A stretch of 64,000 bases of DNA from Zygnema cylindricum (Eukaryota > Streptophyta > Zygnematophyceae > Zygnematales > Zygnemataceae), in contig JBBHKE010003373.1 in NCBI GenBank assembly GCA_037447655.1, positions 229,174 to 293,173 on the forward strand. Direction: 5' to 3'. Within the stretch, counting starts at the first letter, position 1. Every line of letters starts with the position of its first letter. The position numbers and the translations under genes were made by a program. Below the pieces are notes generated by a model. The model worked only from the letters and a program-made list of their open reading frames with translations, searched no databases and had not been told where the DNA came from. This document shows positions 1 to 64,000 of this stretch, piece by piece.

Positions 1-1076
1 GTCTGGGATATATCCGGATCAGCTCAGATCACTCAATCTATGTTTTCAAAGATGAGGAAGGTATTATATTTATTGCAATTTATTTTGATGATTTGCTTGT
101 TTTAAGTAAATCAATGGAAAAAATTAATAAACTGAAAACCGATCTTAATGGGAGATTTGAAATGAAGGATATCGGAGAAGCAAAATATATTTTGGGAATT
201 CAAGTAGAGAGAGACCGAAAAAGAAAAATTTTAAGATTGACTCAAAAAGAAGCAATAGGGAACATACTTGAAAAATTTCAAATGGATAAAGCTAATAGAT
301 GTACAACTCCAATGGAGTTGAAGAAGGGAAGTGAGGGGAGTGAGGAAGAAAGAGTCATAGTCTTAGACGAGGAATTATCTCCTGAAGAATAGAAATTCAT
401 GTAGACTATTCTTTACAAGCAAGTAGTGGGAAGTCTAATCTATTTTATGAATTGTACCCGGCCAGATTTAGCTGCAGCTGTAGGAGTGCTGAGTAGAAGT
501 CTAAATGCTCCCACTAAGAGGGATTGGGAGGCAGCTAAGAGAGTCATTAGATATTTGATAGGAACTAGGGATTTATGGTTGCATTTGGGTGGGGAGAATA
601 CTGACATCACTACTTGGAGTGATGCCAATTATGATGATGCTACGATGAGGAGATGCACTTCTGGATATATATTATATGTGGGTGATGGGGCTTGCTGTTG
701 GAGTAGCAAACAGCAAAAAGTTATTGCTCAGTCCACCATTGAGGCTGAGTATATGGCCTCTTGCTTTGCTGTAAAAGAATTGATGTGGGTCAAGTCTTTG
801 CTTGGTGAGCTTGGTCACCTTAAGAGTGGTGTGCAGAATTTTTTTTGTGATAATCAGGCAGCAATCGCTATTTCTGCCAATCCTAAACATCATTTTAAAG
901 CTAAACACATGGACATTAGACTCAGCTTTGTTAGAGAGAAAGTAGAAAACAAAATAATCAGTTTAGAGTACCGACCAGATAGTGAGATGGTAGCAGATAT
1001 GATGACCAAACCTGTGCCTTCCCCTAAGCTAATTTTCTGCAGGGAAAAGTGTGGTCTGAAATTAAAGATTGACTAG
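1..1076 (+). pseudogene. Copia 1 pol: end of reverse transcriptase plus RNase H
   Basis: This is the 3' part of a Ty1/copia polyprotein that enters from the left edge. The RT palm motif reads YFDD where copia 2 (29.4 kb) has YVDD, so the residue next to the catalytic aspartates has changed from V to F. The RNase H/connection part follows, with the copia-typical SSKQQKVIAQSTIEAEY and DNQAAIAI segments and the terminal MADMMTKP motif. Two TAG stops lie between RT and RNase H, at 390-392 and 402-404. The second is shared with copia 2. The frame closes at 1074-1076, just before the purine tract and LTR. The copy is defective. Family assignment is certain; activity is excluded for this copy alone. 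Confidence 0.9.
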
Positions 1077-1089
1077 AAAATAAGGGGAG

Positions 1090-2137
1090 TGTAGAAATTA
1101 ATGGTCTTTTAAAGTATTTTCTAGGTCTGAATAGAAATAAGAAAGAAGCCGAGGCAGTCTACCTCTAACTTCTCTCTCCAACTCTCAAACTTGTCGCAGT
1201 CACTGAGAAATTGGAGAGGGAGCTAGAGCCATGGCTACCTAGGCTATCCAGAGGTTTACGGGAAAATATATATTAGTTAGGGGTTTATTTACTAAAAGAT
1301 ATGTGCCGGCCACAGGATTTGATCCTAGTACCTACCGGCCGGCAGACCGCCGGTAGCCGTTAGCCTTAGCCGTTAAGTCTAGGAGTAGTATTACGTACTA
1401 TATGGTTTAATAATTATTTAAACATTTATACGTATGATAGTTCATTTAACTGTAAATGTTTACGGGAGACATATATCTAGTAAATGTAAAAGTACGGATT
1501 CCGGTACGGATAAGAAACCAATACCGCACATTTATTTCTTTAGTGAAACGAATACCGCGCATGTATTTATTACAGCTACAATTAAATGTGAATTTATTCG
1601 GAAGGCCGGAATTAACGCCGAGATCGCGGAAGAGGATTTTGGCGGTTTGTGGTCATCGCAACATCGGATGACACATGGCAAAATGAGATTGGATCGTGGC
1701 ATCTCCGAGGATTAAGGGAGCGAATCCGGACATACCACGTGTCGACATTTAGGCCATGTCGTACAGTGTTCGTACAGAAAGTACACCGGCAGCTGTACTT
1801 TTGTGTACGGAACTGAAATCTGATTGGCTCCGTACATTAGTAGATAGAGTCTGTGAGAGAGATAGGACTTAGAAAATTTAGAAGATATGACCCTCTCTCC
1901 CAGAGAGCTTCTGTACAAAAGGTCAACTTTGACCCTCTATAACTTACTGCTCAAGGGAGCAAATTCAGAGATTTTTGTTATCGACTCAGGGGAGTCTTGC
2001 CTTCACAAGGGTGAAGTTGGTCAGTGTTATTTTCTGCCAGGGTGGCAATTATTTTTGCTGAAACACAAAGGGGTCAGGGTAACCTTAGAGGCTTCTTGGA
2101 AGCTGTCCACTCTGAGGACTTATGGAGGTCTCAGAGT
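1090..2137 (+). repeat. 3' LTR of copia 1
   Basis: It starts TGTAGAAATT directly after a purine-rich tract (aataagggga) and ends at the family-wide LTR end ctcagagtt. It aligns along its length with the LTRs of copia 2 at 25022 and 30433. It contains CACGTG-core motifs and the 7-bp stem/25-nt loop structure at 1305-1343. Directly after its end the sequence reads as gypsy integrase, so copia 1 appears to have inserted into gypsy A. The other end lies outside the window, so no target duplication can be checked. Confidence 0.85.
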
Positions 2138-2138
2138 T

Positions 2139-2903
2139 TCACTTATCACCCTCAGACCGATGGTCAGACCGAAAGAGCGAATCGGACTTTGGAGGAGGCT
2201 TTGCGTGCTTATGTTTCGGTACACCAAACGGATTGGGTGAACCATTTGACGGCAATTGAGGTGGCGTATAACAGTGTAGTGCACTCGTCCACGAATGCTA
2301 CGCCATTTTCCCTCAATGGACGACAACCGACCCTTCCCCAAAATTTATTGGCAGCTGATTGCCCTACACCTGTAACTCTAGATTTTGCCAAAACGCTGCA
2401 AAGGAATCTGGAAAAGGCGGTGAAGGCGCTCCAGCTTGCAAAGGACCATCAAAATTCGCAAGCTGACACTCACCGAAAGGACATCATATTCATCGTGGGT
2501 TATAAGGTTCGTCTTAATATGGCAAATATGTCATTACCGGGTGCCCTCTCCAAGAAATTGGCACCGAAATTTTTGCGTCCATTCACTATTCTTTCAAAGG
2601 TGGGAGAGGTGGCCTTTAAATTAAATATTCTACAACAATGGCATATTCACAATGTTTTCTATGTTTCCCTACTCAAGCCGTTTCGCGACCCCGATTCGAT
2701 TTTCCCTAATCGACACTCGCATGTTCTGTTACCGCCCATTCAGGGTACCTCGGACGAGTACGAGGACGAGGAGATCCTTCAATCGCGTCGCCTTCCAAAT
2801 CTACCTACACACAATATTTTGTACGTTGCAAAGGCTACGGAGTTGAAGACGATTCTTGGGTGGACGAGACGGAGATGCATTCACCAAATTTACTGCACCG
2901 GTT
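2139..2903 (+). pseudogene. Gypsy A pol: integrase C-terminal part with chromodomain
   Basis: The reading begins inside the integrase core at YHPQTDGQTERANRTL, which carries the glutamate of the D,D,E triad. It continues through the GPY/F-like end (LKPFRDPD region, about 2670). A frameshift near 2810 separates it from the last part, which reads KGYGVEDDSWVDE at about 2827-2865 in another frame. This is the aromatic core of a chromodomain, so the element is a chromovirus-type Ty3/gypsy. In that group the chromodomain is thought to steer integration to marked chromatin. The 5' part (gag, protease, RT) is cut off by the copia 1 LTR and would lie left of the window. Confidence 0.85.
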
Positions 2904-3402
2904 TACGCAGAGTGCGGACACTCAGCTTAGCCGGAGGGGCAATCGCAAAAGACGCGATAAAGGATCGAATCGCAATGTCGCAACCATCGCAATCATCTTG
3001 GGGACTCGGCGAAACAACGTAGCGGCGATAATAACGGACCGCAGCACTATGGTTACGCAGCCACCGAAGCAAAGCATAGCAGCTGTGCCGTCAGAGAATC
3101 GGAGCGCTACCACTGCGCTGACAGGAAATCGCAACGGCGCAGTTGTGCACCACAACATTTGTGACGACGAACCCGCGGTTTCGTCGCAGCATCGCAATTT
3201 AAGAAATTTTGGACGCTGCGATACCCTCGCACGCTGCGATGTGTGGAAAAGTCCAACATTGAAACCCTCAACCCTCGCGGGTAAAGCCGCCATCAGCCTT
3301 CGCGACCAAACCAGTCGAAGTAGTTTGGAGAGTGTCTCCATCTACACAGCCAGCTTGACTTCCCTTCTCGAACTACCGGAATTATCCGACACAACAAAAT
3401 CC

Positions 3403-4580
3403 ATGGCGTCCTCGTCCTCTCCACCACCGAAAAGGAGGAGACCTGTACGGGTAGGGCAAGGAGAAGTGCCCCGTCCAGATGGATTGTTAGTGGCAGCGGA
3501 GGCCATGGTAGAGGTAGACCAGAGGAGGGAGGTAAGAGCAGGACCGGAACTAGAAGAGACGACCAATAGCGAGGCAGGGCCGGCGGAGACTAGTGGAGAG
3601 GAGGGGTCACAAAATTCACAAGACCCTGAGTACAACCCACTCCGAGAGGGGGATCAAGACGATGAAGAAGACCATGAACTCTTTGACGCGGATGAGCCGG
3701 AACGGGAACCGACACCCCCACAGATAGAGGAGCGTGCCTCATATCTGGAGGCGAAGAGGGATCCTAATAAAGAGAGCACCACAAACGTGCTGTCCTCGGA
3801 GAGTTCAGAAAAGAGGGTTGAGGCACAGTTTCCCAGCGGGGATGACGTATTTGTTCTACGACAGGATGAAGGGGAGACGGACGAGAAAAGTGAAAAAAGG
3901 GAAGAAATTCCCGACTACCTCTTCCCACTGCCTATCGACCCCCAACATCCAGACCTCGCCTTCAGTTTTGCCAAACACTTCTATTGGGATCCTTCGAATT
4001 GGCCAGCAACGTGGCGCACATGAAAACCTGGGGATCCTATTAATATTCTCGTCAGCGTGCCGTCCCACCCGGCCTGGAATTTCATGAGGACGAAGGACTT
4101 AGGGAATAACCATAAGGGTTATGTGCAGTTGAACTCTCATGCCCTACCGTTCGTGGAAGTAGTCGAATATCACTATCGATATCGGGTGGATGTCCCCAGG
4201 TTCCTCCGCCATTATCACCCGTGGGATGTCCGTCTTCATGACACCATTTCTCGAGCGAAGGTCACACGCGAGGCCGACGAGGTGGCGAAAGGAGCACGCA
4301 GGTTGAAGAACCTGAAACTCCCCAAGCCCTGGTACGTGAGGAACCTGCACCGGCGGCCATTCCGCCGCAACCCGAAGCACCAGCGGCGGCACCGGAGGAA
4401 GGGGAGGACCAAGTTCGGGAGCCGATCACTCGGAGACGCTTGGCAGTGGCGGACCATCATATTGTGCTGCTGGAGACCCGATGTGAGCAACTCCAAAATC
4501 AACTTGACACTTTGCGAAAGGAATTCGAGGAGTACAGTGAGGAGACATTCGGCATACTTCGTCAACTTCAGTTTCCGTGA
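3403..4580 (+). pseudogene. Additional ORF of gypsy A, downstream of the chromodomain
   Basis: An ORF of about 390 codons starts at ATG 3403 (context atccATGG) and lies between pol and the 3' LTR. In order it shows a Ser/Pro start with a basic nuclear-localisation-like PPPKRRR, a long acidic region (3500-3900), a structured-looking core (about 3905-4290, with DLAFSFAKHFYW, NFMRTKDLGN and HYRYRVDVP), a Pro/Ala/Glu linker, and a C-terminal coiled coil (ITRRRLAVADH to LRQLQFP, about 4420-4577). There is one in-frame TGA at 4021 (copy B has Arg there) and one frameshift near 4320. Homology to 61392-63778 in gypsy B shows this was a real protein. I recognise no family. The position is that of env in retroviruses, but I see no signal peptide or membrane segment. 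Confidence 0.7.
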
Positions 4581-4788
4581 GTATGTAAGGTTCAACGGGA
4601 CGCATCCTTCGAAGCGACAATGCGGTACCACAAGGGCCCCACATACATGCGGTGCGGAAGATGGCAGGACGTGAATATATGAAAGTGAGGCGCCCCTCTT
4701 CGCTGAAACTCTAGAAACCAAACGTACTTTACACCACAGGGTTGCAGAAATGCATACAACGGGACGCTGAATCCTGAGTGGAAGGCAC

Positions 4789-5245
4789 TATAACAGGGTT
4801 ACAGAAATGCGCACAATATTGTTAGTGGCGAGGCTGCTGTGGTTGCGGTCCCAGAGCAGCGCAGCTGCGACGCCAGAGTAACACAGCAGAGCAACGTAGC
4901 AACTTAGTAGCGTAGTATATCAACTCAGCGTAGCAGCATAGCAACGCTGCAGAATGTAGATAAAACTGAATAGTTTTAGAAATATAATTTGGATAGATCT
5001 CGGTGGACCGTGAAGTCCACGTGTACATGTGTATAGTATTGGGTTGACTAGTGGATGGATAGTTTAAATAGTAAAGTAGACCTAGTCAAGAGGTAGACTC
5101 TCTAAGTAGACCTTCGCAGCGAGCTATCAACTTGTAATCTTTCTTCCGATTAATAAAGCTTGACCTTTATCTGTGAGTGTTGTGTGCTCTTGCTGTTGCT
5201 ACGAGGAGATCCTTGGAGTCTTTCCGCTGTGCATTATAGTGTGTG
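4789..5245 (+). repeat. LTR of gypsy A
   Basis: It starts near TATAACAGGG and matches the reverse complement of 60880-61339 next to gypsy B, which starts TGTAACAAGG. Shared landmarks are ggttacag, a run rich in GCAGCATAGCAAC words, gtccacgtgtacat, a polyadenylation-like AATAAA at about 5152-5157, and a tail near gctgtgca. The 3' edge is approximate. Confidence 0.7.
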
Positions 5246-5289
5246 GTGGGTTACTATTTTGTCCGTTTTCATTGTTCGTCCGCAGTACG

Positions 5290-5660
5290 GAAGGCCGTAC
5301 TGCTGGCACGGTATAGCTTTGCCGCCCGTCGCGTTACTGACCTATGTACTGCTGGCATAATTCTATGTTGTCGCCGGCTGGCCTGATTTTAAGATGCCGA
5401 CAGTTGGCGTGATTCTACGCTGTCGACAGTTGGCATAATTATAGGCTACCGCCCGTTTGCTAGCAATTTTCTACACTGCCACCGGCTGGCAATTTTCTAC
5501 GTTGCCGCCGGCTAGCAATTTCCTACGTTGCCGGCCGCTGGAAATTTTCGACGGTGCCACCGGCTGCCAACTTTCTACGCTGCCGCCGGCTGGCATAATT
5601 ATAAGCTGCCGCCGGGTGCCATAATTCTACTCTTGCCACCCGTCGCGACGGCTGTAAATA
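5290..5660. repeat. Degenerate 27-30-bp minisatellite
   Basis: About ten units of the type ctggcaattttctacgttgc plus cgccgg follow one another with substitutions. The words gctgccgccggctggca resemble half of the 50-bp satellite to the right, so this is probably a shortened derivative of it. No ORF of note is present. Confidence 0.75.
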
Positions 5661-5782
5661 TTGCCGTACGGTTGGCGTAATATGACACTGCCAGCCGTCG
5701 GTGTACACACCGCCGTACCACTAACGTAATATAACGTTGCCAACCGTCGGTGTACAGACCGCCAGACCTCTGGCACAATGTA
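5661..5782. repeat. 50-bp satellite, left block
   Basis: Two to three diverged units (cgtacc...taatataacgttgccaacc...gtacagaccgc) of the same family as 7538-8080. The block is interrupted by the MITE at 5783-6335. It continues at 6336-6368 and after the solo LTR. Confidence 0.75.
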
Positions 5783-6335
5783 CACCGCGAATCGTTATTA
5801 GTGTCAATAACTCTAATTTGGGTACTTAAAATTTTGATTTTTTTCCTCAAATAGGATAGATGATTTTAATTTTTCCTTGACGTTAATTAAGGTACCGTAC
5901 AAAATAGCGTAAAAAACGAAAGACAGCAAAATCTAAATAGTGTGGTGTACGGTCGATGTCAGACCGTACATAAATGTACCTTTTCAAGTGAAATTTTTAC
6001 AAAAAATGAATTAAATCAGATGCGCACGCATAGGAACGTGCGCTCAAAAAACGGAATTAGTTTGACACGTAAATTAGTCTAACACGTAAATTAGTCTAAC
6101 ATGTACAGATATTTAAATTTCACGATGGTGTACGATTTCTAATATTTTGTACGAATACATATGCTAAGGTCTACAAAAGTACAGAGAATATTTCATTTTT
6201 GCTGTTCCCAAATTAGCATTAAGCCGAAATTACAATACACCTTTTAAAAAAAAAAACAAATTCTTAATTAGCATCAATTACGGTAAATTACCTTCAACAC
6301 TATTTAAACTTTGATACTAATAACGATTCGCGGTG
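5783..6335. mobile_element. MITE with CACCGCGAATCG terminal inverted repeats and TA target
   Basis: The left end is CACCGCGAATCGTTATTAGT and the right end is its reverse complement (ending 6335), giving terminal inverted repeats of about 24 bp. TA flanks both sides (5781-5782 and 6336-6337). Removing the element with one TA restores a normal satellite unit (cacaatg-TA-acgttgccgtg). That shows insertion directly. The TA duplication fits Tc1/mariner-type mobilisation. There is no coding capacity. An inverted-orientation relative lies at 24137-24651. Confidence 0.85.
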
Positions 6336-6368
6336 TAACGTTGCCGTGCGATCGTCCGCAGTATAGAC

Positions 6369-7532
6369 TGTTGATATTTGAGTATTTTCTAGGTCTGTAT
6401 TATAATAGGAAAAATGTAGAGGCGGTCTACCTCTAACTCCCTTTACCAAGCCCCCACACTTGTTGTAGTCACTGAAGGCTGGGTAGGGTGATAGGGCCAT
6501 GGCTGCCTAAAGCTTTGTAGCAGACAGTTAGCAGAAAATAGATGGGTTTACTAAAAGTATTGACGGACCCAGGTATAGATCCTGGTACCTGTCGTCCGTC
6601 AATGTAGCCGTTAGCTTTGTCCGTTTAGTCTAGGACTAGTGCTTTGACATGCAGGGTTTGATAATTATATAAATATATACACGTAGACGAATTCATTTAA
6701 CGGCGCAAAAAGATCCTTAGTACATAGAAACAGTTTAGTGAAGTATGGTTTACGCGAAACTGATACCGCGCATTTGTTTCGACGGCGAAACAAATACCGC
6801 GCACTTATTTTCGACGGGTAAGAATGGATACCAGATTTAATCGACGGCCGTGGTGCTAGCCGAGATTCCGGAATGGCCGCCTTGGCGTTTTCTGACGCCG
6901 CCACTCTGGATGACACGTGGAAATGCGCTGGAGGATTGCGGAATCTCCGGAGCGCAAGATAACAAGCTTGGGTGTGACATTTGTCACTCGTATGGTCTTG
7001 TCGTACAATTTCCGTACAGAAAGTACTCCGGCGCCTGTACTTTTATGTACGGTACAGTCCTGTGATTGGCGCCGTACTTCAGTAGAAGGGGTTTAGAGAG
7101 GGACTATAACTTAGAATATTTCTGGTAGGTAGATGCCTCTCCCAGAGAGCACCTTGTATAAATGGCAAACTTTGGCCAACCATAACTATCAATTCAGTTG
7201 ACCAAATTCAGTGATTCTTGTTGCTGCGGACTCAAGGGAGTCCACGCTACACAGGGGTGTAGTCGGTCAGAGTTTTTGCCTGCCTGGGTGGCTGCATTTC
7301 TAAGGGAAAGTCAAAGTGGGGAATGTTATCCTAAACTCATATTCTAACTTTGCATTCTGTAGTGAAACTGAGCACACAGAAAGTCTTATTTCACAGGGGT
7401 GAAGCTGTAATGGGGTTCTGATTGTCAAGGGGTCAATCATTTGGGTTTATATTAACTTGGAGTCGGCACTATCTAGATTAGCTTCCTTTGGACCTGCGAA
7501 TTCCGTGTGGCAATGGAGCCCATAGAATTTCA
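6369..7532 (+). mobile_element. Solo copia LTR with 5-bp target duplication
   Basis: It starts TGTTGATATT and ends GAATTTCA, and is flanked by TAGAC on both sides (6364-6368 and 7533-7537). The interior aligns with the other copia LTRs: tattttctaggtct, the tgtagtcactgaag/gccatggctgcct block, the stem-loop at 6562-6600, tgacacgtgg, and the ctcccagagag block. No internal copia sequence is present, so it is a solo LTR left by LTR-LTR recombination. It lies inside a satellite unit. Confidence 0.9.
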
Positions 7533-7537
7533 TAGAC

Positions 7538-8080
7538 CACCGTACCGCTGCCACAACGTGACGTTGCCATGCGTTAGCGGTACAGACCGCCGTACCAAAG
7601 GCACAACGTGACGTTGCCGTGCGTCAGCGGCACAGACCCGCACTGCTGGCACAACGTGACATTGCCGTGCATCAGCGGTATAGAACGCCGTACCGCTGGC
7701 ACAACGTGACGTTGCCGTGCGTCAGCGCTACAGACCGCCGTACCGAAGGCACAACATGATGTTGCCGTGCGTCAGCGGTACAGAAAGCCGTACCGCTGGC
7801 ACAACGTGACGTTGCCGTGCGTCAGCGGTACAGACCGCCGTACCAAAGGCACAACGTGACGTTGTTGTGCGTCAGCGGTACAGACCGCCGTACCGCTGGC
7901 ACAACGTGTCGTTGTCGTGTGTCAGCGGTACAGACCGCTGTACAGTTGGCAAAACGTGACGTTGCCGTGCGTAAGCGGTACAGACCGCCGTACCGCTGGC
8001 ACAATGTGACGCTGCCGTGCGTTAGCAGGACAGACCGCCGTACCGCTAGCACAATGTGATGTTGCCGTGCTTCCGCAGTA
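7538..8080. repeat. 50-bp satellite, about ten units, each able to form a hairpin
   Basis: The unit of about 50 bp runs acgttgccgtgcgtcagcgg, then tacagaccgccgtaccgctg, then gcacaacgtg. Most units hold the inverted repeat CAGCGGTAC / GTACCGCTG with an 8-nt loop (for example 7873-7881 with 7890-7898). Open reading frames across it are by-products of the repeat. Confidence 0.9.
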
Positions 8081-9480
8081 CGGGCATGATAAACTGGACA
8101 GGTACATGCCTGTGTAACGGGCATTGATTTACTAGTTCTTCAAAAACGAAAAAGTGCATTCTGAACATGATGTCCGATGGCGGACGGTAGTTAGCGTCTG
8201 GTTTTCGCAGCTGTCGAGTTTTGACGCATAGAACTGCATCTTTTGTCCGCCGCTACGCTCCAAAACGGCCGAAACCGACCGTCCCAACCGTCACCTCCGC
8301 GATTTTTGTCATTTTATGAAATTTGGCGTACGGATCCCAGAATTTTTGACATCGTTTTCCCCTTTTTTAATGTGTGAACCACGCAAACGTGTCCTACATG
8401 ACGCAAATATGATGTCGTCTTATCTCACTTGAAGAATTTTGAAATTTTCGTCCCATTAACATGCGATGTAGTGCGAAAGAAACTGGCGACTCGTAGTAGA
8501 TTTGCGATACAATGCGGAAGGAGCAGTACAACCATTCGCTAGTAGCATTAATACAGAATAAACACTACTTTTAGTACTAAATTACGTTTTTGATGGTGGC
8601 GTATTTTGGGCCACTTCACTGAATAGTGTTATGAACATTAATTTATCATTCCGGACCAGAAAAAACACTTCAGGCGGCTTGTTCTACTTCTCCCATTTCT
8701 TTTGCAAATATGTCGGTTTTCTCTACCCATATCAAGATGCCCATTACGCGTCTGATAACTAATTTCAAATATGGTGGTCACCGCCATTCGATCTGAGCGT
8801 TTAGAGATGTTTCCCTTCGATTATTTACATGGTCCTCCTCTCCTATGAGGGCCTTCGCTTTAAAGCCTAAGCACACACAACAGGACAAGTTTTTGAACAA
8901 ATAACAGCTTTTGAAAGCTGCACAAATACCTGTTGTTAGAATCATATCTCTGAGCAATCAACAGCAGTAGTTTACATAGAAGTTTTTTGAAATTGCGATC
9001 GAATACCGACTGTGTTCCTGTCCAGGAATCCTTCACGCACTTCCTCGTGTACAAAAAGAACTGTCCTGGAAATATGCCAATTTTGATCTTTCAATGAAAG
9101 GTCTTGACAAGCGATCATAGCCAGATTGTGCAAGTAGTCCACAATAGAGAGACGGACGCCAAAAAAAGTCAAACAAAAAACACCTTACAAGTTTCAGTTT
9201 ATTTAGAGAGCAGAGTAGTCAGCACATACTTAAATATAATCGCAGGACCAGTTTGTAAAAAGCCAAAAAGCAGCTTGACAATCAGTTAAACATACATCCA
9301 AAGACTATCTTCTGCATAATAAATGAAAAAGGTCAAACATTTTCTCCTGGAATACAGAAAAACTATAATGCCGAATGATTGAAACCTAACATCTTGGTGT
9401 TATTAATGGCTGACTTATGATTACCATATAGACAAAAACATTTCAAAAAACTGAACAGGTAGATTACTTAACTGCTTACA
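8081..9480. other. Intergenic, no gene seen
   Basis: I find no ORF with recognisable homology, RNA gene or complete mobile element here. The right part (about 9200-9748) is probably 3' untranslated or downstream sequence of the minus-strand BRCT/PHD gene. Confidence 0.5.
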
Positions 9481-9530
9481 GAAAATTTGGTGAAAATTAC
9501 TGCTGCTTCGATGCATGAAGCCAGATCAGT

Positions 9531-9536
9531 TTTATT
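9531..9536 (-). terminator. Possible polyadenylation signal of the BRCT/PHD gene
   Basis: AATAAA on the minus strand, about 215 nt past the stop codon at 9749-9751. A second AATAAA lies at 9198-9203. Either could serve; the sequence alone does not decide. Confidence 0.3.
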
Positions 9537-9748
9537 AAAATAATTAATAAAAAACCATCGAAAAGTAGATACCATCTAATCAACACTAAAACAGAGGAGA
9601 CAGGCCGGCTCAAACTTAAAAACCAGACCAACCTAGAGGGGAATTGAGCCCTCTCTAGTACAGCATTGTCAACAACAACTGTGCATGATGTTAAAGTTAA
9701 AATAGAGTGTACTGCTATAATACAACCCAACCTGCATAACAAATAATA

Positions 9749-10474
9749 TCAAGCACTAAAAATATCATCAGCCTTCTTTTCTTTTCTATCTCTACATTGA
9801 AAGCAGAACCAATCGTCCACTGGTACACCTAAAAGTGGTGGATTTAAGCAGTAAATGTGCCAACCCTTATTGCAGCCTTTCCCTTTATCATCTCCACAGA
9901 GCAGCAAGATATCGGGATCATCTGCTTTACCACAAACTTCACACCCTGTGTCCTCTTCTTCGCTCAGAACATTGGTATATTTTTTGTAACAGCTCCCACC
10001 GAGTTCTTGAGACTCTTCACTTTCTGCACCTGATTGCCCCTCACAAGGGTCAGCAACAGCCGGAGTGCATTCGGGCTCTAACTTAATTTGTGCATTCCGA
10101 GGAGACGTTTGTTTCATAAGCTTCTTTTCCATCTTTGTCCCAGCTTGCTTACAAGACCGCTTTCTATTCGACTGACTGCTTGTTCGTCTCTCTTTCTTTA
10201 AATTTATTGCCGAATCTCGTACTTTCTTCTGTGCATCCACTCGTTTACCAGGAGCACTGACCTCCGTATTAGTATTAGTATTCGGATTTGTTTCCTCCAA
10301 ACGCTTCTTGAGTCGTGCCAACGCAGCCTGGGCCAGAGGAGCTGTGTCAAAAAGAGAGTATTGGCCAAGAGGTTCTCCTGGCTTTGCAATATACTCCACC
10401 AGGTATTCAGCTGTCACACATGCCACTCCATTGTTTATAAAGCTCAAAACCCAGGGATCGTCTGCTGGAGTCTC
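9749..10474 (-). CDS. Last exon: BRCT end and C-terminal PHD finger
   Basis: The acceptor is tgcag before 10474. The exon opens with a two-base codon remainder that joins exon 10847-10955. The first part (WVLSFINNGVACVTAEYLVEYI) is the final helix region of a BRCT domain. A basic, lysine-rich linker follows. The PHD finger is C4HC3: C-E-V-C, LLLCGDD...CNKGWH, YCLNPPLLGVP and WFCFQC, with all eight zinc ligands present. PHD fingers read histone H3 tails. The frame ends FSA-stop at 9749. Confidence 0.85.
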   Translation of the reverse strand, partial: ETPADDPWVLSFINNGVACVTAEYLVEYIAKPGEPLGQYSLFDTAPLAQAALARLKKRLEETNPNTNTNTEVSAPGKRVDAQKKVRDSAINLKKERRTSSQSNRKRSCKQAGTKMEKKLMKQTSPRNAQIKLEPECTPAVADPCEGQSGAESEESQELGGSCYKKYTNVLSEEEDTGCEVCGKADDPDILLLCGDDKGKGCNKGWHIYCLNPPLLGVPVDDWFCFQCRDRKEKKADDIFSA

Positions 10475-13400
10475 TGCACATTAAAAAATGTAAACCTCAC
10501 TTAGACTGAGCTGTATGTACATTTTACCTACGATATCGATTATCTCCAATTGTCAGTTTCTTTGTGATAAACTTATCGGCATTTACCGGTTGCTTCTCCT
10601 TCTGCACTACATTCCCTTGAGGGATGATGACCATGAGCTACATGCATCACAGACTATGCAGGGACAATGTACCATATTCTCAAAGTAAAGGAGGAAAAAA
10701 AGGAAAAACACAAAAAAAAAACCTCTTGACATCGTATATCCATTTCATCCTATTTCATACCGCCACTCCCCACTCAACCCATATTGCATTATTCCTTCGG
10801 GACCAGTTTCAAGAAATCTCATGAATCAAGTCTCATGGAAACTCACCCTTACACACAACTGCATAATCCACTCCACCAGCCAAAGCACGCGTGTACGGAG
10901 GGCCAGAGGCCACCACTGTCCCTCCACCAGCTTTAATAGCACGCTTTAATGTATCCTGCAAGTCAAATCTCAGCTGATCAACATCCGCTCTCTCTATTGA
11001 TCCAAGCCCGCCCTAACTCAATCGTAACATGCGGACGGCAAACCCAGAAACAAGCAGCGGAAAACCTTAAGCCCTTCAGTTCAAAAATGGATGTACCGTG
11101 GGTGGCATGTAAGACTCCCCATACAGAACTACTTGTAGACCCTCGAAGGCTCCACATCCACGTGTTTGTCTCAAAGTTCGCCATTTCCGTGGAGCTTCTA
11201 AATGAATGCTGCCATCCTCACTGCTGCCCTCTCCATACCATTCATGTGGTTCCTCTTCAACAAAATGCCCCACTGATAGGCTAACCTCCAAAAACGACTC
11301 CTTCAGAATCCATCTGCGACAATCCAGAGAATCATTTGTTAATGAGAGGGGAACCAAAAACAGCCGAAGCATGTAAAAAAAAAATAAAAAAAGAGCGGAA
11401 AGCTAAAAGTTTTCTGATCTGAACAGATTCACAATGAATAAAATGCAAGAGCTTGGTAGTAAACAAACTCTTTTAGACAAGACAACAATCATGAGAGGGA
11501 TGATAAGACGCAATTTAATCACTTCAAATGATTACTTGGAGGTCATAACATTGAGACATGGTATTTGTTCACTAATCAAAGCTTGTAGCTCTTATAAGCT
11601 ACACCCTTCTTAGAGTACCAGTGGGCTTTTAAAGCCAATTGACATGCTGACTTGCATATTCAAGAGACATACGCAATGCTAACGATGGAAAACAATTGCA
11701 GGGGGTATACCTATGCAGGTTACTACATGCGAAGCACAGACAGGAAGGTTATGTAATCATCTGATTGCTTTCCCTCGAGACAAATATTCTTTCAATGTAC
11801 AACCAGAGGCTCGCTGCACTCTATCATATGTGTCTTATCCAAGTGAAGGAATGGTGAAATAAACACCTGTTTTGATTAGTCAAAAGAATTTTAGGATCTG
11901 TACGCGATGACACATTAGAGCTAAGGAAGCAAGAAGATGTGTTGCTTTAACATTGATTTTCACACACAAAGTTCAATTAGCCGCACGTACAATAAGTGGC
12001 GAATGTTTTTTACATTGAGTACCAACCATTGATTACTAAATTCGCAAAAAAACATGGTCCAATTTATCGATTGTGAAGAAAGGAAGATTTGAGAAATCGG
12101 AGAACGCACCTTCCTGCGGCGGCTCCAGCAAAAAACTTTTCTGTTCGACGCAGGTTCCGAAGTACAACATGGCTAGCATTGTTTTTCCATTGATGATGTT
12201 CACCACAGAGCCGACCCCCAAGACTGCGAATTATTGTACGGAACTGCTCTTTTTCCACAGTCCCTCCTCCAAGGGCGAAACATGGCCTCTGTGCCGCACT
12301 CACATTTTCCTTTATTCCACGATGCTTCATTACCATAGACCCATCGGCATGGTCAGCCCTCTCCCGCTTTTTAGATCCACGTTGAGAATTATTTTGCGTC
12401 TTCTTCAGAGCTGCATTTGTTGCACAGTCTAATTGTCTAAGGTTAATGACTTCTGGTCGTTTTGCTCCTTCCTGTACAGAATATAAATTGCCAGTGGTTC
12501 CAAAACCATCGTCTGCCTTATCCTGCTGATCACAAACACCAGAGACACTCGTCCGCTTCTGTGCGTCTTTGCCATTGGCAGATTTTCTCTGGTCATCGAC
12601 TGACACCTGCCTATTGGTTACATCCAGCAGTGACTTCCGTTTGACGTACACATTCACAACATTCCCTGCTTCCGCCTTCTCATGTACTCTTTCAAGATCC
12701 TGCAAAAAAGTATTTTCCATCTCCATTTCGTCCCGTGTTGTAGGTTCACCACTTTCTAGCCCATGCCTAGCCAAATTTTCAGGTTCATTACCATTCAAGT
12801 CCATGTTATTCAGTTCCTCCCGGTTTATGCCCTTCACATTACTCATATCATCCAGTCGATTTTTCTTGGAATCCCTCTCCTCTGTCTTACGCCGTGCTAT
12901 TTGGTCAATGCCATCACCCTGCTCTGGAGTAGGCCAAGAAATGTTTTGTTGGTAATTCATCTGCTCATGAATTCTTGCGTCGTCAGAAGTCTCTCCTGAA
13001 TCTGGAAAATTGTATAGATCTACCATTGAGCTGTTGGGCCTCTTCTGACCCACTATACTTGCAAGAGGTGTTCTTACAGGAACTCCTGCTGTCGGGTTTT
13101 CTGTACCAGCCATATTGTCCTCCTTTGCCTTAGTCTGTCGATTTCCTTCGTCAAAATTTAGAGTCCGCACATAGCCTTTTGTTGTTGGATTGTGCTTTGT
13201 ATTTCTTTTTCCTAACGTCTGCTGATTCTCTTTGTCGCCATCATCCTCTACTGCTGTCTGCTGTCCTTTTCCAGCTTTCCCTCGTCCTTGACCTCTGCCT
13301 CTTTCTCTACCTCTACTTCTCTTTTGTCCTCGTCCTCTGACTCTCCTAGCTAACGAACTCGCTTGTTTTAATGGAGAACCAGTTTCTGACTCTGGCAAAG

Positions 13401-16400
13401 CATCATCCACAAGTCCTAACCCACTTTGGACCTTTTCATTTGGACTGCAGTCCTGCACTTCAAACAGCTCAGCTTGATGGCCACTCAAAGACTGTTTTGC
13501 GACATCTTCAGGTGACAGCATCTGCCTTCCAGCTACAAAATGATCAGAAAAATTATCTATACTATTCTGCTGGGCATGTTCCTTAGTGTTCACCTCAGTC
13601 CGGTTCTCTTGATCTCTAGCAAACAAGTCCTGCTCAGCATCACTATGCCCGCTCTCACACCTGTTCCCCGTGGTTTGACCAGCACCTTGACAAGGATCCA
13701 ATGGCTCAACGCTCTCCTTACCAAAGGCTGTGGAAAGGTTGGCAACAGGCAATGCTTCATGCAGAGGGGAACTTCTATCAACATTGTTTGGTTCAACTCC
13801 AACACGACGTGGTGACTCTGTTTCCTCAGATGAGTTGGTGGCACCTCCCGGCTCCGGATGTATAGCATACACTTCAATAGGAAGCTCCTTTACAACGGCG
13901 TCAGTATTTTTTGCAGATTCCCTCATCAGATGCTCGTTTTTCCCATTAAAAAGCAGTGTATTCTGCGAAAAAAATTCAGGCATTTTTTTTTCAGCAGCCA
14001 AGCTTTTGGCAGTAGTTTGGCAGTTCTTGGAGACCGGCATCGCAATTTCTGAAAATAGTTTGGCCTTCAGGCTTCCCTTGGTGTCCTCTTGAGCATCAAA
14101 GCCCTTCAGCTTCTGTACTGGACTGGAGAGGCTCATCACATGACTGTGAGCCACCTCTTCCTTATCTGCAACATTTATCTGCAACATTCCTTCGTCGTAT
14201 TCACGCCTCGTCACATCATCTGTTTGAGCATTAGCATCAAGCCCAGCTGACAGATTGAGGGAAGGTCGTAAGCCATTGCTTTCTGAACATTCTCCAGCAT
14301 CGTTTACCAGTTCAGGTGTACTCTTTTCATGCACGAGCCGATCTTCATCTAGACCCCTTACAACCTTGCCATCTGGTGACAAAGTTCGCTCTAGAGATGA
14401 CTTTCCAAGAACGTCCTTTAATTGCCTGTGAGTGAGAACAATTTCCATTCCGTTTGCTTCAACATCGGCAATCTTGTCAGCATGCTGGTAGTTTATGACT
14501 CCAATCTCATCAAGTCCTAGAATGCTTGCTGACTGAAAAACTCCTTGTTCCCTTCCCACATCTTGTATGGCTTCTGATACCACCCTGGTCTCACCAGTTT
14601 TCTTTAATAAATTGTCCACGTCTGAAGGAACACGGTCTCCTTCCAGCTGATTTGCGAGTGAAGGCTTGCTTTTTCCACCTAGCATGTGCTTGCCTCCCAC
14701 ATCTTTGATTTCATCATTGACTGAGGAGATTGTAAAGCCCTTATCTTCCTCTACACTAAAACCTGTCATCGGCTGTAACTTCGAAGACGTCATGGCAAGG
14801 CGAGATCTGCATTGGACTATCTGCCTTCCCACCATCGTGTCCGTTACTTGTTGAGCACAGTTACTCCTCTGTTGACAATCAATCATGGGCTCCTGCTGTG
14901 ATTTCACTTCTTCCTGTACGCCAATCCTGATCTGTCTTTGGTCCAAGCTGTGTATTTCATCCGCAGCTGCTTTAACAGGTGAAACTCTTGAATTATCCTT
15001 CCAAACCTCATCAATGAGATGTGTTGATACTCTTGGGACCCCCATGTCAGTATCCGTGCAAGCCTGTTCCATCCCCTCCTCAAATTCCTCTCTCGTTGGT
15101 TGACTTCCCGCAAGAGTTGTCTGATTAAGTTCTTCTGTTTGCTTTGCTCTGCGTTCCACACTTCTAGGTTCCAAAAAACTCTGCCAGATCTCATCCTCTT
15201 CCATAGGCTCTGTAAGTGCATCTAGATCAACGTCGTTACCACTGGGCACTTCCAACAAGGGACTCTTACAATTAACCCCACTAGTAACCTGTTCATCAGG
15301 TAGAGCTTTTGACATTACATTCCTGTCAACCAGGTCCTCTCCTCTGCTCAAGATTGGCTTTGCCTTTGAACCCTCCATTTCATGGAAGCAATTACCACCT
15401 TCAGGCACCAGCAAACCCTCCTGCGAAGGGTGCAGTATTTGGCTAGTAACGGATCTTGAAGGGTTCAACCCTTCACTTGGACGGTCCTTGGCCTCGGCTA
15501 CCTTCTGGACAGGTGGTATCCTGTTGACCGCATCACTCAAAGGGAAAGAATAGAGGTCAAACAAATTTTGGTCCGACGTGCCGGTCTCTGTTGCAGTTGT
15601 CTCAGCTGCTTCAAGCTCAGCTCCACTGCACAGAAGTTTCCACAAAATGCAATTTAACATCGGCATAAGCATAACGGTGCTCTTTGCACTACTGGACATT
15701 ACGAATAAGACAGATGCATCAGTATTTTGCTCGTTTTTTTCCAGTTTGAACAGTTATTTCCACCTGCCCCAGAAATAATAATGTACGCATTAAAGAACAT
15801 GGCAATGTGGCCTGTGGCTATTAGTGCCCTATTTTTATCAAGTAAAAGTTGCAGATGACTGCAAATTGGATAGCTAGCAGTAATCTGCAGTCAGATCATT
15901 GCGGTAAATGGTACCACACAACAACCATTATGTTGTGCTGTGGAAGTACAACCACTATATATAGCAGACTCTTTCATGGTGTGTATCAAACTAGCACACT
16001 ATCAAAAGTTGTAGATCTGGCGATTGAATCGAAGGAGGAAACAACAGACCTCGGCTACTGTGCATGCAAAACCAGCTACGGAAAAAGAGAGTGAGGGTAG
16101 ATAATGCTGTACTACAGTAATAGCAAATGGCATTTTCAGTTTAAAGTCAGTGGCACAAATAAAATTCAATATCAAAAAGCTAACGTCAACTTCTTTAAGA
16201 GAAAATGCAAATGACCTGTCTATGCAAATAATATAAAACCAAATGCCACAGACGTGACATAAAAGCTTAAACTACAGATTAAATTGAAGAAAACAATAAT
16301 TATCCATTGCATGTTAAGCCCAACTTCTTACCCCACAAAAGCTACACTATTCGTTGCTATGAAAGTTAATAAATCTAATTCCAGAAAGTGTTTTCTTGAC

Positions 16401-19400
16401 CCAAAGTATAAACTGGTGTTGATAACACAATTTACTTAGGTGGTTGATAATGAGCCACGTGGCAAAACTTAGTGTAGATTATTCAAATAAAGTGTTAAAG
16501 CTAATGATTCAATGATACTAATAATGATGGCTACGTAGTACAAGCAAAAATCTGAAAGCTTGCCACAGCAGCATTTGACAAAGGGCTATCTACTTTACTA
16601 TGACTTAAACAAACATAAAAAATAGGTTGTACCTCATTGCATAGTTTTCCTCCGGAAGAAGCCTCCATGCCTTCAGACTGCAGTTCATAACAATTTCCCC
16701 ACCCATTCCTCAAAATTAATGAATAGATTATGCTTCATATTTTAGTAGACGAGAATCGAAAGTGGTGCCGAAAAGTAAGTGAAAAGCAATTCATCTATGT
16801 CGATGGGTCCCAAAAGTACACGAGCTACTTCCTTGCTAATCAATCACAACCATTCACCACAACAGTGTTGTAAAAAGCAGTGTAGCCTACGAGGGCCATA
16901 GCTCAAGTGTCTCAGTGCAATGAGCATTCTGATGCAGAAAAACAAAAAGCCTCATGTCTGCCAGCAGAGATGAAGGAAAAAAAAAGATAGTGCAGCGCAT
17001 CAACCTACCAGTCTTCCACCCACTGGTGATTCACCATTCTAATGCCATGTCGTTTTGCCATTTTGTACTTCTCGCCTGCCAACATCCATTCGCCAATCGC
17101 CCTTATTACACAACATCCCCTTGCTGCAAACAGGGAAGCCATAATCCTCCCTAGGTGTAGGAAAGGGCTAAAAAGGAGTGAGCCAAGACCATGAAGTTTT
17201 GACCTCAGAAGTCACTTAGGGAGGGTCTTAACTGCCTTAGACAAATTTGGTTTGGAATGTTAAGGACAAAGTAACCTACCCACAAAGTCGAAGATGATCA
17301 GGTGGGTGGTGGTGGCAGAATTGAGGGTTTTAGTGAAACTTGCCCCCATCATGCGCACCAATCTCTGCATCAAAGGAATATATTAGACGTTTCTCTATGC
17401 TTGAATATACAAAAGAGATGACAACACTTGTTCATTCCAGCAAACCTACAAGGACAACCAGTTAATGTTAAGCGGAACAGGTGTTTCTTGCCATCTTGGA
17501 CTTCCACTGTCATGAGATTAAAACATGCTCCTATCTTCTCCAAGTCCCAACACTCTTGTCAATATCATCAAACAGACATCAAACAAAAGACCTGTTCACA
17601 ATGACCTGGAATAGAACAAACTAACAGGTCTAACAAAATTATCATTTGCTACATAATCAGATTGTGGGAGGCAAGAAGTGTGATGATTTCACATAGTTCA
17701 ATATTGACTAGATATGTGTAGTATGCTAGCGAATAGAAAAATAACCAGATGCCAACTTTTATAATAACTAACTGGAAAATGTCCCTTTCTGAGTTGAACT
17801 ACTTGGAGGCTTCTCCATATTTGACAACTTGCAATGCAATAGCTAAGGCCAGCATCTTTTATTTTTGGAGAGAAGTTCATGTTAAACGTCTTTTATCTTC
17901 AGCATGAAAATTCCTTGCATCAGAAACTTGAAATTTCTTCTCAAAATGGGCACCTTCCCCAAGAAAGTCACCTGAGCTATTCCTTTATTAGTTTTACATG
18001 GTTACAAAACTGTTTAGGATTTCCTCAGCAGTTAACAACAAAAAGCTGTTAATATGCCATTTGTTCCAATACACTCTGGATATATGTACACTTGTGTAAT
18101 TCATCGTTCATCGACTCTGCTTCAAGATTTCATAGGAAATGGATTGCGGTGAATTTTGAAGTTCTCGCTCTAAACACAAACCTCAATTTCGACTCGGTCC
18201 TGGCTTTTATATCCTGTAAGGCATACCGCAAGTTTACTTGCTCCTGGTATGCCCTTGGCTCCACCCAGTGGAAAATGCGTCACCTGCCACATAATGTCAC
18301 ACCGTGCCAAGATTCCCAGTTCAACAATCTGCCTCACTATCTTTTTGATTTAATGTTACCGCATGGCTAGAGGTTATGAGCACGTCCAAAGTCCATGCCT
18401 CAGAGAACACCACACCAGATCACAAGATGCCTGTTCACTACACTAACTACCGGACTTTGTCAAAATAGCATTTCAGAGTTTTCTCACAAAATAGTAGTCC
18501 AGTCGAATCAGGCAAAGATCAAAAAGAGGTTCAGCAAATTTAAGATCTTCAAGAAATCCTAAAATACGATGCCGCCAAACCATGAGATATCTAGGATACC
18601 TTCACAGAACGTCTGGTGAAGGGCACGTTAATTACCACCCCTCAGCTACTGCAGTGGGCCACACTACACCGCTAGTCGTTATTAGTGTTAGTTCTTTTCG
18701 TCACTTAAAACATATTTTCTTCGTGCACACTGGTCGGATTGTCAATCGGAGAGCGCCAATAGGAAAGTGAGAATCTTGCCTTCCAATAGCAGCCATCTGA
18801 TTGACAATCCGACAAGTGTGCACAGAGAAAAGATGTTTTAAGTGGCGAAGAAAAATTTAACACTAAAAATGAATAGCGGTGTAGCTTTGCTTGTAAGGAT
18901 AAATATGGAGGCTTACTTCCTCTGGCCCAGACTAACTACATGCGACATGCTGACAAAAGCAGCAGAAAATGTGCATACCTTTTGCGGCATAACAAGAGCT
19001 TGAGTGTCCAGACAGTCTCTAAGCCAGCTGGTCGTAACAACCTTTTTCCCTTCACGTCTGCCTGTTGCACATAAGGAATCCTCCTATCCGTACACACATG
19101 CATAACCCATAACGTTAGTTGTGATAACAGTGTCTTTGCAAAGAGTTGCCTTCTACAACGATCCACATGAAAGTTACTGAATGTTTTCTAATACTACTGT
19201 TTCTTCTCTCAGGTTTCGAAACTCACCATCGTTAGATTATGGACCAGTATGTGTGTACAGCTACCATTATAGCTTTCCAGTACATCTCCACCAAGTAGCG
19301 TAATGGTCTCAATAATCTGGAGGACAAAAAAAAGGAAGACAATACCAGTAAACATCTTAGGCGATTATTTGTGTTTGAAGATTCAGGTGACTAAACTTCA

Positions 19401-19846
19401 GGAAACACCGTTTCCCGCAATGGTCAGCCTGTCAAGAGGAGTAGAAAAATGTAATGTCATATAGGAAACATATGATGGTATGGTAAAGAACAAGAAAAGG
19501 CCGAATAGTTTTAAGAACTAGAGGAATGTTTCCATGGCAACGCCATACAAGTTAAACGGTACAAGCCTGAATACATTCTACAGACATATTCGTTTGAAGC
19601 TGGAATATGTTTCCAACAAAAAGTAAAATACTGTGTCTGGAGGGCTATGCCAGCAATAGAGTTGAAGGAATACAAAAGGGATTGATAAAACGTGTGGCAG
19701 CATGCCTCACAGCTATGATGTTGAAAAGCGTAAAGGAGTGAGCAATTTTTTTCTGATACCTCTTGTAGAAAGTCATCGGCACCAGCGATGAAGAACTTTA
19801 AACCTCCAAAAAGATTAGGGTGTTTTATGCATTCCATGGCTACTTT
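9749..19846 (-). CDS. BRCT- and PHD-finger nuclear protein, spliced (5' end not found)
   Basis: The only host gene recognised. Joined exons (5' to 3'): 19760-19846, 19227-19316, 18979-19083, possibly 16633-16677, then 12110-15625, 11097-11313, 10847-10955 and 9749-10474. The borders are GT-AG, and phases agree within the first three exons and within the last four. The protein has an N-terminal BRCT repeat, a long charged middle of about 1,100 residues with an RG-rich basic stretch, C-terminal BRCT sequence, and a terminal PHD finger. This layout and several blocks (for example EEEPHEWYG and EAPRKWR) match from memory the plant BRCT protein At4g02110. Such proteins usually act in DNA damage response or chromatin. 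Exons for the first BRCT repeat and the start codon are missing: the first exon seen begins at a splice acceptor. The 3.35-kb stretch 15626-18978 may hide further small exons. Specific function in this organism is not known. Confidence 0.8.
10847..10955 (-). CDS. Internal exon of the BRCT/PHD gene
   Basis: 109 bp, acceptor cctgcag-type at 10956 and donor gtgagt at 10846. It encodes DTLKRAIKAGGGTVVASGPP and then a YTRAL...DYAVVCK segment, typical of the beta-strand/phosphate-binding part of a BRCT domain. Phase 0 start, one base left over at the end, which fits the next exon. Confidence 0.85.
11097..11313 (-). CDS. Internal exon joining two BRCT domains
   Basis: 217 bp, acceptor gtcgcag and donor gtacat. 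One leading base completes an Arg codon with the previous exon, so the BRCT core reads GRWILKESFLEV. It continues VEEEPHEWYGEG, DGSIHLEAPRKWR and FEGLQVVLYGE, the linker and first strand of the last BRCT domain. Confidence 0.85.
12110..15625 (-). CDS. Large central exon of the BRCT/PHD gene
   Basis: About 1,172 codons with no stop. Most is acidic, Ser/Glu-rich and of low complexity. A basic RG-rich stretch (RGRGQKRSRGRERGRGQGRG, about 13.3 kb) could bind nucleic acid. The 3' end holds the start of a BRCT domain (RTIIRSLGGRLCGEHHQWK ... RRTEKFFAGAAAG). The donor is gtgcgt at 12109. The acceptor is most likely ctgtgcag before 15625, but its phase does not match the end of exon 18979-19083 or of the tentative exon at 16633, so the 5' edge or an intervening exon is uncertain. 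Confidence 0.8.
15626..18978 (-). other. Large intron region of the BRCT/PHD gene
   Basis: No long ORF. A possible 45-bp exon at 16633-16677 (acceptor ctgcag, donor gtacaa) would encode SEGMEASSGGKLCNE and sits where a short acidic segment follows BRCT 2 in relatives; this is weak. A MITE occupies 18667-18881. Confidence 0.45.
18667..18881. mobile_element. 215-bp foldback MITE with TA target, inside an intron
   Basis: Starts CACCGCTAGTCGTTATTAGT and ends with a diverged reverse complement (gaatagcggtg). The two halves pair for roughly 85 bp (shared words cacttaaaacat, gtgcacact, ggattgtcaatc). TA flanks both ends. The termini resemble the MITE at 5783, so the two are probably of one superfamily. 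Confidence 0.85.
18979..19083 (-). CDS. Exon encoding the second half of the N-terminal BRCT repeat
   Basis: 105 bp, phase 0 at both ends. It encodes KKVVTTSWLRDCLDTQALV, containing the conserved BRCT tryptophan (W in SWLRDC). Acceptor gatag, donor gtatgc. Confidence 0.8.
19227..19316 (-). CDS. Exon encoding the first half of a BRCT domain
   Basis: 90 bp, phase 0 at both ends, acceptor cctccag, donor gtgagt. It encodes IIETITLLGGDVLESYNGSC followed by THILVHNLTM, which is the BRCT alpha1 helix, the GG turn and the T-H-I/L-V strand. Confidence 0.85.
19760..19846 (-). CDS. First exon seen of the BRCT/PHD gene
   Basis: 87 bp, phase 0, acceptor aatatcag and donor gtatca. It encodes the first BRCT strand, LFGGLKFFIAGADDFLQE. 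An ATG lies at 19835-19837, but the open frame continues upstream to a good splice acceptor, so this is likely an internal exon and the true start is upstream. Confidence 0.75.
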
Positions 19847-20319
19847 CTGATATTTACAGGCAAATACGTAATCAAATCTACCAGGAATCTCGACAAGTCA
19901 CAGCGCGGGAAAAGAAAGACAAACACGCTAGTTCACAGATACGAAAAAAAAGGCGCAAGCCACACAACAGCGACATTGAAAAAAAAAGTGCTGAGAAACA
20001 GCCGGCTGGACGTTGTTTCTTGCTTTAGCAAGACATTACTACAGGTAGTCATAATTTAGGGTTGCTGCCATACAATTGTAGCTCACTTCATTTCGTACGC
20101 TAATTAGGCGGGAACAAAGAAGAATCTTGCTGAACAAGCACCACCAATATTTTGTCTACCGCAAATTTTCTCCGTTTTAAATTTTGGATTCAAATACAAA
20201 GTAAAAGCAAAGGCTGCATATGATGTTGCGCGCCTTTTTCAACTTCTTGTACGGAAGGTTTTTTGCCAGATTGGAGAATTTAATCATTCACCCATGCGGG
20301 TGTGAAATGTGAATTTACT
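19847..20319. other. Upstream region, no exon recognised
   Basis: On biology the first BRCT exon(s) should be here or beyond the transposon cluster. I found no segment with BRCT features on the minus strand. Confidence 0.4.
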
Positions 20320-20327
20320 CAATTTAG

Positions 20328-21222
20328 TAGTGTTGTGTATCGGTAGAAAACTTATCGCGATAACACCGATACCGATAGTTATCGGTTATCGAACGGTCAG
20401 AGGTTCCGATATATCGGTCTGGGACCAACAAATTCCATATCGGCGATAACTTAAAAAATATATAGTATGCATACAATAGTACTTTATAACATACTGTATT
20501 ATTTTATTGATTTTATATAGCGTGGCATGCCACGTATGAAAATATGTTCCGTTACAGTTTAACTGGAATTTATTACGGTAAACGCTGCACATAAACGTTG
20601 GCCGGTTAACTGAACAAAAATTTTACGGCGACGTACGGAAATTTACTAAAAAACTGGTAAACATGGAACTGGAAAAGGACGGCGGACACAAAAGTACAAC
20701 GGACGCAAAATAACATTCTGCGCGCCGCCGGAATCGAACGGACGACTTGGAATGAGAAAACACGAACGGACGGGCCAGCGTGAGCGCCGGCATCCCGGAA
20801 TGGCTCTTTTGGCAGCTTTTGCCAAAAAAGCCGACAGATTGACACGTGGCAGGTCCCCAGTGGATCTCAAGGAATTAAGGGACAAAGCCATGGCGTCGGA
20901 TGTGAAAGGTACATCGTTTTTACTGGATCCGTATCAAAATCGTACAGATTTCATGGCGGCTACGGTACTTTCTATGCTTGTACACGTCCGGAGAATATGA
21001 TGTACAGTTGAGTGTACAGACCGTACATTTATCTGTACGGTCCGTACAGTTATCGCCGATAATTATCGTTATCGGCATTATCGCCGATAAGTACCCGATA
21101 TTATCGGCTACTTATCGGCGATAAGACCGATGTCGATATATCGTACCAATATATCGATTATTGGATACCCGAAAAAAGGCCCATATCGGTTATCGGCAAA
21201 TCCTTACCGATACACAACACTA
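20328..21222. mobile_element. Non-autonomous hAT element, family 1 copy a
   Basis: Terminal inverted repeat TAGTGTTGTGTATCGGTA at the left and its reverse complement at the right. An exact 8-bp target duplication caatttag lies at 20320-20327 and 21223-21230. Eight-base duplications and these termini mark the hAT superfamily. The subterminal regions are full of the palindromic word tatcggcgata and relatives. No transposase is encoded. Confidence 0.9.
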
Positions 21223-21329
21223 CAATTTAGTATTTAAGTGGTCTGTACTTTTTGAAGTTTTGATTTTGGGAAATGATAAGCGCATGTATTTTACTATTTT
21301 TACTATTTTGGTGTTGCGCGCGCATAGGT

Positions 21330-22023
21330 CAGAGGTCGCAAACGGTCAACCAAAACCGTGACCGACCGTTAACCGACCGCCCGCGCCAGATCCGGAACGG
21401 ATTCGGTTGCCAAATTTTGAGGGCCGGGCGGTTGCGGTCGGTTGATTCACCAGAATAAAAAAAACAGTCGGTTACGGTCGGTCAACCAAAAAACCAAAAA
21501 AAATGAAAAATTTGTACTCTCAATACAATCCAACATTATTGTACTTTGTAATCTTTGGTATCGTGGAAGTACGTGACATCATGATTAGCGTCGCAAATCT
21601 GACACGGTAGTAACACTATTCATTTCACAAATCTTAGGGAACGCGACAAAGCATTGCAAATTTGACACGGTATTGTAGTCACTATTCATTTCGCAAAACT
21701 TAAGGAACGCGACAAAGCGTCGTAAATCTGACACGTTAGTAAACACTATTCATTTCGCAAATCTAAGGGAAAGCGACAAATCGTAATTACTGGCTTATTC
21801 ATACGTCGTACATTAGTTAATTTTGTACTTTTTCGGTTACAGGCGGGCACAGTTAGTCGCGAGAAATCGAGTTTCGGTTAACTTTTATTTTCGTAAACGC
21901 CCGTCGGTTAATGGTTAACAATTTTGGAGCGTGACAAAACACGGTCGGGCGTCAGTTACTCAGATTAAAAAAAAAAAAATGGTCGGTTTCGATTATGTAA
22001 AATTTTGACTTTTGCGACCTCTG
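21330..22023. mobile_element. Non-autonomous hAT element, family 2
   Basis: Perfect 13-bp terminal repeats CAGAGGTCGCAAA and TTTGCGACCTCTG, with flanking gcataggt (21322-21329) and gcgtaggt (22024-22031), a 7-of-8 target duplication. CAG...CTG ends fit hAT. The interior repeats the word ggtcggtta and holds a three-unit tandem repeat. No coding capacity. Confidence 0.85.
21589..21785. repeat. Three tandem units of about 64 bp
   Basis: Units share gcaaatctgacacggtagta and cactattcatttcgcaaatc and aagg(g)aacgcgacaaag. They lie inside hAT family 2. Confidence 0.8.
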
Positions 22024-22050
22024 GCGTAGGTCAACATGTAAGGAAATTAC

Positions 22051-23214
22051 TAGTGTTGTGTATCGGTAAAAAATTTATCGTGATAAACCTGATACCGATA
22101 GTTATCGGTTATCGAACGGTCGGGGGTTCCGATATATCGGTCTGATACAAACAAATTCCATATCGGCGATAACTTAAAAAATATATAGTATGCATACGAT
22201 AATACTTTATAACATATTGTATTATATTATTGACTTTGTATAATAAAGTACCTTCCATTGCACCCGTACATTTTTCGTACAGTTATATATAGTGTTTATA
22301 TATGTCCGTACTTTCTAGGGTTATATAAATGATTTTTAGGGTTTTATAGTACATTTCCTTAAATTTTGTATATTTAGTATAACTGCCGCACACTTTTCAT
22401 ACATGTACTTACAGTGGCTCCGTACTTGTTAGGGATATTAATTTTAGGGTTTGGAGGATACATTGCCGTACAATTTCGTATATTTCAGTACAGCTGCGAT
22501 ACATTTTTCGTATATTTACGTGCAATGTTTGTACATATTTGTACTACTTAGGGTTATTATAAGGGGGGGTTTTAGGGTTTATAGGGTACATTGCCGTACG
22601 ATCCAATATATTTCAGTACGGTTGACAAAGATTTGTTATATTATTAGGTTTGAAAGGTACACTTTCCGTATAATTTCGTACATTTATGTTACTTATTCGC
22701 AATTTTAAAGATTTTTTAAGGATTTTCTAGTATTTCGCTTTTCGTACATTTTCGTGCATGTGCTTACAGAGAAATCTATACGAATTTTACGAAAAGTATG
22801 AAATCGACGAATATTACGTAATTTTAACAGAAAAGTCCAAATCCGTACGATTTGGACATCTATGGGCGTAACTAACAGTTAAAAGGACATCGAGGAAGGG
22901 TATGGGAGCGAGGAACCCGAGTAAAACCCCCTTAAAAAATAAATAATCAAGGAAAAATTGTGATTTTTTACCGAAATCGGGGGGAAAAGGGTCCGCGGCG
23001 CATCCGAGGAATATGACGTATAGTTGAGTGTACTGACCGTACATTTATATGTACGGTCCGTACACATATCGCCAATAGTTATCGATATCGGTGTTATTGC
23101 CGATAAATACCAATAAATCCGATAACGATATATCGTACCAATATATCGATTATCGGGTACCCGAAAAAAGGTCTATATCGGTTATCGGCAAATCCTTACC
23201 GATACAAAACACTA
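22051..23214. mobile_element. Non-autonomous hAT element, family 1 copy b
   Basis: Starts TAGTGTTGTGTATCGGTA and ends taccgatacaaaacacta, as in copy a. Flanks gaaattac (22043-22050) and taaattac (23215-23222) agree at 7 of 8 bases. The first and last ~200 bp match copy a closely. The middle differs and is rich in short gtac-containing words (cgtacatttt, cagtac). Confidence 0.88.
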
Positions 23215-23228
23215 TAAATTACAATCAT

Positions 23229-23959
23229 GGTAACATTCCATTAGACGAAAAGTGGGGTTCGTTACTGGATGTCGTACGTTTTTGTACAGTGTCGTACATA
23301 GCCGTACCCTACAAATTTTGTTTTCAGACGAAACATCGTTACTGGAAAGCTGTCGGGAAGCTCCAATGATGTAGGCGTAATTATTGACCGTCTGATGTTT
23401 CACTTTTTGAGATCCGCGAAGCAATCGCGCACATCATCCAGTGGGGCCAAACTCTCCTCGCGAGGAGAGTTGGGGCACACTAGGTTATTGCCATTCATTA
23501 CCATTGGTACACGTGAAAAAGCAAAATAATATCTACTTTGAATAGGTGATCACAAGCGTGCACGTCGCAATGGCCATGTGCCACCTGCCACGCTGAATGC
23601 AGTTCAGGTTGACAATATACTCGCACGCTCCATCTGACAACCACCGACATTCAAAGTTAGCCGCGACCTTCAAAGTTTGCCTCGTCCTTTTGCAATTCCG
23701 TTTCGAATTTTTATTTCCATTTTCAAAATCAAAATCTGGCCGAAAACTTTATGTACGAATCATAAACTACCTCCGGTCGTACAGAGATTCTGTTTGTAGA
23801 TTTTTTTAAGATTTTTAGATTTTGGACTTTAACCTATGTGGCGCTAATCATAATTGATGAAGATTTGTTACTGGCCCGACATAATGGAGCAGACTTCCAT
23901 TAAACGCTGTCAATAAACTTATCTGTACATTTACTGGGACCGCCTAATGGAATGTTACC
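23229..23959. mobile_element. Unclassified element with 16-bp terminal inverted repeats
   Basis: ggtaacattccattag at 23229-23244 has its exact reverse complement at 23944-23959. The flanks do not show a clear duplication, so the superfamily is open. It contains the 22-bp perfect palindrome at 23450-23471. No transposase. Confidence 0.65.
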
Positions 23960-24136
23960 CTCAATCCATTGACTAACTTTGACATGCAAAAAAAATCAAA
24001 AATGCAATCAACCAGTTAAAATTTGTCGCGATTCTGAACGTCGACCGCCAAGAAAGTAACAATCGACGAGGCCGACAAGTTTTGCGCTAACAAAATTGTG
24101 ACGACCACGTATAAATTAAATTGTTGCAAAACACTA

Positions 24137-24651
24137 CACCGCGAATCGTTATTAGTGTCAAAGTTTAAATAGTGTTGAATAAAATTTATCGTAATTGACG
24201 CTAATTAAGAATTTGAAAATTTTCAAAAAATAGGTGTATTCTAATTTCGGCGTTAATGTTAATTTGGGAACAACAAAAATGAAATATTCGTCATACGATT
24301 ATATGCATTGTTATATGTTTTCGTACAAAATATTAGAAATCGTACGCCGTCGCGAATAGAAATTATCCGTACATGTCATACTAATTTTTGTGTCAAACTT
24401 ATTCCGTTTTTTTGACCGCACGTTCCTATGCGTGCGCATCTAATCTTATTCATTTTTTGTAAATGTTCACTTGAAAAGGTACATTTATGTACGTATTGAC
24501 ATTGACCGTACACCATACTATTTATATTTTATTATACTTCCGAGCTTTACACTATTTTATACGGTACCTTAATTAATGTCAAGGAAAAATTAAAATCATG
24601 TATCTTATTTAAAAAAAAAAAATCAAAATTTTAAGAATCCAACTTAGAGTT
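24137..24651. mobile_element. Truncated MITE, relative of 5783-6335
   Basis: Begins TA-CACCGCGAATCGTTATTAGT. The interior aligns in inverted orientation with 5783-6335 (cgtgcgcatctaat, ggtaccttaattaatgtcaa, aattttaag). The expected right terminal repeat is missing after gagttag. Confidence 0.75.
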
Positions 24652-24842
24652 AGGGTGAGATTCTATCAGGCGAAAAGTGGCGTAGTTTACAAAATTCCGC
24701 GACCCTCCGTACCAAATCGTACCACCTATTTTGTTTTTATACGAAAAACAACATTACAAAGAATCTTGCCGATACTCTCCGAAGGTCTTGGAGGTAATAC
24801 TGGCCGTCACATGTTCATCTGCGTGGAGTTCGCTTTTTTATT

Positions 24843-24896
24843 TTTTTCTGTAACTCTCACCCACCTCGAGGAGGTGGGTTGGCAGATACAGAAAAA
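24843..24896. other. Two-tier hairpin
   Basis: An outer stem tttttctgta / tacagaaaaa (24843-24852 with 24887-24896) encloses an inner stem acccacctc / gaggtgggt (24859-24867 with 24871-24879, 3-nt loop). See findings for the related hairpin at 23450. Confidence 0.7.
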
Positions 24897-25021
24897 TAAA
24901 CCGTGACACGCAGGACGATTAAGCTACGTGTCATGATGGAAAACCAAGGAAAAATCTTAAGATTTGCACAAGACACGCGCTTTCCAAAATACAACCGAAA
25001 ATAAAAAAGAAATTTAGTAAC

Positions 25022-26078
25022 TGTAGAAATTAATGGTCTTTTAAAGTATTTTCTAGGTCTGAATAGAAATAAGAAAGAAGCCGAGGCAGTCTACCTCTAA
25101 CTTCTCTCTCCAACTCTCAAACTTGTCGCAGTCACTGAGAAATTGGAGAGGGAGCTAGAGCCATGGCTACCTAGGCTATCCAGAGGTTTACGGGAATATA
25201 TATTTTAGTTAAGGATTTAATTTACTAAAAGGTATGTGCCGGCCACAGGATTTGATCCTGGTACCTACCGGCCGACAGTCAACCGGTAGTCGGTAGCTTT
25301 AGCCGTTAAGTGTAGAATCACTGTTACGTACTATTAGGTTTGATAATTAATTTATCACTTCTACGTAGCATAGTTCATTTAATTGAAATAGTTTTACGGG
25401 ATACATAGATCCAGTAGATGTAAAAGTACGGATTCCGGTACGAGTACGAAACCAATACCGCGCATTTATTCCTTTAGTGAAACGAATACCGCGCATGCAT
25501 TTATTACGGCTACGATTAAATGTGAATTTGATCGGACGGCCGGAATTAACGCCGAGATCGCGGAAGAGGATTTTCGGCGGTTTGTGGTCATCGCCACATC
25601 GGATGACACGTGGCGGAATGACATTGGATCGCGGCATCTCCGAAGATTAAGGGAGCGAATCCGGACATACCACGTGTCGATATTTAGGCCATGTTGTAGA
25701 ATGTTCGTACAGAAAGTACACCGGCAGCTGTACTTTTGTGTACGAAACTGAAATCTGATTGGCTCCGTACATTAGTAGATAGAGTCTGTGAGAGAGATAG
25801 GACTTAGAAAAATTAGAAGATAGGACCCTCTCTCCCAGAGAGCTTCTGTACAAAAGGTCAACTTTGACCCTCAATAACTTACTGCTCAGGGGAGCAAATT
25901 CAAAGATTCTTTTTGCTATCGACTCACGAGAGTCTTGTCTTCACAGGGGTGATGTTGATCAGAGTTTTTGTCTGCCAGGGTGGCAGTTATTTTAGCTGAA
26001 ACACAAAGGGGTCAGGGTTATCCTAGAGGCTTCTTGGAAGCTGTCCACTCTGAGGACTTATGGAGGTCTCAGAGTTTA
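25022..26078 (+). repeat. 5' LTR of copia 2
   Basis: TGTAGAAATT to cagagttta. It carries two CACGTG-core sites (acacgtggc near 25608; ccacgtgtc near 25672) and the stem-loop at 25238-25276. The LTR end overlaps a possible upstream gag ATG at 26060. Confidence 0.9.
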
Positions 26079-26083
26079 AGGTT

Positions 26084-27073
26084 ATGGGCCCACCCTCTAG
26101 GGTACCAATCTTTAATGGAACTGGCTTCATACACTGGGAAAGTATGATGATAGGAGCTCTATGCGAAAACAAGTTTTGGGGGATAGTGAAAGGACGGTTG
26201 GGGCGTCCATCAAGTCTTCAAATTCCTCCACGGTTAGGAGGAAGCAGATTCACCAGGAAAGAGGATCCACCTTCAACGGAGGAAACAAAAGAAGGAGAGG
26301 TTGTGGACAAAGGAAAGGAGAAGGAGGCGACCACACCAATAACAACTAGTTCGGTATTCATGTCACCTATTCCGAGGAACGAGGAGAATGATACTGAAAC
26401 CTGGGACTTCAACAATATGGCGGCAAAGCACTTCATCCTACGCCACCTCACTCAAGGACTTCCATGTCCTCATTTGCAGGTAGAAAGGGCATCCGATCTT
26501 TGGACGGCTCTCATAGAGATGTACCGAAGTGGTACAATTCAGCAACAACAGTTGGCTGATCAAAAAGTTAAGGAGTATGTATACAAAGGGGGGAAGATGT
26601 TGGATTTTTGCAATGAGCTTGCTACACTGTTCATGGAGCTAGAAAGTGCGGGAAAAGATTTTTGTGAAAAAAAAAATGTTAATTGTTTACTGATGAAGTT
26701 ACCCGATGAGTTCGAAAACATAGTCAACCGTGTGAACGACTTGCCGCACTCAAGGTGGATATGGAACTCAGTGGTAGGGATGATTCTCGTTCGGGAGAAT
26801 ACGATTGAGATCCGAAAGGGAGGAAAAAGTGGCCAAGCCTTGGCAGTTCCGACCGTTTGGAGGAACAAGGATTCCCGGAAACCGGTCGAAAACTATGGGG
26901 AGAGGGAGCAGAAAAATCAGACCGACGAGTTCGGACCAAGGGCTCCCAAAGGTTTATGTCATTTTTGTAAGAAAACTGGGCACTATATGGCAGAGTGCAC
27001 TAAGCTAACCGAGCTTCGGTTAAAGGAGGGGCCGATCGGTGGTATCCCGAGAGGAAAGAAAAGGCCTTTGTGA
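26084..27073 (+). CDS. gag: Copia 2 gag (nucleocapsid) protein
   Basis: About 330 codons. The start could be ATG 26084, just outside the LTR, or the in-frame ATG 26060 inside it. N-terminal VPIFNGTGFIHWESMM is the copia gag signature for substrate-like folding. The middle resembles the UBN2/Retrotran_gag region. One zinc knuckle CHFCKKTGHYMAEC lies at about 26957-26998. The frame ends at TGA 27071-27073 where the pol frame (one base back) begins, so a -1 frameshift or a single indel separates gag and pol. It binds element RNA and forms the particle. Confidence 0.85.
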   Translation: MGPPSRVPIFNGTGFIHWESMMIGALCENKFWGIVKGRLGRPSSLQIPPRLGGSRFTRKEDPPSTEETKEGEVVDKGKEKEATTPITTSSVFMSPIPRNEENDTETWDFNNMAAKHFILRHLTQGLPCPHLQVERASDLWTALIEMYRSGTIQQQQLADQKVKEYVYKGGKMLDFCNELATLFMELESAGKDFCEKKNVNCLLMKLPDEFENIVNRVNDLPHSRWIWNSVVGMILVRENTIEIRKGGKSGQALAVPTVWRNKDSRKPVENYGEREQKNQTDEFGPRAPKGLCHFCKKTGHYMAECTKLTELRLKEGPIGGIPRGKKRPL

Positions 27074-28257
27074 CACCGGTACATGAGACGGAATTTGAGG
27101 ACGAGGACGATGAGCTCCTTTTGGATGAGGAGTTGGAGGCGAAAAACGAGGTTGAAATACCACGAAGGCAGAAATGTGCTTACGGTGGATTGAAAGGTGA
27201 AGCGGGCTGGATTGTAGATTCAGGTGCCTCCATGCACATGTGCAAGGATAGGCACCTGTTCACTAAGATAAGAAATATTCCCACCGTAGAGATAGAGTAC
27301 GGGGATGGGAGGATAGTCACCACTACTCTTGTAGGATCGATAGATTTGAAAGTGTTAGTAGAAGGAAAGACATCCATAGTAATATTCTCCGATGTATTGT
27401 TTATTCCGCTGCTAAACAAAAACCTCATCTCTACATCCGTATTAGATGATAAGGGTTTTTTTAGTAGCACTAGGAAAGGAGTCTTTACTGCTAGTTTTGA
27501 GGAGGATGTCTATTTCATTGCTGAGAAAAGTAGCCATGGGATGTTTAGGCTGGTTTTAAGTAATGAAAAGAAGAAACTTTATTATGCTAGTGTTCATGAT
27601 ATTATGATGTGGCATAAGAGGCTTGGGCATGTGAATCTAGACAAGTTAAGATAGATGAAAAAGATGGGAGTGGTGGAAGGGATTAAGTTTAGTGAGAATG
27701 ATAATATAAGTGATTGTAATGGATATGCTCAAGGTAAAACACACAGATTACCCTTTCCTAAAACAGCCACCTATAAGGGAGAAAAAATTCTAGATTTAGT
27801 ACACACAGATATTTGGGGACTAGCTAAAGTGCCCTCAGCCGGAGGGAAGAGATTTATGATGACTATCGCTGATGATAGGTCTCGGTATTTCCCAGTGTAT
27901 TATTTGAAAAACAACTCTGAAGCTAATAATTGTTTTAGACAATATAAAGCATGGAGCGAAAAACTTCATGAAACTCCAATCAAGAGAATAAGGAGTGACA
28001 ATGGTGGAGAGTATTCTTCTAACCAGTTTGAGGATTTTTTGAGGGAAGATGGGGTTCAACACCAAAAGATAGTTCCAGAAAACCCGGAACAGAATGGGGT
28101 AGATGAAAGGTTAAATAGAACACTACTTGATAGTGCTAGAAGTATGTTGTCAGATAAGAAGATAGGAAAAAGGTTTTGGGCAGAAGCAATGAACTGTGCT
28201 AATTACCTCAAAAATAGAGTTCTTACTTCAGCTATAAAAAAATCAAACACCTTATGA
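27070..28257 (+). pseudogene. pol: Copia 2 protease and integrase
   Basis: One frame broken by a TAG at 27652. The protease active site is WIVDSGASMHMC (27210 region). GAG-pre-integrase is MMWHKRLGHVN. The integrase core shows HTDIWG (first Asp), RSDNGGEY (second Asp) and PEQNGVDERLNRTL (Glu), so all three catalytic acids are present. The frame is lost at 28257 and continues one base later (YERWTCRKPDISHLK). Confidence 0.88.
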
Positions 28258-30419
28258 GAGATGGACATGCCGGAAACCAGACATATCTCACTTAAAGGTT
28301 TTCGGCAGTCAAGTATTCAGTCTAGATACAGATCGGTCTAATTGGAAGCTAGATCATAAAGGAAAACCGGGTTACTTATTAGGATATGATGAGGATGTTA
28401 AAGGATATAGAGTTTATGATCTAAAAAGAGAAGATATACTCTTAGTAAAGCATCTAGTAGTTATGGATGAAGGAAAGTCCGTGGATCCCTTCAAATATAC
28501 AAAGTCAGTAAAAATCAGATTTTGACTCAGAAAATTCCGATGACTTTGAGCTTCCTAACTATCCAGGTTTTAGAGAAGATGACATTCTTGCAGATACAAA
28601 TCAGACCGAAAAGGACTCGGCTGTGGAAACTTCAGTGACAACTCTACTCGAAGCGGAAGACGTGGTGGAAATTGATTCAGAATCAAGGGATAGGGGAGAA
28701 GCCGACTTTGTTCGAAAGAATCCACGAGAACCATCTATTCCGGCCTCAGATTTTGAGGGGGGAAGGAGAAGTAGCAAAAGACTACAAGAAAAACAGGTTA
28801 ATAACAAGGTAACTAAACTATCTCATCAAGATGAACCTCAAACTTATGGAGAGGCAATGACTTGTCCAGAAAGAAACCGGTGGAAGACAGCCATCAATGA
28901 GGAGATGGCCTCAATTATGTCAGCCGATACTTGGGAGCTGGTGGATTGTCCAACTAAACCAAAACCAATCAGTTGTAAGTGGGTTTTCAAATTAAAACTG
29001 AACCCAGATAACACAATCAAGCGCTACAAGGCCCGATTAGTGGCAAAGGGATTTACACAAAAAGAGGGAATTGACTACGAGGAAACCTTTGCCCCGGTGG
29101 TCAGATTTCCCTCCGTCTGCATACTTCTCATCCTGGCAGCAGCGGAAGACATGGAAGTGCACCAGATGGACATCAAGACAGCCTTTTTACATGGAGAATT
29201 GGAAGAGGAGATCTTCATGCGATAACCCGAAGGGTTTGTGGAGGAAGGAAAAGAGAGTAAGGTATGCCGGCTGATTAAATCTCTTTATGGTTTGAAACAG
29301 GCGCCTCGACAGTGGAATAAGAAGCTTGATGAGTTTCTTAGCGGTCTCGGATATATTCGGATCACCTCAGATCACTCAATCTATGTTTTCGAAGATGAGG
29401 AAGGTTTTATATTTATTGCAATTTATGTTGATGATTTGCTTGTCTTAAGTAAATCAATGGAAAAAATTAATAAACTGAAAACCGATCTTAAGGGGAGATT
29501 TGAAATGAAGGATATGGGGGAAGCAAAATATATTTTGGGAATTCAAGTAAAGAGAGACCGAAAAAGAAAAATTATAAGATTGACTCAAAAGGAAGCAATA
29601 GGGAACATGCTTGAAAAATTTCAAATGGATAAAGCTAATAGTTGTACAACTCCAATGGAGTTGAAGAAGGGAAGTGAGGGGAGTGAGGAAGAAGGAGTCA
29701 TAGTCTTAGACGAGGAATTATCTCCTGAAGAACAGAAGTTCATGTAGACTATTCCTTACAAGCAAGTAGTGGGAAGTCTAATCTATTTTATGAATTCTAC
29801 CTGGCCGAATTTAGCTGCAACTGTAGGAGTGCTGAGTAGAAGTCTAAATGCTCCCACTAAGAGGTATTGGGAGGCAGCTAATAGAGTCCTTAGATATTTG
29901 ATAGCAACTAGGGAACTATGGTTGCATTTGGGTGGGGAGAATACTGACATCACTACTTGGAGTGATGCCAGTTATGGTGATGCTCCGATGAGGAGATGCA
30001 CTTCTGGATATGTATTATATGTGGGTGATGGGGCTTGCTGTTGGAGTAGCAAACAACAAAAAATTATTGCTCAGTCCACCATTGAGGCTGAGTATTTGGC
30101 CTCTTGCTCTGCTGCAAAAGAGTTGATGTGGGTCAAGTCTTTGCTTAGTGAGCTTGGTCACCTTAAGAGTGGTGTGCAGAAATTTTTTTGTGATAATCAG
30201 GCAGCAATCGCTATTTCTACCAATCCTAAACATCATTTTAAAGCTAAACACATGGACATTAGACTCAGCTTTGTTAGAGAGAAAGTAGAAAACAAAATAA
30301 TCAGTTTTGAGTACCGACCAGATAGTGAGATGGTAGCAGATATGATGACCAAACCTGTGCCTTCCCCTAAGCTAATTTTTTGCAGGGAAAAGTGTGGTAT
30401 GAAATTAAAGATTGACTAA
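28258..30419 (+). pseudogene. pol: Copia 2 integrase end, reverse transcriptase and RNase H
   Basis: Segments: integrase tail to about 28520, then 28623-29225, 29226-29747 and 29769-30419 in one frame, split by stops at 29223 and 29745. RT landmarks: KWVFKLKLNPDN, YKARLVAKGFTQ, ETFAPVVR, QMDIKTAFLHGELEEEI, SLYGLKQAPRQW and the catalytic YVDD. RNase H landmarks: TTWSDASYGD, AQSTIEAEYLA, CDNQAAIAI. The TAG at 29745-29747 is also present in copia 1. Copia 3 has Gln at this place. Confidence 0.9.
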
Positions 30420-30432
30420 AAAATAAGGGGAG

Positions 30433-31492
30433 TGTAGAAATGAATGGTCTTTTAAAGTATTTTCTAGGTCTGAATAGAAATAAGAAAGAAGCCGAGGCAG
30501 TCTACCTCTTACTTCTCTCTCCAACTCTCAAACTTGTCGCAGTCACTAACAAATTGGAGAGGGAGCTAGAGCCATGGCTACCTAGGCTATCCAGAGGTTT
30601 ACGGGAATATATATTTTAGTTAAGGATTTAATTTACTAAAAGGTATGTGCCGGCCACAGGATTTGATCCTGGTACCTACCGGCCGACAGTCAACCGGTAG
30701 TCGGTAGCTTTAGCCGTTAAGTGTAGAATCACTGTTACGTACTATTAGGTTTGATAATTAATTTATCACTTCTACGTAGCATAGTTCATTTAATTGAAAT
30801 AGTTTTACGGGATACATAGATCCAGTAGATGTAAAAGTACGGATTCCGGTACGAGTACGAAACCAATACCGCGCATTTATTCCTTTAGTGAAACGAATAC
30901 CGCGCATGCATTTATTACGGCTACGATTAAATGTGAATTTGATCGGACGGCCGGAATTAACGCCGAGATCGCGGAAGAGGATTTTCGGCGGTTTGTGGTC
31001 ATCGCCACATCGGATGACACGTGGCGGAATGACATTGGATCGCGGCATCTCCGAAGATTAAGGGAGCGAATTCGGACATACCATGTGTCGATATTTAGGC
31101 CATGTCGTACAATGTTCGTACAGAAAGTACACCGGCAGCTGTACTTTTGTGTACGAAACTGAAATCTGATTGGCTCCGTACATCAGTAGATAGAGTCTGT
31201 GAGAGAGATAGGACTTAGAAAAATTAGAAGATAGGACCCTCTCTCCAAGAGAGCTTCTGTACAAAAGGTAAACTTTGACCCTCAATAACTTACTGCTCAG
31301 GGGAGCAAATTCATAAGATTCTTTTTGCTATCGACTTAGGGGAGTCTTGTCTTCACAGGGGTGAAGTTGGTCATAGTTTTTGTCTTCCAGGGTGGCAGTT
31401 ATTTTTGCTAAAACACAAAGGGGTCAGGGTTATTCATATAGGCTTCTTTGAAGCTGTCCACTCTGAGGACTTATGGAGGTCTCAGAGTTCTA
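30433..31492 (+). repeat. 3' LTR of copia 2
   Basis: Preceded by the purine tract aaaataaggggag. It ends gagttcta followed by the target duplication gtaac. Nearly identical to the 5' LTR, including a 96-codon antisense ORF that is a by-product. Confidence 0.9.
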
Positions 31493-31893
31493 GTAACATT
31501 CCCTCGTCACGCTATTTTCGGTAACTTTTGTTCGTCACACTATTTCTCTCAAAGGACTTTCGTTATGTTCGAAAACTGAAACCCTAAAAAATGAGCTGGC
31601 GTACAGACTAGCGTCTGCAAAAAGCATAAAAGTTTTGTCGTATGATTACTTCGTACGCAGGTACATGGTACGCAAGTCAAGATTTGAAGTTATGTTTGTC
31701 GGTGCTAAAACTGTGAAAGATATTCAATATCGGATCGTAGCTTGCGTGGCGCCAATCAATTTATAACACATGGTTTACAAACTCTACGTGATGGAACATC
31801 GACTCAATCGAGCGGATCTGCAGAGTTTCCGTACGATTACACAAACGTATGATGGAAATTCACCCTTATTGACATTAATAACGATTCGCGGTG

Positions 31894-32715
31894 TAGTGTT
31901 GGGTATCGAGGACCTTTTGCCGACATTCGTTATATATCGAATTTTAGGTAACCGATAATCAATATATCGCCTCGATATGTAGAATATCAAAATATCGTGA
32001 TATATCGCCAATATATCGAGGCATTTAAAAAAAATGAAAATTCACACAGGTCTCCAAAGTCACGTGCCTCTGGACAAGGTTACCGTAAAATCTTTGCCGA
32101 AAAGAAATACGGTTTTTTCTTGAAAGTCAACAGAGTGAAGGGAGTCTCTTTGAGGTACATTGACGCGGTACACTTGCAAAGTACACGTACGTAATACGAA
32201 AGTACAGATTTCCTCATGAAAATGGTCGGTTTTCAAATCTTTGACGATTTTAGAGATTAGATCGTCAACTTACAAGGAACCACTCAAATCAAAACACGTA
32301 TGTAAAAACTTGTTTACAGACGATACGTGATATAACCGAGGCCTCTGTAATTAAAAAAACGTCTTGTCCGTACTATTACATAGACCTCGTGATGTAACCA
32401 TATCCCAAATATGTAATTATATGAATTACAGAATTAGTATTTTTTGTCAGTTTCATTTTGCGGCGTCTACCTTTAAGTCACAGAACGAAAATCACGTCGT
32501 ACGTGGCGTATCAGACAATTTGTCTTTTTCGCTAAAATATCATATTATATAAAAATATAAAATATTAAATGTAAAAAAAATCTTTGCGTCGCGATGTACA
32601 TCGCGATATTTTATGTTGGTCCCTGTACGATATATCGAGGCTTCTGCTCGATCGATAGTCGATATATCGAATATCGAAATTATCGCGATATGAATTTACG
32701 CGATACCCAACACTA
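31894..32715. mobile_element. hAT-like element, family 3
   Basis: Starts TAGTGTTGGGTATCG and ends cgatacccaacacta. The interior is rich in atatcga words as in hAT family 1. The left end directly abuts a MITE end (ttgacattaataacgattcgcggtg). I cannot find matching 8-bp flanks, possibly because of that neighbour. Confidence 0.65.
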
Positions 32716-34734
32716 TAAAACACACTTCCCTCACAAATTAGTGAACAAACGCTACGTGAACTCTCACAGGATAGGTATTCCCCTAGTGAGTTACTGTAGT
32801 TACAAACGCTATGTGAACTCCACAGTACGTGAACTCCAACTCCATTGTTTAAAGAATTTCGTTCCGAACGTTTTTAATCAACAGTATTTACTACAAAAAG
32901 ATTTTCCTATGACTATGCAATAATTACGTGCACTCTATTCAAATTTTGGGTTACTACAATTACCTTTAAGATTGAACCACAAACATTATTAAGTGCACTC
33001 TTATTGAAAAGTTGGGTAACTACGATTGTGTAATTGACTATTATAACATGTAAACAAGTTTTAATGCATTTTAAAACTCTTGAACCGTCATTTTCTATAA
33101 CAATACACACGACGTTATTTTTCATAAAATATATATTAAAATAACATTTAAATATAATCCAAGTTAATCTCAAACATGTGAAACATCGATGTTAATTTAT
33201 GGCGTAAAATTGTACGAATATATGATGGTGACTAAGTAATAACGAGAAAAAATATGATAATGCATTACGAATCATATAAAAATCACATGCATTGCATGCA
33301 ACATGCTACCCAATTGACAAATTTTAGATTCATTAAAATCCGTTTTAACTGCTGTTTTAGAGCAAATTACCACCAATCATGGCAAACTTAAAAAACACTT
33401 GAAAGATCTAACGAGAATCTTCATGTTATACTGAGAAGGTCAGCCTTTAAATCAAATTTACATTCGGTAATAACAACATCTTCAAGAGTTACAAAAAATA
33501 AACAACAAAAGGCACGAAGTAAAACACATATATGGCATTTCATCGAAAACTTACTCCACCTCGCGTGTGTATTTGTAACTCTGACTTTAAATGCGCCACT
33601 AAATGTTAAGTCTTATTCATTTAAACATATTCATCGTAAGAATGAAAAATAAATCATTGTATATTATTATCTACAATTTGTTCAACACTAACCCATTTTG
33701 AGCCCAAATCATGCAGGGTTTGCTTGTTCTTAACGCTGCAAAACATTTAAAATGATAAACTAAAGTACTTATCGTAAAGGCGTTTTTCAAAAATTTATAT
33801 AATAAATATCAAAACACGTAAAACATCAAATATTTTCCCCTTAATAATAACAATTTATTATTTTTCTTGAAGTTTATAATGAGTTTTGCCTTATGGTAAA
33901 AAAAAATGCTTACATGTGCCTAATTTGAAAAGGTATATAGTGCTCTAATTCGTAGCATGTGAATCAAATTCAATCTCAATGTGAATCTATGAATGTTAGT
34001 TCTAAAAATATTATCTTTAAAATTGGTTGCATTTGAAATCACGTAAATTGTTTCATTTGGTCTCGTTGCATTTTTTTACGCATATACATTTTTGTTTCCT
34101 ATACACGGTTCATTTCGTTTTGATTTGTGTGCGTTCACATTTTAAAACACGAGTTCCAAGGGTTTTAGAGTGGCTTTATTTCACATCACTCATTAATTTA
34201 ATGCTAAATATGAAATCCTTTGAATGCGATTATGCGGATGGAATAAAAACAACTTGCGAGTTAGTTAAATGATTCATAACAAATGTATGCTAATGCTGGG
34301 GAAAAGACTCAACATAACACGAGTGTATTTTTTCGACTGTACATTTGGTCTCTTAGTTGTTTTTATGATCCTCCATATATGATGTGATTTCGTGATGTAT
34401 CATTTGAATTAAATTTCGCTACATTGAGAAAATGTTGCAACTTTTTTCGCATTCTGGTTTAATGTCAATTTTATTACCTACATTGATAAATATTGCAATT
34501 TTTTTTCGCATTCTAGTCCAATGTTGATTTTATTGCCTGATATGTTGCACTTCTTAGTTACTAAAAATAAGAAACTCCAATCCTTACCTTAAAATATAGG
34601 AGGGTTCAAGTTTATGGTTCAATTTTGACGTAACAATATACAGTACAAATAGTTTGAAAACACTATACGAAAATAAAGTACGAAATGAGTACAAAGACAT
34701 CTTTTGGAAAAAACATCACAATCTATTATGTGCC
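32716..34734. other. AT-rich intergenic, nothing recognised
   Basis: No ORF with family features, no tandem array and no complete element could be made out on either strand. Confidence 0.4.
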
Positions 34735-34917
34735 ACGGTACTTAGTTATTGCTAATATTTATCGGCCGGATATTTATCGATGATTCATCATGATGAATTT
34801 GAAATTCATCGCGATAATTCTTTTACTTATACATCAAGCCAATATATCAGTTATCGATATGTAAACAAAATGTACAAATCGGTTCTCGACAAATGGCTAC
34901 TGATACACAACACAACC
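34735..34917. repeat. Remnant of a hAT-like terminal region
   Basis: tatcggccg, tatatcagttatcgatat, aatcggttctcgacaaatgg and the end gatacacaacac follow the order of the right end of hAT family 1. Too short and diverged for boundaries. Confidence 0.4.
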
Positions 34918-36150
34918 AATGTGTATGTTTAGTTTGATCCCCAAAACCATCATCTGACAGATGCTTTAAAAAAAAGACTCATTCACACTTAAATAATGTT
35001 TTTGGTAGCTCAGCGTAAACGTTATGAAGTCGATATTTAGTGTTAATGTTTTATATTTTTTTGACACGAATGCAAAAAGAGGGTTAATAACACTAAATTG
35101 ACGTATCCGCTAAACTTACTTTAACACTAATAATGATAGGCGTATTGTACAGCATCCCAATTCAACTGTGAGCTCGCAAAAGATGAGTACACCGATCTTG
35201 TTTGAATTTTGATGTCACATCGCCAAAACACATAAAATCGACAATGTATTTTCATACGGTGTCGGTCGCTATGTAACACTACAAAACAGTACTGCACAAT
35301 ACTTTTGTAAAGTACAATACTCTACACAACAAATCGTCATTAGAGTTATGTACGCTAATTCTGTCACGCCAAATTTTGACTCTATCACTATAAATAGAGT
35401 ACATCATTCTAAATAATTCTTTACGTTATTTAAGGTATTTTTTGATTGAGAGTTAATAACTCTAATATAGTGTCGTTTTAAATAGTGTGGCGTACGGTCG
35501 TGTTTGACCTTGCAAAAGAGTACTTTAATAAGTAATAAGGTACAAAATATGATTTAGTACAGGTCGTTTTTAGGTAGCTGCGTTTTAAAAAACCGCGTAG
35601 TGCAAACGTCCTAATGCCGTGAAAATGTACGTTTTGTCAGATTCTGTACTTGTACTGAATTTACAGTGGATATATTCAACGTCTAAATTTACGCCCAAAC
35701 AAGAGTATGTCCCCATGTACTTGTAACTTAGCAAACTTACTTTGTATTTTAGCGCAGATCCGCCAAACCAGGATTTGAGGTGTCCCTATGTGTACCAAAC
35801 GAATTGTTACTTAAAGGTGTGAGGATCGTATACGTCGACAATGCCCGTGACGGTTGTCCGCGGTACAATCTATGATGACGCACCAAATTGTTAAAAAAAA
35901 TTGTGGACGTCGCATAACCATATCGCAACATTTGTAGACGTGCACCTTTTGACACTCTGCCGATAGAGCCCATGGAGGATGTCTATGACTGACAGAGTGT
36001 CGTTTCCGCTACCTTTCCTATATGGTATCCTCATTGGCAATTTCCACGCATGAAAAATCCTTATTGAACTTCATCCACAAGCTGCATAGTGAGGTAAGAT
36101 GCTAAGGTGGCAACCCCCTCTCCGATTCCACTTAGGCATCAATACTTCAC
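34918..36150. other. Intergenic, fragments of MITE-like sequence
   Basis: Short pieces resemble the 5783 MITE interior (aaatagtgtggcgtacggtcg near 35500; agagttaataactctaat near 35455). No gene seen. Confidence 0.35.
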
Positions 36151-36154
36151 AATT

Positions 36155-36305
36155 TTTTTTCCCATCCCTCGCTATCTTATTTATCTTCCTCAATATCTCA
36201 TCTTCCTCCCTCACAACCTCACATTTTTTCCACACTTTCTTATCTTCCTCCCTCAATATCTCATCTTTCTTCCGCACAATCTCCTCTTCCTCCTTCCCAA
36301 TCTTT
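36155..36305. repeat. Pyrimidine-rich tract
   Basis: About 150 bases almost free of G, with imperfect repeats of ctcaatatctcatcttcctc. Such strand asymmetry can form triplex DNA. No coding meaning is likely. Confidence 0.6.
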
Positions 36306-36644
36306 TCTTGATGGGAAACGAGGATGGTGTCAGAAAGACAACGTTAATTTTGTGAACTTGCGGAGAAAATTGGTTAATTGGCTATGAAGGCAGGCCCACG
36401 TGGAGCTGTGAGATTTCTTCAAAGAATTCAAGCTGCGGCTTTAGTTCGTTCTGAGTGGCTCTTGGAGAAAATTTAAGTGGTCTCTGGAAAAGCGGTACAA
36501 GTGGCACTTTTGGTGCGTTAGGAGCAATTAGCGACAACTTTGGCGTCTCAAAACAATTAGCAATAATACAATTTGTATGAGCTTTATTGGCCATTCCGAA
36601 TGTGAGTTATTTTTTTCTGTTAATTTTGTTTATGGTTTTTTTAA

Positions 36645-37698
36645 GGGAATTGACCATGATAATGATTGTTTTGGTTGCGCACAGTCACATACGTCATTTT
36701 GTCAAAAAATGTACGTTTGAAGTACACACTAGTACAATTAAAGTACCGTTGAGTCTAAATTTGACAGTCAATCGGCTCGAAAACTTTGACTTTCAAAATA
36801 TTGTTTCAATCACTTAAACTTTTGCCGCGCTTGCGAACGTCGACCTTCGTAATAAATTCAGCAATTCACATAGCCGGAAAACGATTACGATAACAAAACT
36901 GCGGCAACCACATGTAAATAAAAGTGTTGCAAACTTTTTGTCTTTACGTGAGCTCCACGGTGAGAACACATAAGATTTTGACTTAGCCGCAAAATTGAAA
37001 TTCATTCGTCTAAGCGTTACATTGAACTTAGACACAAATTGAAACAAAACCTCTTTAAACCGAAGTACTGTAGGTCTTGTTGGGAAATATTAAAACGGTA
37101 ATGTTAAAAATATTTATTCGTAGATAGTGTGGCTCGATTTCGTCGCGCGTGACGACGCTCATTGTTTTCATTTAATTTGAATTGATATTTTTACGCCGTT
37201 TTGTTTTATTGTAGTGTACAAAATTTATGTTGTTTTTGGCGTTTTAATATTTCCGTACAAAACTTACAATACTTCAGTTTAGAGAGGTTTATTTTCCATA
37301 TGCGTCTTAGTTCAATGTAACGCTTAGACGACAAAATCTCAATTTTGCGGCTAAGTTAAAATCCAACGTGCTCTCACCGTGGAGCTCACGTAGAGACAAA
37401 AAGTGACTGTCTACAACACTTTTATTTACATGTGGTTGTTGCAGTTTTCTTACCGTAAACGTTCGCCGGCCGTGTGAATTGCTAATTATATTATGACGGT
37501 CGACGTTCGCAGGCGCGAAAAAATTTTAAGCGGTTGAAACAATATTTTGAAAGTCAAAGTTGTCCAACCGATTAACTGTCAAATTTAGACTCAACGGTAC
37601 TTTACTTGTACCAATGTGTACTCCAAACGTACATTTTTTGACAAAATGACGTAAATGACTGTGCACAACCTAAAGTGTCACTGCCATGATCAATTCCC
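36645..37698. mobile_element. Long-inverted-repeat (foldback, possibly MULE) element
   Basis: The ends are GGGAATTGACCATGAT and its diverged reverse complement. Arms of about 400 bp (36645-37050 and 37295-37698) pair throughout; shared blocks include gcgcacagtca/tgactgtgcac, atgtacgtttgaagtacaca, cttttatttacatgtggttg and gtgagctccacggtgag. A central ~245-bp spacer remains. Eight-base flanks ttttttaa occur at 36637-36644 and 37699-37706. Long arms with a GGG start are common in Mutator-like elements, whose duplications are 9 bp. Superfamily unproven. Confidence 0.8.
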
Positions 37699-37706
37699 TT
37701 TTTTAA

Positions 37707-38183
37707 TCCCTGTTTCCTATCGGATCTTTTTCATTTTAGAGTTTCGGAAATGAATTTGACATTTTATCAAATTTGCAACTAAATTTGAATATAACAATTC
37801 ATCCAATCATAGAGCGTTGCACCAAGATAAGTTAGTGGAGACTACAGTGCCCACCTTTGATTAGAGTTAGTAACCCTAATTCAAGTGGGGGATTGTTGAC
37901 CCAAAGAACAGAACCGAGCTTTTTATGGGTTTTCAAAGGTTTTTCATGGTCAAACTACCGTCAAATGAACGTTTTTCTTTCGACTGTTGTGACCAGGTTT
38001 TGGTCGTGATCGCGACAAGGCTTATGGCGAAATTGAAAGTTTACCACCATTTTGCCCAAGTAAAGTCCAACAAACAACGTTCAGCCATGTATGTAAGGAA
38101 GTCATAATCATCTAAAACACTTGAAATCACTTTTTTTAAAACTCCACATATATATGCATAAATAACTCTATATTTATTCATAC

Positions 38184-38186
<3 letters not shown>
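37707..38186. other. Intergenic, no gene seen
   Basis: Only short ORFs without recognisable features. Confidence 0.4.
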
Positions 38187-38214
<28 letters not shown>

Positions 38215-38236
38215 CATACATACATACATACATACA

Positions 38237-38270
<34 letters not shown>

Positions 38271-38328
38271 CATACATACATACATACATACATACATACA
38301 TACATACATACATACATACATACATACA

Positions 38329-38360
<32 letters not shown>

Positions 38361-38402
38361 CATACATACATACATACATACATACATACATACATACATA
38401 CA

Positions 38403-38430
<28 letters not shown>
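38187..38430. repeat. (CATA)n microsatellite
   Basis: About 60 nearly uninterrupted tetranucleotide units, passing into tatata. It runs almost up to the LTR end at 38461. The long Tyr/Met/Cys/Val ORFs on the minus strand are artefacts of the repeat. Confidence 0.97.
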
Positions 38431-38436
<6 letters not shown>

Positions 38437-38460
38437 CATACATATACATATATATATATA

Positions 38461-39499
38461 TGCAACTCTGAGACCTCCATAGGACCTCAGATTAGGCAGA
38501 TCACACAAAACCTCCCTCTAGGATAACCCAGACCCCTTTGTGTTTCAACCAGAATAACTGCCACCCTAGCAGACAAAAACTCTAACTACCTTTATTCGTG
38601 TAAAGGTAAGACTCCCTTGGGTCTATAGCAAAAAGAATCTCTGAATTTGCTCCCCTGAGCAGTAAGTTATGAAGGGTCAAAGTTGACCTTTTGTACAGAA
38701 ACTCTCTAGGAGAGAGGGTCCAATCTATCAAATTTTTCTAAGTCCTATCTCTCTTTAAAACTCTATCTACTGAATTACGACACCAATTATAATAGTGTAT
38801 CGCAAATAAAGGTACAAGTGTCGTTGTACTTTATGTACGACCATTGTACGACATGGCCAAAAAATCGACACATGTTATTTTTGGATTCGTTCCTGGAATC
38901 CTCGGAGATGCCGTAATCCAATGGGATTGTGCCACTTGGCGATTGATGTAACGTCGACCGCAAACCGCCAAAAACCTATTGCGCAATCTCGGCATGCTTC
39001 GTGGCCGTCCGATTAAGCCGGATTACAATCGTGGCCATCATAAATACTTGCACAATATGTGTTTCGCCTTCGAAACAAAATGCGCGATATCCATTTGGGA
39101 TGTTCCGTACGCCGTACATTACAAATTGTATCTATGTCTAAATATCACGTTGAATGAAGATAGCCGACGTGTTAATATTTAAATCATTATCAAACCCTAA
39201 ATCATTTATCTCTGGTTTAGAATAGTTGGCTAAGGCTACAGGCTACCGGCTACTTTGGCGGACGGCAGGTTTCAGGTTCAAATCTTGGGCCCGCCAAGTT
39301 TATTTTGGTAAAATCAGCTAACCTAATATCTGTCCCCGTCGGGATAGCTTAGGCGGCCATGGCTCTATCTCCCTCTCCAACTTTCAGTGACTACGACAAG
39401 TGTGGGAGCTGGAGGGAGGAGTTAGAGGCAGACTCTATCTTTTTCTTTTCTGTATTTTATAAAGCCTATAAAATACTAAAATAACCTTTAATTTCTACA
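38461..39499 (-). repeat. Copia 3 left (3') LTR
   Basis: Reads on the minus strand from TGTAGAAATTAAAGG to tctcagagttgca. Contains the stem-loop with stem GGCGGGC/GTCCGCC (39257-39295). Confidence 0.85.
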
Positions 39500-39512
39500 C
39501 TCCCCTTATTTT

Positions 39513-40496
39513 CTAGTCACTCTTTATTTTAACACCACACTTCTCCCGGTAGAAAATTAGTTTAGGGGAAGGAACAGGTTTGGTCATCATATCTGCTACC
39601 ATTTCACTATCTGGTTTATACTCCAAACTGATTATCTTGTTTTCTACTTTCTCCCTCACAAAGCTAAGTCTAATGTCCATTTGTTTGTCTTTAAAGCGAT
39701 GTTTAGGATTGGCAGAAATGGCAATGGCAGCCTGATTATCACAAAACACTTTTTGGACACCACTATTAAGATGACCAAGCTCACCAAGCAAAGACTTGAC
39801 CCACATTAATTCTTTTACAGCAGAGCAAAAAGCCATGTACTCAGCCTCCATGGTGGACTGAGCAATGACCTTTTGTTGCTTGTTGCTCCAGCAGCAAGCC
39901 CCATCACCCACATATAATACATATTCAGATGTGCATCTCCTCATAGGAGCATCCCCATAGCTGGCATCACTCCAAGTGGTGATGTCAGAATTGTTCCCAC
40001 CCAAATGCAACTATAGATCCCTAGTCCCAATGAGATATCTAAAGACTCTTTTAGCTGCCTCCCAATCTTTCTTAGTGGGAGCATTCAGACTCCTACTTAC
40101 TAATCCTACAGCTGCGGCTATGTCCGGACGGGTATAATTCATGAAATATATTAGGCTGCCCACTACTTGTCTATAAGGGATGGTCTGCATAAATCTTTTT
40201 TCTTTCGGGCCTACCTCATCGTCTAAGATTATAACTCTTTCTTTCTCACTCCCCTCACTTCCCTTCTTTAATTCCATAGGAGTGGTACAACTATTAGCCT
40301 TGTCCATTTGGAATTTTTCTAACATGATTCCCATGGCCTCTTTTTGAGTTAATCTTATTATCTTCCTATCTCTGTCTCTCTCTACATGAATTCCCAAAAC
40401 ATACCTTGCTTCTGCTATATCTTTCATCTCAAATCTTCCTTTTAAATCATTTTTCAACTTATTTATTTTATCCATAGATTTACTTAAAACAAACAA
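39513..40496 (-). pseudogene. pol: Copia 3 RT end and RNase H
   Basis: Starts just past the RT catalytic box (DLFVLSKSMDK). It continues with FMQTIPYRQVVGSLIYFMN and RNase H (TTWSDASYGD, AQSTMEAEYMA, CDNQAAIAI). One TAG at 40011-40013. Close in sequence to copia 2. Confidence 0.88.
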
Positions 40497-42116
40497 ATCC
40501 TCCTAGATCGTTAGAGGCTCCTCTGTAGCTGCAGAAAAAGCAAAATGAGAGCTTGCTTGCAGACGAGTGCTAGATCTCTTTCCCCCCGAAAATTCTGAGA
40601 CTAAGATCGTTGGCAATCTGTGATTTTTCTTTTTAGTTTGAACCGTAACTTGATCTTCTATAGTGTCTGTAGTAGTTCCTTCCACCTGAGGCGTAGCTTG
40701 TGGTGGAGCATCCTGTAAAGGCACCAAAGGAACTGAAGAAAGAGGTATCCCACTTGCCGGTGGAAAATAGACTCGCTACGTATGATGAAATATGACATAT
40801 TCTTGCTTTTCCTTTGCCGGTTGATCTGGCACTTTAAAATGGTCCACCGAATCTTGTTCATCTTTAATGTGGATATTCATAGAAATAATCACCTTTTGTT
40901 TCTCAAATACAGTAACTTTATATCCTTTTGCATTATCATCATACCCCATAAAAATTCGTGGTAGGCCCTTAGCCTCCATTTTCCATCTCTCCTGTGAAGT
41001 ATCTAGAATAAAACACTTGCTGCCAAAGATTTTAAAGTGGCTAACATCAGATTTTTCTCCTGTCCAAAGCTCATAAGGTGTGGTGCTAACAGATCTAGAA
41101 GCAATTTTGTTCTTAATGTAAACAGCATAGTTCAGTGCTTAAGCCCAGAATTTCAAATCTAGCCCTTTTTCTGCAAGCATGGACCGAGCACTCTCTGTCA
41201 CTGTCTTATTTAATCTTTCAGAAACACCATTCTGTTCTGGTGTATAAGGAAGAGTAAGATTGTGACTAATACCTTCTTGAATGAGGAATTATTCGAATTC
41301 CTTTGATGTGTATTCTCCCCCATTGTGCGATCTCAACGCCAAGATTGGAACTCCATCAAGCTTTTCTGCCCACGCTTTGTAATGTTTGAAGTGAGTGAAC
41401 ACTTCACTCTTATGTTGCATGAAGTAGAATTTAGTGTACCTCGAGTAGTCATCTGTGAATGTAACCATATAGTGGACGCCTCCAGCTGAAGCCACTTGTG
41501 AGGGACCGAGAACATCAGAGTGTATTAGTTGTAGAACTTTCTCCGATCTGTTGTCCGTTTCCTGTGGAAGTGGCAATTTGTGAATCTTGCCAAGTGAGCA
41601 ACCATCACATGATTTTATAGGATGAGAACTGAGAGAAACTCCCTCGACTTTTCCCAAATTCACCATTTTCTTAAGACTATCATAGTTCATATGTCCTAAT
41701 CTTTTATGCCACAACTCATTTTCAGATTGTACACTGGAGTAGAGAACATCATTTTCTTTATATTCCGCCATGTCCATCCGGTACATTTTGCTAGCATCTC
41801 TAGTCCCTGTTACTGCTACTTTCCCTTTCTTGCTAACAACCTGTCTTCCTCCTTTCAAAACAACCTCAAAGCCTTTGCTCTCCACTAATGATATAGAAAA
41901 TAGATTTTTCTTAAAGTCTGGTACATACAAAACATTGTGAAGGGTTCTCTCTACCGACTTCCCCCCCACATCTACCATCAAAGATACATCACCCTGAGTT
42001 GAGGTTTGAACACTCATGCCACAAGCATAGTAGATACTCCTTGGAGATGTTTACAGCAGATTTGTAAAAGTCGCTTTGTTCCAGCACATGTGGGTAGACG
42101 CTTCCGTGTCCATCAT
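40497..42116 (-). pseudogene. pol: Copia 3 protease and integrase, RT N-terminus deleted
   Basis: Protease active site reads MDTEASTHMC, so the glycine of D-T/S-G is Glu, and the preceding Trp codon is TAG. Pre-integrase LWHKRLGHMN is present. The integrase second Asp is replaced by His (LRSHNGGEY), and PEQNGVSERLNKT retains the Glu. The integrase tail and linker run to about 40500 and then jump to the middle of RT at 40496, so roughly 230 residues of RT, including the YVDD box, are absent. Confidence 0.85.
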
Positions 42117-43154
42117 CTATCCTGCATCCTTTAGGCCCTCCATGGCAGCCGCCATAGCGAATAACTCTGCCTCCTCTTGCTCATTGAAGCTTAGTGACTC
42201 ATCTGCATCAGTTACAGAAGCTGAAAAAAGAGCATTTCCACGCGAAGGATTTCCAGAAAAACCTCTGTGATACTGGCTCTGTTGCCAACCTGGCCTGTAT
42301 AAACCTGTCTCATTAGCCTTCTTCAATTTAGGACAGTACCTGTATCCGTGACCCTTCTCAGAACAAAAGAAACAAGTAGTAGTAGATGGCCTATTCTGCC
42401 TCTGATTAAACCGATTCAAATTCTGGTTAAATTGATTCTGATTCTGGTTAAACTGATTCGTATTGTGATTGAACAGATTTCTTTTGTCAAAGTCTGTTGC
42501 AAATGCTTCAACTTTTCCTTCTCCCTCAAGGAGTTTAGTATTTGTTTCTTCCTCTAATATAAAATTATATGCTAACTGAAATGACCAGCTAGCTTTATCA
42601 TGACCCTTTAATTGATTATACATACCCTTCATGCTACTAGGGAGACCTCTAATAAGCAAAGCTGCCTGTTGAAACTCAGGAAATGACCCCCCAGCAGAAG
42701 AGTGAGCATCAATGAGCGCACGAAAATTGTCACAATACTCTACCATAGTTCCCCCCGTGTATTTGTATCCCCAAATTTTTCCAGCCACCAAGAGCTCCTC
42801 TTAAACATTCGTTTTCTCAAAAGCGGATTTTAGAGATGTCCAAATCTCCCTTGCCTTCTTCTTTTTCAGTCGCGACATGACCAAATTTTCTGAAATACAA
42901 AGGATTAGATTGTTCTTTGCCATTGAATTCTTCTTCGCCCAAGTTGGATCTGTTTAATCAAGGGAGCCATCCAAGACCTCCAATAAATCAGCAGTTTCAA
43001 ACGACGATTCAACCATCGCCGCCCAGTAAGCATACTTTTGGCCATTAAAGATAAGAATTCTTGACGAAAGGCCCATAACCTGTTGTTCTGCAACCACCGT
43101 TGCAGGCGGAGAACTAGCAGTAGTGGTAGTGGAAGTAGATATAAAAAACAGCAA
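42117..43154 (-). pseudogene. gag: Copia 3 gag
   Basis: Two pieces (43154-42954 and 42791-42117) broken by a stop near 42954 and one near 42800. ILIFNGQKYAYWAAMVESSF at the N-terminus and a CCHC knuckle CFFCSEKGHGYRYC. An Asn/Phe/Gln-rich repeat (NQFNQNQNQFNQN) precedes the knuckle. Clearly a different gag from copia 2. Confidence 0.85.
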
Positions 43155-44140
43155 AAATTATCAAAGTACGTACTCAACAGCCAACTTAGAACTGACACAA
43201 AATACGACTTAAAAAGCCAATATGCTTCAAATTTGCCACAGTGACACAAAATACAGTAAACTGACAATTCCCAAAATTGCAGGTTAAATGACCTAGTAAA
43301 CCATAAGATAAGTTATCTGGAAGTTTCCCAAAAATTGCCCTTAGAAAATCATATTCCCAAAACTGGATACTACAAAATTGGCTAAGTCCTAAGTAATATA
43401 CTCACAGTGTGTATCTATTGATCTACACTAATTTGGGTAACCGTTACTACGGTTATTATCCTGACTAACGACAAAGCATCTTATACGTACGTTAGTGTAC
43501 CTCAAAAACCTAATTACTAATTCCTAAAACTTGATTAATGAAACACATTTTTTTATCACACTAAACTACAAACTAATGTTATTCAGCTATTTACAGACAT
43601 TCAACCGTACACAAAACGTTCTAATCGTACACAAAACGTTCCAAATGCTTAGTCAGCGGTGACCGCTAAAGTCCAGCCGAATGTGGTCATGTAGTACCAA
43701 GCCCCTGAGTGCTTCGTCAATTGTGGTCCCACGTGAATCACGCTTGTGGTCCCTCGTGAATCGCGCTTGTGGTCCTAGGTGAATCGCGTCCGTTGGAACA
43801 AATTTGATCGACGATGGTACCGTCGAGCTGTAACATATGTTTCCGGAATACTCGGGACAGATCTCGTTCGTCCGATCATGTGAATCGCATCGTCAATTTT
43901 TTTGACACGTAAGGCTGACTGTCGGCGCTACTCCGAAAAGCTTGGATACGTTATTTCGCCGACACGTGTCCCTGCAAAAGTACGATTCACTCTACTATAC
44001 CTTTTGCTACTGTAACACTAATTAAGGTGAGTATTACAGTAGACTACTAGGAAAAATATCCTCAGTTATTTTTACCCCTATTGACTGAAATAAAGATTTA
44101 TAAATTACAACAATAGTGTGGGATGACCTAAAATATACTG
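43087..44140 (-). repeat. Leader direct repeat, copy A
   Basis: About 1 kb including the first gag codons and upstream leader. It aligns collinearly with 44661-45680. Confidence 0.8.
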
Positions 44141-44660
44141 TTAAAATGTGGGTTGAACTTGTAATATTCTGTTGAAATTTGAAATGTTGGTTGACCTTGT
44201 AATATTCTCTTGAAATAAAGGTTGAACTTCAAATATTATGCTGAAATGTGGGCTGAACTTGTAATGTGGGCTAACCTAAAATATAATGTTGAAATATGGG
44301 TTAAACTTGTAATATTCTGTTGAAATGTGGGCTTAACTTCAAATATTTGCTAAAATGTGGGCTTAACTTGTAATATATTGCTGAATTGTGAACTCAATTT
44401 GTAATGTGGGCTGAACATGTAACTAAACATATGATATAATGCTGAAATGTGGGTTAAACTAATAATTTCAGCTGAAATGTGGGTTGAACTTCAAAAATTA
44501 TGCTAAAATGTGTGTTAAACTTGTAAATGACCTACAATATTTTGCTGAAAAGTGGGCTGAACTTGAAATAGAACCTAAAATATTCTTTTGATATGTGGGC
44601 TTAACTTATAACTAACTTCAAAAATATAGCTGAAATGTGGGCTTAACTTGTAAGTGTTTT
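44141..44660. repeat. Degenerate 25-40-bp tandem repeat
   Basis: Some fifteen variants of gctgaaatgtgggcttaact plus tgtaatatt. One further unit lies at about 45665, after copy B. Confidence 0.8.
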
Positions 44661-45680
44661 TCTACAACCATCGCTGCATCAGAAGGACCAGCAGTAATAG
44701 TGGAAGTAGACATGGAAAACAACAAAAGCTATCAAGCACCTACTCAACAACCAACTTTCAGCTTACACAAAATATGACTCAAAAGGCCAATATACTTCAA
44801 ATTTGCCAAAGTGATACACAATACAGTAAACTGACAATTCCCAAAATTGAGGCCTAAATGACAAGGTAAACCTTAAGATATGATGTCTGGAAGTTTCCCA
44901 AAAATTGCCCTTAGAAAATCATATTCCCAAAACTGGATACTACAAAATTGGCTAAGTCCTAATTTATATACTCACAGTGTGTATCTACAAGTCTACACTA
45001 ATTTGGGTAGCTGTTATTGCGGTTATTATCTTGAATAACGACAAAGTGTCCTACCTGTACATTACTATACCGTTAGTACCTCGAAAACGCTAATTACTAC
45101 TTTCCAAAAACCTAATTAGTGGAACACTATTTTTTATTACACTAAACTACAAAACAATGTTTATTCAGATATTTTCAGATATCGAATCGTACACAAAACG
45201 TTCAAAATGCTTAGTCAGCGGTAGTCGCTAAAGTCCAACCGACTGTGGTCGTTTAGTACGAAGCATCTGAGTGCTTCGTCACTTGTGGTCCCTCGTGAAT
45301 CACGCTTGTGGTCCCAGGTGAATCGCGTCCATTGGATCAAATTCAATCGACGATGGTACCGTCAAACCGTACCATATATTTTTGGAATACCCGGTTCATA
45401 TCCTGTTCGTCCGATCGTATAAATCCAATCGTCAATTGCGTGACGCGTGTGGCTGACTGTCAACGCTACTCCGTAAAACCTGCAATCGATTTCTTGCCGA
45501 CGCGTGTCCCTGTAAAAATACAATATACTCTATTGTATTTTTGCTACTGTAACACTAATTAAGGTAAGTGTTACAACAGATTACTTTGAAAATATTCTAA
45601 GTTATTTTAACCCTATCTACTGAAATAAAGATTTTTAAATTACAACAATAACTAACCCAAAATATACAGCTGAAATATGG
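44661..45680 (-). repeat. Leader direct repeat, copy B
   Basis: Copy of 43087-44140. Includes a second gag-like start (MSTSTITAGPSD on the minus strand) and a TATA-like gagtatataaa. Confidence 0.8.
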
Positions 45681-46036
45681 GCTTAACACATTCTCCCCTC
45701 TTCTCCTCTCCCATATATTCAGTCCCTCTTTGACATTTGAGTGCTTAACATTAAAAAGTTTGCACATATTTGTAGGATGACATTCCAAAAAAAAACTTGT
45801 TGCATGGCAATCATGAATCAGATTGTCATCACCGCATTAACGAAGGTATTACAAATGTTGCCCAAAATACTCTTGTCGTCGATTTTATACAACCGACATA
45901 ACGAAGAAAATGTCCGAGACATAATCTCGGATGTAATGGCGGAAATCATAAGAGGGCTTCTCCAACATATATATATTTTGCGGCCCAATGAGGATGGACA
46001 ATACTACCTTGTACAAAGAACACTCCATTGATTGAC

Positions 46037-47089
46037 TGCAACTTTGAGACCTCTATTAGCCCTCAGAGTAAGTAGCTCACAAGAAGCCTCTATGATAACC
46101 CTGACCCCTTTGAGTTCCAGCAAAAATAACTGCCACCCTGGCAAACAAAAACTCTTACCTCCCCCACCCTTGTGAAGGCAAGACTCCCCTGAGTCGATAG
46201 CAAAAAGAATCTCTGAATTTGCTCCTGTGAGTAGTAAGTTATATAGGGTCAAAGTTGACCTTTTGTACAGAGGCTCTTTGGGAGAGATGGTCTTATCTAC
46301 CAAATTTTTCTAAGTCCTATCTCTCTCTAAAACTCTATCTACTGAAGTACGGCACCAATCAAAATACTGTGTGGTACAGAAAGGTACAGGTGTCGGTGTA
46401 CTTTTTGTACTGCCATTGTACGACATGGCCAACCAGTTGACACATGGCATATCTGGATTCGTTACTGTAATCATGGGAGACGACGTAATCGAATGTGGTC
46501 GTGCCACGTGTCAATCGATGTGGCGGTGACAAAAAACTGCCAAAATCCTATTCCACGATCTCGGCATCCTTCACGGTTGTCCGATCGAAACCGGGTTTTA
46601 ATCGCTGCCGTCATAAATCGTTGCGCGATATTTATTTTGCCATCGAAACAAAATGCGCGGTCTCTTTTTCGGAACCATACCGTACTCCGTACGTTACAAA
46701 CCTGTATCCAAGTGCGACGTCCATAGTTATTTTTAAATGAATTAGTTCAAGCTTCACAGTTTATATATTTGTCAAACCCTATATGTCTCAACACCTATCC
46801 TAGACTATAGGATAAATCTACCATCTATTTCAGACTTGACGGACGACAGGTACCAATATCAAATCCAGGGTCCGTCAAGTATATTTTGATAAATCTACCA
46901 AAATCTACCACATGTCTCTCTATCTTTTAAGCAGCATATGCAGCCATGGCTCTAGCTTCCTCTCCAACTTTCAGTGACTGCGGCAAGTGTGGGTGCTGAA
47001 AAGAGGAGTTAGAAGCAGATTGCCTCGGATTCTTTTCTGTTTTTCATTTTAGACCTAGAAAATACTATAAATAACCATTAATTTCTACA
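46037..47089 (-). repeat. Copia 3 right (5') LTR
   Basis: Minus-strand LTR, TGTAGAAATTAATGG to tctcaaagttgca. Stem-loop at 46838-46876 with stem GACGGAC/GTCCGTC. Confidence 0.85.
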
Positions 47090-47167
47090 TTGTTGAAATA
47101 TTGCCGCAGTATAGTAACAAGCGTTTTTGACAGCTCTTCTGGCTTACAAAAGAAACTGTTTGTTTTC

Positions 47168-48313
47168 TGTTGAATGAACTACAAACTGAGCTCAAGACTA
47201 AGCCACCTCCTAGACTTCAACGCATCAAAATTAGAGAATTAAGTTTGGAAAAGCAAGTGTTAATAGCATTTTTGAGATTGGGGCATCAAGAGGGTATCGT
47301 ACGTACTGTGGAACAGTTTGGTATCACGCGTTCAACCGTGGACAGGGTTTTGAATAAATTTATGTTGGCCATTGCAAGAAAGCTTCATCATTGGATTAGG
47401 TGGCCCATGGAAAACGAGGTGCAAGACATAATTTTTTTTTTGAGAAAGAAAAATGAATACTTAATTGTGTGGGTGCAATAGATTGTACTCATATAGATTT
47501 TACCTTAGGAAAGAGTTTTTTGCCAATCGACTATTTTGACGCCAAAAAAAAATATTCTACAATAGTTCAAGTTTTTGTAGATAATAAGATGAAATTTATT
47601 GACTTGAATTTGGGTCCTTCGGGCTCTATGCACGATTGAACGATCTTCAAGCGATCCAAGTTGGGAATGAATTTTGAGAGATGCATGAATACAAGGAGGG
47701 AAACATTGCAATGGGGAAATACTACAGTGTCTCCTAATCTTGTTGGAGATGCCGGGTATGCTCTCCATCCCAATCTAATTGTACCTTACCCCGGTTTCAA
47801 ACTCTCTACTTCTTAGAAAAAAATCAATTTCCAACATTTTACAGCAAAAATGGTGGAGGAAAAGCCTTCGAGAAATTGAAGGCACAGTGAAGGCATTTTC
47901 TAAAAATCTACCACCCGAAAAGGAAGACATTGGTGGCGTGTATTCTTGGTATTCTCAATAATATTTCTATTGCGAAAGGTGAACTAGACATCGATTGGAA
48001 ATTAGAGTTTAAAAAAGAGCGAGCTAATGCTTCGAAAGGCGTTCGTGAAAGGGCTTCTTGTTCGTTTCTAGAAAGAAAAACATGGGAAAGTGGGGATGTT
48101 GAAAAACGACCGGAAGCTTATTGTTCTGCTAAAATCCAAGGGGCTATAATAAGGGATGTGTTATGTCGTTACGTCTCGCAGGGAGGCACTAATGCCCTAA
48201 ATGAAAATGCAACCTATGGTAGCGCAATGGAAGAAGAACGAGAAGAAGAAAGGTGGGAGGTGAAAGCGATGGAAACGAAGATTATAATGATGATGGGAGT
48301 GACGAAGATTTGA
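47168..48313 (+). pseudogene. PIF/Harbinger-like transposase, decayed
   Basis: The N-terminal helix-turn-helix reads GIVRTVEQFGITRSTVDRVL. IDCTHI (first Asp), YSTIVQVFVDNKMKFIDLNL and GSMHD (second Asp) and VGDAGYALHPNLIVPYPG follow, the order of the DDE_4 superfamily. At least four frame breaks or stops occur (47479, about 47637, 47816, about 47930). The C-terminal part (VACILGILNNISIAKGELD) fits the final helix of HARBI1-like proteins. It cuts DNA at element ends in intact relatives. I could not identify terminal repeats around it. The copia 3 LTR abuts its left side. Confidence 0.8.
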
Positions 48314-48711
48314 GCAATAGAATGGATATCGATGTCGATCAGTAATATATGTGATGATAAGTTGCTTTAGGGGTTTAGCTCTATTTTGTTTCTATTTTCT
48401 TCACTTTCTTTTTTTCGTCGTATTGTAGAACATCAATATTTTATCGACGATGTTCCATTGGGATTTCATATTGATTGATTTATTTGCTTTTACAAGGTTT
48501 TCAATCTTAATCACATAAGTTACCCAATTTACTCATTCGTGACCATACCCTTATGCAATGTTTCCATGCTGTCTTTGGGTGCTATATGTATGCTCAAACA
48601 ATGTTTTTTTGCCTTTTGAGATACTTAAGACTTTCACGTAAGAATTCGGCATTTGTGTGTTTAGAACGCCAAACTTGTAAATAAAATAAACATTAAAATA
48701 TTAATTCAACC

Positions 48712-50260
48712 TGTCATGCCGTATCTCGTCGGCTATTTTAGTTGTTTATACTTGGGTGTTAGGACAGGCAACCGCTACACTAATTTGTATTTGGGTATTA
48801 TTTGGGTTTCGCAGGACTGTACGACGTGTACCGTACGACCTACATTTTCCGTGATTTTCGGGATGGCGATTTGGATCGTACCCGCGGTCCTACCATACGA
48901 TGTATATTTTCCGCGATTTCCGCCGACGGCGTATTTGATTATTTCGCGTCGTTCGTACGACTTACGTTCACCGGAATTCCCGCGGCCACAAATTAGACCG
49001 TACTTGCGGTCCTGCCGTACCTTATTTATTTCTCCAAGATTTCTCACCGACAACTGCCGTACTTATTTATGTTTTTCCGGATTTCTCGCCGACGACACCT
49101 TTTCGAATTGCATCGAGACAAACAAACTTACCGTACTATATATATTTTGCGCGATTCTCGCCGACGGTAGCTTTGATCATTTCACGTCGACCGTACGACT
49201 CATATTTTCCAGAATTCGCGCGACGACAAAGTGGACCGTATCTGCGGTCCTGCCGTACAAGCTTTCATTTCCTTGAATCCCGGCCGACATCAAATTTTAA
49301 TCATTTCGCGTGGAGTAGCATCTCGACCGTCGACACAAAGTATGCGATTTTTGTAATATCACATCTGGACCGTCGACGCAAGTGACAGACAAATCGACTG
49401 TCAGTTCTGACGAAGCGACGTCATTGGACTATTTTAAGTCGTGAACCATTTGGAGGTTCACGCATTCACATGTAGATAGGAAGGGTTTTAATCCGTAGGT
49501 TATAGATTCTGTAACGTAAGGCATACGATTTCGGCTTCCTATTGGCTGAATCCAAACTAGACGCAAATATTGACATAGCACGCTGTACTCTGATTGGCTT
49601 GTTTTCGCTAGGCGTTGTTTTTTTTTACTTAATTCATTTCTTATCATTTCCTGCACATAATTTTCAAGTGCAGGTATTATTCATTTGATTTATTTTCAGT
49701 ATTGAGGATTCTCTGAAGCCATCTTTTTATTTGTAAAATTGTCCGGACAGTTTAGAGGCGATTTTCTGCCTTTGCGTGAAGCGTCTAGTTTTCTATTACA
49801 TTATCAATATCTTGTAAAGCCTTACAAATTAATCTATACTGTTGAAATAAGTAGTTTTGAGTATATTTTCTAGGTCTAAATTTATTAGAAAACAGGAAAA
49901 GAAAATGAAGGCAGCCTGCCTCTATCTCTTCTCTCTCTCTCGCCCCCATACTTGTTGTAGTCACTGAAGGAGAGAGAGAGAGAGCAATGGAGCCATGGCT
50001 GCCTCAACTCCATAGGAAGGACTAAAGAGTGGCTTTATTTCTATTTGGCTTTTGCGCATCTTTTGAGTTTGGTTATCTCAAACCTCATAAGTGTCGGGCA
50101 TATTGTCATTTTCAGTTTTTATTTATCTTTCTCGGTTGTTTATGCTTTGATTTATTCTATTTAAGTATAAATTCAGATTATCCTTGATAAGATAACTCCT
50201 GCAATGAATATAAATAGACCGTGGGGCCTAGTGGTCATCCATCAGCTTAGTATTCCTGCA
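48712..50260 (+). repeat. 5' LTR of the methyltransferase gypsy
   Basis: Aligns with 58420-59915 (for example gtcatgccg, cttgggtgttaggac, gactgtcagtt, gaagcgacgt, ttatctcaaacctcataagt, gaccgtggggcctagtggtc). About 190 bp at 49843-50028 is a copia LTR start (tattttctaggtct ... gccatggctgcct) replacing LTR sequence. Right end approximate. Confidence 0.8.
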
Positions 50261-51167
50261 CTTGAAAATTGTCTTATTTTCTTTTCTCGCTTGTTTGTTT
50301 TTTTTTCAATTTCGGTTTTCTTTTTATTCAAAGAAAAAAAAAACAAAAATATCAAAAATATATATTATAGATACATTTCTACAAATATCTATAACTAGCT
50401 TTACATTTATAATTACCATTTGCTTGTTAGTTGACGTCTTATCTTATTGGCCAATTTTCGGCCAACGATATACTACACTAACTTAAGTATTTGGTTTTTG
50501 TTTTCCCCATTTTCTTTGTTATATGTCTTGAGCATCGTTTGCTCACATTGAGACATACTTCACTAAGGAGTGGAGTTAGTGGAGCGGATCCGTTCTTGGG
50601 AGCTCTGCAAAACTTTGGTTGTAGCGAACAAACACAGTTCACCCTTGGCAATCACCAGATTTCTAAGAGTGTTATGTAAGTATCACGATGCCTTGCGGGT
50701 ACAGGCGCGTGTTAAGGTAGTCGGTTGATCGCCTAGAGGGATCGTGTTTGGAGTGGATTAGTGTTAATCCACTTGTATTGAGCACTGCATTTGTCCAGCT
50801 TTCCTTGCTTGCTATCTGGCCCTGAGTGGCCTTGGCTGAGTTTGCTTTGCCCGGAGTGGGATTTCTTTCATAGATCTTACCGTTGGAGGCATTGGTTAGC
50901 ACTTTAAGGGATTGTGCCGCTTTAGATCTGCACTTGGGAGTGCTTGGATAGTAAGTTATTTGCCAATATAGATCTGCCCCTTCGGCCTTGTCCCCTTGTT
51001 TGCAGGGTAAAAGGTTTTGGTAATACGGCTTTCTGATAGATCTGGCCATCGAGGCCCTGCTAAAGATTGATTGGCTGATTAGACAAAAGAGTGGTGTGGC
51101 GTGGCATTTGAAGCATATCGGATAGATCGGTTTTGTTATCTGGTCATCATTTGGTGTTATCATTTTT
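50261..51167 (+). other. Leader of the methyltransferase gypsy
   Basis: About 0.9 kb between LTR and gag, no ORF of note. I could not identify a convincing tRNA primer-binding site. Confidence 0.5.
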
Positions 51168-51860
51168 ATGCCCACCGATTGGGATAATCTTGATTATCCT
51201 GTCGGAACCACTCGATCGTCGGCCTCGTTTAGGCCCACGGAATCCGGACCATCAGATTTATCTAGTCTTTTGGACCATCCTTCCCTAAATATCTCGGGTC
51301 AAATTTCCCCTTCGGTTCGATCCACTCTCACCTCAGTATCTTCTTTATCATCAGTCTCTTCCACATTTTTCGAAGAGGAATCTGACCACGATTCCCTTGA
51401 CGGGTCGGATTCCGATTCATTATCTTTTTGGTTTCCGCAAATTACCAATCCAGTTTTAACCCCAAGCATTCCATTATTGGAAATGGCTTCCACATCGGAG
51501 GGAGGGGGGCGCCTTCATTTCTGTTTTTCAGGAATGAAGGACACCATGACTTTATCGCATTTTCGAATGCTATTCGATACCGAAATGCGTAATCTTGCAT
51601 TTCGGTACCAAGATCGGTTTGATCTACGGGTCGCTTTCTCTCTTTTAGGCCGTTACCTTCCAGGTTCAGCCCTTACTCTTTATTCTCGAAAGTATGATTC
51701 CGTACTTGCGATGACAAAGTTTTCTCCGTCTTACGCTGGGAGTCCTGCTATTATAGGACAACCAGAAATTCCATACCAACCGGCTATCCCGGAAGTCCTC
51801 GATCTCAACGGCGATGTAATTACAGCAGCGTTGCGGAAATACCGCAACAGTTTGCTATAG
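51168..51860 (+). CDS. gag: Gag, N-terminal part
   Basis: ATG 51168, 230 codons. Ser/Asp-rich N-terminus. A downstream fold with MTLSHFRMLFDTEMRN. The frame ends TAG at 51858, while the continuing gag (VAEIPQQFAIAARAGIP) lies in the -1 frame. The change is near 51800-51855. Whether this is programmed or a mutation is open. Confidence 0.75.
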   Translation: MPTDWDNLDYPVGTTRSSASFRPTESGPSDLSSLLDHPSLNISGQISPSVRSTLTSVSSLSSVSSTFFEEESDHDSLDGSDSDSLSFWFPQITNPVLTPSIPLLEMASTSEGGGRLHFCFSGMKDTMTLSHFRMLFDTEMRNLAFRYQDRFDLRVAFSLLGRYLPGSALTLYSRKYDSVLAMTKFSPSYAGSPAIIGQPEIPYQPAIPEVLDLNGDVITAALRKYRNSLL

Positions 51861-53827
51861 CAGCACGTGCTGGAATTCCAGCACGACCAGCAATGACGAT
51901 CCCTATACTGGATCCGCTCTCTGTCATTTTTGAAATGTTGCAAGCGGAATACCGTATGCAAAACCGTGACCAAGTTTGTGAGTTAATGAACTTCGAACGG
52001 AAGTCAGGAAATACTGCCCCTGCCATGCGTGCTCGCATGGAAGCTCTTCGTGAAGCATTGCCGGACTTAATGTCGGATGCTGAAGCTGTCCAAAAAAATT
52101 TAGGACAGTTTCCGAGTCAGTCTAAGAAATTCATCCAGAGTCACCTGACTCAAACGTATGGCTTGAAGTTTACTTTCGACCAAGCCGCCCAGCATGCCGT
52201 GGAATACGAAATGCAAAATTGTTGGTGGGAAGCCCATGACCGACCTAAAGCGGTCCCGAAAGAACCGGTTGTTCCACCATGGAACAATCCTCGTCCTAAC
52301 AACCGGCCTCCTAAAGTCCCAGCCATGGGAATTCTACCTGTTGCTCCCGGAAACCGATTATGTTTTCGATGTGGGAAGACCGGGCATGATGCCCGAATGT
52401 GTCCAGACAAAAGTGCTACCTGTACACATTGCAAGCAAACCGGACATTATGTCCATCGTTGTCATATAAAAAACCCGGAATATTCCTACCAAAACCAAAT
52501 TAAGAGTGGTGGCATTCCAGCTCGATCCGCAAGACCGGTTCAACCGGTTAAAGAACCGGAAAAAGACACCACTCCACCTAAGGTATCTCGAAGAGAGAGA
52601 GAGCGTTTAGAAATGCAAGAGCAAATGGCGGCTATGATGAAAGAACAATTTGCAGCTTTCATGACCCAAATGAAGCCACAATTTACAGGCATGGCTCGCA
52701 CTGTTGTACACATGCCCACGTTGGCAGGTCGAATCTTACGAGATTCCACCATCCAACAACGAGAGGCTACGTTCGACAAAGGTTCGACCGATCACAGTCG
52801 TGACGGTAAAACACCTAACACGCGTATTCCTTTGTCATTCACTAAAGAACCTTCTCCTCTCTTGCCCGAAACCGCTTCAGCCATCGCGGCTGAAGCTCTC
52901 AACATAGTGGATCGAACTATACATGAGGCACACCGCGTGAAAGAACGCTTGTGCATTCTATCCGCTATGATTTCCGACTCACCGAAAATCTCCCCTATCT
53001 CCTTACCCTCCCATAGCTCAGCTGCAGCTGCCGCGTTACAAGCACTTCAGCTGCACAGAAATCTTGCTGCTATTCAGCCTATTTCCATAGAGGAGCGAAA
53101 GTCTCTCGATCCTCACATCAGTTTTTTGGATAATGCGAAGGGTGCATTGTTGATCAATGGTATAGCCCCTTCCCTGCTTCTCATGGATACGGGTGCAAAG
53201 CCGGTGATATTGGGCTCTAGCTTTGCACTGAAGCTTGGTCTAACTCCGGACAAGCTTCATTCCACTTCTACTCGCTTGTTAACATCAGCGGGTACAACCA
53301 AACCTGTCCTAGGAATCATTAAGGAACCGCTTGTTTTCAGGTTCCAGAACGAAACGGCCACAGACTTTGTCGAAATCTCGGTTCACGCTCTAGTCACTAA
53401 ATGTAGTGACTATGAATGCCTAGTGGGACAGGACGTTATATTTTGTGTAGGGGGTGGTGTTGATATGCATGATCAGACATTTTCTTATAGGCCCACTAGC
53501 TTCCCGGAACGTAAAATCTTTATTCCGCTAATTTGCGCTAGGAAGCCCATGCCTATTATGGCAAATTCGGCCACCTCTATATTTGCATTTTCAGGGAATT
53601 CGGTGGGGGCCGAAATATTTCATTCATTGTCAGCAGAAGAAATTTTGCCCGATTGGTCTTACCTACCAGAAATTTTCAGTGACCCAGGTTTTCTTATAGA
53701 TACCAGGGAATTTGACCGGATCTATAACCAAACCTTGTCAATTGCACTTTCTCGGTCTCTTCTCCAATCCCATTCCCTACAGACTCTTCTGGGTTTCTTC
53801 CCATTGATTGGAATCCGGTCCAATTGA
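51861..53827 (+). CDS. Gag C-terminal part, nucleocapsid and aspartic protease
   Basis: ORF to TGA 53825; first ATG at 51893, but the reading extends upstream in the gag context. Residues counted from ATG 51893: capsid-like helices 1-130, two zinc knuckles CFRCGKTGHDARMC (157-170) and CTHCKQTGHYVHRC (177-190), a basic/charged helix (SRRERERLEMQEQMAAMM), then the protease with catalytic Asp in LLLMDTGAKPVILG (about 429-442). The element needs the protease to mature its particle. Confidence 0.88.
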
Positions 53828-54966
53828 AACCTCATCCAAATGGATTAGTGATTTTGGACCTTTTCGCTGGAATAGGCACTTCTCTCCTTGCATGTTTGCG
53901 GAACGGATTATTAATCCGATTTTATTATTCGGTGGAGATTGATCCGTTAGCACGGAAAGCACAATTACATCATTGTAATCTGTTGCATTCCCAATACCCG
54001 CATTTGTTCCCAAAATCTGCATACGAGCATATGCATACTGCCCTCCCACAAGACATCCGGATTGTGGGCAACCATCACTTACTGGAGATTGGTCCAATCG
54101 ATCTAGTTTTTGGCGGATGGGAGTGCCAGGGAATGTCCCGGGCCGGGAAAGGTCTCGGATTAGCCGATCCCCGCACCAAATTATTTTTTGAGTTGGTTCG
54201 CATCTTGCATTTTCTACAAACTTTAGATTCTCCTATGGGGTATATCTTGGAAAATGTCGCGGCCTATAATGATCCAAGACCTACGGTTTTGGCTGATTAT
54301 CAACGAATCGAACAATTAATTGGTCCGCCTCTTATTATTGACGCGGCTCGCCATGGTTCACTAGCACACCGGGTTCGCTCCAAATGGACGAACCTGATCG
54401 ATATTGGTAGACTTCGGGAGGCCAACTTGTTAGTTCGTCCTCCTCCTACAGACATTCAGGCTGCCCTTCTTCCTTTTCATAAGGTGCAGCCTTGCATTCA
54501 AAAGGACTGTCCCCCTAATTTCAGTGTCAATGTCCCGGGTCAACCTCTCAAGGTGCTTCCTACCTTAGTTTCTTACCCACATTCACATGCATTCTCTAAT
54601 GACGGCCCTGGCATGCTCCGAAATATTCATACTGGTGAGCTTGAAGAGCCTACCTCTACGGAACGAGAACAGTTACTGCATTTCATTCCCGACACTACTG
54701 CCGCTCCTGGTCTTACTGAACGTCAAAGATGCACTTTATTAGGTCGTGTCATGGACCCTCAGTCTTTGTCTTTTGTTTTAGGTCTTGGGTTTGCAGCTGG
54801 TCGCCACTCTCAGCCACATTCGTCTCAACCAGCTGAGGGGGGGGGATGCATCACTAAGAAAATATTTCCGTACCACTCTCCAAGGGACCATATTTCAATT
54901 TTTCCTCTTTCCTTCCCCAATTCCACCAGTCCCGGAAATCTCTATCTACGATTTCCTCAATCCTAG
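53824..54966 (+). CDS. C5-cytosine DNA methyltransferase domain of the gypsy polyprotein
   Basis: Transfers a methyl group from S-adenosylmethionine to carbon 5 of cytosine. Numbering from the TTG at 53824: motif I DLFAGIGT (12-19), motif II acid E38 in YYSVEID, motif IV GGWECQG with catalytic Cys101, motif VI ENV (143-145), motif VIII-like HRVR (182-185), and a C-terminal motif IX/X-like LLGRVMDPQSLSFVLGLGF. The order is canonical, so it is not a permuted DRM. KGLGLADPRTKLFFELVRIL is DNMT3-like. The residue before the catalytic Cys is Glu, where most enzymes have Pro. The true start lies upstream: the frame runs from about 53780 without an ATG, so it was made as part of Gag-Pol. Past the 9-G run at 54837-54845 the frame is not meaningful. 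Confidence 0.92.
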   Translation: MKPHPNGLVILDLFAGIGTSLLACLRNGLLIRFYYSVEIDPLARKAQLHHCNLLHSQYPHLFPKSAYEHMHTALPQDIRIVGNHHLLEIGPIDLVFGGWECQGMSRAGKGLGLADPRTKLFFELVRILHFLQTLDSPMGYILENVAAYNDPRPTVLADYQRIEQLIGPPLIIDAARHGSLAHRVRSKWTNLIDIGRLREANLLVRPPPTDIQAALLPFHKVQPCIQKDCPPNFSVNVPGQPLKVLPTLVSYPHSHAFSNDGPGMLRNIHTGELEEPTSTEREQLLHFIPDTTAAPGLTERQRCTLLGRVMDPQSLSFVLGLGFAAGRHSQPHSSQPAEGGGCITKKIFPYHSPRDHISIFPLSFPNSTSPGNLYLRFPQS

Positions 54967-55648
54967 CCATATATCTTGGTCTATTCCCGTATACACGGCT
55001 GTCCAATCTACAAGTCCTATGCATATTCCACCCACTCCTCATTGGAGTGCTGCTTTTCCAACACGCAGTTGGAATCATTCGGTTAATTGCCTTAAACAGA
55101 CACCTGTAACTTACGAGTTAGGTCAAACGCTTATCGCAGATGAGCAGTTGGCCTTTGCACAAGCCATGGAAGCTATGACAACCGAAAATCGCGACGCTCC
55201 TAAATGGAAATTTGTCACCAATTTAACAAAGGCCGAACAAGAGTTACTGAATGACGTAGATTTACGAAATATCGATGCCTTTGCCTTTTCTATGAATGAT
55301 TTGGGTCGTCACACCGCTTATAAAATGTCGATAGATCTCGAAGATGATCGCCCTATATTTAAACCGAAACATCGTTTGTTAGAAACTGAATGGGAAATGG
55401 TAGATAAGCGATGTGCTGAACTAGAGGAAGCTGGCCTAATCTATCGATCAGACTCCACATTTGCAGCTCCCACTGTCATGCCTCGAAAAAAGGATTTCGA
55501 GGGTAATTTTACTGAACGTCGAATGTGTGGTGACCATCGTGAACTAAATGCTAGAACAGTTCAAGATCGTCATCCCATGCCTCTTGCCGCAGAAATATTT
55601 GATCATGTAGGCGGAGCAAATTATTTTAGTATCATTGACCTCCGTTAA
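54846..55648 (+). CDS. pol: Linker and reverse transcriptase N-terminal part
   Basis: The frame is +1 relative to the methyltransferase and continues if one G is removed from the 9-G run. DASLRKYFR follows, then RT fingers (YKMSIDLEDDRPIFKPKHRL, VDKRCAELEEAGLIYRSDS, RRMCGDHRELNARTVQDRHP) and FSIIDLR, ended by TAA at 55646 in the middle of the palm. Confidence 0.85.
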
Positions 55649-57337
55649 GGGTTCAATCAAATCGAGATAGAGGAAAAAGACCGGCATAAAACTGCCTTTT
55701 GGGGTAGCGACGGCCGATGGGAATGGGCCGTAATGCCATTCGGACTGAAAAATGCTCCGGCAGTATTTCAAAAAGTCATGGACTCCGTTCTTGGAGGCTG
55801 TAAGTTTGCTAGATGTTACATCGATGACCTTATCATTGCCTCGGCTACTATCGAAGAGCACGCTGCTCACATCGAATGGGTATTGACTGAATTGAAAAAG
55901 GTCGGATTAAAATGTCATCCAGCGAAATGCACCTTTGGAGCCGAGGGAGTGCCTTACCTCGGCCATTTTATCTCGGCTGAGGGGATCACTCCTCTCGAAG
56001 CAAAGGTAGAGGCAATCAGTAAGTTGCCTGCTCCCACGGACCTCACCAGTCTGCGAGCCTTTCTCGGACTTGCTAATTATTATCGCAGGTTTGTATATAA
56101 TTTTAGCACCATCGCATCTCCGTTAAACGACCTTCTCAAGAAGGAAGTGGCGTTTATATGGGGTCCCGATCAGATTTCCGCATTTCAAAAATTAAAAACC
56201 GCCTTATCGAGTGCTCCAATTCTCCGTCCCCCTAATCACAAACTTCCTTTTTGTCTCCAAACAGATTTTGGAAAACCCGGAATCGCTGCCATCTTGACAC
56301 AAAGAGAGTTGAGCGGAGAGGAATACGTAGTAGCTTACGCGAGTAGAAGCAATAACCGGGCTGAATCAAATTATAGTAGCTACGAAGGAGAGTGTCTAGC
56401 CGCGGTTTGGGGAGTCGTTCACTTCCGCCATTATTTGTACGAAAAACATTTCACACTCTTAACTGACCATCAGCCCTTACATTGGCTGATGACGAACGAT
56501 AAGCTTTCCGGCAAGTTAGCCCGATGGGCTTTAATTTTACAAGAATACGACATTGAAATAATTCACCGACCAGGTCTGCTTAGTCTAAACGCAGACGGAA
56601 TTTCCCAAAATCCTTTGCCTCGAACAACAGATAACGGATTTCGACAAGATTTCGATGACGACGATGTTCCCGTCATGTCAATGGGTTCTTATCTTACTTA
56701 TTGCCTGGCGTCTATTCTGAACCCCCGTCCCGCCACAGATCCTTGGCGTGATGGGCCTCTCATTCATTTCCTATCCTCCCAGACCTTCAAGTCTGGCACC
56801 ACCTCCGATGAAGAATACCGAGTGAAAAAGAGGGCCAAAAGTTACCTTTGGCTCGGGGGATCTTTAGTTCGGTTGTTGGCAGACGGAAGCCATAGGCACG
56901 TTCCACGGCCTACCGAGCGTCTTTCTTTCATTGAGCAGATTCACACCGAGCTTGGTCACTACGGTACCAAGCGAACGTTAAGTCTAGTCCAGGCACGGTA
57001 TTGGTTGTCAGGAATGCAGGCTGATGTCACTGCTATTCTGCACAAGTGTGCCACCTGTGAGTGTCTCCGAACTTCTTTCTCTAACCGACAGACTACGCTT
57101 CAACCTCTACCTATTAGGGGTTTGTTCTATCGATGGTCGGTCGATTTGGCTGGACCTTTTCCTATCTCACGTAGGGGTAAACAATATATTATGATTATGA
57201 TTGAAAATTTCAGTATGTGGGTAGAAGTCGTAGCCCTGCCTCACAAGACCGCAAAGTTAACCGCCGCAGCTTTTAAGGAATATGTCCTTATGAGATACGG
57301 TGCCCGAGCCGAGGTCCTTACGGATCAAGGTACATAA
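55649..57337 (+). pseudogene. pol: RT palm/thumb, RNase H and integrase N-terminal part
   Basis: Same frame as the preceding ORF. GFNQIEIEE, AVMPFGLKNAPAVFQ, the catalytic YIDD near 55817, LGHFISAEGI and FLGLANYYRRFV mark RT. DFGKPGIAAILTQ, YASRSNN and SSYEGECLAAVW and TDHQPLHWL mark RNase H. The integrase zinc finger HTELGHYGTKRTL...CATCECL and core VDLAGPF (first Asp) and LTDQGT (second Asp) follow. A TAA at 57335 breaks it. Confidence 0.92.
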
Positions 57338-58213
57338 TTTCGGGGAGAATTTCAAGAGATGCTTGATGAGGCTCTCATCGATCATCGTCGTACTAGTCGG
57401 GATCACCCCCAGGCCGATGGTCTGGCTGAACGAGCAGTCCAGACATTTAAGCGTGCCTTGCGTAAGCATTGCTTAGAAAAACACATTTCGGTTAGGGACG
57501 AGTCCCTCGGTTACATTACCATGGGATATCGCATGTCGGTTCAGGCTAGTCTGGCTAATTTCAGCCCGTATTATGTTTTATTTGGGCGACAACCGTTGCT
57601 CGGTCGCAATATTCAGAAGGCCGCAAGCTTCACACTTCCGCTGATGTCTGACACTATCTTTCTCGAAGAACTCACTCATCGTGCTTTGGTTTTTGCCCGT
57701 GAAATGCCCACGGCTTTTGATAACCTGCATATTGCTCAGCATCGGGACACACTTCGGTTTGCCACCACTCGAAGCGGAAGTTACAGGTCGCAACAGAAGC
57801 CCTATCGGGTGGGAGAGTATGTTTATCTTCGCAGGCAATCTTTCGACACTTTGGACACTGATGTTTCTACACACATCCTACGGATCATCGAGGTGGATCC
57901 GAACGGAATGTTGGGATTACAAGGAGCGGACACACGGACTTTTCGAGAGTTCTCCAAGAATTGTGCTCCATGTTACTTACCATATTTATCGCAGGATATG
58001 GAACCTATGCGGATGCCGATTACGGAGGCGACGACATGTACCTTTTGTCATCGATCGGACGTGGAAACTACCATGTTACTTTGTGATCATTGCAATCAGG
58101 GGTTTCACATGGAGTGTTTGGTGCCACCACTATTGGCGGTTCCAGATGGTCACTGGTTTTACCACGGATGTCGCGAGCTTCCGGTCGTGTTGGCCAGCTC
58201 GTCTGTCGGCTAA
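57338..58213 (+). CDS. pol: Integrase C-terminal part with PHD-finger-like end
   Basis: Begins FRGEFQEML after the stop. HPQADGLAERAVQTF carries the catalytic Glu. FSPYYVLFGRQPLL and PYRVGEYVYLRR (SH3-like GPY/F-type region) follow. The C-terminal zinc module runs from CTFC (58037) to WFYHGC (58171): C-x2-C, MLLCDHCNQGFHMEC, VPPLLAVPDGHWF. Seven of eight PHD ligands are clear. The seventh position is Tyr (TAC) where Cys (TGC) is expected. Ends SSSVG-stop, so the module is the protein C-terminus. Confidence 0.85.
   Translation, partial: FRGEFQEMLDEALIDHRRTSRDHPQADGLAERAVQTFKRALRKHCLEKHISVRDESLGYITMGYRMSVQASLANFSPYYVLFGRQPLLGRNIQKAASFTLPLMSDTIFLEELTHRALVFAREMPTAFDNLHIAQHRDTLRFATTRSGSYRSQQKPYRVGEYVYLRRQSFDTLDTDVSTHILRIIEVDPNGMLGLQGADTRTFREFSKNCAPCYLPYLSQDMEPMRMPITEATTCTFCHRSDVETTMLLCDHCNQGFHMECLVPPLLAVPDGHWFYHGCRELPVVLASSSVG
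58037..58171 (+). other. PHD-finger-like module of the integrase
   Basis: See the integrase entry. It occupies the position where other gypsy groups have a chromodomain. By analogy it would read histone H3 tails and guide integration; this is inference. Confidence 0.75.
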
Positions 58214-58419
58214 AGAGATGGGGGAGGGAATAAACAGACCTAACCATAACCAGCTAAGTCGTTGATATTTCTTTTTCTTCCACCATGCTTGCCGTTCTAT
58301 TTATTCATTTTTCTCTTTCATGTCATATTTTATTCACAATATATTTTCATCATTTTTAAGTGGAGCACAGCTGATGATATCGCATGCATCTTCACGTTCT
58401 TTGACACATGCACGACAAC

Positions 58420-59915
58420 TGTCATGCCGCATCTCCTCGGCGATTCTAATAGTTTATATTTAGGTGTTAGGACGGGCAGCCGCCACACTAATTTATATTT
58501 GGGTGTGTTTTGGGTTTCGCAGGACCGTACATACCCACATTTCGCATTCGTTTCAACCGTACAAATTTTACATCGTCGTACGCGTCGACCGTACATATTC
58601 ATATTTGGCTGTAATATGCGCCGACGACAAGTTGACCGTAGAACTCAGAATTCCCAGGTTTTCTGCCGATGACGACTTGTACCGCACGACTTATATTTTT
58701 TGGGATTTCTGACGATAGTGAATCGGGTCAATTCACGTCGACCGTAATTATTTATTTCTCCATGATTTTCCGCCGACAACTCATGTTAAAATTCACCTCG
58801 ATACAAACAAACTTACCGTACTATATATATTTTTCGCGATTCTCGCCGACGGTAACTTCGATCATTTAACGTCGACTGTACGACTTACATTTTCCGGAAT
58901 TCGCGCGACGACAAAGTCGACCGTACCTGCGGTCCTACCGTACAAGCTTTCATTCCCTTAAATCCCGATGGACAGCAACTTTTAATCATTTCGCGTGGAG
59001 TAGCATATCGGTCGTCGATACAAAGTATGCGATTTTCGTAATATCACATCTGGACCGTCGACGCAAGTGACAGACAATTCGGCTGTCAGTTTTGACGAAG
59101 CGACGTGATTGGATAATTTTAAGTCGTGAACCATGTGGAGGTTCACGCATTCACATGTAGATAGGAAGGTTTTTAATTTGTAGGTTATAGATTCTGTAAC
59201 CTAGGGCATAGGATTTCGGCCTCATATTGGCTGAATCCCAACTAGACGTAAATACTTACATATTAAGCTATACCCTGATTGGCTTGTTTTCGCTAAGCGT
59301 AGTTTTTGTTATTTAGTTCATTTTAGATCATTTCCTGAACACAATTTTCAAGTGCGGATTTTTTTATTTTCAGTATTGAGGATTTTTCTGCAGCCATCTT
59401 TTTATTTGTAATATTGTCAAGACAGCTTAGAGGCGATTTTCTGCCTTTGCGTGAAACGTCTAGTTTTCTATTACATTATCAATATCTTGTAAAGCCTTAA
59501 ATATTAATCTATACGGCTTTGGCCAAGACACACATGGTTGCCTTTCACTTCTCTCGTCCGTTTAATTGGATTTTGACCGCGTTCTCACGACACAAACTTC
59601 TTTCCCCGGCTGTGGCTAAACTTTAATTAGTGTGGAAGTTGCATGTTGGGATTATTGATTTGTTGTTTTTATTTCTTGTGATTGAGTATTTATTTCTATT
59701 TGGATTTTGCGCATCTTTTGAGTTTGGTTATCTCAAACCTCATAAGTGTCGGACATATTGTCATTTTCAGTTTTTATTTATCTTTCTCGGTTGTTTATGC
59801 TTTGATTTATTATATTTAAGTATAAATTCAGATTATCCTTGATAAGATAACTCCTGCAAGGAATATAAATAGACCGTGGGGCCTAGTGGTCATCCATCGG
59901 CTTAGTTCTCCCACC
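58420..59915 (+). repeat. 3' LTR of the methyltransferase gypsy
   Basis: Starts TGTCATGCCG; right end approximate. Lacks the copia LTR insertion found in the 5' LTR and instead keeps tgtggctaaactttaattag sequence. Confidence 0.8.
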
Positions 59916-59924
59916 CTTGAAAAT

Positions 59925-60065
59925 CCCACCTTGCCTGTTGTTGTATTTACCCATTTTTACTTTTATGATTTATTTCATTTCCGATATCTCGCCATCATTT
60001 GAGTTTAAGTTGAGCACAGCTGATGATATTGCATGCATCTTCATGTTATTTGACACATGCACGAA
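59925..60065 (+). repeat. Second copy of the element's 3' untranslated tail
   Basis: gagcacagctgatgatat, gcatgcatcttca and tttgacacatgcacga repeat 58364-58416, which lies directly before the 3' LTR. Here no LTR follows. Confidence 0.7.
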
Positions 60066-60539
60066 AAATATGAGGTTGCATTCTTTTGCATCTCTTAATA
60101 AATGCCTTAGTGCTGAACGGGAGTGAAAGGAAGGTGCGATTAGGGAGGAATTGGTTAATGATGGGAGAGAAGGCGCATAAGTCAAGAATTTTAGTAGGTT
60201 CGTTTTCCCTCAACTTCCTTGCATTAGACCTTTGTCCGAGTGTTTGGGGCCACAACGTAACATATATAGTCAAGCTGATAGAAGGTTTGTTTAGGTGTCA
60301 TTTTTTGAAGTATCATAGTTAAGAGTCTATAAGATTAATATTGGGAAGTCTTAGAAGCCAACACGGTTGTTTTAGGTGTTGTTTAATGGGGTGGTCCCAC
60401 CACTTGCTAGTGGGGACAATAGGTTAGTCGTTGGCGTCAACTCAAGATGTTAGGGATTGAAGAGACAAGAGCATGATGCATCTCAATATAAATGGTAAAG
60501 TAAAGCAGTGACACTTAGATGCACGAATGGTGGAACATG
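60066..60539. other. Intergenic, nothing certain
   Basis: No gene seen; may include the body of a short element transcribed from the tRNA-like region at its right. Confidence 0.35.
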
Positions 60540-60645
60540 ACTTGTACGGATCACTATTGTGGCATCGGGGAATTGAAACCCGGGTCTAGTGACACGGGCT
60601 GCTAGTAGCTCACTAGGCCGATAACCTCTATCGTTCTTCTCAGAT
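60540..60645 (-). repeat. tRNA-like region, possible SINE head
   Basis: On the minus strand GGCCTAGTGAGCTACTAGC resembles a Pol III A box and GGGTTTCAATTCCCCG a B box, about 45 bases apart. The T-arm can form, the acceptor stem only partly. Not a functional tRNA by eye. Tail and target duplication not defined. Confidence 0.4.
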
Positions 60646-60879
60646 GTACTTTGAGAGAATGGGCTTTATAAGCAAGGAGAACCGAGGGTAAAATGACTCA
60701 CGTCATTCTCCAAGCCTTGTGGTTGATTGGAAATAGTGACGAGATCCACCCGAATCAATCACCCTCTCCTCACCTTGACTTCAGCCCCATGCCTCCCACG
60801 ACAAATATAAAGGAATCCAAACTTAATGGAGATGTGGGAAAAATGATTCTTAGAATAAGTGTGTAAAAGAGGTGAGACT

Positions 60880-61339
60880 AGTCTACACACACACCCGTAG
60901 TGCACAACGGAATATAACTAGAAGTTCACTCGTAACAACAACAAGAGCCCAAAGCGTACACAGCATACACAATGAAGAGCTTGAAAGTTTATATTTCTCA
61001 GAGAAAGGGATTACAAAATTGATTGCTTGCTGGGAGAAGTCTACTCGCAAAAGAGTGTCTCTTCACTAAGTCTACCCACTATTTAAACTAGTTACTTGCT
61101 AGTCAATCCGGTACTAGAGCTGGTCAACTATGTACACGTGGACACTCTTCATTAACTGCACCCTATCCACACTAGGTTTTAAAACTATACAGTTCAATCT
61201 ACATTTTACTATGTTGCTATGCTGCTAAGTTACATTGCTTTGCTGCAATACTGCGTTGCTATGCTGCTATTCTGCGTTAGCCTGACATCGCAACTACAGC
61301 AGCTTCTCAACTCTACTTCCATTCTGTAACCTTGTTACA
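60880..61339 (-). repeat. LTR of gypsy B
   Basis: Reads TGTAACAAGGTTACAG on the minus strand and matches 4789-5245. It follows the additional ORF of gypsy B, as in gypsy A. Confidence 0.75.
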
Positions 61340-61391
61340 GTGTCTCCCACTAAGAATTCAACATCTTGCTGAATGTTGCTCATTAGGGAAA

Positions 61392-61745
61392 CTACATTGG
61401 TCGAAGTATTTCGTCCATCTCGCTGCGGTAATCGTAGAACTCTTGATGGAGCGCATTGAACCTCCGAAGGAGTTGTTGGTGGTTATCCCGCAGGTCATCG
61501 ATGTAGCTTTGTAGGTCTTCCCATCTCCTTTCTAGGAGGCTAATGCGATGATCGACCGCTGCAAGGCGTCGCCGAGTGATTTGCCACCTTAGTTGTTCGT
61601 CTCTTTCCTCGAGAGCGATCCCCGGTGCTACTGAATCTGGCCGAGGCAGTTCCAGTACAGCTTCGACCGGTACTAGACTCGGGGAAGCCGGAGTCGTTTC
61701 CGCTAGTTCCTCCTCTTCTTCGCCGCTTCGGCTTCCCACCGCGGT
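61392..61745 (-). pseudogene. Additional ORF of gypsy B, C-terminal coiled coil
   Basis: Acidic/Pro linker, then ITRRRLAAVDHRISLLERRW and further heptads to EMDEILRPM-stop. The same block order as 4340-4577 in gypsy A, though only moderately similar. Separated from the rest of the ORF by about 1.3 kb of foreign sequence. Confidence 0.75.
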
Positions 61746-63060
61746 ATTGTTGTTTTTAAAAGATAGTTTCGTGCGTTCGGGACATTTTGTGCGCACGCGA
61801 CATTTTGTGCGCACATGACGTTTAGTGCGTAGTTGACGTGAGATTTAATGCGTAAGTACTAGCTTGATTTAACGTGGAGGTTCGAATGGATTTGCGGATT
61901 GGGGGAGTAGTTGTACGAATAATATTAAAGTGACGTGAAGGTCAAATTGAGTGGCGCGAACAAGCATTCGAAATGGACGGTAGATCGCAAAGCGATCTCA
62001 CATGACACATTACAAAGTGTTTGATATCTAACATCATAAGACATCCGAAATTTATGGAAAAGTACGTCACAGGTACGGACACGATTTAAGTGGCACGATT
62101 CCACTCCGACATAGTGATTCATGGTACATTTGAAGGGCGGACGACGTCCGTCGATATTTTTGGAGGTTCACACTATTAAGGATGCGATTCATGCGGGGAT
62201 CACAAATGACTTAAGTACTTTGTGTCGTATATTTTATCAACGACACATACTTAAGAGTTTCGCACTATACTACCACGGTCGACTGGACATATATGACTGA
62301 TGCTTACTAAGCATCAGTAACACTTTTTGTACGGACGTATGTTTGTAAATATTTGAGAAAGATTTATTTGTAGTTTAGCGCATTATAAAATAGTGTTTCA
62401 TTGTTCTATTAGCGGCAAGTATCAATTAGGGTTTGGAAGTACCTCAGGTACATTAGACGTACATTGTTTAATCGTGTACAGTACTTAGTGACAGGTGTTG
62501 CTCTAGGATTAGTGTAGAACCCAGTTGGTTACTCTGTGAGTATAAACTCGTAGGACTTATTTTTTTTTTGTATCATTGTTGAATTTATCAAAGTAAGGGC
62601 AGATTGTTTTTCTGCACTTTGACTTGATGGTGTGATCATTTTGATGGATGGTTTTGTATGAAACTTTGTGAAGATACTTAATGATCTAGAAACTATCTGT
62701 GTGTGTAGTTTCAATATGCTATGTTATCTTTGTAGAAGTCTGTGAGAAGTTTACTTGGTTAGTTTGATAAGCTGTCGTCTGTTTTGGGGAAACTTTGGAG
62801 CTCATATCTTTTGGATTCCTTTGTGGACGAGGTTGTAATTTTGGGAGGTTATAGTGTCTAGTATATACTGCATATTGGTGCAGTTATAACAACTCTTATT
62901 AATTGTGAAGTAATCTGTGCTATCTGAAACACAACTGTTTTTGGGGTAGTTTGTTGGTGTCTTCCGTGAGTAATCCATAGTTGAAATAGGCTATGGACAA
63001 CAGGTATGTTCCTCAATTTGAAATAAACGTGCTTCTTGGTAGCTCAGGCCCGCTGCAACG
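61746..63060. other. Insertion of unknown type in the gypsy B additional ORF
   Basis: Sequence absent from copy A. AT-rich, no ORF of note. Repeats of cattttgtgcgcac near 61785. I could not fix termini or a target duplication. Confidence 0.5.
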
Positions 63061-63778
63061 CGTTATTACGGGCCTTGTACCTCGAGCATGACTTCAGCCC
63101 GTGAGATGATATCACGGAGGAGAACATCCCATGGGTGATATTTTTGAAGCAACCCGGGGACGTCCACCCGGTATCGGTAGTGGTCCTTGATCACCTCCAC
63201 AAACAGCAAGACGTGAGGGTTGAGCTGGACGTAACCCTTATCATTGTTCCCTAGGTCCTTTGTACGTATAAAATTCCACACGGGTTGAGAAGGTACGCCG
63301 GCAGGAATGTTGAGTGGTTCCTCGAGTTTCCTGGTACGCCACCTTGCTAGCCACTCTACAAGGTTCTAGAAGAACAATTTCGCAAAGCTGAAGGTGAGGT
63401 CGGGGTTCTAGGAGTTTATGGGTACAGGATATAGATAGTCGGGTATTTCTTCCTCCCTTTCACTCTCTTCCTCCTTTTCCCCTTCTTCCCGTCGGAGGAT
63501 AAAAACGTCATCCTCGCTAGGATACTGCTCCTCTGCTTTCTTTTTGGTGCTCTCCAAAGACTGCTCATCGGCGGTACTTTCCTTGTGAGGGCCTCTTATC
63601 ACCCCAAATCACAGGAACGTTCCTCTTTTGGTGGAGGTGTCGGTTCCCGCTCTTGTTCTTCGGCATCTAAGAGCTCGTGATCCTCTTCATCTTCCCGGTC
63701 ACCCTCTCCGACTGGGTTATACTCCGGGTCTTGCAAATTTTCCGATCCTTCCCCTCTAGTGCTTCCACCTGTGTCTTC
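63061..63778 (-). pseudogene. Additional ORF of gypsy B, acidic region and core
   Basis: Acidic part (SENLQDPEYNPVGEG, EDEEDHELLDAEEQEREPTP), then EEIPDYLYPVP, DLTFSFAKL, NFIRTKDLGNNDKGYVQL and DHYRYRVDVP. Aligns with about 3600-4290. Two TAG stops (about 63412 and 63370) fall at Gln and Trp codons of copy A. The Arg codon of B stands where A has TGA. Its 5' end is cut by copia LTR sequence at 63779. Confidence 0.8.
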
Positions 63779-63779
63779 T

Positions 63780-63893
63780 GTAACTCTGAGACCTCCATAG
63801 GACCTCAGAGTAGGCAGCTCACACGAAGCCTCTAGGATAACCCTGACCCCTTTGTGTTTCAGCAAGAATAACTGCCACCCTGGCAAACAAAAA
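63780..63893 (-). repeat. Fragment of a copia LTR end
   Basis: 114 bp matching the last part of the copia LTRs (tttgccagggtggcagtta to ctcagagtt). The sequence beyond 63894 is not LTR: it holds a short repeat of gaagcgtgatgaga (DERKRDER on the minus strand), so this LTR is truncated or recombined. Confidence 0.7.
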
Positions 63894-64000
63894 CTCAGAC
63901 CACCTCAAAGTTCCGATAAGGTTTAACTTTGTCTTTCTTTCTCTCATCACGCTTCCGCTCGTCACCACCGTTCCTCTCATCACGCTTCCGATCGTCACTG

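What the first reader, a model, noticed from the sequence alone, without database searches (positions are those of the whole stretch)
53824..54845. Cytosine-5 DNA methyltransferase encoded inside a Ty3/gypsy polyprotein
Seen: motifs I, II, IV, VI and VIII in canonical order between an aspartic protease (about 53183) and RT (from 54846), in the same orientation and within one pair of LTRs. Known: such capture has been reported for retrotransposons of dinoflagellates and charophytes (from memory, to be checked). Inference: the element could methylate its own DNA after reverse transcription, or alter host methylation.
Basis: partly seen in the sequence, partly recalled or inferred. Interest (0 to 1): 0.95.

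Follow-up and report, generated by a model that had tools for sequence, protein, structure and literature searches.

The report
Gypsy retrotransposon carrying a DNA methyltransferase
A family of jumping genes in a plant-lineage genome carries its own DNA-methylating enzyme between its protease and reverse transcriptase; similar elements were reported in 2018, and this family adds an altered active site, a chromatin-reading finger and unusual end repeats.

Summary
Window 53824-54966 encodes a DNMT3-type cytosine-5 methyltransferase (PF00145 E=2.2e-12; family profile's best PDB match DNMT3A, 1e-20) between the protease and RT-RNaseH-integrase of a Ty3/gypsy element.

It is no local insertion. 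In the same genome all 123 scored candidates (of 782) match PF00145. Of the 20 best-ranked, which I fetched, 19 are copies of this family, in two clades with about 40% identical methyltransferases; 15 of 19 have RT downstream on the same strand. Codon comparisons show purifying selection.

Additions:
(i) Repeats read A-coding-B-A-B, as in DIRS elements, but the integrase is DDE-type. Ends are TGTC...GACA, with a 4-bp target duplication in 2 of 7 copies tested.
(ii) The window's clade has ECQ instead of PCQ at the active site (5 of 5); the other clade has PCQ (15 of 15).
(iii) In that other clade an in-phase UAG precedes the methyltransferase-pol frame (13 of 15).
(iv) Pol ends in a PHD finger.

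The window copy is old and broken. The kind is known: KnitGypsy-Dnmt3 of Klebsormidium nitens (de Mendoza 2018). Verdict: new variant of a known kind. Self-methylation is plausible but undemonstrated; no clear CpG-decay footprint.

The parts
48712..50269 (+). A1 repeat (5' terminal repeat), starts TGTCATGCC
   Evidence: Aligns with A2 at 90.9% over 1076 nt in the blocks kept, K2P 0.097
51168..51860 (+). gag-like N-terminal ORF, other frame than the next (gag by position only)
   Evidence: no Pfam match
51893..53827 (+). gag zinc knuckle (about 52358-52405) and aspartic protease (53153-53434)
   Evidence: PF00098 E=1.4e-4, PF13650 E=3.7e-6; DTG motif
53824..54966 (+). DNMT3-type cytosine-5 methyltransferase; domain about 53842-54801; motif IV reads ECQ
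54785..55648 (+). linker and N-terminal RT, ends at an in-frame stop
   Evidence: no Pfam match alone; 70% aa identity to L099 and 75% to L109 over the matched stretches
55733..57337 (+). RT (YIDD), RNase H, integrase zinc finger and part of the DDE core; ends at an in-frame stop
   Evidence: PF00078, PF17917, PF17921 over cut-off; PF00665 E=1.8e-6, below its cut-off in this broken piece
57359..58213 (+). integrase C-terminal part and PHD finger (58037-58159; one metal ligand changed in this copy)
   Evidence: PF00628 E=5.4e-9; sequence
58212..58230 (+). purine-rich run before B1 (polypurine-tract-like, by eye)
   Evidence: sequence; a similar run precedes B1 in the C1407 and C1870 copies
58231..58417 (+). 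B1 repeat (start inferred from the purine run; aligned part 58280-58417), ends CACGACA
   Evidence: 79% to B2
58420..59923 (+). A2 repeat, separated from B1 by two bases
59924..60066 (+). B2 repeat, 3' end of the element

Best explanation
This is an old, inactivated copy of a large Ty3/gypsy family in a genome of the plant lineage (streptophyte, inferred), whose Pol reads PR-C5 methyltransferase-RT-RNaseH-integrase-PHD. Shown here by sequence: a methyltransferase present in both of two clades whose RT-IN is about 50% identical, under purifying selection; a PHD finger closing pol in the copies scanned; split direct repeats A-coding-B-A-B; TGTC/GACA ends; and 4-bp target duplications in two copies. 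Inferred mechanism: the methyltransferase is made as part of Pol. In one clade this would occur only when ribosomes read through a UAG, so it would be dosed like RT and integrase and packaged with them. It would methylate cytosines de novo, DNMT3-fashion, on the newly made double-stranded cDNA before or at integration, so that the new copy looks like already methylated host DNA (tolerated, not recognised as foreign). The PHD finger would tether the integration complex to a histone mark. The repeat layout is what results if cDNA with long repeats of the form B+A is end-joined into a circle and the DDE integrase then cuts at the internal B|A junction, where both element termini meet.
For: Methyltransferase homology and fold; AlphaFold model, mean pLDDT 68.2, the 50 best Foldseek matches listed are DNMT3A/3B/3C/3L entries, best E=2e-13, TM 0.58 by query. 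Family: 123 of 123 scored candidates match, out of 782 first-look candidates. RT/IN lies downstream in 15 of 19 fetched copies; the clade-1 protease probe hits upstream in L098, L099, L109 and L110; an aspartic protease match, just under Pfam's cut-off, lies in the upstream frame of the two clade-2 copies scanned, L100 and L113. One frame from zinc knuckle to PHD in L109. Selection: window versus three clade-1 copies, dN about 0.15 with dS saturated; clade-2 pairs 0.11-0.44, L112/L097 0.13; RT-IN 0.07-0.34 (the pairs left out of these ranges are in the full report). In-phase UAG just before the methyltransferase-pol frame in 13 of 15 clade-2 copies. Split repeats in 8 copies. TSD TTGG and ACGT in two complete copies. 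B1|A2 junction GACA-(GC or AC)-TGTC, AACA in C507. No tyrosine recombinase family among the Pfam matches of the polyproteins scanned.
Against: I have no methylation data for this genome. In 10 repeat pairs, C-to-T differences are 35 of 698 CG sites (5.0%), 46 of 738 CHG (6.2%) and 117 of 2742 CHH (4.3%), so there is no strong CpG decay of the kind heavy lasting methylation often leaves. CpG o/e is 1.05 in the window element, 0.79-0.92 in the clade-1 stretches and 0.56-0.79 in the clade-2 stretches, without a matching rise of TG. The K. nitens homologue was inactive in yeast, inconclusively. Clade 1 lacks the motif IV proline. Phage enzymes score as well as or better than DNMT3A in pairwise searches, so a host DNMT3 origin is not proved. 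TSDs are absent in 5 of 7 bounded copies, two of which end A-coding-B with no A2-B2. The window copy itself is broken.
Confidence: 0.6

Rival explanations
1. The methyltransferase acts against the host rather than on the element's own cDNA: it methylates host chromatin or a competitor's DNA, or serves as defence against DNA viruses (a speculation in print, PMC6338049).
For: Copy number is high and a PHD reader is fused to the same Pol. A defence role is proposed in PMC6338049 (passages).
Against: It sits inside Pol and, in one clade, behind a UAG, so it would be made in small amounts and inside particles (inference); selection is of the same order as on RT. No direct data.
Confidence: 0.15
2. 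The domain is no longer a methyltransferase, above all in the ECQ clade: it is kept as a nucleic-acid- or SAM-binding or structural part of Pol, perhaps as an RNA m5C enzyme or a chaperone for RT.
For: Glu replaces a Pro that 57 of 57 aligned viral relatives have (57 of the 80 loci were aligned), in 5 of 5 clade-1 copies, while the rest of the domain stays constrained. The K. nitens form was inactive in yeast.
Against: The catalytic Cys, the ENV Glu and Asn, two motif VIII Arg residues and the Phe and Gly of motif I are kept in the 13 sequences of alignment A2, and the other clade keeps PCQ in 15 of 15 copies.
Confidence: 0.2
3. The methyltransferase is a local insertion or chance neighbour, not part of the element.
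For: Frame breaks lie on both sides in the window copy.
Against: The same place and orientation recur in other copies; single frame in L109; purifying selection.
Confidence: 0.01
4. The A-coding-B-A-B layout is not a replication product but arose once by rearrangement and is simply copied, as a linear cDNA with A and B ends made by template switching; no circle is involved.
For: Inheritance of the layout alone would give the same sequences. Copies with A-coding-B only exist (C1374, C1920).
Against: A transcript that starts in A1 and ends in B2 cannot regenerate both ends by the standard LTR scheme (inference). B begins right after a purine run and A2|B2 looks like two cDNA ends joined.
Confidence: 0.35

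Closest known systems
KnitGypsy-Dnmt3, Klebsormidium nitens (de Mendoza et al. 2018, PMC5890265)
   Same: Gypsy Pol ORF with a Dnmt3-type domain; repeats arranged like a DIRS element; purifying selection on the DNMT (Results sections and Fig. 4 legend read)
   Different: The paper ranks K. nitens third for DNMT number in its survey and says it has fewer DNMT-retrotransposon copies than Symbiodinium; here 123 of 123 scored candidates match PF00145 (782 candidates in all). No PHD finger is mentioned in that main text. A UAG before the DNMT, an ECQ active site, TSDs and end sequences are not described for K. nitens in the sections I read; the figures and supplement were not available to me, so its domain order is unknown to me
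SymbioDIRS-Dnmt3 and SymbioLINE-Dnmt (Symbiodinium; same paper)
   Same: Cytosine methyltransferase inside a high-copy retrotransposon; SymbioDIRS also has A-coding-B-A-B repeats
   Different: They use a tyrosine recombinase or a LINE endonuclease; this family has a DDE integrase and no recombinase match
Chromoviruses (Ty3/gypsy with a chromodomain after integrase)
   Same: A histone-reader type of domain at the C-terminus of Pol
   Different: PHD finger, not chromodomain
DIRS/PAT-like retrotransposons
   Same: Split direct repeats
   Different: DDE integrase and, in two copies, 4-bp TSDs instead of a tyrosine recombinase and no TSD (no-TSD recalled)
Orchid Ty3/gypsy with an m6A demethylase domain (PMC9289625; search listing and passages only)
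   Same: A nucleic-acid-modifying enzyme captured by a gypsy element
   Different: Different enzyme and host; there it lies in an additional open reading frame

Membership tests
KnitGypsy-Dnmt3-like elements | Dnmt3-type domain in the Pol ORF of a Gypsy element | tested here: met
KnitGypsy-Dnmt3-like elements | A-coding-B-A-B repeats | tested here: met
   B-A-B seen in 8 copies: window, C1042, C1025, C2458, C1870, C1344, C1407, C507; A1 also seen in window, C1042, C1870, C1344, C507 and, cut, in C2458; A1 not found in C1407, 54 nt of it in C1025; A2-B2 missing in C1374 and C1920; no A or B found in the pieces fetched of C82 and C1233
KnitGypsy-Dnmt3-like elements | Purifying selection on the DNMT (paper: Ka/Ks < 0.2) | tested here: met
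   dN/dS 0.11-0.44 within clade 2 (0.74 for one nearly identical pair), 0.13 L112/L097; saturated dS in clade 1 apart from 0.32 for L109/L110, 99.8% alike. Not every pair is below 0.2
KnitGypsy-Dnmt3-like elements | Common descent with the K. nitens copies | not testable with these tools
   I had no K. nitens sequence; protein database switched off
Ty3/gypsy | PR-RT-RNaseH-integrase order with rve integrase | tested here: met
Ty3/gypsy | Two simple LTRs | tested here: not met
   Split repeats instead
Ty3/gypsy | Short target-site duplication | tested here: inconclusive
   4 bp in 2 of 7 bounded copies (C1344 TTGG, C507 ACGT); none in C1374, C1920, C1042, C1870, window
DIRS | Tyrosine recombinase | tested here: not met
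   No such Pfam match in the window's six frames or in the five frames of L109, L100 and L113 scanned
DNMT3 family | Best profile match to DNMT3 over other C5 classes with solved structures | tested here: met
   DNMT3A 1e-20, 3B 3e-18; HaeIII 2e-8, HhaI 3e-8, DRM2 2e-7, DNMT2 3e-7, DNMT1 0.005. But phage enzymes reach 73-93 bits in pairwise tblastn against 45 bits for DNMT3A by phmmer; no tree with eukaryotic DNMT3s was made
C5 methyltransferases | Motif IV Pro-Cys | tested here: not met
   ECQ in the window clade, 5 of 5; met in the sister clade, 15 of 15
C5 methyltransferases | Methyl transfer to cytosine in DNA | not testable with these tools
   needs a bench assay

The most novel reading that the evidence does not exclude
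A Ty3/gypsy lineage with an integration route I know from no described LTR element: its cDNA is first end-joined into a two-repeat circle, and a DDE integrase then cuts at an internal B|A junction that holds both termini, giving A-coding-B-A-B copies with 4-bp TSDs. Its own methyltransferase marks the circle before insertion and, in one clade, works with a Glu-Cys active site for which I recall no precedent among C5 enzymes.
Probability: 0.25. Interest if true: 0.8.

Novelty: new variant of a known kind. Interest (0 to 1): 0.62.

Why it matters
It shows that capture of a DNMT3-type enzyme by gypsy elements, which I found described from one charophyte, has been a lasting success in this genome, with many copies and at least two old clades. 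That makes the question why a transposon should carry the silencing mark of its host testable with natural variants: ECQ versus PCQ active sites, and with versus without a UAG before the enzyme. The mix of a DDE integrase with DIRS-type repeats also challenges the rule of thumb that split repeats belong to tyrosine-recombinase elements.

Tried and rejected
Local insertion of the methyltransferase: rejected. Plain LTR pair: rejected. Relatives in viral contigs and genome contigs by single-protein patterns, for the whole domain, its C-terminal part and RT-IN: none confirmed. An alignment-based viral scan gave 80 kept loci with relatives of the enzyme, 27-36% alike; I did not look at their surroundings, and the RT-IN scan of the same collection found no relative. 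An empty site for the C1870 copy could not be shown: its 5' flank lies in a gypsy RT and its 3' flank reads, by eye, like a copia element. A CpG-decay footprint was sought and not clearly found. No primer site beginning TGG was recognised by eye next to A1 in the copies printed. Rfam and tRNA scans of the window found nothing.

An exon at L101 is nearest to PDB 9mvy, 7ubu and 4fsx (1.3-1.4e-28) and much less near to the next group of chains (about 1e-12). The list labels all three 'DNA (cytosine-5)-methyltransferase 1'; that 4fsx is the maize chromomethylase ZMET2, and that chromomethylases are streptophyte enzymes, is recalled.

In the RT set the pair L102/L103 compares different stretches and L096/L102 (56 codons) is poorly aligned; both are disregarded. 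In one search a motif count came out empty and was replaced. In one search the motif column is empty through a pattern fault; only its ORF coordinates were used.
Full report
OBSERVATION. The 380-codon frame at 53824-54966 on the + strand is a cytosine-5 DNA methyltransferase: Pfam PF00145 at 2.2e-12, DNMT3A at 5e-11 by phmmer. Chance is excluded by these values and by the recurrence described below. The element around it reads: a gag-like frame 51168-51860 (no Pfam match); zinc knuckle and aspartic protease 51893-53827; methyltransferase; RT 54785-55648 and 55733-57337 with RNase H and integrase; integrase C-terminus and PHD finger 57359-58213. This copy is broken: the frame changes on both sides of the methyltransferase and between the two gag-region frames, and RT and IN each carry an in-frame stop. 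The methyltransferase frame itself is open and keeps its motifs, except that motif IV reads GGWECQG where PCQ is expected.

OTHER COPIES. The window's genome is held as G000 (352,776,454 bases, 2689 contigs). A PF00145 search there had 782 first-look candidates, of which 123 were scored; all 123 matched over the cut-off (the tool says such counts are lower bounds). The 123 include the window's own copy and at least one host gene. I fetched 7.7-8 kb around the 20 best-ranked; the sample is therefore biased to good matches, and the other 102, leaving the window's own aside, were not read. 19 of the 20 are copies of this family. One (L101) is a host exon nearest to the 4fsx group of PDB chains. 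In 15 of 19 an RT match lies downstream on the same strand. L095, L097, L111 and L112 do not show it; L112 has an integrase fragment downstream and another gypsy RT on the opposite strand. L109 holds one frame of 2120 aa (as far as fetched) with zinc knuckle (just under cut-off), methyltransferase, RVT_1, RNase H, integrase and PHD in that order. No copies without the domain were searched for.

TWO CLADES. Clade 1 (window, L098, L099, L109, L110) has methyltransferases 73-81% identical to the window's in tblastn. Clade 2 (15 copies) has methyltransferases about 40% identical and RT-IN about 45-50% identical to it. The two clades are closer to each other in RT (49-51% for the window, L109 and L100) than to the other gypsy RT in L112 (32-36%). 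That both carry the enzyme in the same place suggests one capture before the split (inference; no tree was built).

ACTIVE SITE. Motif IV is ECQ in 5 of 5 clade-1 copies (in L098 the preceding codon is a stop) and PCQ in 15 of 15 clade-2 copies. Of 57 viral relatives aligned (57 of the 80 loci kept), 57 have Pro at that place and 57 have the Cys. The catalytic Cys, the ENV Glu and two motif VIII Arg residues are invariant in the 13 sequences of alignment A2. I recall no C5 enzyme with Glu there; this was not searched in print.

KIND OF ENZYME. The profile of 13 copies ranks DNMT3A (1e-20) and DNMT3B (3e-18) well above HaeIII (2e-8), HhaI (3e-8), DRM2 (2e-7), DNMT2 (3e-7) and DNMT1 (0.005). The model (mean pLDDT 68.2; residues 219-275 below 50) has its 50 listed best Foldseek matches among DNMT3 entries. 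Against a settled host-DNMT3 origin: single phage enzymes reach 73-93 bits in tblastn, with roughly 25-35% identity, while DNMT3A reaches 45 bits by phmmer. These programs are not comparable score for score, and no tree with eukaryotic DNMT3s could be made.

SELECTION. By Nei-Gojobori, window against L109, L110 and L099 gives dN 0.147-0.148 with dS saturated. Clade-2 methyltransferase pairs with usable dS give 0.11-0.44, except 0.74 for the nearly identical pair L096/L095; L112/L097 gives 0.13; L109/L110 (99.8% alike) gives 0.32. Four pairs across clades give 0.18-0.37 at dS above 2, which I do not rely on. RT-IN gives 0.07-0.34, leaving out L113/L103 (0.55, 53 codons) and the two disregarded pairs L096/L102 (0.52) and L102/L103. 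The methyltransferase is thus kept, in the same order as the RT, though its values tend to be somewhat higher. The low-end values agree with the Ka/Ks < 0.2 reported for K. nitens.

UAG. In 13 of 15 clade-2 copies a TAG stands just before the methyltransferase-pol frame. In all 13 it is in phase with the methyltransferase match and preceded by 40 open codons, and in 12 of 13 no further stop lies between it and the match (L103 has two). It is followed by CAATT in 12 of the 13 (L103: TAATT); the pattern I used required (C/T)AATT. L104 and L111 gave no match to the pattern. UAG-CAA-UU resembles the leaky stop of tobacco mosaic virus (recalled). Read-through is inferred, not shown. L109 of clade 1 lacks this stop.

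PHD. Pol ends in a PHD finger in clade 1 (E=5.4e-9 in the window, 1.3e-9 in L109). In the two clade-2 copies scanned, L100 and L113, it matches below Pfam's cut-off (E=0.0044 and 0.0019), with the metal ligands visible by eye in these and in L102 and L108. In the window copy one ligand is changed.

REPEATS AND ENDS. Self-comparison finds B1/B2 in L096, L104, L107, L108, L109 and L110, 6 of the 19 copies as first fetched, and in C507 after a further fetch. Complete copies: C1870 (A1/A2 91.4%, B1/B2 97.5%), C1344 (A1/A2 identical over 931 nt), C507 (A1/A2 98.2%, B1/B2 93.2%). C1042 has all four repeats with A1/A2 at 83% over 807 columns. C2458 has a cut A1 next to an assembly gap. C1407 has no A1 in the stretch fetched, C1025 only 54 nt of it, and C82 and C1233 showed neither A nor B in the pieces fetched. 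C1374 and C1920 have A1, coding and B1 but no A2-B2, and end exactly at the B end. A starts TGTCA (TATCA in C1042's A1); B ends CGACA (CAACA in C1025's B2 and C507's B1, CGAAA in the window's B2). Target duplications: TTGG in C1344 and ACGT in C507; none in C1374, C1920, C1042, C1870 (discordant flanks) or the window; so 2 of 7. Between B1 and A2 stand two extra bases, GC or AC. A purine run precedes B1 in the window, C1407 and C1870. Ages by K2P of A1/A2: window 0.097, C1870 0.080, C1042 0.168, C2458 0.030.

HOW IT MOST LIKELY WORKS. If plus-strand synthesis starts after the purine run, reverse transcription would give repeats of the form B-GC-A. Joining the ends of such cDNA gives a circle with A|B at the join. 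Cutting it at one internal B|GC|A, where both termini meet and the two extra bases are lost, gives exactly A-coding-B-GC-A-B. The TSDs point to the DDE integrase encoded here. This is inference from anatomy; simple inheritance of the layout through linear cDNA is a live rival, and the two A-coding-B copies without TSD fit neither neatly. For the enzyme, the most economical reading is de novo methylation of the element's own DNA within the Pol complex, as de Mendoza et al. propose for their DIRS elements. The lack of a clear CpG-decay footprint (35/698 CG, 46/738 CHG, 117/2742 CHH) does not favour heavy lasting methylation of these copies, though weak mutability of methyl-C in this host would also explain it. 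CpG o/e is lower in the clade-2 stretches (0.56-0.79) than in the window element (1.05).

WHAT IS KNOWN. I read the abstract, the Results sections on Symbiodinium DNMTs, on K. nitens and on yeast activity, and the Discussion of PMC5890265, and passages by term. It describes KnitGypsy-Dnmt3 with a Dnmt3 domain in a Gypsy Pol and DIRS-like repeats. PHD does not occur in its main text. A 2025 paper (PMC12344493, passages) repeats that DNMT3s sit in retrotransposons of streptophytes and dinoflagellates. A 2019 opinion paper (PMC6338049, passages) cites cytosine methylases in Ty3/Gypsy and DIRS elements and says they are absent from tracheophytes. In the titles and abstract starts of the papers listed by my searches for split repeats with DDE or Gypsy, and for PHD with LTR or Gypsy elements, I saw no such element. 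The lists were capped at 15 of 26 papers and 10 of 27, the library holds open-licence papers only, and I opened five papers other than PMC5890265, by passages only (PMC2774666, PMC12344493, PMC6338049, PMC9289625, PMC3286476; the last names a PHD protein only as a neighbouring host gene). So the kind is known. The ECQ clade, the UAG, the PHD finger and the TSD and junction data are what I did not find in print.

LIMITS. Only 20 of 123 matches, besides the window, were read. A second genome search, which would have given ranked copies and perhaps host DNMT3s, did not complete.

Noticed in passing
window 25022-31489 and 1-2138, 38461-40499: Ty1/copia-type sequence (by eye) with repeats 92-98% alike and related pieces about 79% alike elsewhere in the window, some in the other orientation.
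   Followed up: no
window 9749-10447 and 12064-15699 (-): Likely host gene pieces; one carries a PHD finger (E=7.8e-8), the other has no Pfam match but looks BRCT-like at its end by eye. CpG o/e there is 0.54 against 1.05 in the element.
   Followed up: partly
window 7534-8081 and 38146-38460: Short-period tandem repeat arrays seen in the self-comparison.
   Followed up: no
L100 with L122-L123 (C1374) and L113 with L124-L125 (C1920): Two copies read A-coding-B and stop exactly at the B end, without A2-B2 and without TSD: recombined copies or another integration product.
   Followed up: partly
L106 and L114: Second methyltransferase-bearing units lie within the same 8 kb stretch, so copies cluster or nest.
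   Followed up: no
L101 2001-2249: Chromomethylase-like host exon (PDB 4fsx group, E=1.4e-28) with repetitive sequence nearby.
   Followed up: partly
window 2024-3022: Fragment of another gypsy-type integrase C-terminus, judged by eye.
   Followed up: no
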